Virus record (IMG/VR): IMGVR_UViG_3300036944_001324 | Span: 62,001-126,000 of that record | Length of the DNA stretch: 64,000 bases | Direction: 5' to 3' (one strand) | DNA from: a virus | Shown: positions 1-64,000 of the stretch, piece by piece | Layout of the letters: each line of letters opens with the position of its first letter | Position numbering within the stretch: position 1 is the first letter of the stretch | Translations under genes and position numbers: made by a program | Notes under the pieces: generated by a model | The model's input: the letters and a program-made list of their open reading frames with translations, nothing else | What the model was told of the DNA's origin: nothing | Databases searched by the model: none

Positions 1-941
1 CGAGCTGTAAGCTTCTCGTAAACGTACTTGGCCACTTCATCGGCCGTAGCTTCGATGTTGGTGAGCAATTCACCAGTTTCGTTCTCATACAAAGACTTGT
101 ACAGGAACTGCATGTTGGAAGTTAGTGCGTCTTCAAACGAGAACCGAACCAACGCCGGCTTCTTGTCCTTGTTACGCAGGCAGACAGCATCGTTCCAGAT
201 GGCAACCTGCTTGAAGATGCTCAAAGAGAACCCAGTTTTCCAATTGTGTTCCTGCGCACCAATCACCCATTGTTCACCAGGGCGAAACCCCATGTCCAGT
301 GCACGGTTCAAACCCTGCCAACCAGTCATCAGGATGGCCGTACCGTTTTCTTGTTCTTGGATCTGGCGGATGATCTCAGCTGAAGCATGCAAGTCAGCCA
401 GATTGAGCATAGCGTTAATGGCCGGGTCCTTAGACTCAACGTTAACTTGGTAAGGCTCGAGTTTACTCACCAACTCACTGATCCATTGGCGAGTGTTAGT
501 AATGCTGTCGCGTTCTTGACGGAACGAGAAAGCAGCCTTGTTCAGCAGAGCATCAACTTCCTGATTGCGAAAGTGAGCACTGATGTTCTTTTGCAGATTG
601 ATTACAGCCAGTTCGATGGCCGGTTGATCAAGGTCTTTATTCAGTACCTGCTCTGCACCAGAGTACAAACCATCGTCACCATGGCAAGCGTGACGCATAG
701 ACAGCAACAAACTGTCCTTGTCGTATTGGTGAGTAACTGGGTTCTCAGCCATCTCCATGGCGATCTTCTTGAGAGCCGAGAGAACTTCACGTTCTTGACT
801 CACCCCGATGATAATCTCGGGAACCACTACCGCCTTGATCAACTTGCGGACCAGCTCCGCAGAGTTCTCTGATTTTTCTTTCAGTTGGCTTTCACGAAAA
901 AGCAAGGCGATAGCCTTGATGAGAAGCAGCTTATAGTCCAT
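1..941 (-). CDS. DnaB-like replicative helicase, C-terminal part cut off by window edge
   Basis: Minus-strand frame open from an ATG at 941 to the window edge, 313 complete codons, so the C-terminal half is missing. The N-terminal ~170 residues are helical, like a DnaB N-domain. Then comes GWQGLNRALDMGFRPGEQWV leading into a P-loop position reading GAQEHNWKTGFS, which corresponds to the DnaB Walker A (usually GxxxGxGKT). The lysine-threonine pair is kept but the preceding glycine is replaced by Trp, so the loop is degenerate. The expected role is to unwind DNA at the phage fork. The gene is divergent from the next gene at 1217, with ~200 bases between them. The helicase family call is fairly safe; activity cannot be judged without the missing motifs. 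Confidence 0.75.
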   Translation of the reverse strand, partial: MDYKLLLIKAIALLFRESQLKEKSENSAELVRKLIKAVVVPEIIIGVSQEREVLSALKKIAMEMAENPVTHQYDKDSLLLSMRHACHGDDGLYSGAEQVLNKDLDQPAIELAVINLQKNISAHFRNQEVDALLNKAAFSFRQERDSITNTRQWISELVSKLEPYQVNVESKDPAINAMLNLADLHASAEIIRQIQEQENGTAILMTGWQGLNRALDMGFRPGEQWVIGAQEHNWKTGFSLSIFKQVAIWNDAVCLRNKDKKPALVRFSFEDALTSNMQFLYKSLYENETGELLTNIEATADEVAKYVYEKLTA

Positions 942-1143
942 GGGTATTGTTAAAGTCGTTTCGTCAGAGGGAAATGAAGCAAGAACTTTTCGATTGTAAC
1001 CACAACCCAAGTCCTGCTCTACACAGAGATAAACGACGCTGTGCAAAAGACTACCGGACCAATTAATATGTACTGAGATTGCTGCTTTTTGGCTAACCTC
1101 TTTTTGATGTGACGGTGGATTCCGGGCACAAAAGGACGTAACT

Positions 1144-1203
1144 ATGCGCTTAATCTCTATGACTGCACAAGCAGACCACTATTTTGTATTCAAGACGTTT
1201 TGA
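1144..1203 (+). CDS. Putative 19-residue leader peptide upstream of the 1217 gene
   Basis: ATG at 1144 follows AAAAGGA with a 7-base spacer, a much better ribosome site than the downstream gene's non-AUG start region has. The peptide is MRLISMTAQADHYFVFKTF. Its TGA stop (1201-1203) lies 13 bases before the likely GTG start of the next gene and abuts that gene's AAAAGGA. I infer translational coupling. It matches other short leaders at 4319, 10849, 13022 and 31382. It could be chance, since it is very short. Confidence 0.35.
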   Translation: MRLISMTAQADHYFVFKTF

Positions 1204-1216
1204 AAAGGACGCATCT

Positions 1217-1792
1217 GTGATTCCTCAACACGCCATTATCCTGACCCAGTCAGTGGTACGCGTACTCAAAAACAAACGACTCTCCTTGGAGGTCGTTACT
1301 GACTACAGTCAGATGCGAGCCTTGTTCTCGCAGAACGATTTGGCTGCGATCCTTGCGCTGCAGACCAGCGCGCTCACGCAGTCGATTCACGACAGCTTTT
1401 ATTATGCGTTGGTAGATAAGTGGAGAAGCTCTGCTAAAGAGCACGTACAGGAGCTGGACTCCGTATTGCTTCCCTTGTCCCAAAGCGAACTTGTGGCCAA
1501 CTACCTTCGGGAACAGTTGTCTTTGCCAGAAGGCAAGGATCTGGACCCAGCTGCTTCGCCAGTTCAAGTGGTTGACCTCAACGGCAGTGGCATCGCTGTG
1601 GTGCTTGACGTAGGCGCGATTCAATATCTCGCCGACGGAGCAAACAAATACACAGTCGTGCGCGCTGTCATGCAAGTGTTCCTCAAGTACATGCCTTTGG
1701 ATAAGCTGGCGAGCCAGGAATGGTTCCGTCGCTTGGTTCATCTGTCGGCCGTGTACTCGACTTTGCGTCCTCCGCAGCCAGTGATTAGCTGA
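1217..1792 (+). CDS. Unknown phage protein, 191 residues
   Basis: Start chosen as GTG 1217 because AAAAGGA lies 8 bases upstream; an upstream TTG at 1184 is in frame but has no ribosome site. The protein begins MIPQHAIILTQSVVRVLKN and looks soluble, mixed alpha/beta and mildly acidic, with no membrane segment or catalytic motif I recognise. A minus-strand open frame covers almost the same bases but reads as Arg/His-rich shadow. The gene sits between the divergent helicase and the capsid gene, downstream of a putative leader ORF. Function unknown. Confidence 0.7.
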   Translation: MIPQHAIILTQSVVRVLKNKRLSLEVVTDYSQMRALFSQNDLAAILALQTSALTQSIHDSFYYALVDKWRSSAKEHVQELDSVLLPLSQSELVANYLREQLSLPEGKDLDPAASPVQVVDLNGSGIAVVLDVGAIQYLADGANKYTVVRAVMQVFLKYMPLDKLASQEWFRRLVHLSAVYSTLRPPQPVIS

Positions 1793-1974
1793 GGACAACC
1801 TTTGTTTTTGACTTGAAAAAGACTGACAACGCTTTTACAACCGTATTTGTATTGTTGGTTATATCAGTCAAATACTCCACAATTGTCTGAGGAGTGCGTG
1901 ATTCTGGAAGTTTCATGCCCCTGGACGGTTCTTTTTCTTTTCTCTCATCTTTTTTCCTTGCAAGGATTTTCCCG

Positions 1975-4116
1975 ATGACCAAACTCTCCGCCATCGCGTC
2001 GACTGCCAGCTCTGTGCTGGCTGGCCGCGTTTTCCAAGCCGTGAAAAACCTGGCCTCTGAAGGCCAACCCGGCAAAGTGCATGCCGCTGCCAAGTACGCT
2101 TTCGGCACCGAATCCATGTCCGAAGCTGGTCAGCAAAACCTGCGCTCCGTGGCCGACCACGTTCGCAGCGAACTCAAGCGCGTTGCGCTGGCTGAAGGCA
2201 TCACCCCCACCGAAGGCCAGATCTCGGCCGCCACCGAATCCATGCTGATGGCTTCGAACGTGCAAGACTCGATCCGCCGCAATGCAGTGGTTGAAGGCAA
2301 TGGCAGCACCCCCTTCGTTGGTACCAGCGGCCTGGCCGATGGTTTCGCTGGTCGCACCATCGGTGCCGAAGCCTACAACGAAAGCGACAACACCAACGTC
2401 CTGGCCAACACCGTGACGTACAACATCCTGGCCGGCCGCCAGAACAAGGCTGGTGAACTGCTGTTCCCCACCGTGACTGTTCCTTCCGACAACGTCGGCG
2501 TGAGCGTGACCATTCGCCTGTACCAAGTGCATGACGACATCAAGCGTCAGATCTCCGGTGCCCGTGCCAACTTCAACCGCCGTTCGATCCATCGCGGCAT
2601 GATCGATCACACGATCCTGCACAACGACTCGACCATGGCCATCCCAGTGCACCGCACTGAATCGGCTGCCAACTTCACGACCGACGTGGCGGCCTACGAC
2701 ACCGTGAACGAAGGCGAAACGATCCACACCGGCGCCCTGCGCTTCGGTCGTACCGTCGACTTCATCGGCCTGAGCCAAACCGACACGCTGCTGGCTTCGG
2801 GCGTGATGACCCGTGAAGACGACCTGGACCCCGATGTGCGTCTGAAGGCTGTGTACCTGAAGGTTGGCGCGAACGTGGTTCGCTTCGCCGTGGAAAACCT
2901 GGCCCTGTCCAACTTCATCGCCACCGGTCAGGACAACTACCGCTCGCAAAAGCTGAACTTCGAAACCAGCTCGCTCGTGCTGCAGAAGACCACCAAGACC
3001 ATCGCCGGCGCCGCTCTGGCTGGTGACCTGGCTACCATCGACACCGGCAACCTGGTTGTGCGCCTGGGCGTCGTGGTCAACGGCAGTGTGAACATCGAAT
3101 CCGGTGATCTGGTGGCTCACGCCAACGGCCTGACCGTGCTGTCGATCTACGACGCCGACGACAAGTCCCAAGTGCCTACCGACGCTGGTGCTGGTCAGAC
3201 CCTGAAGAACGCCATCGAAGCCGGTACCCTGGTCGGTTACGACGTCAAGGCCTATCGCTCGAACGCTTCGCGTCGTCAACGCGGCCAACTGCTGGACACC
3301 ACGTTCTACACGCAAATCTGGGCCGTGCCTTACCGCTCGCCTCTGACCGCTCTGCGTCCCGTGAACGCTCCTGCACAGTCCGACGGTGCCGATCTGGAAG
3401 CCCTGGCCTCCGCGACGTTCATCCGCACGTCGTCCGAAGCCATCACCGTGCTGCTGGAAACCGCTGAAGTTCTGAGCGCTACCTCGGCCCTGGACCTGGA
3501 CCCCACCGCGATCCCTGAAACGCTGGGCGTCGCCCGCATGCTGCTGAAGCCCACCTACCTGTCGGGCAACATCAACATCGCGTCCGAAACCAACGCTGTG
3601 AAGTCGCACGAACTGGAAAAGGACATCCGCGCCGTTCTGGTGAACCGCATCCGTGACCTGGCCTACCGCCTGTACCGTGATTCGGAATTCCAAGCCGTGG
3701 TGGAATCGGGTGCTTCCGGCACGACCGACGAACCCGTGGTGTGCGTGGTGACCGATCCGATGACCGCTCGCTACCTGATGATCGAAGGTGAAGTGCGCAC
3801 CGCTGGTCCTGGCTTCGATCTGCGCATCGAAACCACTCCTGACGAACGCATGCAAGGTCGCATCGCCGTGGCCCTGGGCTACCCTGACAAGTCGGACGGC
3901 GCAGTGAACTCGCTGCACTTCGGCAACATGCTGTGGTCGCCTGAACTGGCCCTGGTTCTGCCTATCGCTCGCGATGGCAAGATCAGCAAGGAACTGACCG
4001 TGCAGCCACGCTTCCGTCACATCGTGAACACGCCTGTCCTGGGCATGCTCTCCGTGACCGGCCTGCCTGAAGTGGTGTCCGTGCGCGTGCCGATCGCTTT
4101 CAAGGAAGTGGTCTAA
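1975..4116 (+). CDS. Major capsid protein (phiKZ gp120-like)
   Basis: A 713-residue protein, close to the length I recall for the phiKZ-type major capsid protein (~747). Codon choice is strongly biased to C-ending, high-expression codons (GCC, CTG, AAC, GGC), unlike the flanking genes, as expected for the most abundant virion protein. ATG 1975 is chosen because AAGGA lies 10 bases upstream; the frame also extends back to 1894, but that part reads as a pyrimidine-rich leader. The N-terminal ~130 residues are helical and Ala/Ser/Glu-rich like a cleavable delta domain. Candidate prohead-protease sites of the phiKZ type (small residue-x-Glu) occur at G44-T-E46 and G130-A-E132, before a beta-rich body. 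It ends at a strong terminator hairpin (4151-4192). No other capsid candidate is visible in the window. Confidence 0.8.
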   Translation: MTKLSAIASTASSVLAGRVFQAVKNLASEGQPGKVHAAAKYAFGTESMSEAGQQNLRSVADHVRSELKRVALAEGITPTEGQISAATESMLMASNVQDSIRRNAVVEGNGSTPFVGTSGLADGFAGRTIGAEAYNESDNTNVLANTVTYNILAGRQNKAGELLFPTVTVPSDNVGVSVTIRLYQVHDDIKRQISGARANFNRRSIHRGMIDHTILHNDSTMAIPVHRTESAANFTTDVAAYDTVNEGETIHTGALRFGRTVDFIGLSQTDTLLASGVMTREDDLDPDVRLKAVYLKVGANVVRFAVENLALSNFIATGQDNYRSQKLNFETSSLVLQKTTKTIAGAALAGDLATIDTGNLVVRLGVVVNGSVNIESGDLVAHANGLTVLSIYDADDKSQVPTDAGAGQTLKNAIEAGTLVGYDVKAYRSNASRRQRGQLLDTTFYTQIWAVPYRSPLTALRPVNAPAQSDGADLEALASATFIRTSSEAITVLLETAEVLSATSALDLDPTAIPETLGVARMLLKPTYLSGNINIASETNAVKSHELEKDIRAVLVNRIRDLAYRLYRDSEFQAVVESGASGTTDEPVVCVVTDPMTARYLMIEGEVRTAGPGFDLRIETTPDERMQGRIAVALGYPDKSDGAVNSLHFGNMLWSPELALVLPIARDGKISKELTVQPRFRHIVNTPVLGMLSVTGLPEVVSVRVPIAFKEVV

Positions 4117-4150
4117 GCGCTAATTCTCCCTGAGCAATCAGGGTAGATAA

Positions 4151-4192
4151 AGCATAAGAAGAGGCCTTTCGGGGCCTCTTCTTTTATGCCGT
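4151..4192. terminator. Hairpin terminator with GCATA/TATGCCGT outer arms
   Basis: Arms GCATAAGAAGAGGCC and GGCCTCTTCTTTTATGC enclose a short loop, with a T-run inside the right arm. The outer bases GCATA/TATGC extend the stem past the T-run. It directly follows the capsid gene. One of about 19 similar elements in the window. Confidence 0.85.
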
Positions 4193-4217
4193 CAGTATAA
4201 CCGAACATTTGGTTTAA

Positions 4218-4280
4218 ACATTTTTTAGCAACATATCATCGTTGTGTAATGCGTGACAGCAATGTCTCGCAAATATGCCC
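4218..4280 (+). promoter_or_regulatory. Composite regulatory element, copy A (conserved 30-mer, hairpin, TATG)
   Basis: The core TTTTTTAGCAACATATCATC continues into GTTGTGTAATG and ends at 4251. Near-copies occur at 37843 and 63221. It is followed at once by a hairpin GCGTGACA-GCAA-TGTCTCGC (4251-4270, 7 of 8 pairs, GNRA-type loop), then AAATATGCC. It lies upstream of the leader ORF at 4319 and the gene at 4379. I infer a phage promoter or operator with a structured 5' leader; direct evidence is only the conservation and position. Confidence 0.6.
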
Positions 4281-4318
4281 TCTATACAAACACCTGCTTC
4301 CAACCCAAGGAGATAACG

Positions 4319-4366
4319 ATGATCAATGTAAATCAAGAAAGTCCATCGGAGCTTCACTCGAACTAA
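4319..4366 (+). CDS. Putative 15-residue leader peptide
   Basis: ATG 4319 follows a near-perfect ribosome site (AAGGAG, about 6 bases upstream). The peptide MINVNQESPSELHSN ends at TAA, 12 bases before ATG 4379. It is in the same frame as the 4379 gene but separated by TAA and a second in-frame TAG. It is therefore either a leader controlling the weakly initiated downstream gene or the degraded former N-terminus of that gene. Confidence 0.4.
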   Translation: MINVNQESPSELHSN

Positions 4367-4378
4367 AACGAATAGCTC

Positions 4379-5740
4379 ATGGCTGTGCTTACCAAAGAGC
4401 CATGTCAGGAAGTGTTTACAGAGCCACAGGTCATTACGATAACTCGTAAGGTAGGTGGTATCAACATAGCCGACATGGAGGCCATATTTGGCCGACTCGC
4501 ACGTACTGATGCAATCACGGGTGGTGATAGCAACACAGTGATCCTTGAGAGCGAAAATCAAGAACGTGTAAGAGTTTTCAATTTCACCGAATTACCAATA
4601 ACAAAAGTTTCGCAGGATGGAATAAGGTCGGTTGTACTGCCTGTTGATCCTAGCGAATACATCCTGGCTATGCCAGTAATGAAAGCACTGGAAACACCCC
4701 TGTGGTGGTCGGCGCTTGCCAAGACACAAACTAAGCCACACGACTTGCTCAACAAGATCGTGATCGCTAAGAGTAGATTTTTTATCGGAAGGTCAGCGCA
4801 TGAGATCAAAGCCCAGCTGCGACTTAGCCGTATCGATGCCTCCAGTTTCGACAAATTGATGACGGCTGCCCCCTTTAGTGCCTATTATGGGGGTAAAAGA
4901 ATTCAAGCAGTTTATGCTATGTTCATGTACGTTGTTGATGTTGCTGATTTCAAAGGCTACATGCATCTGCACGAACGCTCTAGCGATACGTTTGTAACGT
5001 TTCGTGATCCGAGCACTGCTCCAGCCCATCCGTGGGATGTCAGTAACTCGTTAGTGGACTGCAGAGCAATACCGGAAGGTGGATCAATAGGGGCCGTCCC
5101 CATGTTGACTTACAGACTGGTGTACCATGAACACATGCCTAGAACACGCTATCTGAGAGAAGGCTCGACAGTTGTTGAGCTTATCCCGGAACGTGATCCT
5201 ACTACGGAAGAAGGTTTCTATAAACATCATTACTTACCCAGTCGTGGTAATGGCATTCCTGGTTTTCACAACCAGGAGTTTATTCCGATGGAGAAGATCA
5301 CGGAAGAAGGCGGGTTCTATTTGACGAAGGAAGGCGCTGCACTGAATCTAGCTGAGCAAGCGATAATCGCTCAGCGAAAGGAAGAGCAAAGCAACCGGGA
5401 GCAAACCGTCAAAGCTTGGGTAGCTGCAATGAACGCAGATGCTAAAGCGGCAGCCAGTCAGTACAAAGACTACTACAACGAATGTTTGTCTATGCTCAGG
5501 GAGCAAAAGCGCAAACAAACCACCGAGCACGAGCAAGCGTACCAAGCGCTAGCGCGTGAGCGAGATGCTTTGCGAGATCAGGTCACGCAGTTAAAGACTG
5601 AAGTGAATGATCGCAAGCGCGAGCATGAGGAAACCATGCTCGATCGGAAGGAAATGTTGGAAGCGTTGAAACTCATACCCGTGGTGATAGGCATCGTGGG
5701 AACCATAATCGCACTCGGGCAGAAGGGAAAAAAGAAATGA
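4379..5740 (+). CDS. Unknown tail-anchored coiled-coil protein, 453 residues
   Basis: The first ~300 residues form a soluble alpha/beta region with no motif I recognise. About residues 330-430 are a charged heptad-like coiled coil rich in Glu/Lys/Gln/Arg. The C-terminus is a single hydrophobic stretch (LIPVVIGIVGTIIALG) followed by a basic tail (QKGKKK). This is the layout of a C-tail-anchored inner-membrane protein with its body in the cytoplasm. Base and codon use is more A/T-rich than in the capsid gene before it. ATG 4379 has no clear ribosome site and lies 12 bases after a well-initiated leader ORF. The conserved element upstream suggests separate, perhaps early, control. No function is assigned; a role at the membrane during infection is inference. 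Confidence 0.75.
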   Translation: MAVLTKEPCQEVFTEPQVITITRKVGGINIADMEAIFGRLARTDAITGGDSNTVILESENQERVRVFNFTELPITKVSQDGIRSVVLPVDPSEYILAMPVMKALETPLWWSALAKTQTKPHDLLNKIVIAKSRFFIGRSAHEIKAQLRLSRIDASSFDKLMTAAPFSAYYGGKRIQAVYAMFMYVVDVADFKGYMHLHERSSDTFVTFRDPSTAPAHPWDVSNSLVDCRAIPEGGSIGAVPMLTYRLVYHEHMPRTRYLREGSTVVELIPERDPTTEEGFYKHHYLPSRGNGIPGFHNQEFIPMEKITEEGGFYLTKEGAALNLAEQAIIAQRKEEQSNREQTVKAWVAAMNADAKAAASQYKDYYNECLSMLREQKRKQTTEHEQAYQALARERDALRDQVTQLKTEVNDRKREHEETMLDRKEMLEALKLIPVVIGIVGTIIALGQKGKKK

Positions 5741-5781
5741 AAGATCGTTGCGACTCTACAGACCAAAAGGGGTAATCCAGA

Positions 5782-7446
5782 ATGGGAATGGATAGGCACT
5801 TACTGAACTGTGCAAGACAGTTTACTCCGCCTGTGGAGATGGACATCGTTGACGGCCTGGCTGTCAAACACATGCAGCACGTGGAAGACTTCGTTGAAAG
5901 TATCTTTCGCACCGTAGCGAAGGACTTTCCACCTGGTCTGGAGTTCATCGGTGGTGAGCGTTGCTCGCCATACGAGGAGTTCATGAACGAACCACGTGTG
6001 AAGACAGGTGGTCGTCCGACGGTGGATATTGCGCAAAGCGATATTTACATGATGAAATACCGCTTCCGGTTTGAAGGTGAGGAGTTGCCTCCTCGTTACA
6101 TCTTCTTGCCGTACGTGGGTGAAGCCGGCTCGTTGATGCTCTCTGGTGCACGGTTCTTTATATCGCCTGTGCTCGCCGATGAACTCCTGTCCTATGAAAA
6201 GGACAAGATCTTCGTGGTGTTCATGCGTGATAAGAAGTACATCTACCGCACCAACCACTCTTTTGTGATCGATGACCAGATCACGGAACTGGGTGTGGCG
6301 TGGTCTATCCTTCACAACGACCCCAAGACAAAAACAAAGGGTCGCGAGAAGAAGATCATCCCGTTGATCCATTACCTGCTCTCCAAGTACGGCTTTACCG
6401 AGACCTTCAAGAAGTTCGGGAAATGCCTGGCAGTGATGGGTAAGGAAGACATCAATCCTGATGCCTACCCTCCTGAAGAATGGGTGATTGCGAAAAGCCG
6501 TCGGTTTATGCCGCGTCCGTATAACAACGGAACGGATGTGCGAATCGCGATTCCTCGTGCTCAGTACACGCCGATGGTTAAGTCCATGCTGGCTTCTTTC
6601 TTCTACGTTGCTGATCGGTTCGGCGAACGTCCCATCTTCGAGTACAAAGACAACACCCGTCTTTGGATGACGATGCTGGGTCTGACGCTCTGGGGCGATA
6701 GCAAGGATGAAAGCGTGATCTATGAAGAAGTGATCAACCACTTCAACAGCCTTGATAAGTACGTGGATGACTTCGTACGCCGTCAGCTGCAACACATCGG
6801 TCACCCGTGCGACAACATCTACGAGTTCCTTGCAGTGTGCATTGAGCACATGGACCAGTGGATGATCGAGACACCCAAACGTTCGATCACGTTGCATGAC
6901 AAGAAATTGTCCATCCTCTATCCGGTACTGTTGGTACCATTGATCATGCCGATCTCTCGGTTTTACTACGTCATTGAGGCGGAGGCACAAAAGAACGGAC
7001 TGACAAAGAAAAGCGTGACGAACATTCTTGGCGAAACCCTCAAGCCAAGACGGATTTTCAAAATCCGAACTGATGCAAGCAATGTATCGGCCATGAGCTA
7101 CTCTGGGGACAATAAGTTCTTCAAGCTCACCTCTGTGATCAAGCCGCAAAAGGGCTCCGGTCATGGGAATGATTCCAAATCTGACTCCGGTGTTCGGATG
7201 CACTCATCCATCGCTGAGGTTGGTAGTTTCTTAAACCTGCCAAAGACCGATCCAACCGGTCATGCGCGCGTCAACCCGCACTTGAAGCTCCTCGCAGGAG
7301 AGTACGTTCAGCGTGACCCTGAAGTTGTTGCCTTGTGCGACAGCGTTCAGCAGATCCTGGACCAAACCATGCGTTCAGCAGTGGTAGCGGGGCTGGAAGG
7401 CGACATGAGTCTGGAAGACATTGACGTCGGAGACTCGGACGAGTAA
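5782..7446 (+). CDS. Non-virion RNA polymerase, beta N-terminal part (phiKZ gp123-like)
   Basis: A 554-residue protein with a good ribosome site (AAAAGGGG, 9 bases before ATG 5782). Residues ~105-135 (RYIFLPYVGEAGSLMLSGAR) resemble the beta segment that precedes the lobe (G-x-F-x-INGxER in bacteria). Residues ~437-445 (AMSYSGDNKF), then ~489-500 (TDPTGHARVNP), line up with the rifampicin-region motif HPTHYGRVCP of bacterial beta, after which the protein ends. It would therefore be the N-terminal half of a split beta subunit, with the C-terminal half encoded outside this window. The position two genes after the capsid gene also fits phiKZ gp120-gp123. The acidic C-terminus (EDIDVGDSDE) is extra. 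The beta identity is motif-based; assignment to the non-virion enzyme rests on synteny and on the separate full-length beta at 56119. Confidence 0.65.
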   Translation: MGMDRHLLNCARQFTPPVEMDIVDGLAVKHMQHVEDFVESIFRTVAKDFPPGLEFIGGERCSPYEEFMNEPRVKTGGRPTVDIAQSDIYMMKYRFRFEGEELPPRYIFLPYVGEAGSLMLSGARFFISPVLADELLSYEKDKIFVVFMRDKKYIYRTNHSFVIDDQITELGVAWSILHNDPKTKTKGREKKIIPLIHYLLSKYGFTETFKKFGKCLAVMGKEDINPDAYPPEEWVIAKSRRFMPRPYNNGTDVRIAIPRAQYTPMVKSMLASFFYVADRFGERPIFEYKDNTRLWMTMLGLTLWGDSKDESVIYEEVINHFNSLDKYVDDFVRRQLQHIGHPCDNIYEFLAVCIEHMDQWMIETPKRSITLHDKKLSILYPVLLVPLIMPISRFYYVIEAEAQKNGLTKKSVTNILGETLKPRRIFKIRTDASNVSAMSYSGDNKFFKLTSVIKPQKGSGHGNDSKSDSGVRMHSSIAEVGSFLNLPKTDPTGHARVNPHLKLLAGEYVQRDPEVVALCDSVQQILDQTMRSAVVAGLEGDMSLEDIDVGDSDE

Positions 7447-7482
7447 CAACTTCCCACATTTCACAAGCAAAGGAAAAAACGC

Positions 7483-9498
7483 ATGTATACAAACAACTAC
7501 CCGTACGCCGGGCAGCAACAGCAGATGCAGGACACTAACCCGTCCTGCAAGCAGTTGCTCGCCCAGATCCCTCAATTCAGTATGCATTGGCCTGCCCCAT
7601 CCCCCCAGGGGCTCAACGGCGTGCCGCAAGCACTCAATGCAGAACTGCCCGCGATTGCCAACGTCGTCGGTAACTTCATCGGTGGTGTAGCGACCACCAA
7701 TGGTGCATACACCTACTACTTCAACGTACTGGCGTACAACGGCTTTCGCAACGACCATTTCATGGACTTGGTTGAATTCGCTGCGCGCTACTACATGCTC
7801 CTGCTGGAGCAGCGTGCTGTGGCGACGCAGCAGGAAGCGTTGTTGCGTGCCGCGGAAACCGCTGTGCAAACCTTGGCGTCTGTGACGGTTCTGAAGAACC
7901 CAGCTTTGCAGCAACTGCTCCAGCCGGAAATCTGGCATGCATGTATCGAGCTGGCATCCAAGTACCAGAACATCATGAACCAGTTTGCTCGTGGTGTTCC
8001 CCAGCAGCAGACGAACCAGGGCTACGGCGGCTACGCTAATCCGGCAGCTACCCAGCAGCAGGGCTACGGTACGAACACGGGGTATGGACAAGGCCAAGGT
8101 GGCTACGCGCCGCGCGGTGTTGTTGTAGAACAGTTCCAGCCGGCGCAGACCCACCAGGTCATGCCCGACGGCAACATCTACGTCGATCCCAACCGTTCGC
8201 GCCGTTCTCTGCGGGTCGATCCATCGATGGTGGAAGTGGAACCCAAGAAGTACTTCAACATCCCTGGTTCTGTCGTGCAGGAAGAAAAACCACAAGCCGC
8301 AGCTCCAGTCGCGGCCAAGGTTACGCACATGGCGCCTGGCCAAGGAATTACGGTCAGCGAAGTCAACTATCGTGTGGTCAATTCCGGCATCCCGGTGAAC
8401 ATCACATGGGCACCGCACAAGTACCAAGCTTACCAGCCCGCGTTCGACAAACACATGCAGGCGATGGTGGTAGAAAGCCGCCGCCTGGAAGAAACGAACG
8501 AAGTCATCAACGTCGCAACCATCAAAGAACTGGAGAATCCCAACATGAACCGTGCAGACCACGCCATCACGACCGCCCAATCCATCTATCGCGGTATGAA
8601 CCGCACCGAAGAACCTCGTGTTCAAAAGGTGGCCGCAGACCTGGATCTGGCGGCCCGTGCCATGACTGCGATGGCTTCGCAAGAAGATGACGAGGCAACA
8701 CAAAAGCTGCGCAACCTGCAACTGGTGGAAACCGATGCTGAGTACCTGGGAGAAGACTCCCTGATCAGCTTCGTGACCACTGCACGTGTTCGCCGCCTGT
8801 TGACCCAGATCACCGAAGGCCTCACGGCATTCACGGTGACGGGCTCGATCGTCACCAACTTTGCAACGCCACGACATCTGGCTGACGAGCTGTTCACGGA
8901 ACTGGGGCTGTGCCGTACGTTCGATGGGGTCGAGCAAACGTTGCGGGACTTCATGAAGAAGCACCAAAACGAGTTCGCAAGTGCTCTGACCTGGCGTGTC
9001 GACCGTTTCCTGCGTCGTGAGCTGTTGCATGTCATCCGCAAGCGCATGGGTGCGGTTCCTTTCAACTTCGACAGCTTCATCGACGACCAAACGGAAGTCA
9101 TCGAAGCGTTGGAAAAGGACTTCGGCCCGGCCTACAGCAAAGCGTTGCTCAAGTACCAGCATCGGTTCATCAGCGCTTTGTTCGGTGAATCCAACGTGAG
9201 CTTCGCAGACGACGAAGCACCACTGGTGTCGTCTGAGCCTCGCTGCACGGTGACGCTGCTCGACATCGATCGTGAAAACTTCGGTGTTCACATCGCTGAC
9301 GATGTCAGTCACGAAGTGTTTCCGACCAACTTCCCCGGCCTGCACGAGTTCATCGTGGCGGTGGTGAAGAACAATCCGGAAGCATTGCACCACTACATCG
9401 TGACGGAAGACGACTTCGTCTACGAGATCCATAGCTCTGTCGTCGGTGAAGGCGTGTACCTGATCAGCAATGGTCCTGCACTCGTCCAAGACGTGTAA
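7483..9498 (+). CDS. Unknown phage protein with Q/G/Y-rich low-complexity segment, 671 residues
   Basis: Starts at ATG 7483, 8 bases after AAAGGA and 36 bases after the RNAP gene, so probably in the same operon. The N-terminal tip is Gln/Tyr-rich. Residues ~20-170 look helical. About residues 174-212 are Gln/Gly/Tyr/Asn-rich with repeated GYG and GGY units, i.e. prion-like low complexity. The C-terminal 400 residues are mixed alpha/beta. Codon use is of the well-expressed type, so a virion or abundant intracellular protein is possible. It ends at a strong terminator (9508). I recognise no family; phiKZ-group phages carry uncharacterised virion proteins in this region. Confidence 0.7.
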   Translation: MYTNNYPYAGQQQQMQDTNPSCKQLLAQIPQFSMHWPAPSPQGLNGVPQALNAELPAIANVVGNFIGGVATTNGAYTYYFNVLAYNGFRNDHFMDLVEFAARYYMLLLEQRAVATQQEALLRAAETAVQTLASVTVLKNPALQQLLQPEIWHACIELASKYQNIMNQFARGVPQQQTNQGYGGYANPAATQQQGYGTNTGYGQGQGGYAPRGVVVEQFQPAQTHQVMPDGNIYVDPNRSRRSLRVDPSMVEVEPKKYFNIPGSVVQEEKPQAAAPVAAKVTHMAPGQGITVSEVNYRVVNSGIPVNITWAPHKYQAYQPAFDKHMQAMVVESRRLEETNEVINVATIKELENPNMNRADHAITTAQSIYRGMNRTEEPRVQKVAADLDLAARAMTAMASQEDDEATQKLRNLQLVETDAEYLGEDSLISFVTTARVRRLLTQITEGLTAFTVTGSIVTNFATPRHLADELFTELGLCRTFDGVEQTLRDFMKKHQNEFASALTWRVDRFLRRELLHVIRKRMGAVPFNFDSFIDDQTEVIEALEKDFGPAYSKALLKYQHRFISALFGESNVSFADDEAPLVSSEPRCTVTLLDIDRENFGVHIADDVSHEVFPTNFPGLHEFIVAVVKNNPEALHHYIVTEDDFVYEIHSSVVGEGVYLISNGPALVQDV

Positions 9499-9507
9499 AC
9501 GTTAAAG

Positions 9508-9551
9508 TGGCATAAAAGAAGAGAGGCCTAAAAAGCCTCTCTTCTATGCCG
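9508..9551. terminator. Hairpin terminator with GGCATA/TATGCCG outer arms
   Basis: Stem GAGAGGCC/GGCCTCTC flanked on the left by TGGCATAAAAGAA and on the right by TTCTATGCCGT. It lies between two plus-strand genes. Same family as 4151. Confidence 0.85.
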
Positions 9552-9591
9552 TTTCTTCAATTGTATTTATTGTTCACAAAGGAAACTAACC

Positions 9592-10758
9592 ATGTCACAC
9601 ATCCACACCCTTTCCCAAGAACCCGCTGACGCACGACAAAAACAAATCGTCTCCATTGTGTCGGACAAGACCCTTCTTAACAACTTGGTCGACTACCTTG
9701 AAAAAGTCATGGGTAAGTACCTCAAGAACGGCCTTGATCCTGAACTGTATTTCAAGCGTGCGCGTAAAAGCATAGGCAGCGGTATTGCATTTGGGCACGC
9801 TGTTTCTCTGTCTGTTCTGCCGGACGTTGTCGGCGTTCTGACCCACAATGGCCCTTCGCACGGCACTGTCGACAGTTACGACAACATCATCGCAGCACAA
9901 AACGACTCATTTCAGTTTGCTCCCCTGCAGGGTTGTTTCAGGGTGGAGTCAGGCTTATCGTTCACGCCCGACTCAATGACGAGCCGGGACGAGCACATTG
10001 CCTGTGCCCACGCTCTGCGTAACGCGCAGCTGTTGGGAAAACTCCCACCCATTGTCCAGGCCACCGTAAAAGCCATGGCGATCAGTCTCATCACGCCTGA
10101 CATCACGGGGCCGAACTTTAATTCCGTTACTCGGTCGTTTAACTACTTGTCGAAAGGAAAGCCAACGACACTGGAGATACCGACACTGGACGCTTTTGGT
10201 GTCGAGGCTGTCCAGACATTCGAATTGCAGGATCTGTACTGGGTGTTGGAGCGCCACGTTCGTGCACTGTATGGATTCGACGGCTTTCTGCGATACGTGG
10301 TGGGTGCCGAACTGTACACACTTACCGACTCCGATGGCGGCGGGCGTAATTTCTTAACACCTCTCAAAAGTCTGGTGGATTACATCTGTCAGTACGACAA
10401 GCCTGTCACCTATCGAGATATCGATATTCGATCCGGCTTCAATAATGCTCTGCGTTACGGGTACGCCAATTTCTTGGAAATGGACGATATCAACGCCATG
10501 AGCGAGCAAGGCTTTTTCAGCAATCGGGTGCTGCATTTCTTGTTCATTATGTACTCTCAGTTGGTACTGGCGCTGGCTGTTCCAGAAAAAGGCACGGTTA
10601 TTCGACAGGAATCTACGATCCTTGGAACTACCGAGTTTGTCAGTGAAGGGGACGGGATTGTGACAACACGCTTTGTCCCTTCGCCACAAACGTCTCCCAA
10701 AAAACCAGCTGTCACCAAGCGTGACACGCTGAAGAACAGCAAGGTCGGTAAGCAGTAA
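9592..10758 (+). CDS. Unknown phage protein, 388 residues
   Basis: ATG 9592 follows AAAGGA with a 10-base spacer. The protein is soluble, mostly helical with scattered beta, with no membrane segment. The C-terminal ~30 residues are basic and Ser/Thr/Lys-rich (PKKPAVTKRDTLKNSK) and probably disordered. It is a single-gene unit, with a GCATA-type hairpin on each side. Its length and placement after likely virion genes suggest a structural or infection-stage protein, but no motif supports a specific role. Confidence 0.7.
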   Translation: MSHIHTLSQEPADARQKQIVSIVSDKTLLNNLVDYLEKVMGKYLKNGLDPELYFKRARKSIGSGIAFGHAVSLSVLPDVVGVLTHNGPSHGTVDSYDNIIAAQNDSFQFAPLQGCFRVESGLSFTPDSMTSRDEHIACAHALRNAQLLGKLPPIVQATVKAMAISLITPDITGPNFNSVTRSFNYLSKGKPTTLEIPTLDAFGVEAVQTFELQDLYWVLERHVRALYGFDGFLRYVVGAELYTLTDSDGGGRNFLTPLKSLVDYICQYDKPVTYRDIDIRSGFNNALRYGYANFLEMDDINAMSEQGFFSNRVLHFLFIMYSQLVLALAVPEKGTVIRQESTILGTTEFVSEGDGIVTTRFVPSPQTSPKKPAVTKRDTLKNSKVGKQ

Positions 10759-10801
10759 TGCATAAGGAAGTAGCCCAAACGGGCTACTTCCTGCTATGCC
10801 G
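10759..10801. terminator. Hairpin terminator with GCATA/TATGCCGT arms
   Basis: Stem GGAAGTAGCCC-aaac-GGGCTACTTCC, with TGCATAA on the left and CTATGCCGTT on the right. It overlaps the stop codon of the 9592 gene by one base or abuts it. Confidence 0.85.
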
Positions 10802-10848
10802 TTCTTTTCTTTTTTAGTCCCAAGAAGCTTGTGTTAAAAGGAGTTGTC

Positions 10849-10938
10849 ATGGGGTGCAAAAGGGTATCGCCTATCCGGTGTGTCACCATCCGCGAGAAAT
10901 TCAACATTAACACTCTTACCTGTTACGGTGCAAAATAA
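10849..10938 (+). CDS. Putative 29-residue small protein or leader with three cysteines
   Basis: ATG 10849 lies 6-7 bases after AAAAGGAG, the best ribosome site nearby. The frame runs 29 codons (starts MGCKRVSPIRCVTIREKF, third Cys near the end) and stops 12 bases before ATG 10951, whose own ribosome site is poor. The spacing is the same as for the 4319/4379 pair. It could be a leader for translational coupling or a real small basic protein. Confidence 0.45.
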   Translation: MGCKRVSPIRCVTIREKFNINTLTCYGAK

Positions 10939-10950
10939 AAGAAACCAATT

Positions 10951-11919
10951 ATGAACAACGATCTGATCGAATACGTCCAGCTTCTCTCCGGACGTGATAC
11001 AAAGACTCTGGACGGACGCAGTCTCAAGACAGCTGAAGAAACGGGTGAACTAGCATCCAAAGCTCTAGCCCATACTCAGTCGGCAGGCAGCCTGCATCGT
11101 TTTGTTACAGCTGCTGGTGTTTTGGAAGAGTGTGCCGACGTCATGCTCTGCGCCATGTCAGTCGCTTACAAACTCGGCTTTTCTCAAGAAGAACTCGAGT
11201 CAATGATGATGCGCAAAGCCCAGAAGTGGGACGTCATACAGCGCCGAGAAATGCAGGTGGTTGGTCCGCTGCCTTTTGAGATTCATATCACGGTGGAAGA
11301 TGCTTTAGTTGTTGATTTCAAAGCGGCTTGTGCTTCTTTGGGTGTCAAGCCTATCTTCCTTGCGCTACAAGACCGCGACGGAAACGCAAGAATGCGTGAC
11401 GTCATGACCAGTTCTGTACACCTCGGTGACAGTACGACCGCTCTGGTTGAAATGCACCGGATTGCCAACGGGTTGAAAGACCATGGTTTCAGGGTAGTGC
11501 GCAACAAGATCGAAACAGTGCCGTGGCATCCAACAGCTCCTTCTGATATTGACGGTGTTCGTTCGATGCCGCAAGGCTGCTACTTTGAAAGCCATTTGAA
11601 CATCTTGATCAAAGCAGCCACTGACGAAGATCGAGAACGCGTCAAAGAACAACTCAAACGCTACGCTACCGTTATCGGTGCTCACCTGTCGCGCAACATC
11701 TTCAAGGAATATTCTCCGACTGAGTTCACGGTAATGATGACGTTGCGCAGCTATACCGACGTGCGCGAAACGTTCCAAAAGAAAGTTGACTCACTGGTAG
11801 CCAACCTGGAAGCTGGTGGTTTCGAGTTGGAAAAGGTTATCGTGGAGTTCGCCTGCTACGACGATAAAACAAATCACGACGCTGCCTGGTTGTCTTATCC
11901 GTCGGAACAAACGGCATAA
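10951..11919 (+). CDS. MazG-like nucleotide pyrophosphohydrolase fused to an unknown domain
   Basis: Residues ~20-100 carry the MazG/all-alpha NTP pyrophosphohydrolase signature: E29-E30-T-G-E33 (EExxE) and E60-C-A-D63 (ExxD), which bind magnesium in this family. These enzymes hydrolyse (d)NTPs or (p)ppGpp-like alarmones. Residues ~110-322 form a second alpha/beta domain starting LPFEIHITVEDALVVDFKAA. I do not recognise it by name, though its FEIHITV...KIETVPWHP pattern looks like a conserved stand-alone family. The gene is preceded by a leader ORF. The stop TAA lies inside the left arm (ACGGCATAA) of the following terminator. The MazG call is fairly confident; the substrate is unknown. Confidence 0.7.
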   Translation: MNNDLIEYVQLLSGRDTKTLDGRSLKTAEETGELASKALAHTQSAGSLHRFVTAAGVLEECADVMLCAMSVAYKLGFSQEELESMMMRKAQKWDVIQRREMQVVGPLPFEIHITVEDALVVDFKAACASLGVKPIFLALQDRDGNARMRDVMTSSVHLGDSTTALVEMHRIANGLKDHGFRVVRNKIETVPWHPTAPSDIDGVRSMPQGCYFESHLNILIKAATDEDRERVKEQLKRYATVIGAHLSRNIFKEYSPTEFTVMMTLRSYTDVRETFQKKVDSLVANLEAGGFELEKVIVEFACYDDKTNHDAAWLSYPSEQTA

Positions 11920-11958
11920 AAAGAAGGAAGGCCCGCAAGCCTTCCTTCTATGCTGTTA
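11911..11958. terminator. Bidirectional terminator between convergent genes (ACGGCATA/TATGCTGT)
   Basis: ACGGCATAAAAAGAAGGAAGG pairs with CCTTCCTTCTATGCTGT around a GC-rich loop. It lies between the ends of the plus-strand MazG gene and the minus-strand spike gene. Both stop codons fall in the element. Confidence 0.85.
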
Positions 11959-12900
11959 GCGAGAGTTTCCTGGCCCTGAAGAACTTCCTTCGTAGCTGTT
12001 GCCAGATGTGTGGTGGTTACCGTTAACACGAACGTCACCGTTGTGCGTAATCGTACCGGTATTGACGATAGACGCAGATGTGTTCTTGTAGCTGTTGCCG
12101 GTAAGCTCGTAGCTACTCGTAGTCAGTGTGTAACTGTTGCTACGGTACGTGTGTGTTCTGGTTTGCTCCGTGATGGACTCAGAAGCCTTGAGAGAGTATT
12201 TCTTGGTTTCCAAGTTGATCTCATCAGCACTCTTGATGTTGATGATACGTTGTTTAAGCTCAAGAAAACTCTTGTCCTTGTTCTCCATCCGGATATGACG
12301 GTTCTTGGAGTCGAGGAAAAAGTAGTTCCCGTCATCGTCTTGAATCTGGAAGAAGCCTTCCTTGGTATTCAGTTGGATGTCGTAAGCGAACGGTTCTTTA
12401 TCGTTCTTGTTCGTCCTCAAGTGGATGAACTTGTCGTGGGTAGAGATCTCGAAGAAATACGTGTTCGTATTGTCGAGCTCCTTATTCTCTTCACGCTCGT
12501 TACCCCACGCATACGTGACTGTTTCCAGTCTGCGCAGCTTAGGAGAGTCCTCGTACTCCACCCAGTAGAACTTGTCAGTGTCCTTGTAGCGGTAGATCTT
12601 AACCTTCTCACCACGCCTTACGTCCGGAGCCGTTTTGCGGTTGGTGTTACCTAACGGCATCCAGGTGGCTTTGATCGATGCAGTCGTTTTGATCTCGTTA
12701 TCAAACGCATTCTCGCCATCGACACCTTCGCCTTTGGATTTGTATTCCTCGGTGTTATCGGTCAGCTCCCCATCCATCATCGGCATGGCTTCTTGAGGAA
12801 CAACTTCAATTTCTTTGGACTTTCTCTTCTTGTTAGCGGCTACCGTACCCAAAGAGTAGAGTACTAAGCCTGACTTGTCGTATTCAGCTGTTTCTGCCAT
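11956..12900 (-). CDS. Baseplate central spike-like protein (gp5/gpV beta-helix type)
   Basis: A 314-residue protein with start ATG 12900 after AGAGG. Residues ~75-130 contain a compact beta segment (KIYRYKDTDKFYWVEYE) like the OB-fold of tail spikes. From ~150 onward the chain is a run of short beta strands with regularly spaced Asn/Thr/Ser/Glu (DEINLETKKYSLKASESITE, later TITHNGDVRVNGNHHTSGN), the pattern of the triple-stranded beta-helix of T4 gp5/P2 gpV/VgrG needles. The end is Gly/Ser-rich, with no visible lysozyme domain and no C-terminal His-rich metal tip. It would form the membrane-piercing needle of the contractile tail. The fold call is from sequence pattern only. Confidence 0.6.
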   Translation of the reverse strand: MAETAEYDKSGLVLYSLGTVAANKKRKSKEIEVVPQEAMPMMDGELTDNTEEYKSKGEGVDGENAFDNEIKTTASIKATWMPLGNTNRKTAPDVRRGEKVKIYRYKDTDKFYWVEYEDSPKLRRLETVTYAWGNEREENKELDNTNTYFFEISTHDKFIHLRTNKNDKEPFAYDIQLNTKEGFFQIQDDDGNYFFLDSKNRHIRMENKDKSFLELKQRIINIKSADEINLETKKYSLKASESITEQTRTHTYRSNSYTLTTSSYELTGNSYKNTSASIVNTGTITHNGDVRVNGNHHTSGNSYEGSSSGPGNSR

Positions 12901-13021
12901 TGGGATTAACCTCTTGTCAAGGCACTTTTAAAATTCAATACCTTCTACTGCGGAAGGCAACCATAACATGCGTTATCAATTGGTAGTTTTGAGTAGCTTT
13001 TATCAGTAGGTACGGATCAGT

Positions 13022-13051
13022 ATGTATTACCGTATCCCAAAAAGACAATGA
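13022..13051 (+). CDS. Putative 9-residue leader peptide overlapping sbcC start (ATGA)
   Basis: ATG 13022 encodes MYYRIPKRQ and stops at TGA 13049-13051, overlapping the ATG of the SbcC-like gene as ATGA, the classic arrangement for translational coupling. A weak GGA-type site precedes it. The SbcC gene itself has only a poor ribosome site. Very short, so chance is possible. Confidence 0.3.
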   Translation: MYYRIPKRQ

Positions 13052-15540
13052 AAATAACCAAACTGCGGTTGGTGAAGTATCTTCGTATCACGGAAAGCGT
13101 AACGAACGTATTCGAGATCAACCCAACTGCTCCCACTCAATTCATCATCGGAACTAACGGTTCCGGTAAAAGCTCGATCATGTACGAGCTGTCTCCTTTG
13201 CCTGCCGAGAAAGCGTTCTACGCTAAAGGCGGATCTAAAGAGATACACCTCACACACGACGGCTCCTTCTATGTACTCATCAGTAACTTCGAGGAAGGCC
13301 AGCATCACCACTTCCTCAAAGACGGTAAGGAACTGAACGAAGGTGGAACGATCACAGTTCAAAAAGAACTGGTTAAACAGCACCTGCGTTACACCTCTGA
13401 AATTCACCAGATGGTCACAGGTGCTCGGCGTTTCCACCAGATGAGTTTGTCTGAACGCAAGTACTGGTTCACCACACTTGCTGATGCAGACTACGAATAC
13501 GCTATCAACGTATTCAACAAGATCAAAGATCGTGCACGAGACGTCAGCGGGGCCCTTAAACTGGCCAAGAAGCGACTTGTTATTGAGTCCTCTAAGCTGA
13601 TACCTCAAGAAGAGTTTGACGCGCTTAAACGCAGTTGTGACGCTCTGTATGAACAGGTGCAGTTCCTGATCGAACACCGTCAAATACCCGAGCACAATGT
13701 CAACGATCTTGGCACCGGCATTGAAGCCGAGTGGGCGAAGATAGAGTACAGCGCAAAGACTCTTCTCAGGCGCATTAAGACCCTTCGAAAAGAATTGCCA
13801 AATACTGAAGAAGGGATCACCGCAGAGATCAACCGGCTCCAGTCCGAGATCGCTGTTTGCCAGTCTCTATCTCAACGTTTCTACGATGAGCATTCCAAGG
13901 TAGCCCAGCTCTTTGAAGCTTGGCAGCAGTCTCGTCTGGAATCCATCGCAGAGATCGACAAAGAAATCACACAGGCCGAGAAAGACAAAGAGACAGCCCA
14001 AGCGTCATTGCTTCTCAAGCTTGAACAGCAGGCACCAGCCCAGGTTGTTCTTGCGTCGTGTGAAACCATTGAGCAATGGTTGCCTTCCGTTATTGACGGG
14101 TTGGTCAACAACCGTGAGCTGCAGTGGGGTAGAGCTGCGTTCGCAATTCTGAACGAAGAGATCGACGCCTTAGGCGTTCAGATCAACACAGAAAACAACA
14201 AAGCTGCCAGAGCCCAGCAGATCATCGATCACCAGCGACAGCACAAAGACGACGAAGATGTGAAGTGCCCGCGTTGCTCCCATGGTTTCAAACTCTCGTT
14301 TGATCCCTTGGTGCTCGAAGACGCTGTAAAAGCTCAAGCGCTTTACAAGACACAAGTGGAGTCTCTTCAAGAACAGCTTGCTAAGAAGCAAGAACTTCGA
14401 ACGAAGATGAGCGACTACTTCACAACGTACAAACACGTGGTCTCCACCCTTAACGCCACGCCAGGCATGGGTGTCTTTTGTTTGTACCTCCAGCAAAACG
14501 AGATCATCACCAACAGTCCCGAGAAGATAGGCCTTTACCTGAGCCACTTCAAACGCGATGCTGGTCAGTGGTCAGTCATTGAACGCTCGGAGCAACGTAT
14601 CACGTCAACCAGAGACCTTCTGGAAAAGACGATGGGTAGCGAGAATGCATCGAGCCACGACATTGCAGAGCGCAAGGTCAAACTCGAGCATGAAATCGCA
14701 GACAACGAACAACGCAAACGTTCGTTAGCCCTTGACATCGAACAGTTGCAACGCCACCAGCGTGATCTCAAACAGATCACAGAGCTGCAAACGCTGATCA
14801 CCGAGGCACAAGAAAACTGTAGCAAACTCACCATCAACGCTACGGAAACATTGCGCCGTCAGATCTACAACGAACTGCTGCGTAACGTACAATCTAACTT
14901 GGCCACCCAAGAGCAAGCGTTGCGTGCTTCTGAACGCCAACAATCCGTGATTAATGCAGTCACTGACGAAATCAATGGACTGATTCAGGATGAAGAAGCC
15001 TTGAAGCTTCTCATGAAAGAATTGTCACCCACCGAAGGACTGATCGCTGAAGGTTTGTTTGGTTTTATGAAGACGTTCATTCGTGAGATGAACAAGATCA
15101 TCAAACTCGTGTGGACATACCCTCTGGTTGTCAAGCCTTGTGCGTTAGAGTCTTCCGACAGCTTGTCGCTGAACTACAAGTTTCCCATGGATGTGGGTGG
15201 TAGCTCTCAGCCACGCAAAGACGTATCGGAAGGATCGGACGGTATGCTGGAGATGATCGATTTGTCTTTCCGTATCTCAGCCATGAAGGCGTTGCGAATT
15301 GGTGACTATCCCTTGTGTCTTGATGAGTTCGGAAAGACGCTTGACGTAACCCACAAACAAGCAACCATCGGTTTGCTTAGCGCGATCATCGAACTTGATC
15401 AGTTCGAGCAACTGTTCATGATTAGCCACGACGTTGTTCAGTACGGTTCTTTGGGAACCGCTGAGATCTGTGTTCTGCACGCTGCCAACATTCAGTTACC
15501 CCCTAACTGTGTCTTTAATAAACACGTCATTCTTCAGTGA
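13048..15540 (+). CDS. sbcC: SbcC/Rad50-like SMC-family ATPase (recombination nuclease subunit)
   Basis: An 830-residue protein with the complete Rad50/SbcC layout. Walker A GTNGSGKSS is at ~35-43. Long coiled-coil arms surround a zinc hook CPRC at ~407-410. The ABC signature-like segment (VSEGSDGM) is at ~728-735. Walker B is YPLCLDEFG at ~753, followed by a switch His in ISHDV at ~791. Rad50-type proteins pair with an Mre11/SbcD nuclease (T4 gp46/gp47) to process DNA ends for recombination-dependent replication. No partner nuclease is visible in this window. The gene is divergent from the spike gene and ends at a bidirectional terminator. Family assignment is strong. Confidence 0.9.
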   Translation: MKITKLRLVKYLRITESVTNVFEINPTAPTQFIIGTNGSGKSSIMYELSPLPAEKAFYAKGGSKEIHLTHDGSFYVLISNFEEGQHHHFLKDGKELNEGGTITVQKELVKQHLRYTSEIHQMVTGARRFHQMSLSERKYWFTTLADADYEYAINVFNKIKDRARDVSGALKLAKKRLVIESSKLIPQEEFDALKRSCDALYEQVQFLIEHRQIPEHNVNDLGTGIEAEWAKIEYSAKTLLRRIKTLRKELPNTEEGITAEINRLQSEIAVCQSLSQRFYDEHSKVAQLFEAWQQSRLESIAEIDKEITQAEKDKETAQASLLLKLEQQAPAQVVLASCETIEQWLPSVIDGLVNNRELQWGRAAFAILNEEIDALGVQINTENNKAARAQQIIDHQRQHKDDEDVKCPRCSHGFKLSFDPLVLEDAVKAQALYKTQVESLQEQLAKKQELRTKMSDYFTTYKHVVSTLNATPGMGVFCLYLQQNEIITNSPEKIGLYLSHFKRDAGQWSVIERSEQRITSTRDLLEKTMGSENASSHDIAERKVKLEHEIADNEQRKRSLALDIEQLQRHQRDLKQITELQTLITEAQENCSKLTINATETLRRQIYNELLRNVQSNLATQEQALRASERQQSVINAVTDEINGLIQDEEALKLLMKELSPTEGLIAEGLFGFMKTFIREMNKIIKLVWTYPLVVKPCALESSDSLSLNYKFPMDVGGSSQPRKDVSEGSDGMLEMIDLSFRISAMKALRIGDYPLCLDEFGKTLDVTHKQATIGLLSAIIELDQFEQLFMISHDVVQYGSLGTAEICVLHAANIQLPPNCVFNKHVILQ

Positions 15541-15591
15541 TTGTTTAAAGCGCTTTTAAGGCCGTAATTGTGATTAGACTACCTACGCCAT

Positions 15592-15656
15592 AGACGGCAT
15601 AAAACAACCCCTTCTCTGGGCCTTTGCGGGCTTTTGAGAAGGGGTTGTATGCTGTC
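15592..15656. terminator. Bidirectional terminator between convergent genes (ACGGCATA/TATGCTGT)
   Basis: ACGGCATAAAACAACCCCTTCT pairs with AGAAGGGGTTGTATGCTGT across a longer GC-containing loop. It separates the SbcC gene from the minus-strand fibre block. Confidence 0.85.
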
Positions 15657-15668
15657 TGAATGTTTGGA

Positions 15669-16550
15669 TTACGCCAGGCGTACGATTTCCAACCAGTTTT
15701 GGGTATCGCGTTGTTGATTCGCAGCATCCACAGGGATGAACTTCGAAAAACCAATGCCTTCGTTGGACACCACAGGAATCGGGTTACCAACGTTGAGTTT
15801 GCTGTAACGACCCAGACGTGAGTCACGCTGGATGACGATGCGCACGGACGAGCCAGCGGTCAGCTGAATGTCTTTGCTACCGCCCACGAACCGACGACGA
15901 CGATCGAACATGTCTGCACGACTGAGCATACATTCAGCCAAAGGCAAAACGTACTCCATGGTGTTGCCTTGCCACACTTCCAGGAAGATCTTCACACCAA
16001 CACCCTTCATGGTGCCGTTGGTATACGTGATCGTCTGGTCGTCAAAAGACGCAGCCATGCTGGTGGTTGGGAAGAACCCCAGGCAGAACGAAGCATTGAT
16101 CGAATACAGACCAGCTGTCGAGATAGCGATCTTGCGGCGAGTTGCATCCAGGAATGCAATCTCGGCAGGACCAACGGTGGTATCACCCAGATCAAGCCAC
16201 TGCATGACGTGGGATGCGCTCTTGCGATTGTCGTCCACCGCGGTAGGCGATGCCAAGATCGTGTTGGTAAAACCAAGACCAAGTGCATCCGGATTGATCG
16301 AGAAACGACGGCGAGCACGAGCTGCGTACGTGGACTCAGGCAAGTTCTCGCGCAGGCGACCAAACGCATTCATGACCAGCGGTTTCACAACGGCAGCCTG
16401 CCAGATGGTCAGGTCGTTGTAAGTTTGTGGTTTCTTCAGTGCTTCACGCAGTTGTTGAGCCTGGGTGGTATTGCCCTGCAGTTCCTGCAGGAGCAAGCCA
16501 ATAGCTTCATCAGGTTGCGTCAGGATGTGGGTAGTGGTTGTGGTAGTCAT
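15669..16550 (-). CDS. Putative tail-fibre/virion protein, 293 residues
   Basis: Last gene of the minus-strand fibre block. It overlaps its upstream neighbour by ATGA (16547-16550), so the two are co-translated. The N-terminus is Thr-rich and helical (QPDEAIGLLLQEL). The C-terminal ~170 residues look like a beta-sandwich (KIAISTAGLYSINASFCLGF and following strands), reminiscent of C1q/TNF-like trimeric fibre heads. It ends TQNWLEIVRLA. The 16547 product ends in a similar TTNYFEIIEL and has matching length and order of segments, so I read the two as diverged paralogues. Adhesin or fibre-tip role is inferred from neighbours. Confidence 0.6.
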   Translation of the reverse strand: MTTTTTTHILTQPDEAIGLLLQELQGNTTQAQQLREALKKPQTYNDLTIWQAAVVKPLVMNAFGRLRENLPESTYAARARRRFSINPDALGLGFTNTILASPTAVDDNRKSASHVMQWLDLGDTTVGPAEIAFLDATRRKIAISTAGLYSINASFCLGFFPTTSMAASFDDQTITYTNGTMKGVGVKIFLEVWQGNTMEYVLPLAECMLSRADMFDRRRRFVGGSKDIQLTAGSSVRIVIQRDSRLGRYSKLNVGNPIPVVSNEGIGFSKFIPVDAANQQRDTQNWLEIVRLA

Positions 16551-17416
16551 AGTTCGATGATCTCGAAATAGTTGGTTGTGTCTTCCACGCCCGTGGCTGT
16601 TTCCTTGAACAAGCCAACGTGGTCGGTACGCGCACCGTAAGTGATCACGTACGGACTGCGTTCCACTTCGAAGGTGAGGGTATCGATGATCCCGAGGACA
16701 TCACCAGGTGTCTTGACGTTCAAAACCGTCGAAGACACCAATTGACGAACCTGGGCAGGATACACTTCTTCTTCGTAGAAGAGTGTTGTTTGAGGCAGCA
16801 ATTTGCCAGTGGAAGCACCGCCTGCCAAGTTACCACCGAGCAGGTAGCTCAGAGAACTCGTTACGGTCCGGTTGTTACCACCGGAGCTAAAGCGCCAGCT
16901 AGGATCAACCGTAGCAGCATCCCAGCGATCTGCACCCGACCAGACACCCCAGTTGAGCTTGGCGGTGATCATGATTCGGGCTGGGCGTGTGAACGTCAAG
17001 ACGTTACCCACACGGGTGTAGCACTCTCCGAGCATAGCGCGGTGACCCACCAAATCGCGTTCGTAAGCGATAGGCAGTGGATAACTCAGCTGAGCACCTG
17101 TGCGTGTGATGCCAATCTCAGAGTTGCGCAAAGGAATGGTCTTGGGGTTGACATACAGACGGTTGGCCGCTTTGAGTAGCGTGGCGTCGCCTTGCGTGCT
17201 GCGGATGTGTGTACGGATGGTCTGCGCCAGCGTACCACCGGTGTCTGAGGCCAGAGAACCGATGATCTGGGCATCAAAATCACAAATGCTGTCACGCCCG
17301 ATGTGAGCGATCAACTCGTTTGCGATTTGAACAGGTCCGTCTATGAAGATAGACCGAATGTCTTTAACGACCTGGGCTGAGCCCACGAACCGTTCTGGGG
17401 TAGTTTCATCTGGCAT
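16547..17416 (-). CDS. Putative tail-fibre/virion protein, 289 residues (paralogue of 15669 gene)
   Basis: Starts at ATG 17416 with GGAA about 11 bases upstream and overlaps the next gene by ATGA. The N-terminal ~110 residues are helical. The rest is beta-rich (RIMITAKLNWGVWSGADRWD). The terminal EIIEL resembles the EIVRL end of the next gene. A shared RR/NR-x-x-INP or VNP segment near the middle (RRRFSINPDAL versus NRLYVNPKTI) supports common ancestry. No catalytic motif. Probably a trimeric receptor-binding or accessory fibre protein. Confidence 0.6.
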   Translation of the reverse strand: MPDETTPERFVGSAQVVKDIRSIFIDGPVQIANELIAHIGRDSICDFDAQIIGSLASDTGGTLAQTIRTHIRSTQGDATLLKAANRLYVNPKTIPLRNSEIGITRTGAQLSYPLPIAYERDLVGHRAMLGECYTRVGNVLTFTRPARIMITAKLNWGVWSGADRWDAATVDPSWRFSSGGNNRTVTSSLSYLLGGNLAGGASTGKLLPQTTLFYEEEVYPAQVRQLVSSTVLNVKTPGDVLGIIDTLTFEVERSPYVITYGARTDHVGLFKETATGVEDTTNYFEIIEL

Positions 17417-17450
17417 CTAAATACGTTTCCAAAATTGAATATTCAAACAA

Positions 17451-17481
17451 AAGAGGCTACCCCGGTAAAGGAGTAGCCTCT
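17451..17481. terminator. Hairpin terminator lacking full GCATA arm
   Basis: AGAGGCTACCCC...GGAGTAGCCTCT stem between two minus-strand genes. The right side on the plus strand reads CTATGGGGTGT, a degenerate form of TATGCCGT, and the left GCATA arm is absent. Confidence 0.7.
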
Positions 17482-17489
17482 ATGGGGTG

Positions 17490-19337
17490 TCAAGGAGCGA
17501 TAGCGTAACCGATAGTCAAACCGGATGCGTTACGGATTTCAACCGTACGGCCCGTGCCACCCGTGGCAAAGATGTAGCACATGGCGATGCCATCAGCATT
17601 GTCAATGCGAACCGTCGCTTCAGGATCGACAGTTCCACCAGCAGGGAAACCATAACCCAGAACAACATCGTTGAGGTCACGGATAGCGAACGTTGCAGTA
17701 GGTGCCACGTAACCGCAATCGACCGAGTTCGGACGGTTGTCAATATAGAAACCACCGAAACCATCAGTGATCTTGACCACTTTGGTAGTGCCTTCGCAAT
17801 GCCAGCCAATTTCTTGACCACGCACTGGGACTGGTGCTTCTGTCTCGCGGGGAGATGTCTCCAGTGTCAAGCCTGAGCAAGGCGCGCATGCACCGCACGC
17901 AGCAAACAAGGTTTGGAAAGCACGGATGCTTCGAGCTTGTGCTTCTGGATCTGGGTTCTCGTCATCAGGATCGATCTGCCAGTTGTTGGTGATGAACGCA
18001 CGCATGAAGATCAGCAAGTTGTTGTAGGTGATGTATTCACGAACAGGTTTGCGTGCCAAGATAGTGCGGGTGTCTGCGATGGGCAGGTTCTCAAGCTGAC
18101 CCAAACCCACTTGAATGGCTGTCGTGTCGTGCGGATTGCGTGTATCCGTGATATGGTCTGTCAGGGTCTTCAGGAACAAGTCCGAATCCTTGGCAGTCAT
18201 CAGCTTGGCCCAGATCATCGAGCGCACGCCAGTGCTAGAGATGCTCAGAACGCCCGAGTAAGCCGCGCCAGTTGACAAGTTAAACCCACTGAAAACACCA
18301 CCGCGGTCTTGCGGATTGTTGCTTTCCTTGATGATAGCCCAGCGGCTTGTCGTATTCGTGAGATCAGGATATACAGACCGATCGTGCTGCACACCTGCGA
18401 GAACCGTTGCTTCGTACGTGTCAAAGATCACACGTGCGCCGTTGGTCAGGCTTTCAAGACCCGCCAACGTCGGTAGCATCATCGCACCATAACGCTTGCC
18501 AAGGTTGGTGGTTTCCGAAGAAACCAAACGGCTCAAGAGTTCTTCCTTGAACGCAACCAAGGAACGCAGCGTGATGTAGCGGTCGTTGATGTCACCGCCA
18601 AGGTTGAAGTTCTCACGGGCTGCCCAAGCGCCTTCGTTCTCGTTGGCGAGCGGCATGTTGACCACTTTGCCAAGACCTACAGATTCCTTGGAGAAGTGTT
18701 TCTTGAAGTTGTTGAGATACTCAACCAGTTCGGTGTCAAGGCGATACCGAGCCATCTCATGGATGCCGTTCAAAGCCACCCGTACTTTCTCTTGCAATCC
18801 AAAGATCACAGGAGCATCTGCCCAGACAAGGGCAGAACGCAGACGTTCAAGGGCATAAACCAAGAATTCAAAACCTTGACCATCACCGAGGTCATGGATG
18901 TGAGGTTGCGGAACCACCGTTGAAGGACGGTTGATGATGTCCAGGTAGGAGTCGCTGGTTTGGTTGTCCGTCTGTGTTTCAAGCAGATTGACCAGAGCTT
19001 CGATATTGCCGGAGTAATCGCCACCCAGCGCCTGGTACGTCATCTTCACATTGGACGATACTGCAGGGTTGATGACGATCACCAAACCAACAATCTCTTT
19101 GCCATACTTGATGGTTGGAGACTGATACAGCTCGGCAAAAACGTAGTCGATGTCTTTGGACAGGATGCGATCATTGACAGTATCAACGATGGTGCAACCC
19201 TCTACGTAGATAGCGCCTTGCTCGGGAGCAATAGCGCGAAAACGACGCTCTGAGAGCGTGTGCGGCTCGTTTCGAACGAGGTTATCGGGATTGACGCCGG
19301 TCGTATCCAGCGGGTACCGAACGAGTGTCTGAGGCAT
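17490..19337 (-). CDS. Tail-fibre protein, 615 residues, one Cys-repeat module
   Basis: Start chosen at ATG 19337 (MPQTLVRYPLDTTGVNPDN) because the paralogous fibre genes begin the same way; the frame extends to a GTG at 19391. The N-terminal ~140 residues are shared with the 19522 and 23618 products (LDxTGxxPxNxVxxEPH, IPxxGxxY). Residues ~370-440 carry the shared NPHDTTAIQVGLGQLENLP segment, a motif type common in phage fibres. Near residue 505-545 lies one Cys module (GQEIGWHCEG...DGFGGFY...DCGY). The C-terminus is a beta-rich tip ending LTIGYAIAP. The N-terminus probably attaches to the baseplate; the tip would bind receptor. Confidence 0.75.
   Translation of the reverse strand: MPQTLVRYPLDTTGVNPDNLVRNEPHTLSERRFRAIAPEQGAIYVEGCTIVDTVNDRILSKDIDYVFAELYQSPTIKYGKEIVGLVIVINPAVSSNVKMTYQALGGDYSGNIEALVNLLETQTDNQTSDSYLDIINRPSTVVPQPHIHDLGDGQGFEFLVYALERLRSALVWADAPVIFGLQEKVRVALNGIHEMARYRLDTELVEYLNNFKKHFSKESVGLGKVVNMPLANENEGAWAARENFNLGGDINDRYITLRSLVAFKEELLSRLVSSETTNLGKRYGAMMLPTLAGLESLTNGARVIFDTYEATVLAGVQHDRSVYPDLTNTTSRWAIIKESNNPQDRGGVFSGFNLSTGAAYSGVLSISSTGVRSMIWAKLMTAKDSDLFLKTLTDHITDTRNPHDTTAIQVGLGQLENLPIADTRTILARKPVREYITYNNLLIFMRAFITNNWQIDPDDENPDPEAQARSIRAFQTLFAACGACAPCSGLTLETSPRETEAPVPVRGQEIGWHCEGTTKVVKITDGFGGFYIDNRPNSVDCGYVAPTATFAIRDLNDVVLGYGFPAGGTVDPEATVRIDNADGIAMCYIFATGGTGRTVEIRNASGLTIGYAIAP
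17690..17830 (-). repeat. Cys-repeat module, single copy
   Basis: Encodes the ~43-residue unit G-x5-C-x-G-x6-9-(A/T)DGxGGxY-x9-DCGY. Five copies occur in the 23618 gene and three in the 19522 gene. The paired Cys residues flanking a Gly-rich loop suggest a small disulfide-closed domain. Confidence 0.7.
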
Positions 19338-19478
19338 GAGGTAGACGTGCTCCGAAATTGAATTAGTGGGCGACAACAGCGAAAGGCCCACACCTAGATC
19401 GCTATACGCAAAAAGAAAAGAAGCCAGGGTTTATCGCCCAGTGTCATAGTTATTTTTGATCGGCCTGACTGCTTAGAC

Positions 19479-19522
19479 AACATAAAGAGGAGACCCTTGT
19501 GAGGTCTCCTCTTTTATGCCGT
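19479..19522. terminator. Hairpin terminator with CAACATA/TATGCCGT arms
   Basis: ACAACATAAAGAGGAGACC pairs with GGTCTCCTCTTTTATGCCGT. It lies just after the end of the minus-strand 19522 gene, whose transcript would read ACGGCATAAAAGAGGAGACC first. Same family as 4151. Confidence 0.85.
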
Positions 19523-22500
19523 TAGGCGAAGTAGCGCGTAAAGTTCGGGCTACGAACGCCGACTTGCGGAGCGATTGCAAAGCAAACGTAAGCACCGCGC
19601 GGAGTTACACCGTTGTCGTAGATGCTAAACTGCGTGGATGCAGCACCACTGGCGTTGGTCGTCAGGTTCAAAGTAGAACCCACTGCGCGAGTGATACCTT
19701 GGGCATTCGGATAGAAACCAAATGCAGTCAGGTTAGCCGTTGTCTCGATCCAGCACTCCACGACGTACGTGGTGTTGGGTGAGAACCCAGTCAAGCGAAC
19801 GTACTGTGTTTCAGTGACGCCCGGTGTGATGGTCGTGTGACTGCTGTAGTACTGGATGACAGGGTTGTACGGAGCAGGCGTAGGTGCAGGTGTACCAACG
19901 AAGGTACGAACAAACTGCGCAGACTGCAGGTTGTTAAATGCAGGTGCGACAGCCCAGCAAGTGTAAGCACCGCGTGGTAGGCTGACACCATCGTCGTAAG
20001 AGTTCACGGAGTAGATACCGTAACCACTTGCATTGGTAGTGATCGACACCGTAGTGGTTTTTCGGGTCTGCGGTGAAGGCAGTGCCGGCGAGTACAGCCA
20101 CAGCTCAATGGCGTACGTGGTGTTAGGAGCAGCCCCACTCAGTGTTGCGGAGATCGTTTCCGTGACACCTGCCGAGATCGTGCTGTGGGTACTGGAGTAC
20201 GTCAAGACAGGATTCAGAGGTGCTGGTGTTGGTGCTGGTGTACCGATGAACGAACGTGACACCGATGGTGATACCTTGTTCAGCGAAGTGGCAACCACCC
20301 AAGAGATGTAAACACCGCGGGGCGTGGACACACCGTCGTCTGGTGGGTTGTTCAAAACGAAACTACCGTTACCAAGCTGGTTGGTGGTAATCGTTGCCGT
20401 GCCAGCAGCACGCGTCTGTGGCGGTGGAACCGCTGTCGATGTGAACCAGAACTCGATCGGATACGTCGTGTTCGGTGCGGCATTGGTAATGGTCGCGGTG
20501 ATCGTTTCAGCAATACCGGGACTGATCGTCGTGTGCGATGTCGAGTACGTAATGTTAGCGTTAACGGGCGCAGGAGTCGGAGCAGGCGTTGGCGCTTGCG
20601 TTGGACTTGCCATGAACGTACGTGTAACCTTCACCGACTCGATAGAGAGCGATGGTACAGTCACCCAGCATTGATAAACACCGCGTGGAACACCGACTCC
20701 GTCGTCCGGCGGATTGTTGATAGTGTTAGTACCAGTTCCCTGAGCGTTGGTAGTAAGTGAAACGATACCTGCCGAGCGTGTTTGTGGGGCTGGCAAAGAC
20801 GATGAGAACAACCAGTACTCGATCTGGTACGTGGTGTTAGGAGCGGCACCTGTCAGCGTAGCTGTGATGGTTTCCGTGTCGCCAGGGTAAATGGTCGTGC
20901 GGGTTGTCGCGTAAACAATCGTTGCCGGCGTCGTGTTAGCAACAAAGGTACGAACTACCTTGGGAGCGGTAACAGGAATCGATGCAATCTCAGCCCACGA
21001 TTCATAAGAACCACGAGGAGTAGATACACCGTCATCAGCAGGGTTGTTGATCACATGCGTGGCCGTACCCTGAGAGTTGGTGGTGATAGACACCGTTCCA
21101 GCTGGTCGAGTTTGTGGCGGAGGCAATGCTGCCGAGGTCAACCAATAGGTCAATTGGTAAGTAGTGTTCGGTGCAGCGCCGGTCAACGTTACCGTAATGG
21201 TTTCGGTTTGACCCATGCTAATCGTTGTCCGATTAGTGGCGTACAGCAGCGTCGGGGTACCAGGAGAAGTCCCGCCCGTGAACGTCCGATCGATGGTGTT
21301 GGACACCGCTTCGAACTCAGCGCATTCCACCCACGAGGTGTAAACACCACGAGGAATCTGACCATCGTCAGTAACTTGCAGGATTTCGATGGCTGTGCCT
21401 TGTGCATCGGTAGTCACCATCACCTTGCCAGCGCTTTGTTTGCCACCAACAGCAGTGGAGTCGATCCAGAATTCGATTTCGTATTCTGTATTGGGTTGTG
21501 CGCCACGCAGCGTAGCTGTGATGGTTTCAACTGTTCCTGGTGTGATGGTCGTGTGACTGGTAGCGTACTCCATTGTCACCGAGCCTGGAGCTGGCGTCTC
21601 CGAAGGATCTGGTGTCCCGCCAGTGCCTGGAGGGGTTGGGTAGATCGTACCACCGCAGATGTAGGTGTTGATCATGCTAGGCATGTCGTAGTAACCGCCA
21701 TGACCGTCGGCATAACGCACCATCTGGTTCACACCAGAGCAGAACGTTGCGATCTGTGTACCGGCCTTCGGGTTCTCAACGTATCCGCAATCCGGATCGT
21801 TCGCTTTGATAACCTCACGGTTAGAACCACCCTTACCGTCGGCGTACAGGACCACCTTGTCGTAGCCTTCACAAGCCTCGCTGATCTTCTCACCTTGTTT
21901 GGGTACGTTGAAGTACTTGCAGTCGTCGCTATCGCTTTGGGCAAGACGGTCGACATGACCGCCCTTACCGTCAGCCCAGCGTACGTACTTGTCAGTTCCA
22001 TCACAAAAGGAGCTGAGGAACGTGTCTTTGTTCGGATACTTCGTGCCGTCTGGACCGTAGCCGCTGCCATCGTCACTGCATGGTGCGAAGATGATCTTGG
22101 CGTCATCCATCGGGTTGTTTTCAAGATCCACCAACCCATCGTCACCACGCACCAACTCGATACCTTCCATGTGGGCACGCATGTGGTACATGAGTGCATC
22201 CATCGTCACCAGTTTCCGGGTGGAAGTGCGAGACAGGATATCGTCAACCGTCACGACTGGAAGGTTTTCCAGCTTCTCAAGCTTGATGTCATCCTTGGTT
22301 ACATCGTGCGGGTTGTTGTTGGCTTTGACGTGATCTTCCACCAATTGCTTCAGATCCAGAGAATCCGACTGGAAGTAGTAGCGGTGCCAAGTCAACGGAC
22401 TTGCACACCGCGCAGCTGTGAGAATACCAAGGTACATCTCACCAGTGCGTGCATTGATGCCTTTCAAGAAACACCCAGTACCAGCAGTGTCCCCTACGAG

Positions 22501-23505
22501 CTTCGTGATGATGAATTGGTCATCGAGCGGGTAGCCAACGGGGTACATCCCTTCCGAGGCCTTGATCGTCTTGGCTGCAAGCCGTGGAGACGGAAGCGTG
22601 AAAACCGTACCGTGCCGAGCAACATAGATGCTACCGCGCTGTGGGTCTTCGATCTGACCGAACTCTTCACCCAAGTTGGTAGAGCTAGACTCTACTACGC
22701 GTGTCACCAAAGATGTAGCGAACATACCCAAACCACGAAGGTTCACGTAGCGATCGTCCTCGTACGACGGCGATACAAACGCCCCACCAGCCGCAGCACC
22801 TGCGTGCTCGTTAGCCAGTACGTAGTTGCGCATCAGGTCAAGACCGAACTGGAACAGCGACATAGTGCTTTTCCATTCGTTGAACTTGTCCAGAACCACG
22901 TTGTCAACAACGACAGTCGAGTTAAAGCGCAGAGCATCAAGCCCTGCGTCGATGTTTCGGTTAGCTTCGTCCCACGACGCGCTAGAACCGATCTCAATGG
23001 CTGTCTTGACATCGCCGAGCGCAGCGGTGACACGCTCCCAACCGTACACATGGGCGAGCAAGTGCAGGTGAGCAGCCGGTTTGAAGTACTTGGGGATGTC
23101 TTTGATCACAGACCAATCAACAACACCAGTGGATTCGTTTCTGCGGTCAGCCAGCCACTGAACAAGTTCATTGGCGTTGCGTGAGTTCGGACCACCGTAG
23201 GCTTGGTAGTCGATAGCAAGTTCGGCTGCTGCAAGTGGATCGGTAACGATCATTGCATGAAAGACAGCTTTACCAGACCGCGTGGAAGCTTCTTCCCACA
23301 GATCCACGAACGTGAACTGTGACTCCAGCAGATCCGTATCAGTAGCGGGGTCAAAGATGCGGAAGTCATCTTTGTAAAAGGCGCCGTAGCGCGGGATGAT
23401 CATGCGGCGTGTCCCCGGCGCAGGTGAGTGATGCTCGCCCAAAACGCGGTTATTAGGAGACAGCCCAGTCACGTCCAAAGGAAGAACGGCAATGGGGTTA
23501 GGCAT
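19522..23505 (-). CDS. Large tail-fibre adhesin with six Ig-like repeats and three Cys modules, 1327 residues
   Basis: The N-terminal ~150 residues (PLDVTGLSPNNRVLGEHH, IPRYGAFY) match the fibre paralogues. About 380-440 is the shared NPHDVTKDDIKLEKLENLP segment. About 490-630 hold three Cys modules (C-x-G...ADGKGG...DCGY). From ~640 to the end are six ~110-residue Ig-like repeats, each starting YATSHTTITPG-like, with GAAPNTTYxIEYWL, a middle TTNAQG and a DDGVxxPRGxYxSW. The last three junctions are Pro/Thr linkers (PAPTPAP). This is a long, flexible, modular host-binding fibre. ATG 23505 has no clear ribosome site. Repeat identity is directly visible; receptor binding is inferred. Confidence 0.8.
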   Translation of the reverse strand: MPNPIAVLPLDVTGLSPNNRVLGEHHSPAPGTRRMIIPRYGAFYKDDFRIFDPATDTDLLESQFTFVDLWEEASTRSGKAVFHAMIVTDPLAAAELAIDYQAYGGPNSRNANELVQWLADRRNESTGVVDWSVIKDIPKYFKPAAHLHLLAHVYGWERVTAALGDVKTAIEIGSSASWDEANRNIDAGLDALRFNSTVVVDNVVLDKFNEWKSTMSLFQFGLDLMRNYVLANEHAGAAAGGAFVSPSYEDDRYVNLRGLGMFATSLVTRVVESSSTNLGEEFGQIEDPQRGSIYVARHGTVFTLPSPRLAAKTIKASEGMYPVGYPLDDQFIITKLVGDTAGTGCFLKGINARTGEMYLGILTAARCASPLTWHRYYFQSDSLDLKQLVEDHVKANNNPHDVTKDDIKLEKLENLPVVTVDDILSRTSTRKLVTMDALMYHMRAHMEGIELVRGDDGLVDLENNPMDDAKIIFAPCSDDGSGYGPDGTKYPNKDTFLSSFCDGTDKYVRWADGKGGHVDRLAQSDSDDCKYFNVPKQGEKISEACEGYDKVVLYADGKGGSNREVIKANDPDCGYVENPKAGTQIATFCSGVNQMVRYADGHGGYYDMPSMINTYICGGTIYPTPPGTGGTPDPSETPAPGSVTMEYATSHTTITPGTVETITATLRGAQPNTEYEIEFWIDSTAVGGKQSAGKVMVTTDAQGTAIEILQVTDDGQIPRGVYTSWVECAEFEAVSNTIDRTFTGGTSPGTPTLLYATNRTTISMGQTETITVTLTGAAPNTTYQLTYWLTSAALPPPQTRPAGTVSITTNSQGTATHVINNPADDGVSTPRGSYESWAEIASIPVTAPKVVRTFVANTTPATIVYATTRTTIYPGDTETITATLTGAAPNTTYQIEYWLFSSSLPAPQTRSAGIVSLTTNAQGTGTNTINNPPDDGVGVPRGVYQCWVTVPSLSIESVKVTRTFMASPTQAPTPAPTPAPVNANITYSTSHTTISPGIAETITATITNAAPNTTYPIEFWFTSTAVPPPQTRAAGTATITTNQLGNGSFVLNNPPDDGVSTPRGVYISWVVATSLNKVSPSVSRSFIGTPAPTPAPLNPVLTYSSTHSTISAGVTETISATLSGAAPNTTYAIELWLYSPALPSPQTRKTTTVSITTNASGYGIYSVNSYDDGVSLPRGAYTCWAVAPAFNNLQSAQFVRTFVGTPAPTPAPYNPVIQYYSSHTTITPGVTETQYVRLTGFSPNTTYVVECWIETTANLTAFGFYPNAQGITRAVGSTLNLTTNASGAASTQFSIYDNGVTPRGAYVCFAIAPQVGVRSPNFTRYFA
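19525..21590 (-). repeat. Six tandem Ig-like repeats (~330-345 bp each)
   Basis: Each unit encodes a ~110-residue beta-sandwich with conserved TETITATLTGAAPNTTY and PRGxYxSW segments. Units 2-4 are closest to each other; unit 1 and the terminal unit 6 have diverged. A seventh copy sits at the C-terminus of the 23618 gene. Confidence 0.85.
21620..22040 (-). repeat. Three tandem Cys-repeat modules
   Basis: Three ~43-residue units with CDG, CEG and CSG starts, each followed by ADGKGG/ADGHGG and a closing Cys. Homologous to units in the 17490 and 23618 genes. Confidence 0.8.
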
Positions 23506-23529
23506 AAAAGGAAATTAGTTCAATTCAAA

Positions 23530-23603
23530 CAGGCATAAACCCAAGGTACCAGAAAGCTCTTCCGTAAAGAAGTAGGCCTTCGAAGTACCTTGGGTTATGT
23601 TGG
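23530..23603. terminator. Long hairpin with GGCATAA/TTATGTTGG arms
   Basis: GGCATAAACCCAAGGTAC pairs with GTACCTTGGGTTATGTTGG, enclosing a second small hairpin (AGCTCTTCCGTAAAGAAG region). It lies between two minus-strand fibre genes. Confidence 0.8.
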
Positions 23604-23617
23604 CTCTCTAGGAGCTA

Positions 23618-25618
23618 TTACGCGCGCCAGCCGAGGAACGTACGTGCAACGCGTGGTGCCGCCTTACCCGTAGCCGTCTCAACAACCCAGCTGTTGTAAA
23701 CGCCAACTGGGAACATCGGGTCAGTGATAACCGTGATGCGCGAGACGCCGTTACCGGAGCCATCGGTAGTCACTGTGATCGTGCCACCCGAACGCTCTTG
23801 TGGAGCAGGCAGCGCAGTGGAGTGCAGACGGAACTCACACGTGAAGGTGCGGTTAGGCTCCCAACCCGTCATGATCACGCTGATGATTTCGCTATCACCG
23901 TACCACGTCTGCGTGTTGCTCGACGAGTACTGGATGTTACGTGGCAACGAAGGCGTTTGCGTCGGTGCGGGTGTGTTTTGATAACCGCACTCCGTAGAGT
24001 TGACGGTAATGGTAACGTTGTACGTTCCACCGCTGCCGTTGGCGCGGATCTCCTGGCGGTTAAAGCCATTGCAGGTGTAACCGAGAACGGTACCAGCTGG
24101 AGGATGCGTCTGTGTAGGTGGTGTAGTTGGCACCACGTATCCGCAATCGGTAGAGTTGCGGGTAAGGATGGCGTCGTACGTTCCACCAGAACCATCGGTG
24201 TAAGTACCCCACTGGTCAAAGCCACGGCATTCGTAGCCGATGAGAGAACCTGCTGGCGGATGAACCACCACTTGGCACTGAGACGAGTTGAGAACGCGAT
24301 CGAGCGTGATACCACCGGAGCCATTGGCAATCGAGCGTACAAGCGTCGTGCCTTCGCACACCGTCGACAGAACTGTACCGGCTGGAGGATACTCACCACC
24401 AGACTTACATTGCGGCGCGTCTGCTTGGATCAGCTCAGAGTACACACCACCATGACCGTCTGCCTTCAGACCCATCAGTGTAGTGCCAGAGCAGTACTGG
24501 GTGAGGATTTCGCCCTTTGGAGGGTGAGCAATCGGAGTAGTGGTTTGGTAACCGCAAGTCGTGTCCTTGGGTTGAATGATCGATTCGTACGTTCCACCCT
24601 TACCGTCAGCGTACGTACCGATACGGTCATAATGCACGTTGCAGTACGTGTGAAGCAGAGCGCCCTGTGGAATGGGTGGGGCAGTCGTAGCTGTAGCGCC
24701 GCAACCATGGATACCCATGTAGTCGATCAATGCATCGAAGGTCACGTATTTTTCAACACGTGCGGCGCGCAGAATATCGTCACGGGTTACCACGGGGAGG
24801 TTGCGCACGGCACCCAGACCCACGCTTTGAGCGGTGGCGCTGTGGATTTCCGTGTTCGCCATGTGGGTCACGAAAGTTTCGATCAAATCAGAAATGGTCA
24901 GGATGCCCAGAGCATCCAGCACAGCCCGAAGCGTAGCCGGTGTGATCAAAGTGGTGTTACTCTCACCAGCAACTGCATCGATTGCAGACGCAGGCCCAAA
25001 GTTCTGCACTTTGTCCAGACCGATCTGATCCTTATTAACCTGGTGAGGGTTGAGCAGGTTACGAACGTGGTTGTACTCATCACCGCTGGCCCGTGCCAAG
25101 ATAGCGGTAGCGATCTGAATGATCGCGTTGACCACTTCGGTCTGACCCACCATGTCGGAGAAGTTCCACGGGTGATCCGTGGGTGTGAACATCGCCGGCA
25201 AGTTGGCGATCTGCTCCCAAGTCAAAGCACGCGGATTCTTGACGATGTCAGCAATAGCTGTCGTCATTGCAGCTGTGTCAAGCGTCCATTGTCCACCGAC
25301 GGTCTGGTACTCGAGAATGTACTCGGTGTCTTCAGACACGTTCAGTGGGACCACTGCCGAGTACACATCCTTGGCAGTCGACAGTGACGCACCAACGAAA
25401 TGCAAACCGAAGTGGAAGTCAACCCCGTAGACGAGCGGGAGCAACGAAGCCCCGGCCCGTTTGAACACCCGCATCGATTCAGCGTAGAACGGTGCGAACT
25501 TCGGAATCAAGAAATGGTAGTCACGGGTATTGTCGTACGTGACAACCTGCGGTTCAGCAAGAACCCGGTTCGTCAGTGCGACCCCCGTGCGGTCCTCTGG
25601 ATAGGTATAAGTGGTCAT
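23618..25618 (-). CDS. Tail-fibre adhesin with five Cys modules and one Ig-like repeat, 666 residues
   Basis: First gene of the minus-strand fibre block, with ATG 25618. The N-terminal ~150 residues are the shared anchoring domain (DRTGVALTNRVLAEP, IPKFAPFY). About 185-205 has NPHQVNKDQIGLDKVQNF and about 275 has VGLGAVRNLPVVTRDDIL, both typical fibre segments. About 310-540 hold five Cys modules separated by PPAGxxL linkers. The final ~105 residues are one Ig-like repeat homologous to those of the 19522 product (PNRTFTCEFRLHSTALPAPQ). No chaperone or hydrolase domain is seen. Different combinations of the same modules in neighbouring genes suggest recombination between fibre genes. Confidence 0.8.
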   Translation of the reverse strand: MTTYTYPEDRTGVALTNRVLAEPQVVTYDNTRDYHFLIPKFAPFYAESMRVFKRAGASLLPLVYGVDFHFGLHFVGASLSTAKDVYSAVVPLNVSEDTEYILEYQTVGGQWTLDTAAMTTAIADIVKNPRALTWEQIANLPAMFTPTDHPWNFSDMVGQTEVVNAIIQIATAILARASGDEYNHVRNLLNPHQVNKDQIGLDKVQNFGPASAIDAVAGESNTTLITPATLRAVLDALGILTISDLIETFVTHMANTEIHSATAQSVGLGAVRNLPVVTRDDILRAARVEKYVTFDALIDYMGIHGCGATATTAPPIPQGALLHTYCNVHYDRIGTYADGKGGTYESIIQPKDTTCGYQTTTPIAHPPKGEILTQYCSGTTLMGLKADGHGGVYSELIQADAPQCKSGGEYPPAGTVLSTVCEGTTLVRSIANGSGGITLDRVLNSSQCQVVVHPPAGSLIGYECRGFDQWGTYTDGSGGTYDAILTRNSTDCGYVVPTTPPTQTHPPAGTVLGYTCNGFNRQEIRANGSGGTYNVTITVNSTECGYQNTPAPTQTPSLPRNIQYSSSNTQTWYGDSEIISVIMTGWEPNRTFTCEFRLHSTALPAPQERSGGTITVTTDGSGNGVSRITVITDPMFPVGVYNSWVVETATGKAAPRVARTFLGWRA
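23990..24690 (-). repeat. Five tandem Cys-repeat modules
   Basis: Five ~43-46-residue units, most introduced by a Pro-Pro linker (PPAGxxLG), with a C-x-G start, a central DGxGGTY or NGSGGTY and a final Cys often within CGY. The third and fourth copies are the most regular. Confidence 0.85.
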
Positions 25619-25804
25619 AGAGCCCTATGGGTGCGATAAGAAACGATTCATGCCTGTGAAAGTCGGAACGAAGCCAGCCAACATGCTATAGATGCAAGTC
25701 CATAAGACCCACCGATAGCTAAACCTTAAAAACACGCCCTTGTGACGTGCTTAAGTTTCCAGCTCGAGTAACTATAGTATTTTCAAAGAAGGAATGTACT
25801 CGCT
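25619..25804. promoter_or_regulatory. Divergent promoter region, no clear consensus
   Basis: 186 bases between divergent genes. It contains a small hairpin (ACACGCCCTTGTGACGTG area) and, close to the plus-strand gene, AACTATAGTATTTTC, a -10-like sequence followed by the AAGAAGGA ribosome site. It must hold promoters for both directions, but I cannot place them. Confidence 0.4.
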
Positions 25805-27058
25805 ATGTACAATATCGACAGCGCCTATGGCGTGACACGAACCCAAGGTGCTCAATGGAAAGCGCACGACGTCAAGGCAATGACCGCTACGGAAGTCTTT
25901 AGCACTTTCCGGCAGTTGTACCTGACTCTGTCTTCCCAGTTTCTGGCTGAGCCTATTTTCGTGGACTTCATGTCCATGCAACATAACCTCGGTACCTCCA
26001 CCGAAACCATGGAAGTCATCTTCGAAAACTGGGATAACACAACCCCAGATACGATTGATGAAATTCCTCAGTACGACACAGTGCGTGCTATCTTTACCGA
26101 TGCATTCCGTGCCGGCTACAAGATCAACGTCGCGCGTCCCGGCAGTCACTGGACATCAGCCGCTAGCCTGGCTGAACGCACCGAAGTGCAGATCTCTCGG
26201 CCTGGCACCAACATGACCCATTTCACCAAGCACTGCATGGTGAGTGTGAATGGGTATTTCTATCCGACCGAGACGGATGGAGTTCTCACCTTCTTGCCCA
26301 ATGCTGGCAAGAACAGCTACGCGTCTCGCCGCAACCAGTGCGGTATCTTGTCATTCGAGAAAGTGGGTGAAATCCAGCAAGTACCGATCATCCCCGCAAA
26401 CGTTCGACCTGCTGCGGTTGGTGGCGAGCTACGCTATCGCTGCCACGTCGATCTGCCTGATGTCGATCTGACCAACAAGAGCGTGATCTTGGTGATTGCC
26501 GGGCATATCCACTTCCTTGGTGACGGTGTGTTCTGGCCGGTATCGAACAACACGTTCTGTGTGGACATGGAGAAGATCCCTTCTCTGCAGCGCTTCTACG
26601 AAAGCCGCAAGTTCATCGACTATTCGAAAATGAACTTGACCCAGTGGATCGACAAGGAAGTTGTGAACATTGAAGAGTTCTTCTCCGACGCCAAGTTCAT
26701 GCACTACATCGCTCATGAGCAATCGTTCTTTGTGGTGGTGGACACCCCGCGTCTGACCAAAGCCCGCATGCACATCCGGCAATTCAACATGCCAGGTCTT
26801 TTCATCGCTTATCGTGAACCCAACGAACTGCTGATGACAGGTACGGGCCGTGTTGCAGAATACTGGAAGACCCATGAGGACGGTGAATGGCGTGTTACGG
26901 TTGCTGACAGCTACCGTGCAAAACGTGTCTTCAACACAACACCTGACTTCAATCCCAACGAAGGTGTTTCCTCCACCAACGTTCCTTACAGCACCTACGC
27001 TTACAGTCGGGCCCATCTGCTTGACATCATCGGTGACAAATTGAAAACAACGCCTTGA
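25805..27058 (+). CDS. Probable virion structural protein, 417 residues
   Basis: ATG 25805 follows AAGAAGGA. The protein is soluble and beta-rich in its middle (VILVIAGHIHFLGDGVFWPV), with no membrane segment or catalytic motif I recognise. It lies between tail-fibre and baseplate-like genes and is convergent with the 27150 gene, so a tail or baseplate component is the natural guess. Codon use is of the well-expressed type. Family not recognised. Confidence 0.65.
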   Translation: MYNIDSAYGVTRTQGAQWKAHDVKAMTATEVFSTFRQLYLTLSSQFLAEPIFVDFMSMQHNLGTSTETMEVIFENWDNTTPDTIDEIPQYDTVRAIFTDAFRAGYKINVARPGSHWTSAASLAERTEVQISRPGTNMTHFTKHCMVSVNGYFYPTETDGVLTFLPNAGKNSYASRRNQCGILSFEKVGEIQQVPIIPANVRPAAVGGELRYRCHVDLPDVDLTNKSVILVIAGHIHFLGDGVFWPVSNNTFCVDMEKIPSLQRFYESRKFIDYSKMNLTQWIDKEVVNIEEFFSDAKFMHYIAHEQSFFVVVDTPRLTKARMHIRQFNMPGLFIAYREPNELLMTGTGRVAEYWKTHEDGEWRVTVADSYRAKRVFNTTPDFNPNEGVSSTNVPYSTYAYSRAHLLDIIGDKLKTTP

Positions 27059-27128
27059 CGGCATACATCCCCTACCCCGTGATTAACTCCTTGAGCGGAT
27101 GTTACATCAGGGGTAGGGGACTATGCTG
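27059..27128. terminator. Bidirectional terminator between convergent genes (ACGGCATA/TATGCTGC)
   Basis: ACGGCATACATCCCCTACCCC pairs with GGGGTAGGGGACTATGCTG across a long loop that itself can fold (GTGATTAACTCC...GGATGTTACAT). It overlaps the stop of the plus-strand gene. Confidence 0.8.
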
Positions 27129-27149
27129 CTTGGTGCTCCCAAACAGCGT

Positions 27150-27770
27150 TTAAGGCGCTGGGAGATTGTTCTTAACCCATGCTTCCAATTGCTGAAGCTT
27201 GGAGCGTGTAGCTTGTAAGTCGTCAAGAGCTCGTTGAAGCTTGGAGTAGTCACTCTCGTTGTCAATGACTGCTTCCAAACGAATCGCTTCCAGACGTGCG
27301 CTTTCCTCGTGAGAGATAATGGCGGGCTGGCTGATGATGACACCCTTGATAGTGGGTTTCACACCGACAGCAGACTGCACCAGTCCTTCGATACGTCCGA
27401 TCAACCCATCGAGTTGAAAAGAGTCAGGCAAGGGACCCAGTGAGACACCGAGTACAACGGGGGTGTACAGAACTCCATTGATGTCCGGAGCGCTAGCGAT
27501 GAAGCTAGAAGGAACGTAGACCCATTCACCCGTACCAGCTTGCAGACCGACAATGCAAACGTTGTTTGCAAGATCTTCTTGGTAAGCTTCTGCGCTCACA
27601 CCGTGGGGTTCGTAATAACGCTCCCAGATCAGATCGCCGGATGCAGCGATGTCAGACAACATCCGCAGGCTACGGCACGTATAAGCCACCTGAGGGGTCA
27701 GCAGCGCGTCATACGGAGCCAGCAGTGTGAATACACCGACAGCCCCGATTTGAGGTATAAAACCCGACAT
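27150..27770 (-). CDS. Probable baseplate/tail structural protein, 206 residues
   Basis: ATG 27770 is preferred over an in-frame TTG at 27776. It starts only 6 bases after the stop of the upstream gene, so the two are coupled. The body is beta-rich with hydrophobic strands (VYVPSSFIASAPDINGVLYT). The C-terminal ~60 residues are a charged coiled coil (ARLEAIRLEAVIDNESDYSK onward) ending NNLPAP. Function is inferred from the operon with the 27777 gene; family not recognised. Confidence 0.6.
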   Translation of the reverse strand: MSGFIPQIGAVGVFTLLAPYDALLTPQVAYTCRSLRMLSDIAASGDLIWERYYEPHGVSAEAYQEDLANNVCIVGLQAGTGEWVYVPSSFIASAPDINGVLYTPVVLGVSLGPLPDSFQLDGLIGRIEGLVQSAVGVKPTIKGVIISQPAIISHEESARLEAIRLEAVIDNESDYSKLQRALDDLQATRSKLQQLEAWVKNNLPAP

Positions 27771-27776
27771 GTTCAA

Positions 27777-29084
27777 TTACACCGTGGCGTAGTTAAAACG
27801 AGCAGCAACCATGTACTCGACGTTATCGAGCTTTTGGCTCACGAACGTGATGTTGTTACGGGTAAGCGTACGCATACCGGCAGGAACGTCAAGCGACGTG
27901 GTCAGGTTCTCGGCGGCGCGCAGCAGGTTACCCATCATGGTCACCCATTGTTTGGTCAGCTCACTTTGACGGTTGAAGTCTTCGTGCGTGGACTCGACAC
28001 CCAGGTAGTCGTTGACGACTTGCGAGAGCAAGAACATGTTGTTGCGGTTGTCTGGGCCACCTACCACCACCAAACCAATCGAGCGGTAAGGATGGTGGGT
28101 GAACTGCAAGGCAGCGTTCACGTGAGCCAGTGTCCATTCAGGAGGGAGCTTGGACTTCGCAAACAGCAGGCTTTCTTCACCCGTCATGATCGGGGAGTAG
28201 ATGCCGGCGATCGATGTGCGGTTCGGGATAGCGTACTTATCCCAGCGAGGGAACACCACGAAGTGGGTGTTGCGAAACAGATCAGGAAGAATAACCTTCC
28301 AGGATTCGATGTCCTCATTGGAATGCGATTCGATGTAGCTGGTGATAGCTGCATTGATCAGGTCTGTGGTGTTGCCCTTAGGGCCGTAGACAACCGCGTA
28401 CCAATTGAGGGTAATCGTGTTGTTCAGTTGAGCCGGGTTGTACCACTTGACGGTCTGCGCGACGGTCACGGTGTTGGGCTTTTTGTCTTTGGCTTCTTCA
28501 ACCAACTCCATGACACGGTCTTGGGGGCGGCTCTCGAGCAGGTTCTGAACCTGACCAGCAGCCAGCAGCAGATCGTCCAGACGATCCACAGGTGGAACGA
28601 TCACGATGTCGTACTCGTCGTACTGTGCTTCGAAAGCACTGTTACGCAGCCAGATCTTGGCAGAGATTTCAGGACTGCCGTCGATAGTCAGACGAAACTT
28701 GACCCATTCAGGCATCCGACGTGTGCCGTCAGAGCTCAAGGGGCCGCAAGTGATCTCACTCACATAACCCGAAAAACGCAGATCCAGTGCAGCGATGAAA
28801 TCTTGAAGGCGCCAAGACGCATTGATAGTGAGGCCCTGGTCGTAGATCCAGTTGCCCATCTCCAGCAAGCGATCACGGTGCGCAACACCGATGGCTTGAG
28901 GTGTTTGGTTGTCCTTGGAAGAAAAGACCAACAACTCCAAACCAGCGTAGGTGGGTGTGGAATACTCTTTCACGTCCTTGGAGAACGTGCGGCAGAAGCT
29001 GGTGATTTCACCAAAAACAGACGTGGCGGAATTGCCATTGTCTTTGAGTTGAGCCAGGGACCAAAAGCCCTTAACGGTAAGCAT
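27777..29084 (-). CDS. Probable tail/baseplate structural protein, 435 residues
   Basis: ATG 29084 with AAGGA 12 bases upstream. Mixed alpha/beta protein with long soluble strands, no membrane segments, a Trp-rich N-terminus (VKGFWSLAQLKDNGNSA) and a beta-type C-terminus ending VAARFNYATV. Several segments (SYIESHSNEDIESWKVILP) read like contractile-tail proteins, but length and motifs do not fit a sheath protein well. It forms an operon with the 27150 gene and is divergent from the sigma-70-type promoter unit. I would call it structural, specific role unknown. Confidence 0.6.
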   Translation of the reverse strand: MLTVKGFWSLAQLKDNGNSATSVFGEITSFCRTFSKDVKEYSTPTYAGLELLVFSSKDNQTPQAIGVAHRDRLLEMGNWIYDQGLTINASWRLQDFIAALDLRFSGYVSEITCGPLSSDGTRRMPEWVKFRLTIDGSPEISAKIWLRNSAFEAQYDEYDIVIVPPVDRLDDLLLAAGQVQNLLESRPQDRVMELVEEAKDKKPNTVTVAQTVKWYNPAQLNNTITLNWYAVVYGPKGNTTDLINAAITSYIESHSNEDIESWKVILPDLFRNTHFVVFPRWDKYAIPNRTSIAGIYSPIMTGEESLLFAKSKLPPEWTLAHVNAALQFTHHPYRSIGLVVVGGPDNRNNMFLLSQVVNDYLGVESTHEDFNRQSELTKQWVTMMGNLLRAAENLTTSLDVPAGMRTLTRNNITFVSQKLDNVEYMVAARFNYATV

Positions 29085-29181
29085 GGTGTTCTTTATCCTT
29101 GTGACTAATAAACCCGCATAAGTGATTCCCGACGCTTTTGCAGACCATTAAACGTGATCTGAAAGCTTCGGGAACAAGCCC

Positions 29182-29210
29182 TTGACGGGCACAGAAACTT
29201 ATGATATAAT
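29182..29210 (+). promoter_or_regulatory. Consensus host sigma-70 promoter with extended -10
   Basis: TTGACG (29182-29187), a 17-base spacer, then TATAAT (29205-29210), with TG one base before the -10 (TGnTATAAT). The start of transcription should fall near 29217, about 37 bases before ATG 29254. Matching the host consensus this closely is unusual here; no other intergenic region in the window shows it. Confidence 0.8.
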
Positions 29211-29253
29211 TTTCGCGATAACTGCAAAGAACCCTTAATGAGGCGTCCCCTAC

Positions 29254-29688
29254 ATGACCCAAATAATTAACCTACTCAGCTTTATAAAGGAGCTGTTGTT
29301 CAACCGTGGTAAGAAAGACGGTAAAAAGGACCACAAAAGTGGTTTCCTACACACATTGTTGCTGGCTGTATTGGCTGCTTCTTTGTACGGTAACTATTTG
29401 CTCGCTGGTCGTGTGTACGAAAAGACCAAGCAAATCATCAGCCTCAAAAACGAAGTCCAAGAGCTTCGTCCCATGGCAGACAAAGTCGCTGAACTCCAAT
29501 ACATCAACACTGCACTGAGTAATACCATCGCCTTGCTTACAGGCGGCACAGCAGCCCTTGGGCGTGGTAAGACACCCTTACCCTACCCACTGCCTCCTCA
29601 GAGCCCTAAAGAGGCTCTGGTGGCGCCTGCTCCACCGCCTAACAATCCACAACGCCAATTACCGGCAAAAGAAAATAAGGTTGAGTGA
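29254..29688 (+). CDS. Small bitopic membrane protein with coiled coil and Pro-rich tail (spanin-like layout)
   Basis: 144 residues. A basic N-terminal segment with GKKDGKKDHK is followed by one membrane helix at ~32-52 (LLLAVLAASLYGNYLLAG), then a coiled coil ~55-90 (KTKQIISLKNEVQELRP) and a Pro-rich C-terminus (PLPYPLPPQSP, APAPPP). By the positive-inside rule the C-terminal part is periplasmic. This resembles an inner-membrane spanin (Rz), but the open frame nested in +1 has no convincing lipobox for an Rz1 partner, so lysis function is only one option. GAGG lies 9 bases before ATG 29254. It is driven by the sigma-70 promoter just upstream, which would allow expression by host polymerase. 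Confidence 0.65.
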   Translation: MTQIINLLSFIKELLFNRGKKDGKKDHKSGFLHTLLLAVLAASLYGNYLLAGRVYEKTKQIISLKNEVQELRPMADKVAELQYINTALSNTIALLTGGTAALGRGKTPLPYPLPPQSPKEALVAPAPPPNNPQRQLPAKENKVE

Positions 29689-29708
29689 AAAAATACAGCC
29701 AACCTGAA

Positions 29709-29752
29709 TTGGTTGTAGGGTAACGCTGCGCAGCGTTACCACAAACCAACCA
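29709..29752. repeat. 22-bp perfect palindrome inside a longer hairpin
   Basis: GGTAACGCTGC and its exact reverse complement abut at 29719-29740 with no loop, flanked by GGTTGT and ACAAACC that extend the pairing. It lies between the 29254 and 29771 genes. It lacks a T-run, so it is not a standard terminator. It could be a protein-binding operator or an RNA-processing site. Confidence 0.7.
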
Positions 29753-29770
29753 ACCTGAGATTGAAAAACA

Positions 29771-31285
29771 ATGAGCAATGATTCAGCCGAGTCCGTTGTC
29801 ACAGATGGGCTCGTCCTTTATGCCGATGGTTCGCGCAAGGGCGACAACGTTAACGGCTATCTTGGATACGGTGTTCACGGTTACTCCTTTTCTGTGGAAC
29901 CGCCCAAGAAAGGAACTGGCAATCCAAAGTACGTACCTACCGAGAAAGGGTACGTGGAAAAAACCGAAGAAGGTATTAAACCGATCACACCGGTTCGTTA
30001 CTTTGACGCTGTGGGTTCAACCCACCAACTGGCTTCGAACAACGTGGCCGAGCTGTACGCAGCACAGCACGCCATCGATATCGCGACACAACACCATACC
30101 AAGAAGTTGTTGATCAAGACCGATTCGAAATACGTGGTTGGCGGGATCATGGAGTGGTCCCAGAACTGGGTGAAGAACCGCTGGATCAAGCGCGATGGAA
30201 CACCCGTACCCAACAAGGTAGAATGGCAAGGCCTGCTCGCTAGTGTCGCCAACCTGACGGCCACTGGTGCCAAGCTGGACGTTCAGTACGTCAAAGGTCA
30301 CTCCACGTTCCTTGGCAACAACATCGCTGACAAACTTGCTGGGATTGGCTCAGAAATGAGCAAAGGCGGTAAAGCCACTGTTCACACGACAGTCAGTAAT
30401 CCCGATGGTTACTGGAAAACGCAAGAAGAGAAATCTCCTTTGCTGGCATTCCGTACCATGCTGTTCTCTACGATGACAAGCACCCATCATCCTGGTGAGT
30501 ACTACCTCACTACGGAATCCAAGGGTGAAGAACTCGTAGGCAAAGCACACGTGGATACAGCCTACGCAGTTGTGCAGCTCAAAGAACCCGAACCAGTTCT
30601 GGACATGGTTCGTCATCGCCAAAGCGTCTTGACGGATGGTATTGATTACCTGACGCTTGCACGCATCGACCGGATCTTTGCAGGCGGTCGTGCTGACGAT
30701 CTGATGCAATACGGTGAGCACTGCCTTACCCTTGGACGCGGCCGTAGCAAGAACATGTTCTTCGTTGCTGACCTGAACACGGGTGAAGGTGGTGGGCACG
30801 GTGAGCCATTGACTGAACAGCTTGAACCACCAATGCTAGCCATGCGGGCCATGATGGCGATTGCTGACCTCAAGGACATCTTGGAAGCTTTTAAGGACCA
30901 AGACAAAGCAGTTTGGGAAAAAGCAAACTGGTGCGTGACGGATATCACGAGCGAGTTCTACAAAACCGAGGAAAAGAAAGTCGGTAAAGAAACCAAGCAG
31001 GTTCAAGAGATGCACAAAAGCATCAGCGTCACGATGACGAAGAAAGCCCTGAAGATCAATGCTTTCGGAAGAATGGTGGACATTAACCTGACGCTTGGTC
31101 TTGATGTACCGGGTCGCAATAACCTCAACCGTTTTGCTGAACGGGGGGTGAAGATGCATTTGATCTGTGCCAAGGAAAGTGATAGCGCCTTCCGTTTTCA
31201 CACAGTCATCCAAGCCGGTGAAGACTGGAGCATCTGGAGCAGTTATTACAGCAACATGGTGCTCCTGCCTAAGGAAACAACCTAG
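29771..31285 (+). CDS. RNase HI with long C-terminal extension (phiKZ gp155-like)
   Basis: 504 residues; a bacterial RNase HI has ~155. The N-terminal ~200 residues contain all four catalytic acids: D19 in LYADGSRKGD, E94 in NNVAELYAAQ, D118 in LLIKTDSKYVV and D187 in NNIADKLAG, plus the WxxNW-type segment (WSQNWVKNRW) and VKGHS. The domain is enlarged by an insertion between the first two motifs. It should cut RNA in RNA-DNA hybrids, e.g. Okazaki primers or R-loops. Residues ~215-504 are an alpha/beta extension I cannot identify. The ribosome site is weak (GAG). The gene ends at the 31287 terminator. Confidence 0.85.
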   Translation: MSNDSAESVVTDGLVLYADGSRKGDNVNGYLGYGVHGYSFSVEPPKKGTGNPKYVPTEKGYVEKTEEGIKPITPVRYFDAVGSTHQLASNNVAELYAAQHAIDIATQHHTKKLLIKTDSKYVVGGIMEWSQNWVKNRWIKRDGTPVPNKVEWQGLLASVANLTATGAKLDVQYVKGHSTFLGNNIADKLAGIGSEMSKGGKATVHTTVSNPDGYWKTQEEKSPLLAFRTMLFSTMTSTHHPGEYYLTTESKGEELVGKAHVDTAYAVVQLKEPEPVLDMVRHRQSVLTDGIDYLTLARIDRIFAGGRADDLMQYGEHCLTLGRGRSKNMFFVADLNTGEGGGHGEPLTEQLEPPMLAMRAMMAIADLKDILEAFKDQDKAVWEKANWCVTDITSEFYKTEEKKVGKETKQVQEMHKSISVTMTKKALKINAFGRMVDINLTLGLDVPGRNNLNRFAERGVKMHLICAKESDSAFRFHTVIQAGEDWSIWSSYYSNMVLLPKETT

Positions 31286-31286
31286 C

Positions 31287-31328
31287 GTACGGTAGAAGGC
31301 CTCTAAAGGGCCTTCTACCTATGCTGTC
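31287..31328. terminator. Hairpin terminator with right-hand TATGCTGT
   Basis: GGTAGAAGGCC-tctaaa-GGGCCTTCTACC followed by TATGCTGT. The left GCATA arm is replaced by GCGTAC. An ATG inside TATGCTGT opens a frame into the next gene but has no ribosome site. Confidence 0.8.
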
Positions 31329-31381
31329 TACCCACGAATACTTTGATAGCTTCGAAGCCACTACCAGAAAGGCTTATCAAG

Positions 31382-31438
31382 ATGCAGCAAACCCATTCGC
31401 GTATGAGTCATTACCCCCTCACAACCCAACCCGTGTAA
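31382..31438 (+). CDS. Putative 18-residue leader peptide
   Basis: ATG 31382 follows AGAAAGG by 9 bases and encodes MQQTHSRMSHYPLTTQPV, stopping 5 bases before ATG 31444. The downstream gene has no ribosome site of its own, so coupled translation is plausible. Same arrangement as 10849/10951. Confidence 0.35.
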   Translation: MQQTHSRMSHYPLTTQPV

Positions 31439-31443
31439 CAACC

Positions 31444-31914
31444 ATGATGACAACCAAATCCTCCGATCAAAAGGGGAATAACGAGCCGGCTCAGAAATCC
31501 CGACTCGAAACCCTCAAAGCAGCAGTGATCAAAGCCGTCGTTCCTATCCGGATGCGCAAAGCTATTTTCGCAGCTTCTTTGGTCGCGCGGCTTAAAGACT
31601 TGACAACTCCCGACAAAGAGTTGGCCAAGCGAGTGGGCATCCTCATGGAGCTCACGTGTAATCCCTCCTCGCTTCTGTATCCGATGCAAATCAACAACTG
31701 GATATGGAAGGACCTCAGTACTGACGGTATCGATCTCTCCGGCAAGAGTCAACTGTCGAGCGAACAACTTCATGCTTTCTGCACGGCTGTGATCAATAGC
31801 ACACCAGAAGCTCTGGAATACAACACGCACCGCGCCATGCGTGAAGACGTTTACCGGTTAGTGATGGCATTCACACCGGCTACGGCGTCCAGAATGAACA
31901 TGCAGGCTGCATAA
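31444..31914 (+). CDS. Unknown phage protein, 156 residues
   Basis: The frame is open from 31321, but that ATG lies inside the terminator motif. I choose ATG 31444 (MMTTKSSDQKGN), which sits just after a leader ORF. The first ~30 residues are polar and probably disordered; the rest is helical (LARLKDLTTPDKELAKRVG-type segments), soluble, with no recognised motif. It is convergent with the 31976 gene. If the long form is used the protein has 197 residues. Confidence 0.6.
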   Translation: MMTTKSSDQKGNNEPAQKSRLETLKAAVIKAVVPIRMRKAIFAASLVARLKDLTTPDKELAKRVGILMELTCNPSSLLYPMQINNWIWKDLSTDGIDLSGKSQLSSEQLHAFCTAVINSTPEALEYNTHRAMREDVYRLVMAFTPATASRMNMQAA

Positions 31915-31927
31915 CCCACCCAGACAC

Positions 31928-31971
31928 CATAGAGCAGGGTCCGAAAAGGACCCTGCTCTTATGCCGCTTAA
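31928..31971. terminator. Bidirectional terminator between convergent genes (CATA/TATGCCGC)
   Basis: CATAGAGCAGGGTCC-gaaaa-GGACCCTGCTCTTATGCCG. It lies between the plus-strand 31444 gene and the minus-strand 31976 gene. Confidence 0.85.
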
Positions 31972-31975
31972 AGCG

Positions 31976-32809
31976 TTAAACCTTCTTCAAAACGTCGGTG
32001 AGGCGTTCCACGGAAGCCACGTAGGTGGTTGCCCGGTAGTAGGTCAGCGCAAAGAACTCGACCTGACGAGCCAGAGCGAACAAGCATTCTACCAAGTTGT
32101 TCAGCTGGACTCCAGACAGATCTTCGATGCTGCCTTCGTTGATTTCTTCAACCAGCAGGTTGATCAGGTCATTGACTTCTTTGACACTGTTTTGTACCAC
32201 GGAAGGATCAATGCTTTTGATCTCTCGGATGATGCCTTGGCTCACGTTGAAGACATCACGAATGTCGCCGATGCTGGTAGTGATGTCACCCACGGTCATG
32301 ACGGCGCGATGAGAACCCCGCACAAAGAAAGAAGCAACACTGGCGTCGATTTCTTCAGAACGCTTTTGGGCGACCGAGTTGTTCTTCGTCAGATCACGAA
32401 GATACTGACGAGAACTCTTGTTCGAGAGAATTTCAGCAATCAGCTTGCGGTACGTCAGGATAGCCGGTGCGGTGAAATCGTGGTAGTAATTGAACCCAGA
32501 CAAAACCGTGTTGCCGTAGTCAAGGTAGTTGCCATGAAAGCCCTCGAGGGTAGTCACCGACAAAGGAGCAACGACCGCGAAGTTAGCGCTTGCCAGCTTC
32601 CGCATGATCTTTTCTTGTTCCACTGCCAGATGGGTGGCCTTGTAGAAGTCAAACTTGGCAGAAAAGAAACTGGCCAGGCCGTCGCGAGCACTTGCGAAGA
32701 AGCGTGGCAGAAAGCCAACGGTAGCCCGGGACGTGTTGCCGGTTTGGAATTCAGCAGCGATGGCTTCGCGAGCCACCTGCATTGCCGGAGTGATCAAAGT
32801 CAGTTGCAT
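31976..32809 (-). CDS. Probable virion protein, 277 residues
   Basis: ATG 32809, isolated minus-strand gene with a terminator behind it and a divergent ATPase gene in front. The protein begins MQLTLITPAMQVAREAIAAE and is strongly helical along its length, including a C-terminal Asp/Glu-rich amphipathic region (VKEVNDLINLLVEEINEG). A small basic/aromatic N-terminal region precedes candidate small-x-Glu protease sites. phiKZ-group phages package several helical inner-head proteins of this size, so that is a reasonable but unproven assignment. Confidence 0.55.
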   Translation of the reverse strand: MQLTLITPAMQVAREAIAAEFQTGNTSRATVGFLPRFFASARDGLASFFSAKFDFYKATHLAVEQEKIMRKLASANFAVVAPLSVTTLEGFHGNYLDYGNTVLSGFNYYHDFTAPAILTYRKLIAEILSNKSSRQYLRDLTKNNSVAQKRSEEIDASVASFFVRGSHRAVMTVGDITTSIGDIRDVFNVSQGIIREIKSIDPSVVQNSVKEVNDLINLLVEEINEGSIEDLSGVQLNNLVECLFALARQVEFFALTYYRATTYVASVERLTDVLKKV

Positions 32810-33002
32810 GTACTTGCTTTCAAAAATAAGAAGGGTTTGCTAGTGAAGCTTATCGGGCTTACCAAAATGGAATATGAATCCATTTTGTCAATGGTTCTAT
32901 AGAATTACCGACTATTTTTTCTGGCGTTGGTGCATCATTTGTTACGAAGGCTTGCAACCCAAGTCCTTCTATTTTCATTCATCAACACAAGCCTACTCCC
33001 TT
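32810..33002. promoter_or_regulatory. Divergent intergenic region with hairpin
   Basis: 193 bases. AAAATGGA-atatgaa-TCCATTTT (32864-32886) forms a perfect 8-bp hairpin. TATTTTTTCTGG and TGCATCATTTG near 32930 faintly recall the three-copy element, but too weakly to call. Promoters for both genes must lie here. Confidence 0.4.
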
Positions 33003-34514
33003 ATGCTGCAACTTGCACCCGATCTGGAGACATCCCCAGCCATGAAAATCCTGCTGAACATCGGCGGGGGACTCGACATGCCAACAGGCACCTACATCAA
33101 AGGCCTTCATGGCGAGATGATATTGCTCGGTGGTTTGGGCTTTATCACCGGTATGGTAGGTATCGGTAACAACTTCAAGACCACACTGCTGCATTGCATG
33201 ACCAACCAGGGCATGGCCCGAGTGTTTGAGTCCTGCGCCCTGCCTGAAAAGAAAACTCAACGCAAGCTCAAGCGTCTTGAGAGCACCAACTCCGCCTACG
33301 ATACGGAAGTGAACATTCAGCTGCCGCGTCTGAAGACGCTCGCTGCTGCGATTCGTACCTTCGCTGCCTTGGGCTATAACCTGATCGACCAGAAGTACTG
33401 GCGTGTCACGGACAAGACCATTTACTGGGGCAACGAGTGGTTCGAGAAGTTCAAGGACTTCATGAAGTACAAACGCAAGAACGAAGACGCGTACAAACTG
33501 CTCACTCCGTTCCCGGATCATGACGGCAAATCACCCATGCCGGTGTTGCTGCCTACTTTCGGCTGCGTGGACTCTTTGACGGACTTCCAGTCCGAAAAAG
33601 AAGAAGAGATGATGGACGCCAACGAACTCGGTGAGTCCGGTGGCAATACCCTGTTCATGAAGGGCGGCTTGATCAAGACGCGACTGCTGACAGAACTGCC
33701 TGCCCTCACTGGTGGTGCGTACCACTTCATTGGCCTCACCGCGCAGTTGAACAAAGAGCTGGCCATGGGCGGCCCTCCAGGCGGCGCCGCACAACCGACC
33801 AAGAAGCTGCAGTACTTGAAGAACGGTGACCGTATCGTAGGCGCCACGAACAAGTTCACCTACGCTACCAGCGTGTGCTTTAACGCTTACAACGCGGCTC
33901 CTTTGGTGGACAAAGACCGCATGGCCGAGTACCCGCACCCTTCGGGCTCCAAAGGCATCGGTGACACTGATCTGAACACCGTCAAACTCACGGTACTGCG
34001 CAACAAGAATGGCCCCACTGGCGTCACCCTCACCATGGTGGTCACGCAGCGTGAAGGCTTGCAGTTCGAACTCACTGAGTTCCACAACATCCGCGAGAAT
34101 GGCCGTTTCGGTATCATCGGTAAGGGTGCTTACTACACCCTGGCTCTGTACCCCGAATGCTCCGTGATGCGCACCACAATCCGTGCCAAGATCGAAGAAG
34201 ACGCCAAGCTGCGTCGCGCGATCAACATCACTTCCGAAATGCAGCAGATGACCGAGTTCATGCCCGACATCTGGGCTGAGTACGGCTGCACACCGGAAGA
34301 GCTGCACGCCGATCTGATCAAGCTGGGCTATGATTGGGATCTTCTCCTGAAGACACGCGGTTACTGGTTGTTCAACAACGAGACCAACCCAGTTCCTTTC
34401 CTGTCCACCTACGACTTCCTGCGCATGCGCAAAGGCGAGTACTTCCCGTACTGGATGACTGAAGACAAGAAGGGCATCAAGCCCGAGTTTGTGTTCGAGT
34501 ACGACACCCAATAA
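33003..34514 (+). CDS. RecA/UvsX-like P-loop ATPase, 503 residues
   Basis: Start taken at ATG 33003 (MLQLAPDLETSPAM); the frame extends to 32874, but that part is Trp/Cys/Phe-rich and noncoding-like. ATG 33042 is an alternative. Residues ~48-62 hold a P-loop, GMVGIGNNFKTTL, of the RecA/UvsX variety (glycines then NFKTT rather than GKS). Residues ~235-330 contain GGAYHFIGLTAQL, GGPPGGAAQPTKKLQYL and strand-rich parts in the order seen around the UvsX DNA-binding loops. The C-terminus (YWLFNNETNPVPFLS) also reads like UvsX. Probable role: strand-exchange recombinase for recombination and replication, alongside the SbcC-like protein. A DnaB-type ATPase is the alternative. Codons are of the highly expressed type. 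Confidence 0.65.
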   Translation: MLQLAPDLETSPAMKILLNIGGGLDMPTGTYIKGLHGEMILLGGLGFITGMVGIGNNFKTTLLHCMTNQGMARVFESCALPEKKTQRKLKRLESTNSAYDTEVNIQLPRLKTLAAAIRTFAALGYNLIDQKYWRVTDKTIYWGNEWFEKFKDFMKYKRKNEDAYKLLTPFPDHDGKSPMPVLLPTFGCVDSLTDFQSEKEEEMMDANELGESGGNTLFMKGGLIKTRLLTELPALTGGAYHFIGLTAQLNKELAMGGPPGGAAQPTKKLQYLKNGDRIVGATNKFTYATSVCFNAYNAAPLVDKDRMAEYPHPSGSKGIGDTDLNTVKLTVLRNKNGPTGVTLTMVVTQREGLQFELTEFHNIRENGRFGIIGKGAYYTLALYPECSVMRTTIRAKIEEDAKLRRAINITSEMQQMTEFMPDIWAEYGCTPEELHADLIKLGYDWDLLLKTRGYWLFNNETNPVPFLSTYDFLRMRKGEYFPYWMTEDKKGIKPEFVFEYDTQ

Positions 34515-34520
34515 TCACAA

Positions 34521-34542
34521 GCTGCGTGAAACTTCACGCAGC
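34521..34542. terminator. Short hairpin GCTGCGTGAAACTTCACGCAGC
   Basis: A 9-10 bp stem right after the ATPase stop, followed by a pyrimidine-rich tract (CGTTCCATCTCTTTCTTTTT). It lacks the GCATA/TATGC arms, so it is a weak terminator or an RNA-stabilising hairpin. The next gene may be co-transcribed. Confidence 0.6.
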
Positions 34543-34574
34543 GTTCCATCTCTTTCTTTTTCTTTCATTTCACC

Positions 34575-34976
34575 ATGAACACCCAAGACTCTAACGTGAC
34601 CGACGTTGTGGACAAAAACACTCCACGCTCTGCCGACGGTTTTCACCTGTCCCCTGCTCAGCTGACCAAGCAACCCGGCGATGTCGATCTGATCGAAAAA
34701 TGCCGTGAGATCCTGGTTGGCCTTGCCATCGATCCTGAACAACTGGCTGTCTACGATAGCGCTCACACGCTCATCATGGCCAAGAACATGACCACGTTCG
34801 CACAGCGCACAGCGCTCAACCAGTTCTGGCACCTGCAGATGGGTCCCTTCGGTCGCCTGTCCCACATGCAGCGCTACAAGCTGATCGAAAACGGTACGGT
34901 CGAAGACTGGCTGCGTTTGTTCAACCAGGGTCCTGCTCAATTCATCATCGACAACAAGCTGCCCGTGCCGTTTTGA
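34575..34976 (+). CDS. Unknown small phage protein, 133 residues
   Basis: ATG 34575 is preceded by about 25 pyrimidine-rich bases (TCTTTCTTTTTCTTTCATTT) with no Shine-Dalgarno sequence at all. The codon bias is of the highly expressed class. The protein is soluble and helical (ALNQFWHLQMGPFGRLSHMQ) with a polar N-terminus. It is coupled in position to the UvsX-like gene. No family recognised; a partner of the ATPase is a guess from adjacency. Confidence 0.65.
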   Translation: MNTQDSNVTDVVDKNTPRSADGFHLSPAQLTKQPGDVDLIEKCREILVGLAIDPEQLAVYDSAHTLIMAKNMTTFAQRTALNQFWHLQMGPFGRLSHMQRYKLIENGTVEDWLRLFNQGPAQFIIDNKLPVPF

Positions 34977-35101
34977 TGAACCATTATTGCTGTTGGATAT
35001 TAAAAACCCCATCAGTAATAATGGTATGCGTTGAGTGACATCGACGTTTGTTCCGTACCTGAAGCATCAATCTCCCACCACTAAGAAAGGAGTACTGCAA
35101 G

Positions 35102-35392
35102 ATGAAGAAAATCCTGCTGTTCTGTTCGATCTGTTGCCTGTTCCTGCTCTCGATCCCTGCTTTCACCCTGGGCCTGGCCGCGGCCGTCTCTGACGCCTTC
35201 GCCCATCCCGAGTTCGTGATCCTGGCGGCCGCCGCGTGCGCTACTGCCATGGCGTTCGTCGCCACTCAAGCCATGGCCAAGGCCATTGCCTGGGCGCGAA
35301 TGCGATTGCAGCGCAAGGGTTTCTCGATCGGTGCTGGTTCCTCGGATTTCGCCGGTATGGTGAGCGCAAGCTCGTTCCATGCCAGGTGTTAA
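35102..35392 (+). CDS. Small membrane protein, 96 residues
   Basis: Good ribosome site (AAAGGAG) 9-10 bases before ATG 35102. An N-terminal hydrophobic helix (ILLFCSICCLFLLSIPAFTL) is followed by a second Ala-rich membrane segment (VILAAAACATAMAFVAT), then a basic, soluble tail. Two membrane helices and a basic tail fit a small inner-membrane protein; holin is possible but nothing specific supports it. A membrane role is seen, function unknown. Confidence 0.6.
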   Translation: MKKILLFCSICCLFLLSIPAFTLGLAAAVSDAFAHPEFVILAAAACATAMAFVATQAMAKAIAWARMRLQRKGFSIGAGSSDFAGMVSASSFHARC

Positions 35393-35443
35393 TCTTTAAC
35401 AACTGATCAAACCTTCTTCGACTTCGCACACAGTTGACGATAA

Positions 35444-35481
35444 CTCCACCGCTATGTTAGCGGTGGAGCTTTATGCTGTCG
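35444..35481. terminator. Hairpin terminator with right-hand TATGCTGT
   Basis: CTCCACCGCTATGTTAGCGGTGGAG followed by CTTTATGCTGTC. The left GCATA arm is missing. It lies between the 35102 and 35510 genes. Confidence 0.85.
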
Positions 35482-35509
35482 GTGTTTTTAACGCTTAAAA
35501 AGAAATCGT

Positions 35510-35791
35510 ATGCTTGAACTCTATCTGGTATGGCTCTCCGGTATTTCTATCGGGTGGCCTATCTTCCTTTTCATTTGTTTGTTGTGTGTAGCGATAGCGC
35601 TGCTTAACGACGCCAAGTCCAACATTGCCACTGCATTCAGCGGTGTGCTTCTCTTGCTTAGCGTCTTCGCACTGGCGTTGTTAACGCTCTCGCCAGACAA
35701 AAGCACAATCCAAGAGATGATTCAAATTACCAGGTATCCTGATTTGAAGTCTCGACCTGTTTTGCAACCTATTCCTACGGAACCCAAGTAA
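35510..35791 (+). CDS. Small membrane protein, 93 residues, overlapping the RNAP clamp gene
   Basis: Two membrane helices: ~12-33 (ISIGWPIFLFICLLCVAIAL) and ~40-62 (IATAFSGVLLLLSVFALALL). A polar C-terminus is probably periplasmic or cytoplasmic on the same side as the N-terminus. TAATG overlap at 35789-35793 couples it to the RNA polymerase clamp gene. The ribosome site is weak (AAAAGAAA). No family recognised; co-translation with a virion polymerase subunit is odd. Confidence 0.6.
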   Translation: MLELYLVWLSGISIGWPIFLFICLLCVAIALLNDAKSNIATAFSGVLLLLSVFALALLTLSPDKSTIQEMIQITRYPDLKSRPVLQPIPTEPK

Positions 35792-36459
35792 TGTCTAACC
35801 GCCAACAAGCTACCGAGTACCTACTCAGCTGGATCGACAAGCTCGATCCCAGTGGCCACAACCGTACCATCATGGAGCAACAACTGGGAGCGATGTCTGA
35901 CGAACAGTTCACCAAACTGATGGATGACTTCGAAAACGACGTCGATCGTCCTGCCATGTACGTGCCCAACTTCGGTCCGGTGAAACTGGATATCCAGCGC
36001 AATCACCGCATCGCCCAAGAACTGGGTCATGACTTCTACCAGCAACTGTGGATCGGTTCCGTGGATTACCAAACTCCTAAGTACCTGACTCCTCAGAAGT
36101 ACATGATCCTGGAGTTGCCGTGCCGTCGTCAAGCGCAGATCCTGGACAAGGGTATCTCGACCACGGAACACACACGCTCTATCGACCAGCGCACCGGTCA
36201 AGTAGCCGGTGACAGTGCAGCGGCCAAGGTGTCCTACCCTGAGCTGAACATCCTGCGCGGCATGGGGATGGAGCAAACAGTCAAGGAACTGATCAAGTTC
36301 CGTGGTGGTGATCTTCGTGGCTTTGACGCCATGAACACCATGGCGCATCGTCAAGGCGAAGTCAGTCTGGACGCCATCACTCCCTACGCTTCGGGTGTGG
36401 AGTCGACGTCCGCAATGAAGGTCAGTCTCACCTCGATGCACCTGAGCAACACGCTGTAG
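35791..36459 (+). CDS. RNA polymerase beta C-terminal clamp fragment (phiKZ gp149-like)
   Basis: 222 residues that align with the last ~200 of bacterial beta. MSDEQFTKLMDD near residue 35 matches FSDEEVMRLAEN. VDYQTPKYLTPQKYMILELP matches the stretch before NHLVDDK. SYPELNILRGMGMEQTVKEL (~145-165) matches MEVWALEAYGAAYTLQEML, and GGDLRGFDAMN matches SDDVNGRTKMYKN. This is the beta C-terminal anchor that holds the beta-prime clamp. The 1417-residue beta product ends exactly where this region would begin, so the two together rebuild a full beta. It overlaps the membrane protein gene upstream and is 4 bases from the gene downstream. The alignment is by eye but spans the whole protein. Confidence 0.8.
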   Translation: MSNRQQATEYLLSWIDKLDPSGHNRTIMEQQLGAMSDEQFTKLMDDFENDVDRPAMYVPNFGPVKLDIQRNHRIAQELGHDFYQQLWIGSVDYQTPKYLTPQKYMILELPCRRQAQILDKGISTTEHTRSIDQRTGQVAGDSAAAKVSYPELNILRGMGMEQTVKELIKFRGGDLRGFDAMNTMAHRQGEVSLDAITPYASGVESTSAMKVSLTSMHLSNTL

Positions 36460-36463
36460 CCAC

Positions 36464-37246
36464 ATGTTCAACCTAGGACCCTACAACGATTTCTTGCAAG
36501 GAGTCTACGTCGATCTGGACTCTTTGTTCGATACACGTTTTGCAGTTCTTGAACAGGTCGATCCCATTCTTGCTCTGCACAACCTCAAGAATGGCTGGAA
36601 CACTCGTGTTCAGGATGTCTTCGAAGGAATCGACAAGAAGCTCTTCGACGAGTTGTACAAGACACGGGACAACACAGTCTTAGCTATGGCGCCGTCCACG
36701 CAGATCATCGACGCTGTGAAGACATGGGTTACAAAAGCCCTTGAAACGATCAACGGTTCACCCAACGGTGATAAGGTCGTGATCTTCGTGAATGTGTGGC
36801 CGTACAACATCACTAAGGATCATGCCCGGGAAATTGGTACCTCTGTGCACCGATTGGTTGGACAAACCGTCGACATTCGAATGCTCAATGTAGATCCTGA
36901 GAAGATCTGCACCAGGACGGCCAAAGCGTATTTCTCGGCCATGTTCATGTATGACTGGGATTACTGGCTGGAAGCCAATACGAAGAACGCAAGCTTTGAG
37001 AAACAGCGCATCCCTGATGTGACGCTGTACGCTCCCAAGATCTACAAACAAGGCGAGCCTTCTAAGGAAGAACTCGCCATGATCGCTAAGAGCAAGGCCA
37101 ACATGTTCGAGCAGTTTGAAATGATGGCTGGTCCGCAAGTTGGTATCGAATTCATCGATATTGCTTTTTACAGCAACTACATGCCAACCGATTACATCGA
37201 GCATTACGAAGACATGCGCAACGCTGTGAAGAACACAGCCTTGTGA
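36464..37246 (+). CDS. Unknown phage protein, 260 residues, operon with beta clamp gene
   Basis: ATG 36464 is 4 bases after the preceding stop and has no ribosome site, so it is read by coupling. Alpha/beta protein with a hydrophobic strand pattern in the middle (KVVIFVNVWPYNITKDHARE) and a helical C-terminus. No P-loop, no metal motif and no membrane segment recognised. Its constant neighbour is an RNA polymerase subunit, so an accessory or virion role is possible. Confidence 0.65.
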   Translation: MFNLGPYNDFLQGVYVDLDSLFDTRFAVLEQVDPILALHNLKNGWNTRVQDVFEGIDKKLFDELYKTRDNTVLAMAPSTQIIDAVKTWVTKALETINGSPNGDKVVIFVNVWPYNITKDHAREIGTSVHRLVGQTVDIRMLNVDPEKICTRTAKAYFSAMFMYDWDYWLEANTKNASFEKQRIPDVTLYAPKIYKQGEPSKEELAMIAKSKANMFEQFEMMAGPQVGIEFIDIAFYSNYMPTDYIEHYEDMRNAVKNTAL

Positions 37247-37247
37247 A

Positions 37248-37291
37248 GCGGCATAAAAGCCCCTCTGAAAAGAGGGGCTTAATATGCTGTC
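37248..37291. terminator. Bidirectional terminator between convergent genes (GCGGCATA/TATGCTGT)
   Basis: GCGGCATAAAAGCCCCTCT pairs with AGAGGGGCTTAATATGCTGT around a 4-base loop. Confidence 0.9.
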
Positions 37292-37298
37292 TCGGTCG

Positions 37299-37802
37299 TT
37301 AATCGGGAGCGTCGACTTCTGCCAGTTTCACGTCTCCGCGAACTTCCACAAACTTCTCGAAGGTGTTGTTAATGGTGCCTTGAGTCAACTCACCGGGAAC
37401 AAAGTCCCGGGTAGCGATATCGTCCTTCAAAGTTGGAATCTCAACTTCACGATCGCCGGTAGCTTCTCGCATCGGTGGCTTGGCGCCCGAAGTTTGTGCA
37501 AGGTATTCCCGCACCAGTGCTTGTTGTTGAGCCTGCAAGTTTTGGCCTGCCTCTTCGCTCTTGATCCGCATCTGACCCAAAGCTGCAGAGTCCATGTCCT
37601 TCATGGTACTGAGCATCACCGTCAGCATCTTGGGATCTTTCGGTATCCCGTCACTAGCGATACCGCGCACAATCATGCCGCGGATCTTGCGTGTGTACCC
37701 GAGGTCCTTGACGGGCTCGTAGTTAACGTCAACGTCAGGCAACTCAGGAACAGGTCCAGCGATGGTAGGGTTTGGCGTGTGGTCTTCGTCGTTTGCGCTC
37801 AT
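37299..37802 (-). CDS. Unknown small phage protein, 167 residues (possible small-terminase-like)
   Basis: ATG 37802 is chosen over the longer frame because GGAAAG lies 8 bases upstream. The N-terminal ~45 residues are acidic and Pro-rich. The middle is helical (KDPKMLTVMLSTMKDMDSAA, then LGQMRIKSEEAGQ), a pattern I associate with small DNA-packaging (gp16-like) proteins of T4-type phages, but this is weak. The C-terminus is acidic. It is convergent with the 36464 gene and divergent from the element at 37843. Confidence 0.55.
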   Translation of the reverse strand: MSANDEDHTPNPTIAGPVPELPDVDVNYEPVKDLGYTRKIRGMIVRGIASDGIPKDPKMLTVMLSTMKDMDSAALGQMRIKSEEAGQNLQAQQQALVREYLAQTSGAKPPMREATGDREVEIPTLKDDIATRDFVPGELTQGTINNTFEKFVEVRGDVKLAEVDAPD

Positions 37803-37842
37803 GATCAAATCTTTCCGATGGATGTTACTGACTAAGTTAAGC

Positions 37843-37908
37843 AACTTTTTTTCAGCAATACATCATAGTTGTGTATAGTAGATGGATAAGCCGGTTTCAT
37901 AGGCTTAT
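37843..37908 (+). promoter_or_regulatory. Composite regulatory element, copy B (conserved 30-mer, hairpin, TATG)
   Basis: AACTTTTTTTCAGCAATAC runs into ATCATAGTTGTGTATAG. Six bases on is a hairpin ATAAGCC (37886-37892) / GGCTTAT (37902-37908), followed by TTATGTTTTC. Same order as copies at 4218 and 63221. It sits upstream of the 37942 gene, in the divergent gap with the 37299 gene. The ATACA/TGTAT arms inside the 30-mer could also form a small dyad. Confidence 0.6.
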
Positions 37909-37941
37909 GTTTTCATTTTCATCATAACTTCACAAAAGCAC

Positions 37942-38451
37942 ATGTTTCAAAAACTGATCAAACGCATCCAACTCAGGTGGATGAAGTTGCAAATCAACGT
38001 ACGGCGAGACGTGCTGATCCACAAAAAACCAGCAGAATTCTTGCAGTATTGCACAGCGCTTATTCTCCGTAACCCGGAGTTTGAGCTGCGACCCACAACG
38101 CGTAACGTGTGGATCTATGCACCACAAAACGCGAAAGAGTTCACGGAGATCCTCTCCAAAATCACGTCGGCTATCGCGTTTGACAAACCTGTAAAGGACG
38201 TTGTCAATCTCGGGCCGTTCAAAGAAATGCACCCGCTGTCGTTTTTGACGACTGACATCGGTTGTATCGACGATGGCAAGCAGCATTGTCTTTTCCACGT
38301 ATCTGCGATTAGAGAGATCGCTAACTATCTCAACAGAGGTATCGAGGAGGATAAAAACTACAGCCGGTATAACCACCGCATCTTGTCACCACTGGTGCAG
38401 GACCTGCAGTTGTATATCGATCAGATCTTCAAGCTGTACCGCGACGCTTAG
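37942..38451 (+). CDS. Unknown phage protein, 169 residues
   Basis: First gene after element copy B, with ATG 37942 and a weak ribosome site. The N-terminus is basic (MFQKLIKRIQLRWMKLQINV) and could be an amphipathic membrane- or nucleic-acid-binding helix. The rest is alpha/beta with no recognised motif. Codon use is less biased than in the virion genes. The control element suggests early or regulated expression. Function unknown. Confidence 0.65.
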   Translation: MFQKLIKRIQLRWMKLQINVRRDVLIHKKPAEFLQYCTALILRNPEFELRPTTRNVWIYAPQNAKEFTEILSKITSAIAFDKPVKDVVNLGPFKEMHPLSFLTTDIGCIDDGKQHCLFHVSAIREIANYLNRGIEEDKNYSRYNHRILSPLVQDLQLYIDQIFKLYRDA

Positions 38452-38529
38452 GCGCTTTATGCGCAGCTACGTTCAAACACGTAGTTTAACCAACACCAAC
38501 ACCCACCGTTCTTAAATAGAGGTGATCAC

Positions 38530-39162
38530 ATGCAGAACAAAGACCCGGATCGTACTGATTCCATCGATGCTGATTTCCAAAAACGCATCAGAGAAGACAC
38601 GAAGAGAATCATCCGCTATGTGGATGAAATCGGCCCTACCGACGCCCGTGTAGGTTTGAAGCTTTTGTATCGCAAGATCTTGGACGATTTGTCCATCAAT
38701 GCGACGCGCTGGAAAACGCTGATGGACACGTACCTGCGTGACCCCATCAACGGGATTTTGAACAACACGGAAGAGCATGTGCAGCAGCGCAGTGCTCTGA
38801 ACAAGAACCTTGTCACCAATGACCAGATGACATGGAAGGTCTTTCTGCGCGGCTTGCGTTTCATTCGCGTGAAGCGTTTGCGTTTTTCGGTGACGTTGGT
38901 TCACAGCAACGACACCACCACTGAGCACGGCATGTGGCTCAACATCCGGAACAACTACACCCCGCTGGACGATTACGATGACCCAAGAAGTACCTACAAC
39001 CGAATTCCCGTCCTTGAAGTACGGGATGACAGCAAGGGCAATCTTGCTGAAGTTCCGGCAGATGCAACCGTGCGTGGCGTCATCACTGCCCCTCCCCCCA
39101 TCGACTTCGACAAGTACCGAACTCAGTACCCAGTTCTCGGTGACAAGGCCGAAGATAAGTGA
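38530..39162 (+). CDS. Unknown phage protein, 210 residues
   Basis: Good ribosome site (AGAGGTGAT) before ATG 38530. A small hairpin (CTACGT...ACGTAG, 38467-38484) lies between it and the previous gene. The N-terminal ~110 residues are helical and charged. A beta segment (RLRFSVTLVHSNDTTTEHG) follows, then an acidic, partly disordered C-terminus (VLGDKAEDK). It overlaps the next gene by about 20 bases. No motif recognised. Confidence 0.65.
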   Translation: MQNKDPDRTDSIDADFQKRIREDTKRIIRYVDEIGPTDARVGLKLLYRKILDDLSINATRWKTLMDTYLRDPINGILNNTEEHVQQRSALNKNLVTNDQMTWKVFLRGLRFIRVKRLRFSVTLVHSNDTTTEHGMWLNIRNNYTPLDDYDDPRSTYNRIPVLEVRDDSKGNLAEVPADATVRGVITAPPPIDFDKYRTQYPVLGDKAEDK

Positions 39163-39637
39163 CCTTGCGCTCGAAGCGTTTGTCGCCGAGTCAATCAGTC
39201 ACCCCCATGGCGCCCTCGACACGATTTATTTCGTGGCCGAAGTCCTCATCGGCAGTCTGGCGAACAAGAACAACGTGATGGATTACGAGAAGTTCATCAC
39301 GAACAACAAGAACGTTCATTCTTTCTTGTCGGAGTACTTGAGCGTTCTGCAGGCGCAACTGGCGGAAGCCGATTACGGTTTGGTCAATCTGATCCAACTC
39401 ATTGGCGATGCCGTCGTACCTGGATGGGTTGAGAAGAAAGAAGAGTTCGGTGGCAACGAGCTTTTTGCGGAAGAACGGTTTCCGAATTCGCACGATATCA
39501 ACGTCACGCTGCTCAACAACCCCATGACCGCTATCGTGGTATTACTTCGCATCCATGTAGAAAAATTGTTGGCACTTGTCAACAGTTTGGGAGAATACAA
39601 AACATCGTTCGAGGCAGAGCTTACGAGAAAACCGTAA
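39140..39637 (+). CDS. Unknown phage protein, 165 residues, start uncertain
   Basis: The frame is open from 38978 but overlaps the previous gene; everything before ~39140 reads as out-of-frame low-complexity (Ser/Pro/Thr). GTG 39140 is the nearest usable start and gives a 23-base overlap, with no clear ribosome site. The protein from SDLALEAFVAES onward is helical and hydrophobic-patterned (VNLIQLIGDAVVPGW), soluble, with a second helical region near the end. Coding is convincing; start and role are not. Confidence 0.55.
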   Translation: MTRPKISDLALEAFVAESISHPHGALDTIYFVAEVLIGSLANKNNVMDYEKFITNNKNVHSFLSEYLSVLQAQLAEADYGLVNLIQLIGDAVVPGWVEKKEEFGGNELFAEERFPNSHDINVTLLNNPMTAIVVLLRIHVEKLLALVNSLGEYKTSFEAELTRKP

Positions 39638-39738
39638 CGCTTTACTCCCAGGGCAATTTTACCTCGTTCAACATCCGTGACAAACTCGTCTAACCAACAG
39701 TACGTCAAAACAGCACATTCAATCAGGAGCACTTTCGC

Positions 39739-40989
39739 ATGACTTACGAACGCAACAACAACGCACCCCGCACCCGCAACAAGAACGATCAGCAACGTCG
39801 CCCGGCTCAACAACAGCGCCTCACCTCTGGCTCGGCCGCTCCTGCCCCAGCTGCCCGTCGTGAAAGCCTGCTCAATCCCGCAATGGCTGAAGGCCTGTCG
39901 CAACTGATGCGTCAATCGTTCGCGGAAGCTCCTCCCGAACAGCTGGCTCCCCACGCTGCTACCCGGCTGCCTCCCATCCCATCGAGCGACAAGGACGGTG
40001 TCACGTACATCAACTTCTCCGCTTCGGCCCGTACAGAGCTCGGCCAGATCCTGTCGTTCGACAACATGTTGGCTTTCGACCACACGTTGATCGATGTGCG
40101 TGTTCCAACGATCCAGCATTTTTGGGCCTTCATCCAAAGCGGTGGTGTCAATCCCAAGATCTTCAGTTTCAGCAACGACAAGCTGCGCGCCCACATCCGC
40201 CAACAAGGTCGCCCCGTCTACCAGCGCAACCAATACGCGCTGTTGGCACATGCCTACTGGCTCAAGTTCATGCAGTACCCTGCACTGATCGATGTGATGG
40301 TCAACTACACCGGTGAGTTCGACTACTTCCTGGATCGCGCATCGATCCGCAAACGCCCTGTCGCGGCCCCGTACCTCGTGGACATCATGAAGCAGATCCG
40401 TTCGGCCCTGCGCCGTGGTCATGATCTGGACCTCGTGCGTTTCATGGACCGCGATGTCCAGATGGAACTGCGAACCTTGACCAACGGTCAGCGTGACGCC
40501 CGCGTGGCTGAAATCTTGGACAAGGCTTTCAAGGAAGCCCGCACTCGCCAGGCGCAGATCCGCAACAACCGCGAAAACCAGGAAACCGTTGCCAAGGCAG
40601 CCAAGCACGTCGGTGAACTGGCCATCAACATGGCTGAAGAAGAAGAAGGCATGCGGTCCGAGCACGAGGTGTCGCAGACCCCTGTGTTCGCGATCGGTCA
40701 GACTGGCTTCCAACCCCGTGTCGAGCCGGCTGAACCGGAAGTGAAACCGGAGCTCAACGTAGCCTTCTTGGGTCAGGTGGCTGTCTCTGAAGACGGCATC
40801 GTCAACGCAGCGCCCAAAGCACCGCAAAGCCCTGAAGAACCTGCGGCTCCTGAAGCCCCACAAAGCCCTGCAGAACCTGAAGCGCCGGTTGCCCCTTCGG
40901 CACCCGTTGCTGAAGCTGCGGACGACTCTGATGGTGAAACCGTTGTGCTCGACGGCTTCAACAACGCAGCCACTGCAGTAGCAAGCTAA
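39739..40989 (+). CDS. Abundant phage protein with disordered termini, 416 residues
   Basis: AGGAGC lies 9 bases before ATG 39739. Strong C-ending codon bias implies high expression. Residues 1-50 are Asn/Arg/Gln/Ala-rich and basic, probably disordered and nucleic-acid-binding. Residues ~85-300 form a folded, mostly helical core (FWAFIQSGGVNPKIFSFSND). The C-terminal ~85 residues are an Ala/Pro/Glu repeat (APQSPEEPAAPEAPQSPAEP). The layout (basic tip, core, acidic Pro-rich tail) is seen in scaffolding and nucleic-acid-associated phage proteins, but I recognise no family. Confidence 0.65.
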   Translation: MTYERNNNAPRTRNKNDQQRRPAQQQRLTSGSAAPAPAARRESLLNPAMAEGLSQLMRQSFAEAPPEQLAPHAATRLPPIPSSDKDGVTYINFSASARTELGQILSFDNMLAFDHTLIDVRVPTIQHFWAFIQSGGVNPKIFSFSNDKLRAHIRQQGRPVYQRNQYALLAHAYWLKFMQYPALIDVMVNYTGEFDYFLDRASIRKRPVAAPYLVDIMKQIRSALRRGHDLDLVRFMDRDVQMELRTLTNGQRDARVAEILDKAFKEARTRQAQIRNNRENQETVAKAAKHVGELAINMAEEEEGMRSEHEVSQTPVFAIGQTGFQPRVEPAEPEVKPELNVAFLGQVAVSEDGIVNAAPKAPQSPEEPAAPEAPQSPAEPEAPVAPSAPVAEAADDSDGETVVLDGFNNAATAVAS

Positions 40990-41004
40990 CCGCAACTGGG
41001 TGTA

Positions 41005-41083
41005 ATAACCCGTGACCTGACCATCTAGGTGAACTTATAGTTTGCTTTGGATGGTCGGGCGGTTATGCCGTGTATCGGGTTAT
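41005..41083. terminator. Nested hairpin with TATGCCGT
   Basis: Outer arms ATAACCCG (41005-41012) and CGGGTTAT (41076-41083), inner arms GACCATC and GATGGTC. TATGCCGT lies between the right-hand arms at 41064-41071. It lacks a T-run. It sits between the 39739 and 41121 genes. Confidence 0.65.
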
Positions 41084-41120
41084 CGGTTTTTATTCAATCT
41101 TTCCGACCATAGGAACACCC

Positions 41121-41759
41121 ATGTTCATTTTCAATCCCAGTTATACCCAAGCGCAAGACACCGAAACCATGACGCGTCTGACGCGTCTGAAGAAAGCCGC
41201 TGATCGTGTCTATCAGTACTACGAGTGGCTCAGTGAAGACCATCGCAACACCCTCTCCGGAGATGCGAATAAAGCGGAGATCGAAGCCCTCTGTGACGAT
41301 GTCCGGATCGCTTTGTTCCTGAGCACCGGTCAAGACGCATTGGTGCCTTACTTCACTGCGTGTGTTTTGTTTGCTCTGCTGGTTTCCCACGCAGACGCTG
41401 CACCTTCTGGCACACCTTGCCCGATCGATCGCAGTACCTTGGAAGGCATGTACGACGCCAAGGCCGTGAGCGTTCTGCTCAATGATGCCGACTACCAGTT
41501 GATCTCGTACTCGACAGGTAGCTTCCTGTTGGCTGACACGGCCGATCCTGGCAACCTGAGCACCATGGCTCTGGCGCGCAAGGGCTCCTTGGTAATGGCA
41601 GACCAAGAGCTGACCGAAACCATCAGCTTGCAAACCTTGCTGATGGCAGAGCCAGATGGCGACGATTTGGACGAAGAACAACAAGGTCATGTTTTCCTTC
41701 GGGAACTCCACCGCCTTGAGTCAGAATCCAAAGCAATGGTAAATCAATCATCTGACTGA
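41121..41759 (+). CDS. Unknown phage protein, 212 residues
   Basis: ATG 41121 is chosen because AGGAAC precedes it; the longer frame from 41070 starts inside the hairpin region. Helical, acidic protein with a hydrophobic helix at ~80-100 (FTACVLFALLVSHADA) that may be buried rather than membranous. The C-terminus is acidic (EPDGDDLDEEQQ). No motif recognised. Confidence 0.6.
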   Translation: MFIFNPSYTQAQDTETMTRLTRLKKAADRVYQYYEWLSEDHRNTLSGDANKAEIEALCDDVRIALFLSTGQDALVPYFTACVLFALLVSHADAAPSGTPCPIDRSTLEGMYDAKAVSVLLNDADYQLISYSTGSFLLADTADPGNLSTMALARKGSLVMADQELTETISLQTLLMAEPDGDDLDEEQQGHVFLRELHRLESESKAMVNQSSD

Positions 41760-41772
41760 CGACCCTGACACA

Positions 41773-41818
41773 CCGTACTCCTTAACGGGAGTACGGATGT
41801 TACCTCGTATTTTTTTTT
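41773..41818. terminator. Intrinsic terminator without GCATA arms
   Basis: CCGTACTCC-ttaac-GGGAGTACGG (41773-41796), then after 14 bases a run of nine T (41810-41818). Different in type from the TATGCCGT family. Confidence 0.7.
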
Positions 41819-41860
41819 GCCTCTCAGAGCAGTACATGCTGAGATTTCCAAAGTCAGAAT

Positions 41861-43351
41861 ATGAAACTCGCACTTGCTAAACCAACATTCAATACAGACC
41901 CAGATGAAGATCTAGCACCGGTAGACGTTTATAAACAAACGTCTACGGAAGTGGTTAACAGCTATCAAGAGACCAGTGAACAAAGCCAAGGCTTGTTCGA
42001 TAGCTTGGCCAACATCAATCCCCAGGAACTGCTGTCGCAAGCCACACAAGCCCTTGGAACAGCTTCTAAGGTGGCTGCGGCACTCGCGCGTGGTCAGAAC
42101 ATGCGTGATCCCTTCAGTGGGCTTGCAGGCGGCGCTGGAGCTATCGGAGCTGGCGGCATCGCACAGTCTCTGAAAACCCTCAGCGCTGGACTTGGTTTGA
42201 TCCGTGGTGTATCTAACGCCACCAACATTTCCCAGATCCTTGGAGCCGGTGCTCGCTTCGCTGGACGAGACGGTGCCGCTATCAGTAAGCTTGCTTACTC
42301 GGTAGGTACCGTTGAACGCAACCTCTCATCTTTCAAGAGTCTGCAAGGACGAAGTGGTTTGTCAGTCCTTAGCCGTCAGCTTGCGTTGGGTGCAGGCATG
42401 GGCTCCGCAGTCGGATCTATTTTGGGTGACATGTCGCCAGCCATGACCCAAAGCTACAATGCAGCTGCTAACGCTGCTTTGAGCATTACCGGCGTGGTGC
42501 AAAAGGGCACCGTTGTCTCTGGGCGAACACGTGACCCATACAACGCTACTGTTATCAACAACGCTATCTCCGAATTCCGAGGGGATGGTTACAACACACG
42601 CGTTACGGACTCCGCTGGTTTGGCTGGCTCGATCGCTGGCCTCACGTACGCCAGTCGTATCACCGGTATCCCTGGCGTTTTCAAAACACTGACGGATGAC
42701 ATCGATGATGCGCAAGTGTGCAAAGCAGCTGCTGTGCCTTTGGCGCGAGAAGCAGCAACCGTTGGAGATGTACACCTCTTCATGGATCTGGCTAACTCCA
42801 AGGTGGGTAACCAACTGCAAAGCGCCGTCCCAGAGCTTGCCAGTGGGATGATCTCGACAGTGCGTCCTCCCGAAGATCTTGCTCAGCAAGAATACGGTCG
42901 TCTCTACGATGACTTCAGTAGTGCACTCAACACAGTCTCCCCCAACTGGAAAACGTACAAAACACAAACGGGCTCCAGTTACGTGAACGCAGCCTACGTA
43001 GCACAAAACCCTTTCATGCAAGACATGATCGCGGCCAAGATGAACAACATGATGGGACCACCCGGTTCCAACGAACAAAGCATCTATCCACAAAACAGCG
43101 TCTACAGCTCAACACCGGGTCTGATCGATCCAAACACCGCGGTTGTGAACACCACAACCGTCGAGCAGTTTGTAGCAACGGTTGACGGTCAAGAGACGGT
43201 CATGACAGCGCAAACGACCCAAGTTGCTGACGAAGCATTCATGATGCTTGCCTCAGTGTTTCCTGGTGAAAGCGTGGATGCCGGTCTTAAGGAACATTTC
43301 CCTTATTTCCATACGAGCCTCGGTCGCCCAGTCATGGGTATCCCTATCTAG
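41861..43351 (+). CDS. Probable virion protein, Ala/Gly/Ser-rich, 496 residues
   Basis: ATG 41861, weak ribosome site. A polar N-terminus (~1-45) is followed by long Ala/Gly/Ser-rich helical stretches with a few hydrophobic segments (GLAGGAGAIGAGGIAQSLKT), then a mixed region and a C-terminal beta part ending GRPVMGIPI. The composition resembles tail-interior or membrane-interacting virion proteins delivered at infection. It is convergent with the 43405 gene and may belong to the same tail-associated group. No family recognised. Confidence 0.6.
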   Translation: MKLALAKPTFNTDPDEDLAPVDVYKQTSTEVVNSYQETSEQSQGLFDSLANINPQELLSQATQALGTASKVAAALARGQNMRDPFSGLAGGAGAIGAGGIAQSLKTLSAGLGLIRGVSNATNISQILGAGARFAGRDGAAISKLAYSVGTVERNLSSFKSLQGRSGLSVLSRQLALGAGMGSAVGSILGDMSPAMTQSYNAAANAALSITGVVQKGTVVSGRTRDPYNATVINNAISEFRGDGYNTRVTDSAGLAGSIAGLTYASRITGIPGVFKTLTDDIDDAQVCKAAAVPLAREAATVGDVHLFMDLANSKVGNQLQSAVPELASGMISTVRPPEDLAQQEYGRLYDDFSSALNTVSPNWKTYKTQTGSSYVNAAYVAQNPFMQDMIAAKMNNMMGPPGSNEQSIYPQNSVYSSTPGLIDPNTAVVNTTTVEQFVATVDGQETVMTAQTTQVADEAFMMLASVFPGESVDAGLKEHFPYFHTSLGRPVMGIPI

Positions 43352-43354
43352 GAA

Positions 43355-43398
43355 GACAGCATAAGCAGGGAGCTTTCGCTCCCTGCTGCTATGCCGTT
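43355..43398. terminator. Bidirectional terminator between convergent genes (CAGCATA/TATGCCGT)
   Basis: ACAGCATAAGCAGGGAGC-tttc-GCTCCCTGCTGCTATGCCGT, a near-perfect ~17-bp stem. Confidence 0.9.
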
Positions 43399-43404
43399 TA
43401 GACG

Positions 43405-45582
43405 TTAGTTACCACGTCCCGTGTCCTCGTACCACAGGTCAAGCAGGTTGACGATAGGAAGATCCCGAATAACGCCAGCCCAGTGTTCCTGGGAAGTGAG
43501 CATTCGAATGTCGCCACGCAACCAGTTCTTCACTCGCAGCTTGAGCTTTTGACCACGGTAGATCTGCTCGCCAAGCGTAGCAGAACCCAAAGTAGCCATG
43601 TAGTCTGAGTAAGTACTGTCATGAACGTTGATCGTCTCAAATGGATCAATAGAACCAATCTGGATAGGAACGTACATCACGGAAGACAGATCTTTCACAG
43701 AGAACTGCACGTCCACTGCCAGCATGTCTTTGTTCTTGGTAAACCCGAGATTAGAGACACCGCGAGTGATCTGCAGCGACTCAATGATACCGCACCGCGT
43801 AACAGCGCGACCTTGGTCGTACAGTTCGCACAGGAAAGGTTGCGTGTATGCTTGACGACCTGCGGCGTGCGGAAGCGCACCCGCCAAGATCATCGCCAGT
43901 GGGATGTAGATGTTGGTCAGCTGGGACACTGGATGACCGTAAGGGGCCACCAGACGCATGCTGTAGGTCTTGCTGGGCAGCGTTGCTACCGAGTTCTCCC
44001 AATGGTCAGGGATGTCTACATACGCACTACCCATCACGGACAAGAGTCCATCGATCTTGAGTGTGTGAAGAGCACCAGCGAGGAACTCTTTACCAGCGTC
44101 GACGATCATGCCTGCACCAGCACCGATATCACCACCTGCGAAGGTGTAGTAAGCGGCGCGCCCTTGTGCAGAAGTGCTGTTGAATTTCTGAGCCAGGTCA
44201 GACGGCTTGGTAGCGTTACTGAAAGACTCGCTCACGGAGCCAGTGTGGTCCACACGGAACGTAGCGAATGCAGAACCATCAGAAAACTCGGCATCCAAAA
44301 ATTCTTTAAATCCAGATATCTTGGACAAAAGCCGCTCACTCAGCGTCGGGTTGTAAGTCTTCTTGGCTTCTTTCTCAAGTTGCTCCTGAGATACGGCACC
44401 AGACTCACTGGCCAAGCGTTCTTCGAGCGTTCCCCCCATGATGGTTTCCATTTTGGGCTTTTCACTCTTTTCTTGGCTACCGCCTGTGAAGGAGTTCTTC
44501 CACTTGTTGATCAGCTCTTCAAGTGTGAGACCATTGTCATTGGTTTGTACGTTGTTGAATGCGCTTTGCATCGCGGATTGCAATTCTTCGTACGACGCAG
44601 CATTCTCGATAGCTTGTTTCTGTGCGTTCAAAAGACGCATGTTGATGCGTTCAACCCGGGTTACCAGATTCTTCACGTTGATGTAACCGGAATCGTCAAA
44701 AACACCCGGCAACAATTGCTTGATAGAGTCATGCATTTCTTTGTCGAACTGCTGCTCTTCACCGATGCGTTTGTCACCAGACTGGGTCGGGAACATGCCC
44801 TTATGGGTTGCCAGTTGGTTGACAATGGTCGTCACAGCCGACCAGTACACGGGCATGTTGGGTCGAGAGTAGTAGAACTTGGTGGGATTGGTTGTCAAGA
44901 TACCCTTGAGACCGCTTGCAATGTACGCTGCGGCCATGAGACCGAAGAACAACACACCACCCAAAGCTACAAAGCCAACTACAGCACCACCGACTTGACC
45001 CGCGGTGAAAGCCAGACCAGTCACACGACCAGAGTTCGCCAGATAGGCTGCACCCACGTCATAAAAACCAGTAAAGAAACTGATAAGCGAGTTGAACTCA
45101 GGCTTACCAAAACGCATGTGAATCACTTGGTAGCTATCGTCGATAGCTTCCGAGTAGTATGCGCCCATGCCTTGGTTGGTCATTCGGCTTGCAACCGTGA
45201 ATGCATTGCGATCAGGCACGAGACCGGGCTTAGGTGGATCGGCAAACGGCGTGAAGCCGGGTCGGGGATTACAAACGTAATTACCCCCGAGAGAAGTATC
45301 TTCAAACTTCCGATCCGCTGTGGAGTAAAAGCGATTTCGCTCGAACTCTTCTTCCAAGTAGAAGCCCTTGGCATACAGGGTCTCACTCACCCAGTGGTAA
45401 TCTTGGATTTGATCGACTTCGGAGTGAAGGAAGCGAGATCGCTTCTTCAGTAGTTCGTAAGCGCGCTTGGCGACTTCTTCAGAAGACACCCCTGGCAAGG
45501 CCTTGACTGCCTCACCACCTTCGGTGACGAACTTATCAGCCAGCTTGGCTTTGGTAGCCAGTTCTTCAAGAGAAAGAGTCAT
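43405..45582 (-). CDS. Probable tail/baseplate virion protein with membrane-like segment, 725 residues
   Basis: ATG 45582 with a poor ribosome site. Residues ~195-245 contain hydrophobic helices (VGGAVVGFVALGGVLFFGLM onward) able to span a membrane. Charged helical stretches follow at ~270-480. The C-terminal ~180 residues (SMRLVAPYGHPVSQLTNIYI, RCGIIESLQITRGVSNLGFT) are beta-rich, like tail-hub or tail-tip proteins. It lies just downstream of the giant hydrolase on the same strand with a terminator between. It could be a pilot/tail-tip protein inserted in the host membrane during ejection; this is inference. Confidence 0.6.
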   Translation of the reverse strand: MTLSLEELATKAKLADKFVTEGGEAVKALPGVSSEEVAKRAYELLKKRSRFLHSEVDQIQDYHWVSETLYAKGFYLEEEFERNRFYSTADRKFEDTSLGGNYVCNPRPGFTPFADPPKPGLVPDRNAFTVASRMTNQGMGAYYSEAIDDSYQVIHMRFGKPEFNSLISFFTGFYDVGAAYLANSGRVTGLAFTAGQVGGAVVGFVALGGVLFFGLMAAAYIASGLKGILTTNPTKFYYSRPNMPVYWSAVTTIVNQLATHKGMFPTQSGDKRIGEEQQFDKEMHDSIKQLLPGVFDDSGYINVKNLVTRVERINMRLLNAQKQAIENAASYEELQSAMQSAFNNVQTNDNGLTLEELINKWKNSFTGGSQEKSEKPKMETIMGGTLEERLASESGAVSQEQLEKEAKKTYNPTLSERLLSKISGFKEFLDAEFSDGSAFATFRVDHTGSVSESFSNATKPSDLAQKFNSTSAQGRAAYYTFAGGDIGAGAGMIVDAGKEFLAGALHTLKIDGLLSVMGSAYVDIPDHWENSVATLPSKTYSMRLVAPYGHPVSQLTNIYIPLAMILAGALPHAAGRQAYTQPFLCELYDQGRAVTRCGIIESLQITRGVSNLGFTKNKDMLAVDVQFSVKDLSSVMYVPIQIGSIDPFETINVHDSTYSDYMATLGSATLGEQIYRGQKLKLRVKNWLRGDIRMLTSQEHWAGVIRDLPIVNLLDLWYEDTGRGN

Positions 45583-45677
45583 GGAAAAATACCATTGTTA
45601 AATAGGGAGATCATAGGATGGAGAACTCTATTTTTAAAGCGTTAATTGTTAAATAGGCATGCTACCCCTAACCCAAC

Positions 45678-45733
45678 AACATAAAAGCCCTCCTAGAGGC
45701 CTCTAAAGGCTTTCTAGGAGGGTCTATGCCTGT
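45678..45733. terminator. Hairpin terminator with AACATA/TATGCC arms
   Basis: AACATAAAAGCCCTCCTAGA pairs with TCTAGGAGGGTCTATGCC around GGCCTCTAAAGGC. It follows the end of the giant minus-strand gene, whose transcript reads the TATGCC arm first as GGCATA. Confidence 0.85.
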
Positions 45734-45736
45734 GGC

Positions 45737-48700
45737 TTACGCCACGCGCCGCGTATCTACGATGGGTTCACTCACTTTACGAGGCCTGCGATCAGGCTGT
45801 GGTGATCCTGTTGAAGATGGAGCGGGTGGTGTTGCAGCTCCTGCGGTAGAAGCTGCTTCAGTTTGTTCACCTTGTTTGGCTATCATGAGATCCAAAATAC
45901 GCTGTTGGATATCACGCGACTCAATCAGGATTTTGTTAGTGTTACCGATACCATCAATGAGGTTCTTCTCATGGGTGCTGCGTGCACCCACTTCTGTATC
46001 CCGCGCATCTCGCTGCATGGCTGGTTGAACAGCCATCGGCATGAACGAAGGAGAACCAGAAGAAACTTGTCGCGGCTTAGGAGTCGTCTCTTCTTGCGAA
46101 GGACGGTACAGAGCGTTTTGCATGGTGGGTGCACCAGACTCAGAAGCAACACTCGTCGACGGGGAAGGTGTTGAAACACTTCCTGCCGAGTCATTGGCTG
46201 CTGGTGTAGTCGCCTTTGCCACCTGGGTAACGTTTCCTACATCGGGGGAGCCGATGCCGAACGCAGAAGCTGCTTTGGTCAGCTTGTTTTGCAGCAAAGT
46301 CATGATCTCTTGCTTCGTGCGTGGACGGCCACCATCGAAGAAGATCGACTTGTTAGCAGCCGCGGCTTCAGGCATTGCGTGAGCTGGCGTGACATTGTCA
46401 GCAAGACCCATGAAACGTCGACCACCGCCTGGGCCTAAGAAATGCAAGAGATAAGCACTCAGTGCATTCGCAGGCATGCCTGCCTTTTGTGCAGTCTGCA
46501 GATTTTGTTTCAAGTACAACGCACCCATGATGGCGTTGGCCTTAGGGTCGTTTGGAGAAGCATCGGCGGGAATGCCGTAGCTTGCACCATGCTTCTTGAC
46601 CATGTCGTTCCAAGTTCCCTTGGTAAACTGGTACAAACCCTTGGCGCTCGATGTTCCAGCAGCAGCGCCAGACTTGAAGCTGCTTTCAACAGCAACTGTT
46701 GTCTGGGCCAAGTTGGGATCAACACCCACTTGGGCAGCAGCATCCGCTACCAGCTTCTTCATGTCGGCAACTGAACTACCACCACCCTTGAGGTCTTGGT
46801 AGCCACCGCCCTTGCCTTCGTAGTTGTTCAGTGCGGTTTGAGCTTGGCCAGCTGGCGAACCTTTGAGCTTTGGAGAGCCTTCAAAGTCAGGCAGACTTCC
46901 ACCACCGGAGCCACCAATGCTTCCAGCAGAACCGGAAGCAGTAACTTCCGCACCGATCTGAGCAGCACCACCTGCGTAACCACCCTTGCCTGTCATGCTT
47001 GGCGTAGCGGCGGAGCGACTAGCATCTCCTTCGCGATCGCTCTTGATGGTCTCACCACCTGCATTGAACAAAGCCAAAGCGTGATCCGTGTTACGGCGAC
47101 CATGGGCGTACAGACCCTTAGCCCGACCAACACCACCACCGCCTTTACCGGGGGAGTGAGAAACAGCCATGGTTGCAGCCATGCCGTCTTTCTTGTACTT
47201 GTTGACGTTGTCTTGAATACCAGCTGGCTCGATGTGCCAAGGCTCACCACCGACGGGTCGGGTGAAACCATACTTGCGCATGAGACCAAGCTTATCAAGT
47301 GCGTTAGCGTCGATAGAGTTAATGTCAAAAGCCAGTCCGTACTCATGCAGGCTTGTACCTGGTCGAGCAGCGTTTTCTGGATTGTTCATGTACTCACGCT
47401 GTTGATCAGCGAATGAACGCATGCCGGCGTTCAGTTGTATCTTCTTACCTGTGATGGTTCCGTACTCTTCCACCATGCCTCGGAACAGCTTTACAGCCTC
47501 CGGGTTAGCTCCGTCGAGGGTTGCACCGCTATGATACTTGAGGAATGCCTCAGCACCGGAGCCGTTCATCAGGTCACCGCCAGCTACCTTGAGGGAGCCA
47601 GTCGATGGGGGTGCAGAAGTCTTTTCTGTTTTGGCAGGGCCGCCAGAACTACCAGCGTTTGCTTTAGCGTCCGATTCCATGTCTGGAAGAACGTTAGCTT
47701 GGTACGCTGGTTTGGCGCCAGCCATCTGGGGTGTGTCCGGACGATACACTGCACGCAGCATCTGCGGAGTTTGTGTAGGTGTCGTGCTAGCAGGTGAGGA
47801 TTTTACCTTCTCCTCTTGGATGGTCTGCTTTTCTGCACGTTCTTTCAAGAGTTCCACGAACGGCTTGATAGAGACCGTGGTTTCGCTCAGTGTGTAGCCT
47901 GGCCAAGGAGAAGCCGAGACTTTCATCACTTGGCTAGCGATGGCCATCATGGCGTTAGCCACTGCCTCGCTTTGGGTCGGTGTCAATGCAGCGTTAGCGG
48001 CTGCAAGATCTTTGGTTTGTGTGTGGAAACACGCCTGCGCGTAGAACGTCGTAAAGACAGGCAAGAAACGAGACTGGAACCAGGTTACCCAGTTATCCAC
48101 AGCCCGAGTGTTATCCTTATCGACACCAAACAAACCGTTGACAATCGTCAGTACTTTGCTAGGGTCACCCGTGAACGTAGCGACGCCCTCAGAGGACAGA
48201 TCGATTTGTTTTTGAACATGGGCTTCGAGACTGTTCAAAGAAGCCACCTTGTTAGGCTGTACGTCCATGATCCCGTACAGACGGAAACGAATCGATGCCA
48301 ATGCGTCGACGCTCTTGCTTGGCAAGGGTTCGATGTTGCTGGTGCTGTAAGTGATACCTTGACCGCCAAGAACAGAAACGTCTTTGGATGCGTCGTTCTT
48401 GTAAGCGTTCAGCTGGTTGTGCTGACTCTTCATGTCGACGTAGTCTTTCATGCCTGCCTTACCAGCGGCAGCTCCACCCTTGGATTGATCCTGGGCAGAT
48501 TTCAAGACGGCATCTACTTCTTTGCGTTTCATGTCGCCCTTGCTGGTTTCCAGCGCGAGCTTTTCCGTCTTGGAAGCCTTGGAAGCTTTTTCTTCCAGCA
48601 TCTTGCCAAGTACTTCTTTCATGTCGCGAATAGCTGCACCGTTAACGCTCAGGTCGTTACCAGAGCCGAACGGATTAGACAACTCGTCATGACCCTCGGA

Positions 48701-51700
48701 CACCGCAGTAACTGCTTTGAAGAAAGCCAGCTCATTGGAAGGTTTGAGGTTGTCAATGTCTGCCATCTTCTTGAGATCGGCGGTCTTTGCAGCCGCAGCA
48801 TGTTTCAAGAAGTTGGGTTTGAAGCGACGCTCGAGCCAACGCGAGAACGTTGCGAGCTGCTGTTCGTTATCAACGTCAATGCGAAAACGTGTTACGATTT
48901 CTTGGGCATCGATTTTGGATTCGTCGATAGAAGCTTTACCTTCATCGAGCTTGACGAATGGGAAGAGGTATTCTTCCAGCCACTGCAGAGTAGCAATAGG
49001 TCCGGTATCACCCATACCTACGCCGTACTCGGCCATCCGCAATGCACGCAGGTTGCCACTGCCCTTGGCTTTGACAGGTTCAGTGTTGTCACCCTTGACC
49101 AGATCGTAGAGTTCTTTCAAACCCCACACAGCACCAGCCACAGTCAATGCAGTCGCGACGATAGGTGCACCCAAAAGCGCAGCCACACCTGCCAGAGCAG
49201 GAATAGCAAGGCGTTTCAGAGCGAAGCCACCTACGGCCATCGCACCTCGGCCGAGACCAGCGGCGCCACCCATGCGTGCGCCGACTCCAGCAGCAGTGCG
49301 GACACCAGCCTTACCCCACGTACCGATTTTGGAAGCAGCACGGCTGAAGATACCTGGCTTACCACCAGGCTTACCACCCTTACCGCCTTTACCCCCTCCG
49401 CCTCCGAACATGTCAGCAATACCGCTGGCCAAACCAGCGAGCATCCCACCTTTACTGGTGAGGCTATTGATGATCATGTCGATGGTGTTCTCAGTACCCA
49501 TGGAGCCGGGCTTTTGAACATCGCTCAGGTCTTTGGTGGGTTCATTGATGTTGCGTTGTTTGTTCTTGAGATCCTGCCAAGAGTTATCACGCAGGCCATC
49601 GCCGTCTGTGTCACCCTTAGCACCGGCAGCGCCAGCCACAGCTGCTTTACCGGAATAACGTGCTTTAGCGTTATTGAACTTCTCTTTCGCGCCACCCATG
49701 AAGCGCTTGAACAGAGATTTGTTTTGTTTCTTGAGTTCGTCAATTTCTCGAGTGGTTTTCTCTTGACCGTCTTTAACGGCTTCTTTGACGTCAGCGGTGT
49801 CACCAGTTGCACCCGTACCACCCAGAGCGCCTAAGCCTTTGCGCTTAGAACGCCAGCGACTGAATGCGCTACCGATTGCAGAAGCTCCTGCGCCTACTGC
49901 CTTACCAGCAGCTGACAACAAGTTGGTTCCACCGTCGTAGTCGCGGTTCGTTGCAGGAGGTTCACCGGGTGCGGCAGGGCCATTGTTGTTTGTGTTGGGA
50001 GCGTCAGCTGCTTTAGCGATGGTCGCCAAAGGGCCACCAGAGGAGCTTTGTGGCAAACGAGAATCCAGGATGTCTCGAATTTGTTCCAGTACGGAATGGC
50101 TTTGTTCAGAGATCTGAATCTGAGAAGTAGCTTCTCCACCAGGACCACCGTTGTTACGGAAACCGCTCAACCCCTTAGTGACGAACGTTTTGGCTGCAGA
50201 ACCAATGCCACTGAGAACCTTCTTAGATTTCTTGGCAATCCAGGCAGTGGTGCGAACGGCAGAGACAGCGCGTTTGCGCATACCTTCGGCAATCTGCTGG
50301 GTAATAGTCTTGAATGGGTTGCCGTCTTCATCGACCAGACCTTTGACCAGATCTTCGATGCTGATCTTTGTTTCGTTGGTAGCGTCTACAACTTCGCCTT
50401 TGATCTTCGTTGGTCGATCAATCACTGAACCGTCGGACTTGTTGAGATAGCCACCGAGACGCATCACGTGAGCGTACAGTCGTGGTGTTGCCTCACCCTT
50501 GACGTAAACGTCGCGAGGAGGAATCAATACTTCTTTGAGGATGGCTTTGCCGAAGTTACCAACCATGCCGAGTTTGCGTTTGGCAAACAAAGCGGTTTGT
50601 CCGGTAACGTTCAGCAAACGACCAAGGCCTTTACCTGCGGCAGTCATGGCGCGCTGGACACGGTCAGCGAATACCCGTGCAAAGATCTTGGCGTTGCTCT
50701 TAACGTAAGCTTTCTTGAGCTCAGAAGGAGAAAGAATGTACTTGCCGTTTTCATCGAAGACACCTTCTACAGCGTCGGCGACGGCCATCAAGGTACTAAG
50801 GACCTTGCCTTTAGCGTCAAAGTAGGCGCCGGCTTGTAGGCCTTCCGACGTGATGCGGGGAGCCTTCTCATTACCAACAAAGAGTTCACCGATAACGGGG
50901 ATTCCGTCTTTGAGGTCCTGGAACATGCGAGCGCCAAAGAGGCGGCTCTTGGAAGCTTTGTCAGCGGCTTCTTCAACCACCTTCGAACCCACGCGCTTAC
51001 CCAGGCGGGCAACAGCTTTACCGCGGTTCCAACCACCACGCAGTTTGTCCTTGAACTTGCCAAGGTTCTCACCCATCGTGCTGTTCCAAAAGCCCTTGAC
51101 TTTGTCTTTGGCTTGGTCGGCGTAACCTGCGGCTTGTTCTGCAAACGCGTTGGCTTTCTCGGAAGCAGCTTTGCCAAAACCACCCATGCTAAAGCCACCA
51201 CCTGACTTGCCACCGCCGGAGCCACCGAAACCACCGCCACGCTCCATGCTTTCAGCGATCATGGACAGAACGCCGTACTGACGCTCTGCGATGTGAACCA
51301 GCTTTTGCAGGTTACCCATGCCTTTGGTGTCACCGAGCTCTTTGTCGATACGGTCTTGCAGGCCTTGGATGCCTGCCATCGCGATACCGTTCATGCTCGT
51401 GAGGTCGATCTTCTTGCCACCAGGGGCAGCTTCTTCACCGAACTCTTTGTTAACGTCCTGGGCCATCGGGCCGACCTTGGGTGACTGATCATCACTCTCG
51501 GTCTTTTTGTACTTCCAACGACTGATCGTGATCTTCTTGAGTTTCTCAAGAATAGATGCAGGATTCATTGGCTTGATACCGTCCTTGGCAAAGAAGTCGC
51601 TCTTGACGACCTTACCACCACCCAAGGCAGTTTCAATGATCTTGTCCAGGTCGATGTCAGACTGGTCCGCATCGAGTTCGTTGGCTTTGGTGAAGCCCAT

Positions 51701-53581
51701 CTCGTCCATGATGCTACCGTGACCTTCATTGAAAGCATTTTGAATAGCTGCTCGTGGATCTTTCAACCCACTCTTAGCCTCGCCCATGCTGTCGATGAAC
51801 TTGTTGCGTGCGCGCAAAGCTTTGCCAGTCCCGGAGAACTTGCCTGCTTCTTTGCTGTCGAAGAAAGCCTGCATGGCGCGTGCCACGGCTTCAGCTTCTT
51901 CTTTGGAGCCAGTGCCTTTCCAAAAGCCAGCTTCCGTCATCCGTTGGGGCGTCATAGAAGAGCCAGTGATCTGACCCTTGAGCAAAGAACGCTTGAGGCG
52001 CTCTTGTGCTTCTTGACTCAAGTCAGAACCAGAAGCGACTTCTGATACGAACTTGTCCATTGCACCGCCACTGCGCTGACCTTCCGAGAAGCGTTTGTTG
52101 TATTTCTTGATCAGATCGTCTTTGCTAGCAAAACCAGCTTTGTCGTGATCGTAGTACGTAAGGCCGATCTTGGTGTCACCCGTGCGTGCGATTTGCAGCT
52201 CTTGCAAGATCCGTGCAAGGTAGCCCGGCATCACCTCGGTGATAGAGCGCTTGTATGCGTTATCCAGTTCGGCTGGTTGCTTGAGGTTCTCCCCGCCCTT
52301 CTCTTTGGCAATACGTCGTTCGTTATTGCGGGCAGGCACCATCATCGAGGCAAGACCACGCAGAACCTGCATGGTGGTGCTCTCGTCCATCTCGCCACCG
52401 AATGCAAAGTCACGCAGCTCAGCGTCGCCGTTTTGCATGACGTTTTTAAGGGTGGAAGCACCCTTTTGAATCGCTCGATTGGCTTTGCGGTTACCGCGGG
52501 TGATCTTGCGGATCTTGCCGCCTGCGATGTCATCAAAGACACCCAGACCAAACTTGGTAGCACCTTCGGCGATCTGCCTGCGACGACGAACTGCTGGATC
52601 TTCATCATCAAGGTCCATGTCCATGTCAGAAGCCATGGTTGCCCCTTGGAGTCCCATGACAACATAGTCAGTCATTTCCTTGAGCGACTTGGCAAACTGG
52701 TTGCTCGCTGCTTGGAAGATGTTATCACCACCGGCACTGAACTTACCCAAGGCCTTGTCAACGAACTGGTTCTTCGCGTTGTTGACGAAGCGTTCAGTGA
52801 TACGGATCTTCTCAGACTCTGGAAGGCCGGTGTTGTGTCGGATCTGATCGAGCTGAGTACGGTTTTGTGCGATCAGCATGCGCAGCTGCTCGTTGGTATC
52901 CCTGATACCGAAGACCATGCGGTACTGCAGCTCCAGGCTCTTCTTTTGATAAGCCTGGGTAATACCTACCGTGTGCTTAGCGAGGATGTCGCTAGAGCGA
53001 GCGATAGTGTTGAGCAAGTTCGTATGCGTTTTGAAACGAACAAGCTCAGCGGTCTTTTCGATGTTGGCTTTGGCTTCGTCTTGCTCACGCTCATGTTGAC
53101 GTACATCGTCCTGAGCTGAAAACATCTGCTCCAAGGAAGCCGCAATGGCGCGATCTTCTTCGGCTTGTTTGTTGAACTTTTCAGCCTTGTAACCCCGAGT
53201 GTTTTCTTCAAGGTAGTCAACCAGCTTGAGCGTGCGGCGCATTTTCTGCGGAATCTTGTTACGAATCGACTTGGCGAATTCGTTAACAGGCTCGCGTGCA
53301 GTGTTCTTGAACTCGTTGACAGCATTCGCGATGGTGTCACGTGTTCCAGTATAGGTGTCGAAAGCTTCCCCGTATTCAGCAGGAAGAGCTTTACCCACCA
53401 GACGACGCAGAGTCTGCTCGTCAGAGTAGTGGGCTTTTGCAGCGGTGGCGATTCCTTTGCGGATCGTCTTGGCCGGGCTTCTGTCTTTCGGGTCAGTTTC
53501 CCCGAAGTCAAAGTCACCCATTCCGAAGTCCATATCATCGAACTCCGTAGGCCCGCGCTTGAGCCGATCAGATTTTATCAT
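45737..53581 (-). CDS. Giant virion peptidoglycan hydrolase with M15 peptidase and SLT domains (phiKZ gp181-like), 2614 residues
   Basis: The longest gene in the window. The first ~1400 residues are helical, Ala/Lys/Glu-rich, with Gly-rich linkers (GGGFGGSGGGKSGGG near 780). About 1430-1480 has hydrophobic segments (IPALAGVAALLGAPIVATAL). About 2030-2130 is an M15-type D-Ala/L-Ala peptidase with zinc ligands in SLHEYGLAFDI and EPWHIEP. About 2270-2400 is a soluble lytic transglycosylase domain, with catalytic Glu near 2299 (VAVESSFKSG) and GLYQFTKGTW. The C-terminus is Ala/Pro/Ser-rich. phiKZ gp181 is a known structural peptidoglycan hydrolase of similar size next to the virion RNAP genes. 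It should open the cell wall when the tail penetrates. Having both peptide- and glycan-cleaving domains is notable. Confidence 0.85.
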   Translation of the reverse strand: MIKSDRLKRGPTEFDDMDFGMGDFDFGETDPKDRSPAKTIRKGIATAAKAHYSDEQTLRRLVGKALPAEYGEAFDTYTGTRDTIANAVNEFKNTAREPVNEFAKSIRNKIPQKMRRTLKLVDYLEENTRGYKAEKFNKQAEEDRAIAASLEQMFSAQDDVRQHEREQDEAKANIEKTAELVRFKTHTNLLNTIARSSDILAKHTVGITQAYQKKSLELQYRMVFGIRDTNEQLRMLIAQNRTQLDQIRHNTGLPESEKIRITERFVNNAKNQFVDKALGKFSAGGDNIFQAASNQFAKSLKEMTDYVVMGLQGATMASDMDMDLDDEDPAVRRRRQIAEGATKFGLGVFDDIAGGKIRKITRGNRKANRAIQKGASTLKNVMQNGDAELRDFAFGGEMDESTTMQVLRGLASMMVPARNNERRIAKEKGGENLKQPAELDNAYKRSITEVMPGYLARILQELQIARTGDTKIGLTYYDHDKAGFASKDDLIKKYNKRFSEGQRSGGAMDKFVSEVASGSDLSQEAQERLKRSLLKGQITGSSMTPQRMTEAGFWKGTGSKEEAEAVARAMQAFFDSKEAGKFSGTGKALRARNKFIDSMGEAKSGLKDPRAAIQNAFNEGHGSIMDEMGFTKANELDADQSDIDLDKIIETALGGGKVVKSDFFAKDGIKPMNPASILEKLKKITISRWKYKKTESDDQSPKVGPMAQDVNKEFGEEAAPGGKKIDLTSMNGIAMAGIQGLQDRIDKELGDTKGMGNLQKLVHIAERQYGVLSMIAESMERGGGFGGSGGGKSGGGFSMGGFGKAASEKANAFAEQAAGYADQAKDKVKGFWNSTMGENLGKFKDKLRGGWNRGKAVARLGKRVGSKVVEEAADKASKSRLFGARMFQDLKDGIPVIGELFVGNEKAPRITSEGLQAGAYFDAKGKVLSTLMAVADAVEGVFDENGKYILSPSELKKAYVKSNAKIFARVFADRVQRAMTAAGKGLGRLLNVTGQTALFAKRKLGMVGNFGKAILKEVLIPPRDVYVKGEATPRLYAHVMRLGGYLNKSDGSVIDRPTKIKGEVVDATNETKISIEDLVKGLVDEDGNPFKTITQQIAEGMRKRAVSAVRTTAWIAKKSKKVLSGIGSAAKTFVTKGLSGFRNNGGPGGEATSQIQISEQSHSVLEQIRDILDSRLPQSSSGGPLATIAKAADAPNTNNNGPAAPGEPPATNRDYDGGTNLLSAAGKAVGAGASAIGSAFSRWRSKRKGLGALGGTGATGDTADVKEAVKDGQEKTTREIDELKKQNKSLFKRFMGGAKEKFNNAKARYSGKAAVAGAAGAKGDTDGDGLRDNSWQDLKNKQRNINEPTKDLSDVQKPGSMGTENTIDMIINSLTSKGGMLAGLASGIADMFGGGGGKGGKGGKPGGKPGIFSRAASKIGTWGKAGVRTAAGVGARMGGAAGLGRGAMAVGGFALKRLAIPALAGVAALLGAPIVATALTVAGAVWGLKELYDLVKGDNTEPVKAKGSGNLRALRMAEYGVGMGDTGPIATLQWLEEYLFPFVKLDEGKASIDESKIDAQEIVTRFRIDVDNEQQLATFSRWLERRFKPNFLKHAAAAKTADLKKMADIDNLKPSNELAFFKAVTAVSEGHDELSNPFGSGNDLSVNGAAIRDMKEVLGKMLEEKASKASKTEKLALETSKGDMKRKEVDAVLKSAQDQSKGGAAAGKAGMKDYVDMKSQHNQLNAYKNDASKDVSVLGGQGITYSTSNIEPLPSKSVDALASIRFRLYGIMDVQPNKVASLNSLEAHVQKQIDLSSEGVATFTGDPSKVLTIVNGLFGVDKDNTRAVDNWVTWFQSRFLPVFTTFYAQACFHTQTKDLAAANAALTPTQSEAVANAMMAIASQVMKVSASPWPGYTLSETTVSIKPFVELLKERAEKQTIQEEKVKSSPASTTPTQTPQMLRAVYRPDTPQMAGAKPAYQANVLPDMESDAKANAGSSGGPAKTEKTSAPPSTGSLKVAGGDLMNGSGAEAFLKYHSGATLDGANPEAVKLFRGMVEEYGTITGKKIQLNAGMRSFADQQREYMNNPENAARPGTSLHEYGLAFDINSIDANALDKLGLMRKYGFTRPVGGEPWHIEPAGIQDNVNKYKKDGMAATMAVSHSPGKGGGGVGRAKGLYAHGRRNTDHALALFNAGGETIKSDREGDASRSAATPSMTGKGGYAGGAAQIGAEVTASGSAGSIGGSGGGSLPDFEGSPKLKGSPAGQAQTALNNYEGKGGGYQDLKGGGSSVADMKKLVADAAAQVGVDPNLAQTTVAVESSFKSGAAAGTSSAKGLYQFTKGTWNDMVKKHGASYGIPADASPNDPKANAIMGALYLKQNLQTAQKAGMPANALSAYLLHFLGPGGGRRFMGLADNVTPAHAMPEAAAANKSIFFDGGRPRTKQEIMTLLQNKLTKAASAFGIGSPDVGNVTQVAKATTPAANDSAGSVSTPSPSTSVASESGAPTMQNALYRPSQEETTPKPRQVSSGSPSFMPMAVQPAMQRDARDTEVGARSTHEKNLIDGIGNTNKILIESRDIQQRILDLMIAKQGEQTEAASTAGAATPPAPSSTGSPQPDRRPRKVSEPIVDTRRVA

Positions 53582-53848
53582 TGGTGATTTTCTCTACTTG
53601 GTCCAAAATTATTTGACATCCCTGTGGGTCTCACTAGCAGGGTATATAAGGGATACCTCTTAGCTCCCGTTATAAGAGCTAAAAGGCGTCCCTGTTTTTG
53701 CCCCTGCCGAGGTAGCTTTCACGAGGAACGAAAAGCTTACGCATCATAGCGATTAAAAGCGGATGATGTAAAGATCGTATCTAAACATAGCAATCTCTTG
53801 ACACTATCAGGTAGCTTTCATCGGTAGTTTTTCACTGGTCCAATATCC
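53582..53848. promoter_or_regulatory. Divergent regulatory region between giant hydrolase and RNAP genes
   Basis: 267 bases without a gene. It contains GGTAT...ATACC (53641-53657), TTAGCTC/GAGCTAA (53660-53682) and a dyad TTACGCATCAT...ATGATGTAA (53740-53772). AGGTAGCTTTCA is directly repeated at 53710 and 53809, 99 bases apart. TTGACA occurs at 53613 and 53798, but no TATAAT sits at proper spacing. Promoters for two late virion genes must be here and seem not to be host-type. Confidence 0.6.
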
Positions 53849-55852
53849 ATGTCTTCCAAAATTCCGTTTAACATCAAACTGCTACAGCTTGACGCTAAAG
53901 CTACGGTGGCGCTCAAACCTATCACAACGAACGACACGTTCGAAGGAGCCACCCGCAACTTTCACCCCAGTGGTTTGTTCTCAGTGAACATCTTTGGTCG
54001 TGTGGGTGATCCCTCACGGATGAAGAGTTTCGCCTACATCGACATCAAGGTACCGATCTTGCACCCCTTGGTGGTGCGGGTACTTGGCAAACTCAAACGC
54101 ATCTATCCTGAGATTCTCATGGGTAAGACCTACGCGGTCTGGGATGCAACACTCAAAGACTTCGTCAAAAGTGACATGCTCTCTGGTGAGACAGGTTATC
54201 ACTTCTTCATGCAGCACTTTGAGAAGATCCAGTTCCCGCAGCGCCTGTCCGATATTCGTGAACTGAACATCAAGTTCATCGAGAAGGTGCGTGGCGTGAA
54301 TGCGACGACTGAACGCATCATCGTTGCCCCGGCTGGTTTCCGTGACTTCATCATCCATGCGGATGACCGTGAAGAAGAAGACGAGGTCAATGCCCTGTAC
54401 CGCAAGATGCTGTCGGTCTCCAACCCGATCAGTCGCAGCGCTTTTGAAGCATCTCCCAAGACGTTCGATAAAGCACGCGCTTCCTTGCAATCGACCTTCA
54501 TCGAGATCTTCGAGTATTTCGAGAAAATGGTGGAAGGCAAGAACAAGCTTTTCATGGGTAAGTGGTTGACTCGTGAGATCGCTTACGGCACTCGTAACGT
54601 GATCACTACGCAGAACCTGCCTGTCAAGAAGCTCTTCGCCCCCGACTCACCCGGTTTCAACCACACGGGGATTGGCTTGTTCCAATACCTCAAAGCTTAC
54701 CAGCCTGTTTGTATTCACCAAGTTCGTGAAAACTTCATCTCCAAGGTGTTCACGACCCCGCAAGCTCCTGCGCTGCTGGTGAACATGAAGACGCTTCACA
54801 CCGAACGGGTGTTGGTGGACTCTGAACACTTCGACAGTTGGATGACACCTGAAGGCTTGGAGCGTATCTTCAACCTCTACGGTGAGGAAAGCGTTCGCCA
54901 TGAGCCTATCGTGATCGAAGGCCGCTACCTGGGTCTCATCTACAACGACGGCAAAGGCTTTAAGCTTTTCCAAGACATCGACGAGCTTCCAGAAGGTGCA
55001 GACCCTAAGTTCGTGAAACCCATCACGCTGTCTGAGCTGTTCTACATTGCCGTGTACCAATACACGGAAAACTACATCCTGAACGTTACCCGTTTTCCTG
55101 TGACGGGTTTTGGTTCGATCTATCCAAGCATCCCTTACCTGAAACCAACGATGGCGACGGTGAGTTTGCAACCGATGAACGATCAATGGGAGTTTGATGA
55201 GCAGCAACCTATTGCTTACAACTTCCCGGTCCGCGATAGTGCGTTCGTTAATACCCTGATGCCCGCACCAAACAAGCTCGGTGGGCTTAACGCCGACTTT
55301 GACGGGGACAAATGCACAGGCATGGGTATCTTCTCGCTGGAAGCTTGCGAAGAAGGTCGTCGCGTTCTGAAGAGCCGTAACTTCTACGTTCTCTCAAACG
55401 GCAAGATCGCCCACTCACTGAACACAGACACCGTCAAATACCTGATGCGCGGCCTTACCAGCAAGCCCCAGGCTTATCCGGTAACGGAAGCTTACCGGGA
55501 AGAAAATGACTCCACGTTCGAGCACTATGGTGAAGTGTTCAGCATCAACAAAGTGCACGAGATCATCGAGAAAAAGAAACTCGAGATTACTTATCTGAAT
55601 GCAAACAAGTCTTTGGCTTGGTTGCTCGATGTGCAAGACCGCAAAGGTCTGAAGTACGAAACGTTGGCTGATCCCGAACGGATCAAGAATGCGGATACCG
55701 AAACACCACTGATCGTGATCGATGACCCGCGCTGTGATTTGGTCGTGGCTGATGGTTTGCATCGGTTGGTCAAGGCTGTTCGTATTGAACACCGCACCAT
55801 GGTTCCTTGTTACGTCCTCAAATACTCGGACATTGCTTCCGCCCGTGTTTGA
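53849..55852 (+). CDS. Virion RNA polymerase beta-prime N-terminal part (phiKZ gp180-like) with C-terminal ParB/Srx-like domain
   Basis: 667 residues. The catalytic loop N481-A-D-F-D-G-D487, followed by KC instead of QM, holds the three Asp that bind the two catalytic magnesium ions. MGIFSLEACEEGRRVLKSRN next to it matches the bacterial LTLEAQLEARALMMSTNN stretch. The bridge helix and trigger loop are absent and must be in another gene. After ~580 the chain no longer looks like polymerase: LADPERIKNA, then PLIVIDD, VVADGLHRLVKA (D635-GLHR639) and TMVPCYVL follow the order of ParB/sulfiredoxin-fold domains (PI-x-V ... DGxHR-xxA ... VPV). The polymerase call is strong. The fused domain is my reading. 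Confidence 0.85.
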   Translation: MSSKIPFNIKLLQLDAKATVALKPITTNDTFEGATRNFHPSGLFSVNIFGRVGDPSRMKSFAYIDIKVPILHPLVVRVLGKLKRIYPEILMGKTYAVWDATLKDFVKSDMLSGETGYHFFMQHFEKIQFPQRLSDIRELNIKFIEKVRGVNATTERIIVAPAGFRDFIIHADDREEEDEVNALYRKMLSVSNPISRSAFEASPKTFDKARASLQSTFIEIFEYFEKMVEGKNKLFMGKWLTREIAYGTRNVITTQNLPVKKLFAPDSPGFNHTGIGLFQYLKAYQPVCIHQVRENFISKVFTTPQAPALLVNMKTLHTERVLVDSEHFDSWMTPEGLERIFNLYGEESVRHEPIVIEGRYLGLIYNDGKGFKLFQDIDELPEGADPKFVKPITLSELFYIAVYQYTENYILNVTRFPVTGFGSIYPSIPYLKPTMATVSLQPMNDQWEFDEQQPIAYNFPVRDSAFVNTLMPAPNKLGGLNADFDGDKCTGMGIFSLEACEEGRRVLKSRNFYVLSNGKIAHSLNTDTVKYLMRGLTSKPQAYPVTEAYREENDSTFEHYGEVFSINKVHEIIEKKKLEITYLNANKSLAWLLDVQDRKGLKYETLADPERIKNADTETPLIVIDDPRCDLVVADGLHRLVKAVRIEHRTMVPCYVLKYSDIASARV

Positions 55853-55879
55853 GTCCCTTTTCCTTTTGTGAGTAACGAC

Positions 55880-56122
55880 ATGTCTGATACTCGTGTTTAT
55901 GTTCCTGCAGGTTCTGCGGGAGGCCACCCGGCTTTTGTGGAGCATGTTCCGTTGGGTCAAACCAATGCGAAGAACTTCGGCATTGCGGTTACTGCCCTTC
56001 GGCCCAACATCCCTGGCGTGGATCTGCGTCAAGTGCAAAGCGTCAACGGTGCAGCCGTTGACGTGGGTACTTCTGCAAACTACGTCGATATGAATCCCCG
56101 CACTCACGTGCTCAAGAAATGA
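55880..56122 (+). CDS. Small unknown protein between the two RNAP genes, 80 residues
   Basis: ATG 55880 (MSDTRVYVPAGS) is preferred; an in-frame GTG at 55868 is possible. It overlaps the beta gene by ATGA at 56119-56122 and follows the beta-prime gene by 27 bases, so the three are one operon. The body is short and beta-like, Val/Asn/Gly-rich, with no Cys or catalytic motif. In the phiKZ order I recall, this is the place of gp179. A polymerase-associated or virion role is inferred only from position. Confidence 0.65.
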   Translation: MSDTRVYVPAGSAGGHPAFVEHVPLGQTNAKNFGIAVTALRPNIPGVDLRQVQSVNGAAVDVGTSANYVDMNPRTHVLKK

Positions 56123-59100
56123 AACCATCTCAATCCATCGCGTCTTTGCTCGGTCGGGTAGATCCTTCTTTGGAAGTGATGATTACCCCCGAGCTGTTTC
56201 GCCGTCGTTTCGTTGTGTGGAAACCAGAACACCTGGTCATGCCACCAACACCGCTGATCAACCAGTTCGAGTTCCCCAACAACGCAGTCTATCACTACGT
56301 TGTCATGGACGGCATCCAAGAGGGCCCAAGCCCTACGGATGTGAAGCTCGCGACGATCGATAAAAAGATCACCATCGAAGCAGTCCGTCAGCTCACAAGC
56401 TCTGAAGGTAAACCAGCCCCGATTGCTGTCAACATCCAGTCGTCTGTTGACGCCTGGCACCGGTACAACAAACGTTTTCGCAAATCGCGCGATGCGGTGG
56501 CAGAAGCTCCTAGCGAGCAGACACTGGCCATCATCAACTACGCGTTCTTGCCGCAGCTGTACCGCTACACCCGCTCGATCTACACGGATCGGTATCGCTG
56601 GGTGAATACCTGGGCCACTGTGTTCAACAAGATCAATGAGATCTCCCAGACCACCACCCGCACGAACTTCATCTTCGTGGACATGCCGCAGCAACTACCG
56701 TCCATGCAGCGTCTGGAAGCGCTGACAGACAAACCTGATGCAATGATCGTGCGTACGCTTCCAACTCCAGAAGACTGGATGCTCTACGAACTGTGGAAAT
56801 GGGTTGATCCTGAAAAGCGTGGTACTAGCTTGCTCAACCGGATCGATCCACTGCACTACGACAAGGTCCGACTGGTGATCCAAGACGCTGGTCGTTTCAT
56901 CTGCTTGGACTTGGGTCTTTTGAACCAATGGCTGCGCGATCCGACGGGTTCGAAAGAATCTACCGGACGTCTGAAGCCAGTCGAGTTGCAAAAGCGTCTG
57001 CTGCGCGGCTTGATGGGGTTGATGCAAAATCGTGTTCCAGTCATTCTTGACGAGAACACTGGCGATATCGATCAAACAGCCATCGATGCACAACAGCAAC
57101 AAAACGATGCTTCTACATCGACTAACGTGGGTGACACGGAGACCACTGCGCAACGGGTTGAGCGTATCCTGGCCGAGCTCGATGACGACATCGCTCAACT
57201 GGACACGAACGACGCGCAGCGGATGAAGATGCTGGAAGAAGGCGCCATCAGTGCTTCACAACCGGCTTCCGTAGAAACTACGGAAGAAGTGAGCTTTGAC
57301 AAACCAGTTACGCCTGTTGACATGATCCGCAAGCAAGCGGACAACCTGGACAACATGGGTGTACTCGCACCGTCCGAGTACCGCAAGATCTTGCGTTTGC
57401 TTGATAACGGTCAGAAACTCAAAGACCCCTTCGGCGGTGACAAGACGCTGGTGGAGTTCGGTACGGTCACTCCTGATGAGACGCTCATCAAGAATGTTCA
57501 CCAGTTGCCTGACTCGGTAACAATCATCGACAAGAGCATGCGTGAGGCATCGCTCAAGGATTTCGACAGCAAGTACATCGATCAGTTCCTGCGACGCGAT
57601 ACCGTCGGATGCGTTGCCGCCATGCAAAAAGCAGGGATGATCATCTCTGACTATCAGGTAGAGGTCAACGAAGACGCTCTTGGTAAGTACGAACTTCACT
57701 CCGTTCGTTTCTCTCCACTGGTAGGCCTTCCTACCACGTTGCGCTTTAAGCTCCCTGTTCCGGACTCGTCTGGCAAGATCAAGAGCGGCGGTACGGATTA
57801 CCGTTTCCGCAAACAGCGTGTGGACGCCCCCATCCGCAAGATCTCAGCTTCCCGTGTGGCTATCTCTAGCTACTATGGCAAGAGCTTTGTGTCCCGTTCT
57901 GAACGCAGTACCTACGACTACGGCCGCTGGTTGCAACGTGAAGTCATGGTGCAGGTCATGGGTGAGAACCCAACCATCACCAACATCAAAACAGGTGACG
58001 TGTTCTACCGCGAATGCACAGGACCTCGTTCGTTCACGGCGATGTCTGAGCGCTATCGTGAGTTCACCTTCCAAGGCATCAACTTCAATTTTGATTGGAG
58101 CAAGCAAAAGGAAATCTTCGGTGATGAAGCTATTGCCGAAGCCAAGACTCAAAACCTGACCCTCTGCGGTAAAGACGCCAATGCTCTTTACGCAGTGGAT
58201 GTGAACAACACGCTGTACAAGGTGGAGCCTGGTAATTCCACACCTGTGGAGTCCTTTGAAGTGTTCCTTGGTCTGGAAGCTTTGCGTGCTCCCTTGGAGT
58301 TCACGGAATGCCGCATCATGGGCAAGAACATTCCCACTGGTGTTGTACTGGCTTACTACTACGGCCTGAGCACGCTGATCAAGATGCTGGGTGCATCGGT
58401 GCGACGTGTTGGCGCTGGGCAGCGTCAGAACCTGCAACCCAACGAATGGTCGGTAGCCTTCGAAGATGAAACTCTCATCTTCAACCGTGACGATCGTCTG
58501 GCCACGCTGATCTTGGCTGGTTTCCGCTCGGTTGAAAAGAGCACCAAGCGTTACTCGATCTACGCTTTCGACAAGCAAGCCGTATACCTGAACGTTCTTG
58601 AGCAGCAAGGTCTGTCCGTTCGTTACCTGCGTGAACTCGACAACCTGGACAAGCTCTTCGTTGATCCGATCACCGAACGCGTTCTCAAACGCATGGGTGA
58701 GCCTACAACCTACCGTGGCCTTATCAAGCGTGCATCTGAGATGCTGCTCCTTGACGAGCATCCCCGTTTGCTTGACGTCCGTTACATGCGCTGGCGCGGT
58801 ATGGAGCGTATCGCAGGTAGCGTCTACACTGAGATGGTGCGTTCTGTGCGTGAGCATGGTTCTTTGGCCGGTCGTAGCAACGCCCATTTGAAGCTGAACG
58901 TCTACAGTGTCTGGAAAGCCGTGATGCAGGATCAGTCCATGACACAAGTCAAGGACATCAATCCCATCAACGACCTCAAGGAAATCGAAGCCACGACCTA
59001 CGCAGGTGCTGGTGGTCGCTCCAGCCGTTCGCTCACACGCTCTGCACGTTACTTCGATCCAACTGACCTGGGTGTTACCTCGGAAGCCACCTCGGACTCC

Positions 59101-60372
59101 AAGGACGTTGCTATCAACACCTACACCAGTGCCTCGCCTCGCTTTGACAGCCTGGAAGGTACGGTCATGGAGCCCTTGTACGAGAATACACCAGCGACCA
59201 GTATTCTCTCCACATCCGCCCTAGTATCCCCGTTCTCCACAAACGAGGACGGAAAAAGAACAAACTTTATCTCAGTTCAGCAAGGTCATGGCATCCCTTG
59301 CGATAACTACAAAGTCTCTCCGGTGCGAACTGGGTTTGAAGAAACCATCGCACACAAAGTCGGTGAGAACTTCGCTGCAGCAGCCAAGATGAACGGTAAA
59401 GTGACGCGTGTACGTCCTAACGGTATCTTGGTACAGTACGCCGATGGTAGTACTCAAGGTTTTGAAATTGGTCGTCGTTTTGGTAATGCCTCCGGTATGA
59501 CCATCCCGCACGATCTTGTCTCCAACTTCAAAGAAGGCGACAGTTTCAATGCTGGTGACGTACTGACCTATCACAAGGGCTTCTTCAAGCCCGATCGTTT
59601 CAACCCCAGTCAAGTGCGCTGGATGAACGGTACGATCTGCACAGTTGCTCTTTTGGAGAGCCGTCAGACCCACGAAGACGCTTGCTCTTTGTCTTCCAAG
59701 TTCGCAGGATCGTTCGGAACTCGCATGACAGCAGTCAAGCGGGTTGTCGTGAACTTTGACCAACAAGTCCACAGTTTGGTGAATGTTGGTGATCACGTGA
59801 GTTACTCGAGCAGCCTGTGTGTTATCGAGGACTCCATCGGAACAGATACGTCGCTTTTTACGGACGAGACGCTCAATACTTTGAAAGCCCTCTCGGGGCA
59901 GTCTCCTCGCGCTAAAGTGACAGGACGCGTGGACAATATCGAAGTCTTCTATCATGGGGACAAAGAAGATATGTCCGAAAGTCTTCGCTCGTTGGCCGAT
60001 GTCAGTGATCGCCGCATGGCTGATCGCAGGCGTTCTGTTGGTAAGGCTGTCTTTACAGGGCAAGTGGATGAAGGCTATCGCATCGAAGGGGAACCTTTGC
60101 TGCTTGACACGGCAGTGATCGTTGTCTACATTACCCACACTGTCGGTGCGGGTGTGGGCGACAAGTTCGTGTTCGGTAATCAGCTCAAGACCGTTGTATC
60201 TGAAGTTATGGATTATCCCGTGACTGCCAAGAACGGTATTGAAATTGATGCCATCTTCGGCGCCAAGTCCATCTTCGATCGGATTGTGCCTAGCCCATTC
60301 CTCATCGGAACCACTACCACTTTACTCGGCATCATCGGCAAAAACACTGCCAAAATCTTCAAGGGAAATTAA
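56119..60372 (+). CDS. Virion RNA polymerase beta, N-terminal and central part (phiKZ gp178-like), 1417 residues
   Basis: About 535-600 has GGTDYRFRKQRVDAPIRKIS and VAISSYYGKSFVSRSE, matching the beta segment after the lobe (IINGxExxVRKQR-type). About 975-990 (ARYFDPTDLGVTSE) corresponds to the HPTHYGRVCPIETPEG motif. About 1060-1090 (LVSPFSTNEDG, SVQQGHGIPC) corresponds to LIPFLEHDDANR and NMQRQAVP. About 1343-1417 (GVGDKFVFGNQLK, DYPVTAKNGIEIDAIFGAKS, SPFLIGTTTTLLG) corresponds to GDKMAGRHGNKG ... VPSRMNIGQILETHLG. It ends there, and the remaining beta clamp is the 35791 gene. About 315-385 is a Gln/Asn/Asp-rich linker. phiKZ packages this enzyme in the head to transcribe early genes. Confidence 0.9.
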   Translation: MKPSQSIASLLGRVDPSLEVMITPELFRRRFVVWKPEHLVMPPTPLINQFEFPNNAVYHYVVMDGIQEGPSPTDVKLATIDKKITIEAVRQLTSSEGKPAPIAVNIQSSVDAWHRYNKRFRKSRDAVAEAPSEQTLAIINYAFLPQLYRYTRSIYTDRYRWVNTWATVFNKINEISQTTTRTNFIFVDMPQQLPSMQRLEALTDKPDAMIVRTLPTPEDWMLYELWKWVDPEKRGTSLLNRIDPLHYDKVRLVIQDAGRFICLDLGLLNQWLRDPTGSKESTGRLKPVELQKRLLRGLMGLMQNRVPVILDENTGDIDQTAIDAQQQQNDASTSTNVGDTETTAQRVERILAELDDDIAQLDTNDAQRMKMLEEGAISASQPASVETTEEVSFDKPVTPVDMIRKQADNLDNMGVLAPSEYRKILRLLDNGQKLKDPFGGDKTLVEFGTVTPDETLIKNVHQLPDSVTIIDKSMREASLKDFDSKYIDQFLRRDTVGCVAAMQKAGMIISDYQVEVNEDALGKYELHSVRFSPLVGLPTTLRFKLPVPDSSGKIKSGGTDYRFRKQRVDAPIRKISASRVAISSYYGKSFVSRSERSTYDYGRWLQREVMVQVMGENPTITNIKTGDVFYRECTGPRSFTAMSERYREFTFQGINFNFDWSKQKEIFGDEAIAEAKTQNLTLCGKDANALYAVDVNNTLYKVEPGNSTPVESFEVFLGLEALRAPLEFTECRIMGKNIPTGVVLAYYYGLSTLIKMLGASVRRVGAGQRQNLQPNEWSVAFEDETLIFNRDDRLATLILAGFRSVEKSTKRYSIYAFDKQAVYLNVLEQQGLSVRYLRELDNLDKLFVDPITERVLKRMGEPTTYRGLIKRASEMLLLDEHPRLLDVRYMRWRGMERIAGSVYTEMVRSVREHGSLAGRSNAHLKLNVYSVWKAVMQDQSMTQVKDINPINDLKEIEATTYAGAGGRSSRSLTRSARYFDPTDLGVTSEATSDSKDVAINTYTSASPRFDSLEGTVMEPLYENTPATSILSTSALVSPFSTNEDGKRTNFISVQQGHGIPCDNYKVSPVRTGFEETIAHKVGENFAAAAKMNGKVTRVRPNGILVQYADGSTQGFEIGRRFGNASGMTIPHDLVSNFKEGDSFNAGDVLTYHKGFFKPDRFNPSQVRWMNGTICTVALLESRQTHEDACSLSSKFAGSFGTRMTAVKRVVVNFDQQVHSLVNVGDHVSYSSSLCVIEDSIGTDTSLFTDETLNTLKALSGQSPRAKVTGRVDNIEVFYHGDKEDMSESLRSLADVSDRRMADRRRSVGKAVFTGQVDEGYRIEGEPLLLDTAVIVVYITHTVGAGVGDKFVFGNQLKTVVSEVMDYPVTAKNGIEIDAIFGAKSIFDRIVPSPFLIGTTTTLLGIIGKNTAKIFKGN

Positions 60373-60375
60373 ACC

Positions 60376-62064
60376 ATGGCGTCCAAGGAAATCAACACGG
60401 CGGTGGTATTGTCCAACGCTACGCAACTCGGTGTGGAGGTGCTCATGCGAGTGAGCCGTGCCAACATCAGCGGCGCAGTCGGCGGTCAATTCCTCACCCG
60501 TACGGCCTGTGCGGCTTTCATCGCTCAATCAGTGCGCGAGAAAGCTTTCAGCGCAGCCATCACTGCCAAGCCTTACCAGTTCGGTAACGAGAGCCTGGGC
60601 ACGGAAGGCACCTGGGTGCCTGCCGCTAACCCCAGCTCGTCTACGCTGATCTCGACGTCGGCAAGCATGCAGCTCGTGAAAGAACGTGCTGCTGAATTGG
60701 TTGCACGCGGCATCAACCTGCGCGCCAAGGCCAACACGCCTTTGCTGGAACTGGTGAGTTTCACCACACCCACCATTGTCTCCGATGCCAACACTGGCAA
60801 CTACGACTTCACGGAAGTGCAAAGCTCTTCGGAGCACACTCCGCGTCTGGAGCAGACCGCCCAGTTCGTTGCTGACCGCGTGAGCGATCACATCAACTAC
60901 GCGCGCAACGTGGTCTCGCCTGCTCTGGAGAACATCCTCAAGCAAGTGTCCGAAGGTATCGAAAGCCTCGCGATCGATCCCTACACTGGCTACAAGGTCA
61001 AGGAACTGAGCTACCCGCCTGTGCTGGACTTGGAGCAATTCCAAGAACTTCTGCAGAAGTTCGACACCGGCACCAACGTGGTTCCAACGGCTTCGCTCAA
61101 GTACCCTGCGTACACCAACGAGCAGATCATCGAAGCATGCCACACCGGCTCGGCCAACATCGACTCGCTGATCGATGAATGGCTCAGCAGCCTGCCTGAA
61201 GGCAAATTGCAGTCCATCTGGCAGTCTGTCTTTCAAAACAAGATCGCTGTTCCACCTACTGCAGAGATCGAATCTCTGCAGGACATGCTCCGGGACTTCG
61301 ATAACGCTCTGCCCAACGCGGTGGTCATCTTCATGCTGGCTGAACGCCTGTCGCAAGACATCGGCTCTGACTGCGGTATGGAACTGGGTGAGGCCCGTGA
61401 TCTGTTCTTTGCGATCAAGCAAGCGTGCGTGACGGCCGTTCGTCGTGGCGTACTGCGCTACGAAAGCTACATGTCCACGAAGACGGTGGTGTCGGTCTAC
61501 GACAAGCTCACGCGCACTGTCCATGTGAACAAGAACGTCTACCGTGAGTGGATCGCTGGCGGTGGTTCCGTGGAAGTGCTCTTTGGCTTCCTCACGCTGG
61601 GCAAGAACATGACGTCCGCTTCCGAGCTGACCGCTGGCGCTGAAGAAGCCCTGGAAGCATGGCGTTGGCACTCCACGGTGCTGCAAAGCGAGAAAGACGC
61701 ACGTTTCACTGCTGAAGTCAAAGAACTGGCCTGCCAAGTCTTTGAACAAGAACTGAACGGCACGATCTCCGAAGGCGAGCAAGAAGCCTTGAACAGCATC
61801 AGCAACAAGAACCAGCTGTGCAATGAGTTCCGCAAACTCATGGGTGAAATCACCAGCGCACAAATTCGCAGCAACTGGAAAGACTGCGTCTGGCGTGCTG
61901 CTTGCCAAAGCCGCTTCTTCTACACCTCTGCTCTGGACTTCCTGAGCGAAGTGAACTACGAAGTGAACGAGCGTGCTTGCGAACCTCAGGACGCAGCCAC
62001 CAAGGCAACTATCAGCTACGTTGGCAAGTACATTGCTGACATGGTGGAAGTGTTCAACAACTAA
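60376..62064 (+). CDS. Abundant virion protein (phiKZ gp177-like position), 562 residues
   Basis: AAGGGAAA precedes ATG 60376, 3 bases after the beta stop. Strong C-ending codon bias like the capsid gene implies an abundant structural protein. The chain is helical throughout, Ala/Glu-rich, with no polymerase motif: I looked for a beta-prime bridge helix or trigger loop and found none. In phiKZ the corresponding gene encodes an inner-head protein, a reasonable guess here. It ends at the 62081 terminator. Confidence 0.65.
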   Translation: MASKEINTAVVLSNATQLGVEVLMRVSRANISGAVGGQFLTRTACAAFIAQSVREKAFSAAITAKPYQFGNESLGTEGTWVPAANPSSSTLISTSASMQLVKERAAELVARGINLRAKANTPLLELVSFTTPTIVSDANTGNYDFTEVQSSSEHTPRLEQTAQFVADRVSDHINYARNVVSPALENILKQVSEGIESLAIDPYTGYKVKELSYPPVLDLEQFQELLQKFDTGTNVVPTASLKYPAYTNEQIIEACHTGSANIDSLIDEWLSSLPEGKLQSIWQSVFQNKIAVPPTAEIESLQDMLRDFDNALPNAVVIFMLAERLSQDIGSDCGMELGEARDLFFAIKQACVTAVRRGVLRYESYMSTKTVVSVYDKLTRTVHVNKNVYREWIAGGGSVEVLFGFLTLGKNMTSASELTAGAEEALEAWRWHSTVLQSEKDARFTAEVKELACQVFEQELNGTISEGEQEALNSISNKNQLCNEFRKLMGEITSAQIRSNWKDCVWRAACQSRFFYTSALDFLSEVNYEVNERACEPQDAATKATISYVGKYIADMVEVFNN

Positions 62065-62080
62065 TCCCTTGGTTGTAGAA

Positions 62081-62127
62081 ACGGCATAACAAGGAGAGTC
62101 CCTTCATCGGGCTCTCCTTTTATGTTG
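62081..62127. terminator. Hairpin terminator with ACGGCATA/TATGTTGC arms
   Basis: ACGGCATAACAAGGAGAGTCCC then CGGGCTCTCCTTTTATGTTGC. It closes the RNAP/virion operon. Confidence 0.85.
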
Positions 62128-62152
62128 CTCAACCTATTCCAAAGAGGAAGAT

Positions 62153-62881
62153 ATGGATTTCAGTCAATTGCACCGGGACGCAGCAGCAGTGAAGAAAACT
62201 CTGCTGATGACGCCTGGTGATAACAGCGTGTACACCAAGACGGGATGCAAGGTTTACTTCCCGCAGCGCTTCCTTGATCGCTCTATGGCGTTCGTAGGCA
62301 GTGAGAACTTGGTCTGCGGTATTGTGGCTATCGTGTTGGAAACCGGCGAGTACGCAGTCTTGTCGGTGAACGCCATGGTTCCGATGGAGCCCGACACAAT
62401 CGAGAAGGTTAACTACCTTGGTGTCGATTATGTGGAGTTTGGTTTTGAGCCCGGTGCTCGTGTCATCAAGACCCTTGATTTGGTCAAGAACGACATCTTG
62501 GTTTACCGGATCAACAACGAACTTATCTCCAAAGGAAATGTTCCTTGGTACATGGAGTACGACGACATGGCTGCAGTGTTTGATACTGCGGCCAAACATG
62601 CAGGCACCAACATCGCTGAAAACAGTGAGGTGACGGAACTCATCGTTTCATTGATCGCGCGTGACCAAGAAGATCGCACGGTTTACTACCGCTCGACTAT
62701 CAACACGCCAGAAGAGATGAAAGCCAAGAAAGTAGCATGGATCGCCATGATGAGCGCTGCTTACTCAGCGACCAATACCCTGAACAAACTAGGCGGCAGC
62801 TACTTCACTGAAGGTGCTTTGTCCGCTATGGTCTATCCGACTGAACGTGTGGAGAAGATCGAAGAGTTGATCCGAGCCTGA
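62153..62881 (+). CDS. Unknown phage protein, 242 residues
   Basis: Very good ribosome site (AGAGGAAGAT) before ATG 62153. Alpha/beta protein: N-terminal strands (GCKVYFPQRFLDRSMAFVG), a central beta region and a helical C-terminus. No protease triad, P-loop or membrane segment is visible. It takes the place of phiKZ gp176 in the order I recall. It is coupled to the small membrane protein gene 3 bases downstream. Function unknown. Confidence 0.65.
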   Translation: MDFSQLHRDAAAVKKTLLMTPGDNSVYTKTGCKVYFPQRFLDRSMAFVGSENLVCGIVAIVLETGEYAVLSVNAMVPMEPDTIEKVNYLGVDYVEFGFEPGARVIKTLDLVKNDILVYRINNELISKGNVPWYMEYDDMAAVFDTAAKHAGTNIAENSEVTELIVSLIARDQEDRTVYYRSTINTPEEMKAKKVAWIAMMSAAYSATNTLNKLGGSYFTEGALSAMVYPTERVEKIEELIRA

Positions 62882-62884
62882 GTC

Positions 62885-63154
62885 ATGGAAGACGCGGCTT
62901 TCGATCAGTTCACGTTCGTCATGTTGATCATGACGCTCAAAGAGATCGCTCACACTGAGATCTTTCGGACCAACCAAGAACGCTCTAAGCGTTTCGCCAC
63001 GAATTACCCGACGCTCATGGCGGGCGGTTACGTGTGTAGTTGGGGGGTTACCCTATGGTTGTTGTTTGACAACGCTCCAGCGGCCATTGCGGGCTTCCTA
63101 GCGGCATTCCTGTGGGAGGTTCTCATGACACCTACAGCTGGCCGTAAAAAGTAG
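62885..63154 (+). CDS. Small membrane protein, 89 residues
   Basis: ATG 62885 is 3 bases after the previous stop and has only a GAG-type site. A hydrophobic N-terminal helix (FTFVMLIMTLKEI) is possibly amphipathic. A membrane hairpin at ~45-82 (YVCSWGVTLWLLFDNAPAAI, then AGFLAAFLWEVL) follows, ending in a basic tail (AGRKK). It could be a small integral membrane or virion membrane-interacting protein. No family recognised. Confidence 0.6.
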   Translation: MEDAAFDQFTFVMLIMTLKEIAHTEIFRTNQERSKRFATNYPTLMAGGYVCSWGVTLWLLFDNAPAAIAGFLAAFLWEVLMTPTAGRKK

Positions 63155-63164
63155 ACATACTACA

Positions 63165-63203
63165 AGCATAAAAGCCAGCCGTAAAAAGCTGGCTTTTATG
63201 CTG
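63165..63203. terminator. Hairpin terminator, perfect 15-bp arms
   Basis: AGCATAAAAGCCAGC (63165-63179) and GCTGGCTTTTATGCT (63188-63202) around an 8-base loop. The textbook member of the GCATA/TATGC family. Confidence 0.9.
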
Positions 63204-63220
63204 TTTAGTAGGGTGAAGGT

Positions 63221-63256
63221 AACATTTTTCAGCGATACATCATCGATGTGTATTGG
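63221..63256 (+). promoter_or_regulatory. Composite regulatory element, copy C (30-mer)
   Basis: AACATTTTTCAGCGATACAT continues into CATCGATGTGTATTGG. It has the clearest internal dyad of the three copies (ATACAT...ATGTGTAT around CATCGATG). It is followed by the hairpin and TATGCCGT at 63275-63305. The nearest downstream gene starts at 63398. Confidence 0.6.
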
Positions 63257-63274
63257 TACGTCTAAGCGTACAAG

Positions 63275-63305
63275 CCCTGGCTAGCAACCAGGGTTTTTAT
63301 GCCGT
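63275..63305 (+). terminator. Intrinsic terminator/attenuator ending in TATGCCGT
   Basis: CCCTGG-ctagcaa-CCAGGG followed by TTTTTATGCCGT. No gene ends here: it lies 19 bases after element copy C, so if that element is a promoter this hairpin would cut off or attenuate its transcript. Alternatively the pair marks a short non-coding RNA. Confidence 0.7.
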
Positions 63306-63343
63306 CTAAATGCAAACTTCTCACTAAACGGATTTTATAAAAA

Positions 63344-63369
63344 CCGGACACCTAATTGCGTGTGTCCGG
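63344..63369 (+). promoter_or_regulatory. Leader hairpin just upstream of the 63398 gene, followed by TATGTCGT
   Basis: CCGGACAC-n10-GTGTCCGG, perfect 8-bp arms, directly followed by TATGTCGTT. It has no T-run. It may be a degenerate member of the same family or a structured 5' leader. Confidence 0.6.
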
Positions 63370-63397
63370 TATGTCGTTCAATCATCGAAAGAAAAAC

Positions 63398-63823
63398 ATG
63401 CAATACTTGAATCAACTCACTGGTCGTTCTTTCTCTTTGTCTTTGGTGGTTTGTGAGAAAAGAGGTAAAGGGGTAATTGCCTATCTTGTTCCAACACATC
63501 TCGTAGGTAATCCCGTTATTGGGGTTATGGATAGAACGCGCATGACGCCGAGCGACGGAAAACCCTGGTATCCAGTGTTCGAGGGTGACGACCTTATCTC
63601 GGCGCTCGCTGGACTGGAAACTTCTATTTCTGTCGTACTCTCACGGACACGAAACGGCGAGATAATTTCCGTAGAGAAGTTCGCAGCGATGACGTGGAAC
63701 ACAGCAGTGTCCACTATTCAACATAACCGACCCGTTCTGAGTGTTACAGCTATTCTTAAAATGGAAGACATCTCACAGCTCATTCCGCGAGATAAGGCCG
63801 ACCCGCCTTCCTGCGGTATCTAA
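63398..63823 (+). CDS. Unknown phage protein, 141 residues
   Basis: ATG 63398 (MQYLNQLTGRSFS) is chosen because GAAAGAAAA precedes it; in-frame starts at 63371 and 63356 lie in the hairpin. Small alpha/beta protein with strands (VGNPVIGVMDRT-type) and a C-terminal Asp/Lys-rich end. No motif recognised. It is 9 bases from the next gene, so probably in one operon under the 63221 element. Confidence 0.6.
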   Translation: MQYLNQLTGRSFSLSLVVCEKRGKGVIAYLVPTHLVGNPVIGVMDRTRMTPSDGKPWYPVFEGDDLISALAGLETSISVVLSRTRNGEIISVEKFAAMTWNTAVSTIQHNRPVLSVTAILKMEDISQLIPRDKADPPSCGI

Positions 63824-63832
63824 GGGGTTATC

Positions 63833-64000
63833 ATGAAAGACTTTTTCACATCTGAAGTTTTGCACCCTACTGGGTTTGCCAAGATGCAGGACAAAGACGC
63901 CGTTCGTCACAAAATCGGATTGATCTTAGCCGGTGCAGATCACGCCTATTTGATCCTCGCTGACCATCCTCTTGGTCTCTACGATAAGGACAAACTTCAC
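63833..64000 (+). CDS. Unknown phage protein, N-terminal 56 residues, cut by window edge
   Basis: ATG 63833 follows AAGGGG with good spacing, and the frame is open to the window end. It begins MKDFFTSEVLHPTGFAKMQD. Too short to classify. In phiKZ the prohead protease gene (gp175) lies near here, but nothing in these residues supports that identity. Confidence 0.55.
   Translation, partial: MKDFFTSEVLHPTGFAKMQDKDAVRHKIGLILAGADHAYLILADHPLGLYDKDKLH

Follow-up and report, generated by a model that had tools for sequence, protein, structure and literature searches.

Transcription without the host RNA polymerase has its textbook example in the phiKZ-like phages. Phage phiKZ is described as replicating in the presence of rifampicin, independently of the host enzyme, and its late promoter motif is reported as the word TATG, with the +1 at its G (PMC4666361). 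Its genes 156.1, 156, 155 and 154 are reported to be co-transcribed, and phiKZ155 to be essential, with high expression at 20 min that requires the nucleus protein ChmA (PMC12571901). As to rifampicin, RSL2 and RSF1 are reported to be sensitive and RP12 and RP31 resistant (PMC5468394). The titles and abstract openings of the phiKZ transcription and promoter literature gave no report of a conserved host-type promoter at the place described below; three phiKZ start-site papers (Wicke 2021; Putzeys 2024; Ceyssens 2014) lay outside that search, and such a promoter may already be published.

The window analyzed here (the whole stretch of 64,000 nucleotides, to which coordinates refer unless given as genome positions) belongs to a 271,654-bp record of a phiKZ-like jumbo phage, in which the genes flanking the gap of interest share at most about 33% identity with those of the nearest named relatives. 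No close relative was found by DNA, nor by the P0001, P0002 and P0003 peptide patterns in viral_contigs. The original prediction that this phage has its own polymerases was borne out by the detection of multisubunit polymerase homologues of the phiKZ kind: an RNA polymerase beta subunit is encoded in the window (phrog_3148), the genome holds an early-type nvRNAP beta' piece (phrog_2987, the counterpart of phiKZ gp55), and homologues were found of phiKZ gp55, gp65, gp66, gp67, gp68, gp69, gp70, gp71, gp155 and gp157, the sigma-like gp68 among them. The called genes of the genome gave no match at E<=1e-5 to 201phi2-1 gp105, which we take to be the counterpart of phiKZ gp54, that is, the chimallin counterpart.

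The gap under study separates divergent genes. The virion structural gene at 27777..29084, on the reverse strand, is the phiKZ gp157 counterpart (phrog_3293), and the block on the forward strand begins with a gene at 29254..29688 for a 144-aa single-pass membrane protein with an amphipathic N-terminus, one transmembrane segment and a proline-rich C-terminus. Next on the same strand is an RNase H-domain gene (29771..31285; phrog_3265), the counterpart of phiKZ gp155 (Nlp2), likely in the same operon. The membrane protein has no family match of its own and is the positional counterpart of 201phi2-1 gp242 and phiKZ 156.1 (phrog_14813 group). The order gp157, one or two small genes and RNase H, with the block divergent from gp157, recurs in nearly all 21 named relatives, pVa-21 and SPN3US having an extra endodeoxyribonuclease gene ahead of RNase H. 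In most relatives the first small protein bears an N-terminal WPFLK-type motif ahead of one transmembrane segment, and the next gene encodes a lipoprotein in five of the first seven relatives read. The earlier view of a single small membrane protein as the target is weakened accordingly, because the block runs on into RNase H and the phiKZ equivalents are reported as co-transcribed (PMC12571901). Between the membrane-protein and RNase H genes, the RNA of 29689-29770 contains two strong hairpins (z -4.4; 0 of 200 shuffles), one of them a perfect palindrome, GGTAACGCTGCGCAGCGTTACC, which could be a processing or attenuation site within the operon.

A late role of the membrane protein in lysis, also proposed earlier, lost ground as well. 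Its topology is i-spanin-like, with one N-terminal transmembrane segment. A lipoprotein, embedded or following, was not found here, the other two frames of 29254-29790 holding no embedded o-spanin; among the first small proteins scanned, only that of Ea35-70 matches an Rz-like spanin, and weakly (1.6e-4). A better spanin pair spans genome positions 24020-24983, about 66 kb away, where the clearest o-spanin of the genome (24642-24983; phrog_456, 4.6e-10) adjoins a gene (24020-24598) whose product has, by eye, one likely transmembrane segment and a helical stretch. Given that pair, the protein at 29254 resembles an i-spanin in shape but is not an established lysis spanin. phiKZ, 201phi2-1, EL and Ea35-70 are listed among the two-component spanin phages (PMC6139136).

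Within the gap, on the forward strand, the element at 29182-29210 consists of a -35 hexamer TTGACG (29182..29187; 5/6 consensus), a 17-nt spacer (29188-29204) that ends in TGA and carries the TG of an extended -10 (29202..29203), and a -10 hexamer TATAAT (29205..29210; 6/6). It thus matches TTGACA/TATAAT at 11 of 12 positions, exactly as first described. Judging from the -10 spacing, transcription would start near 29217-29218, which gives a putative 5' leader of 29217..29253 whose folding shows nothing notable; GAGG at 29240-29243 is a possible ribosome site, and 43 bases lie between the promoter and the ATG at 29254. The word TATG (29200..29203) overlaps the extended -10. The statement that no other gap shows such a site holds even across the whole 271,654-bp genome: it is the sole 11/12 site in a scan of 20000-39999, where the remaining listed sites reach 9-10/12, and the record has one site with at most one mismatch to the consensus at spacers of 16-18 bp and 26 with two. 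With a sigma-70 weight matrix not fitted to the hosts of these phages, the gap ranks first among the 201 upstream regions of the genome (16.1, the next scoring 11.2). TATAAT occurs 9 times genome-wide, 33 +/- 6 being expected, so that the genome is depleted of this hexamer, and the gene-upstream share of strand-positions is only 4.3%. One hundred Markov-1 random genomes held on average 1.77 sites of at least 11/12 with spacers of 16-18 bp, and 0.05 when 17 bp and TG were required as well, five of the hundred carrying at least one of the latter; the sequence by itself is therefore not decisive, and luck is possible.

Comparison with relatives is more informative. In the 201phi2-1/phiKZ clade, CTTGTG...17...TATAnT is kept in the alignment, with exceptions, and in the 201phi2-1 clade conservation exceeds the hexamers (GTC.GGTATA). 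The Noxifer cluster has TTGACA-17-TATCCT and also TTGACA-18-TATAAT (locus L180), members of the FLC9 cluster read GTGACA- or TTGACA-17-TAGAAT, and individual loci have TTGACA-17-TAGAAT (L175), TTGACG-17-TACAAT (L178), TTGATG-17-TAAAAT (L193) and TTGACA-17-TAAAAC (L198); in the phiKZ-like PA_ZH1 the form is weak (TTGTGT-17-TATTAT with TG). The consensus is sometimes matched in full or almost so, as in L180, L175 and L178. Sigma-70-type architecture is thus found at the same place in relatives, and is weak or absent in many clusters: of the 44 clusters (88 regions, window included), no more than 14 have a representative that scores at least 10, all 14 at 17 bp, with 13 lying 25-140 nt before the start and one at 13 nt. 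No credible site was found in the gap of EL, Goslar, Moabite, LucasX, Ea35-70, pVa-21, DT01 or L200, and L150 has lost the site though its neighbors retain it. The exact Pseudomonas element is present once per genome in each of five Pseudomonas phages; a leave-one-out matrix of this element, which has small pseudocounts and from which we take chiefly how often the exact element occurs, placed the target best in three of the five genomes and second in PhiPA3 (8.6 vs 9.4), did not exceed 8 in RVTF4, and in PA_ZH1 gave another place nearly equal (20.2 vs 22.0).

Other conserved sequences accompany the gap. Across the 201phi2-1/phiKZ clade (L016, L022-L024, L027 and IMG loci), the leader has a near-invariant GGGTAGGC.TAGT some 35 nt ahead of the small gene, and GGTAGG is likewise near-invariant in Noxifer; for the leader RNA of 14 relatives, RNAalifold predicts zero pairs. 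On the gp157 side (L016, L019, L022-L024, L027), few blocks of the gap are as conserved in the phiKZ and Noxifer clades as CCATCTATAAAATC, which is perhaps the divergent gp157 promoter. Elsewhere in their genomes, the phiKZ-like Proteus phage 10 (W04) has a perfect TTGACA-17-TATAAT at 43906-43934, and RVTF4 (W08) near-perfect sites at 27635 and 11365, 17 and 29 nt ahead of called genes.

The cluster tests used one representative per cluster, the first member and not the best, and dropped L149 and L179, in which the small-gene start is probably mis-called. Over 43 non-redundant relatives, with the window excluded, the best sigma-70 scores sum to 340.0, compared with 269.8 +/- 14.6 for permuted hexamers, none of 400 permuted models reaching the observed sum; the opposite strand sums to 264.8. 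Towards the block a spacing of 17 bp is best (316), followed by 11 bp (282), and the opposite strand has no peak at 17. An earlier set of 34 clusters behaved alike, with 0 of 284 permuted models reaching the target sum. Among the upstream regions of eight whole genomes the target ranks 1/201, 2/217, 4/195, 2/222, 6/216, 6/199, 30/216 and 26/209, the last two being the modest rank of 201phi2-1 and that of PA_ZH1. The target regions average 10.63 at 17 bp, with a secondary rise to 9.74 at 12 bp, and 1,109 other upstream regions of the same genomes have means of 5.53-5.73 over spacings of 12-23 without preference for 17 bp; when one region per genome was picked at random, none of 200,000 draws attained the sum of the targets. 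Fisher's method gave 3e-7 forward and 0.79 reverse for the 34 clusters, and 6.5e-7 with and 9.5e-6 without the window genome for the eight ranks, but relatives within clades share descent, so that these p-values are too small and independence is overstated. On sequence comparison, the spread over separate clades, together with changes towards the consensus inside clades, is a stronger point than the p-values.

The reading towards which we lean, with slightly better than even confidence, is that the element is a conserved promoter of the host sigma-70 type for the inner-membrane-protein/RNase H operon, probably beside a phage promoter. Such a promoter would drive a small inner-membrane protein and an Nlp2-like RNase H, with a lipoprotein gene between them in many relatives; the host holoenzyme would recognize it at any time when the phage DNA is accessible from the cytoplasm, and it would act in addition to, not in place of, a phage-polymerase promoter that serves the essential gene downstream. 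Since phiKZ is described as growing in rifampicin and phiKZ155 as essential and ChmA-dependent, a phage polymerase has to be capable of transcribing the operon in phiKZ; because a phage promoter must then serve it, the host-type element can be at most an additional start there, and the growth in rifampicin and the nucleus-dependence of phiKZ155 argue against the host polymerase as the only reader. Of the original prediction, then, the sigma-70-type promoter looks genuine, and relatives keep its architecture in the same gap; its reading by host polymerase is something that we still infer. As to the suggested use at once after entry, the expression reported for gene 155 in phiKZ, high at 20 min and ChmA-dependent, is not immediate. 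If the host-type reading is correct, these phages and host transcription would meet at one conserved place, ahead of a gene for which a checkpoint role in nucleus maturation is reported (phiKZ155); the need of RSL2 and RSF1 for the host polymerase, not shared by RP12 and RP31, might thereby be explained in part.

It is less likely, though a possibility to be taken seriously, that the element is a special-class promoter of a phage polymerase, for example of the nvRNAP with the sigma-like gp68, or of a middle-gene factor, and resembles sigma-70 by coincidence. A gp68 homologue does exist in this genome, phiKZ155 is reported as ChmA-dependent at 20 min in a phage described as independent of the host polymerase, and the conservation beyond the hexamers in the 201phi2-1 clade would suit such a class. 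The known early and middle phage classes do not account for the element, however. The phiKZ early word TATATTAC, enriched in forward orientation in Pseudomonas relatives (13-22 copies per genome, five genomes), has none in this genome; the middle motif AAanTTACc (near -24) is absent from the gap by reading, and a looser middle word, A[AT]..TTACC, showed no upstream enrichment. The early-like class of the phage itself is defined by the core GCGATATATA, with GATATATA plus a downstream TTGTGA-like part, 59-82 nt before genes, and the element reads GATATAAT and lacks the downstream part. TATG is present in only two of the eight elements compared. The exact element is also single-copy in five of five genomes, no large class of look-alikes being seen with what is a weak matrix, and its variation between clades stays near the sigma-70 consensus at 17-bp spacing. 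Sites of the early-like class, in place of TATATTAC, lie at genome positions 49894, 53232, 57160, 129038, 217745 and 219588, 59-82 nt before genes, the last reading GTGATATATC; Noxifer has four sites of the form TTGA(C/T)T-17-TATATTGTC.

Late transcription by the nvRNAP from TATG, with the +1 at G29203 and the sigma-70 likeness in the window accidental, is unlikely in our judgment. The word is the reported phiKZ late motif with its start at the G (PMC4666361), TTATG is enriched upstream of genes here (63 vs 26.5 expected), and the divergent gp157 counterpart likewise has CTTATG upstream; but the overlap with TATG is confined to the window and PA_ZH1, the other six of the eight phages retaining sigma-70-like hexamers without it, and the TATG excess comes partly from the terminator-linked TATGCCG. 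The latter has 66 genome copies, 55 of them intergenic (e.g., window 4185, 9545 and 43390), of which 37 lie within 150 nt past a same-strand stop, 25 of these at 32-52 nt; by eye it often stands behind a hairpin and T-run, it is over-represented in the upstream sets of FLC9, Noxifer, RVTF4 and Phabio, and it has the appearance of a signal linked to terminators in these phages. Least probable of all is a chance or relic sequence without function. In its favor, about 5% of random genomes carry a site with 17 bp, TG and at least 11/12 and several relatives have none, but the same place and direction in many relatives, the 17-bp preference, the failure of all 400 permuted models and the high whole-genome ranks of the target region speak against it.

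Returning to the host-type promoter, its presence can be set beside the rifampicin phenotype. The gap of L185, which we take to be RSF1, has TTTACA-16-TAGAAT with TG (score 12.4), that of L187, presumably RSL2, scores 8.9 with TG, and that of L200 (RP12, 279,845 bp) has no site (3.5). That site presence tracks rifampicin sensitivity is suggestive at most, and with phiKZ running counter to it and no more than three phages compared, the correlation is only a lead. A distinctly unlikely extension would be that nucleus-forming phages retain one host-polymerase promoter on purpose: readable only outside the early vesicle and the nucleus, it would report DNA exposure and, at the transfer from vesicle to nucleus, supply in advance both the membrane protein and the checkpoint factor Nlp2/RNase H, its loss, as in RP12, going with full rifampicin resistance.

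Among known systems, the phiKZ unit 156.1-156-155-154 shares with the window block its gene order and its divergence from gp157. The early, middle and late promoters of phiKZ are, like the element, AT-rich and placed in the same kind of gaps, and TATG overlaps it; unlike them, the element is made of two-part hexamers at a fixed 17-bp spacing and is single-copy. The rifampicin-sensitive RSL2 and RSF1 have a sigma-70-like site in the same gap, if L187 and L185 are indeed these phages, whereas the resistant RP12 has none. With bacterial sigma-70 extended -10 promoters the element shares TTGAC-, the 17-bp spacing, TGn and TATAAT, but it sits in a phage whose relatives have two multisubunit polymerases of their own and can grow without the host enzyme, and no other site in the phage genome is of comparable quality.

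Follow-up and report, generated by a model that had tools for sequence, protein, structure and literature searches.

Between two orphan genes of a jumbo phage, an early-promoter motif is followed by hairpins of the terminator kind before the first downstream gene begins. We put at about even odds (a probability of roughly 0.5) the reading that this arrangement is a promoter-proximal attenuator, which would yield a leader RNA of ~48-54 nt and keep the genes at 63398 and 63833 low or conditional in expression. The window, the whole 64,000-nucleotide stretch analysed, represents bases 62001-126000 of a virus record with a total length of 271,654 bp. Judged from its encoded proteins, the record is a phiKZ-related jumbo phage with its own RNA polymerases: RNA polymerase beta/beta'-like subunits are encoded at 53849-60372, and the gene at 62153-62881 belongs to a virion protein family common to phiKZ gp176. 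The nearest named phages via this gp176-like protein are Burkholderia FLC9, Klebsiella Eowyn and Serratia KpGz_1/KpHz_2, and because identities are only 45-48%, the phage is phiKZ-related with no close named relative.

The initial annotation described three hairpins and one conserved 30-mer packed into 240 bases with no gene. All four items were recovered, and on the plus strand no ORF of at least 50 aa starts between 63154 and 63356. The features of interval 63155-63397 and its flanks are as follows.

62885-63154, plus strand: orphan 89-aa gene (ORF and gene caller), with its transcript end assigned to hairpin a
63165-63204, plus strand: hairpin a with TATGCTGT, putative bidirectional-type terminator of the same class as other gene ends
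63218-63257, plus strand: putative early (virion RNA polymerase) promoter motif, containing the 30-mer at 63221-63250
63250-63303, plus strand: predicted short leader RNA of ~48-54 nt, from the promoter and terminator c
63266-63306, plus strand: hairpin c with T-run and TATGCCGTC, putative promoter-proximal terminator (stem-loop analysis)
63343-63377, plus strand: hairpin d with TATGTCGT, terminator-like; other terminators of the phage also lack a T-run
63398-63823, plus strand: first gene after the leader, orphan, 141 aa (ORF and gene caller)
63833-64000, plus strand, running past the window: second gene of the same cassette, 128 aa (ORF and gene caller)

PHROG and Pfam searches gave no match for the 89-aa and 141-aa products, and a Pfam search gave none for the 128-aa product. 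The start codon of the 63398 ORF is uncertain because an in-frame ATG lies at 63371, inside the TATG of hairpin d. Of 400 dinucleotide shuffles, 1 contained three such hairpins per 243 bp and none matched the best hairpin of the interval. A simple terminator scan did not list hairpins c and d and, over 50-64 kb, gave no more hits than shuffled sequence did; an Rfam search returned no known RNA family.

A probable early promoter at a module boundary

With up to 3 mismatches allowed, the conserved 30-mer occurs only once in the window, and looser copies occur at 4217 and 37844. Limitation of the element to these three copies was rejected, because shorter patterns, expectation-maximisation and a model search gave more. 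A shorter pattern added two copies to the initial three, and expectation-maximisation over upstream regions in ~165 kb returned 18 sites of 17.6-39 bits, compared to 5.5 for the best reversed-sequence control. A sequence model trained on 17 sites, including 63218, was then run on the whole record and matched 23 copies, all on the plus strand (binomial p 2.4e-7), six of which lay outside the training set. The 63218 copy has the highest score of the 23, though it was part of the training set. Copies lie mostly 30-87 nt upstream of a start codon.

Early promoters of the phiKZ group (N1M2, OBP, 201phi2-1, EL and phiKZ) have the same register, with an A/T run, TTTCA, an AT-rich core and GTG; their core is KATATTATYWAA and the core here is GATATATCATCG. 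Many copies stand before genes in those phages, and likewise here. Early sites of phiKZ have the same layout, with an A run, TTT and then TATATTAC, 31-72 nt before genes. A published N1M2 consensus, TBYAWWWWWTTTCARRYAKATATTATYWAAGTGWA, has an OBP counterpart (PMC7058600), and a comparison with 83 kb, both strands included, puts the best site for both consensus sequences at 63218 (27/35 for N1M2 and 26/33 for OBP), with the next ranks taken mostly by other motif copies. Reversed-consensus controls reached nearly the same counts (24-26) at random places, so it is co-location, not score, that carries the weight of this match. According to a review (PMC7598289), every profiled phage of this kind has been found to use such motifs as early promoters. 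The best reading of 63218-63257 is thus an early promoter, read, by homology, by the virion RNA polymerase, and the 30-mer singled out in the initial annotation is part of this motif. Column 33 of the motif is an invariant G, from which transcription likely starts near G63250. A sigma-70 promoter at the element was rejected, because a scan found none and conservation continues through the spacer. Elsewhere, the divergent gap at 29085-29253 contains a near-consensus sigma-70 promoter (TTGACG-17-TATAAT), which is unexpected in a phage group thought to be independent of the host polymerase. A protein just upstream of one early-promoter copy (L018 38-577) ends in a glycine-rich repeat tail of GGGGW type.

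Hairpin a (63165-63202; perfect 15-bp stem, 8-nt loop, TATGCTGT at 63197) had been noted as a perfect terminator and can now be assigned more precisely, as the terminator at the 3' end of the gene whose last base is 63154. Its succession by a promoter is the usual module boundary in this phage, because 10 of 17 early promoters sit 10-68 nt behind a hairpin+TATG-type terminator. The PeSL motifs of T4-like phages, named in PMC4503421, join a compact stem-loop to an early promoter at exchangeable-gene boundaries. PeSL resembles the block form found at those ten early promoters in joining a terminator to an early promoter. Unlike PeSL, the element here belongs to another phage group and polymerase and has a further terminator after the promoter; the resemblance is one of form and does not extend to movement by recombination.

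The neighbourhood bears on the most durable alternative, in which the interval is a relic or spacer: a small gene between the promoter and hairpin c, and perhaps another before hairpin d, would have been deleted from a variable cassette, leaving promoter and terminators with no regulatory purpose and a short RNA that may arise and do nothing. The gp176-like gene adjoins the head maturation protease gene in FLC9, LucasX and 201phi2-1; here the two are separated by three orphan genes and the 63155-63397 region. Searches of IMG/VR returned no near relative that has this cassette. Genes are evidently gained and lost at this site, so the relic explanation stays in play. Loss of a gene could produce just what is seen here, and a lost-gene relic would make the same RNA, but no other motif copy scores as high as the 63218 promoter and the structures appear intact. 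We regard this explanation as a serious, if rather unlikely, competitor to attenuation.

Hairpins with a TATGYYGT tail

Hairpins at gene ends of this phage are followed by TATGCCGT, TATGCTGT, TATGTTGT or TATGTCGT, and many are preceded by the mirror image ACGGCATA on their opposite flank. TATG follows 23 of 34 strong gene-end hairpins, where ~0.1 per hairpin is expected, and the combination recurs in phiKZ (11/17), FLC9 (11/16), LucasX (10/14), Eowyn (8/17) and 201phi2-1 (6/12). TATGCYGTY occurs 64 times in the record versus 7 times for the reversed control. Such hairpins are present in 9/13 convergent versus 0/11 divergent gaps here, and in 20/23 versus 1/23 in relatives, counts that are approximate with gene calls from a simple codon-usage caller. 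Hairpin + TATGYYGT is thus distributed across gaps in a pattern characteristic of terminators. No description of this signature was found in the searched literature, which had limited coverage, and the signature may already be known.

A palindrome of the form ACRGCATAAAA-stem-loop-stem-TTTTATGCYGT is shared among gene ends in the window (e.g., 4117-4378, 9499-9591, 37247-37298 and 43352-43404) and in phiKZ, FLC9, LucasX, Eowyn and 201phi2-1. In convergent gaps it is usually present on both sides, and it includes TATG, the start motif of the phiKZ nvRNAP.

Hairpin c (63266-63302) has a 15-position stem with one mismatch, a 7-nt loop and a T-run, with TATGCCGT at 63298; its TATGCCGTC is at record position 125298. 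It is a G+C-rich hairpin with a T-run directly after it, as in intrinsic terminators. The earlier statement that the 63275 hairpin follows no gene holds, in that no gene precedes hairpin c, which is of the phage's usual terminator type. Hairpin d (63343-63370; 9-bp stem, 10-nt loop, TATGTCGT at 63370) is followed by ATGTCGTT with no T-run, and because the T-run is missing it is called terminator-like only.

A more far-reaching proposal is that hairpin + TATGYYGT is the nucleus-forming jumbo phages' own terminator code, in which TATG, the start motif of the non-virion polymerase, would help to pause or release polymerase, and that its use behind 63218 makes a dedicated early regulatory RNA at 63250-63303; we consider this combined claim improbable. 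It is also unlikely that the TATG tails after hairpins c and d are late promoters, that is, starts of the non-virion polymerase for late expression of 63398. In phiKZ, the nvRNAP does begin late transcripts at TATG, with G as +1, and the TATG at 63370 is 24 nt upstream of the ATG at 63398, but the abundance of hairpin+TATG in convergent gaps and its near-absence from divergent gaps argue against late promoters, and the TATG of the studied phiKZ late promoter P119L is not preceded by a hairpin. Gap orientation led us to reject late promoters as the main reading.

The leader and its predicted short RNA

Measured from guessed start to start codon, 18 of 20 leaders are 30-87 nt long; the two long leaders are those at 4214 (133 nt) and at 63250 (148 nt, the longest). 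Among 17 leaders inspected, only that of 63398 has a hairpin scoring >20 between promoter and gene. Compared to early promoters of the phiKZ group, one copy here is followed by terminators, and 63218-63398 has one feature of a transcription attenuator, a terminator between a promoter and its first gene. The arrangement is unusual for this phage and its parts are of known kinds; promoter and arrangement both fall within known kinds. The 145-nt leader folds better than shuffles (z -2.85), as does the 53-nt segment at 63253-63305 (-20 kcal/mol, z -2.81). No relatives with the region were found in which conservation or covariation of hairpins c and d could be followed. A conserved leader peptide was rejected, because short frames are not common to other motif copies; those present run from ATG 63247, which begins before the guessed start, to TAG, and from ATG 63299 for 13 codons, ending before hairpin d.

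Two further loci have related layouts, both with weak sites outside the training set of the model. At C1:239673-239784, a weak promoter-like site (239678) overlapping a stop codon is followed by a terminator with TATGCCGTC and then a gene; this is a possible second promoter-terminator-gene case, and the hairpin could also serve as the 3' end of the gene before it. At C1:264709-264840, an early-promoter-like site (264713) is followed ~75 nt later by a hairpin + TATGTCG and runs towards an oppositely oriented gene, before which no gene lies in sense orientation; it is a candidate for a stand-alone RNA of ~100 nt.

Small hairpins are present right after the guessed start in several early leaders, some flanked by GAGA...TCTC, and may protect the 5' end. 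Several early leaders with a small 5'-terminal hairpin (e.g., C1:53216, 217729, 60104 and 180087) lend something to the view that hairpins c and d are non-terminating 5' leader structures that protect the mRNA or tune its translation, but those hairpins are weaker and have neither T-run nor TATGYYGT, and hairpin c has every element of a terminator and lies away from the 5' end, so this view has little chance of being right.

For the attenuator that we prefer, promoter motif, terminator class and order rest on sequence statistics. The virion polymerase would start near G63250 and meet phage-type terminator c ~50 nt later, where most early transcripts would stop as a hairpin RNA of ~48-54 nt. 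Hairpin d would catch part of the transcripts that pass hairpin c, and the fraction reading through both would express 63398 and 63833. If the promoter fires and hairpin c works, a short RNA from 63250 to ~63303 would follow, close in size and position to the one that the initial annotation predicted; with the genes expressed by read-through, the leader would act as a promoter-proximal attenuator. Where transcription starts, that it does terminate, that some of it reads through and that it is regulated in any way are inferences. The initial annotation had proposed a short non-coding RNA or an attenuator; promoter motif, terminator c and their order support this in part, and single-sequence folds of the leader showed no antiterminator or sensor structure.

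A direct precedent, by analogy, for early stopping within a leader is the 5'UTR-derived non-coding RNA of phiKZ p40, which has two stem-loops, of which the downstream one was proposed to end transcription ahead of the gene (PMC8545117). The p40 RNA is ~180 nt and detected by Northern blot, whereas the RNA here is ~50 nt and predicted.

Consequences for phages with their own polymerases

The 63155-63397 interval offers a precisely located, testable case of probable promoter-proximal termination in a phage with its own RNA polymerases, and it ties such termination to a terminator signature common to the phiKZ group. If TATG serves for both start and stop, many genomic TATG would be stop signals, which would provide a handle on how the nvRNAP chooses its starts among the abundant TATG sequences.
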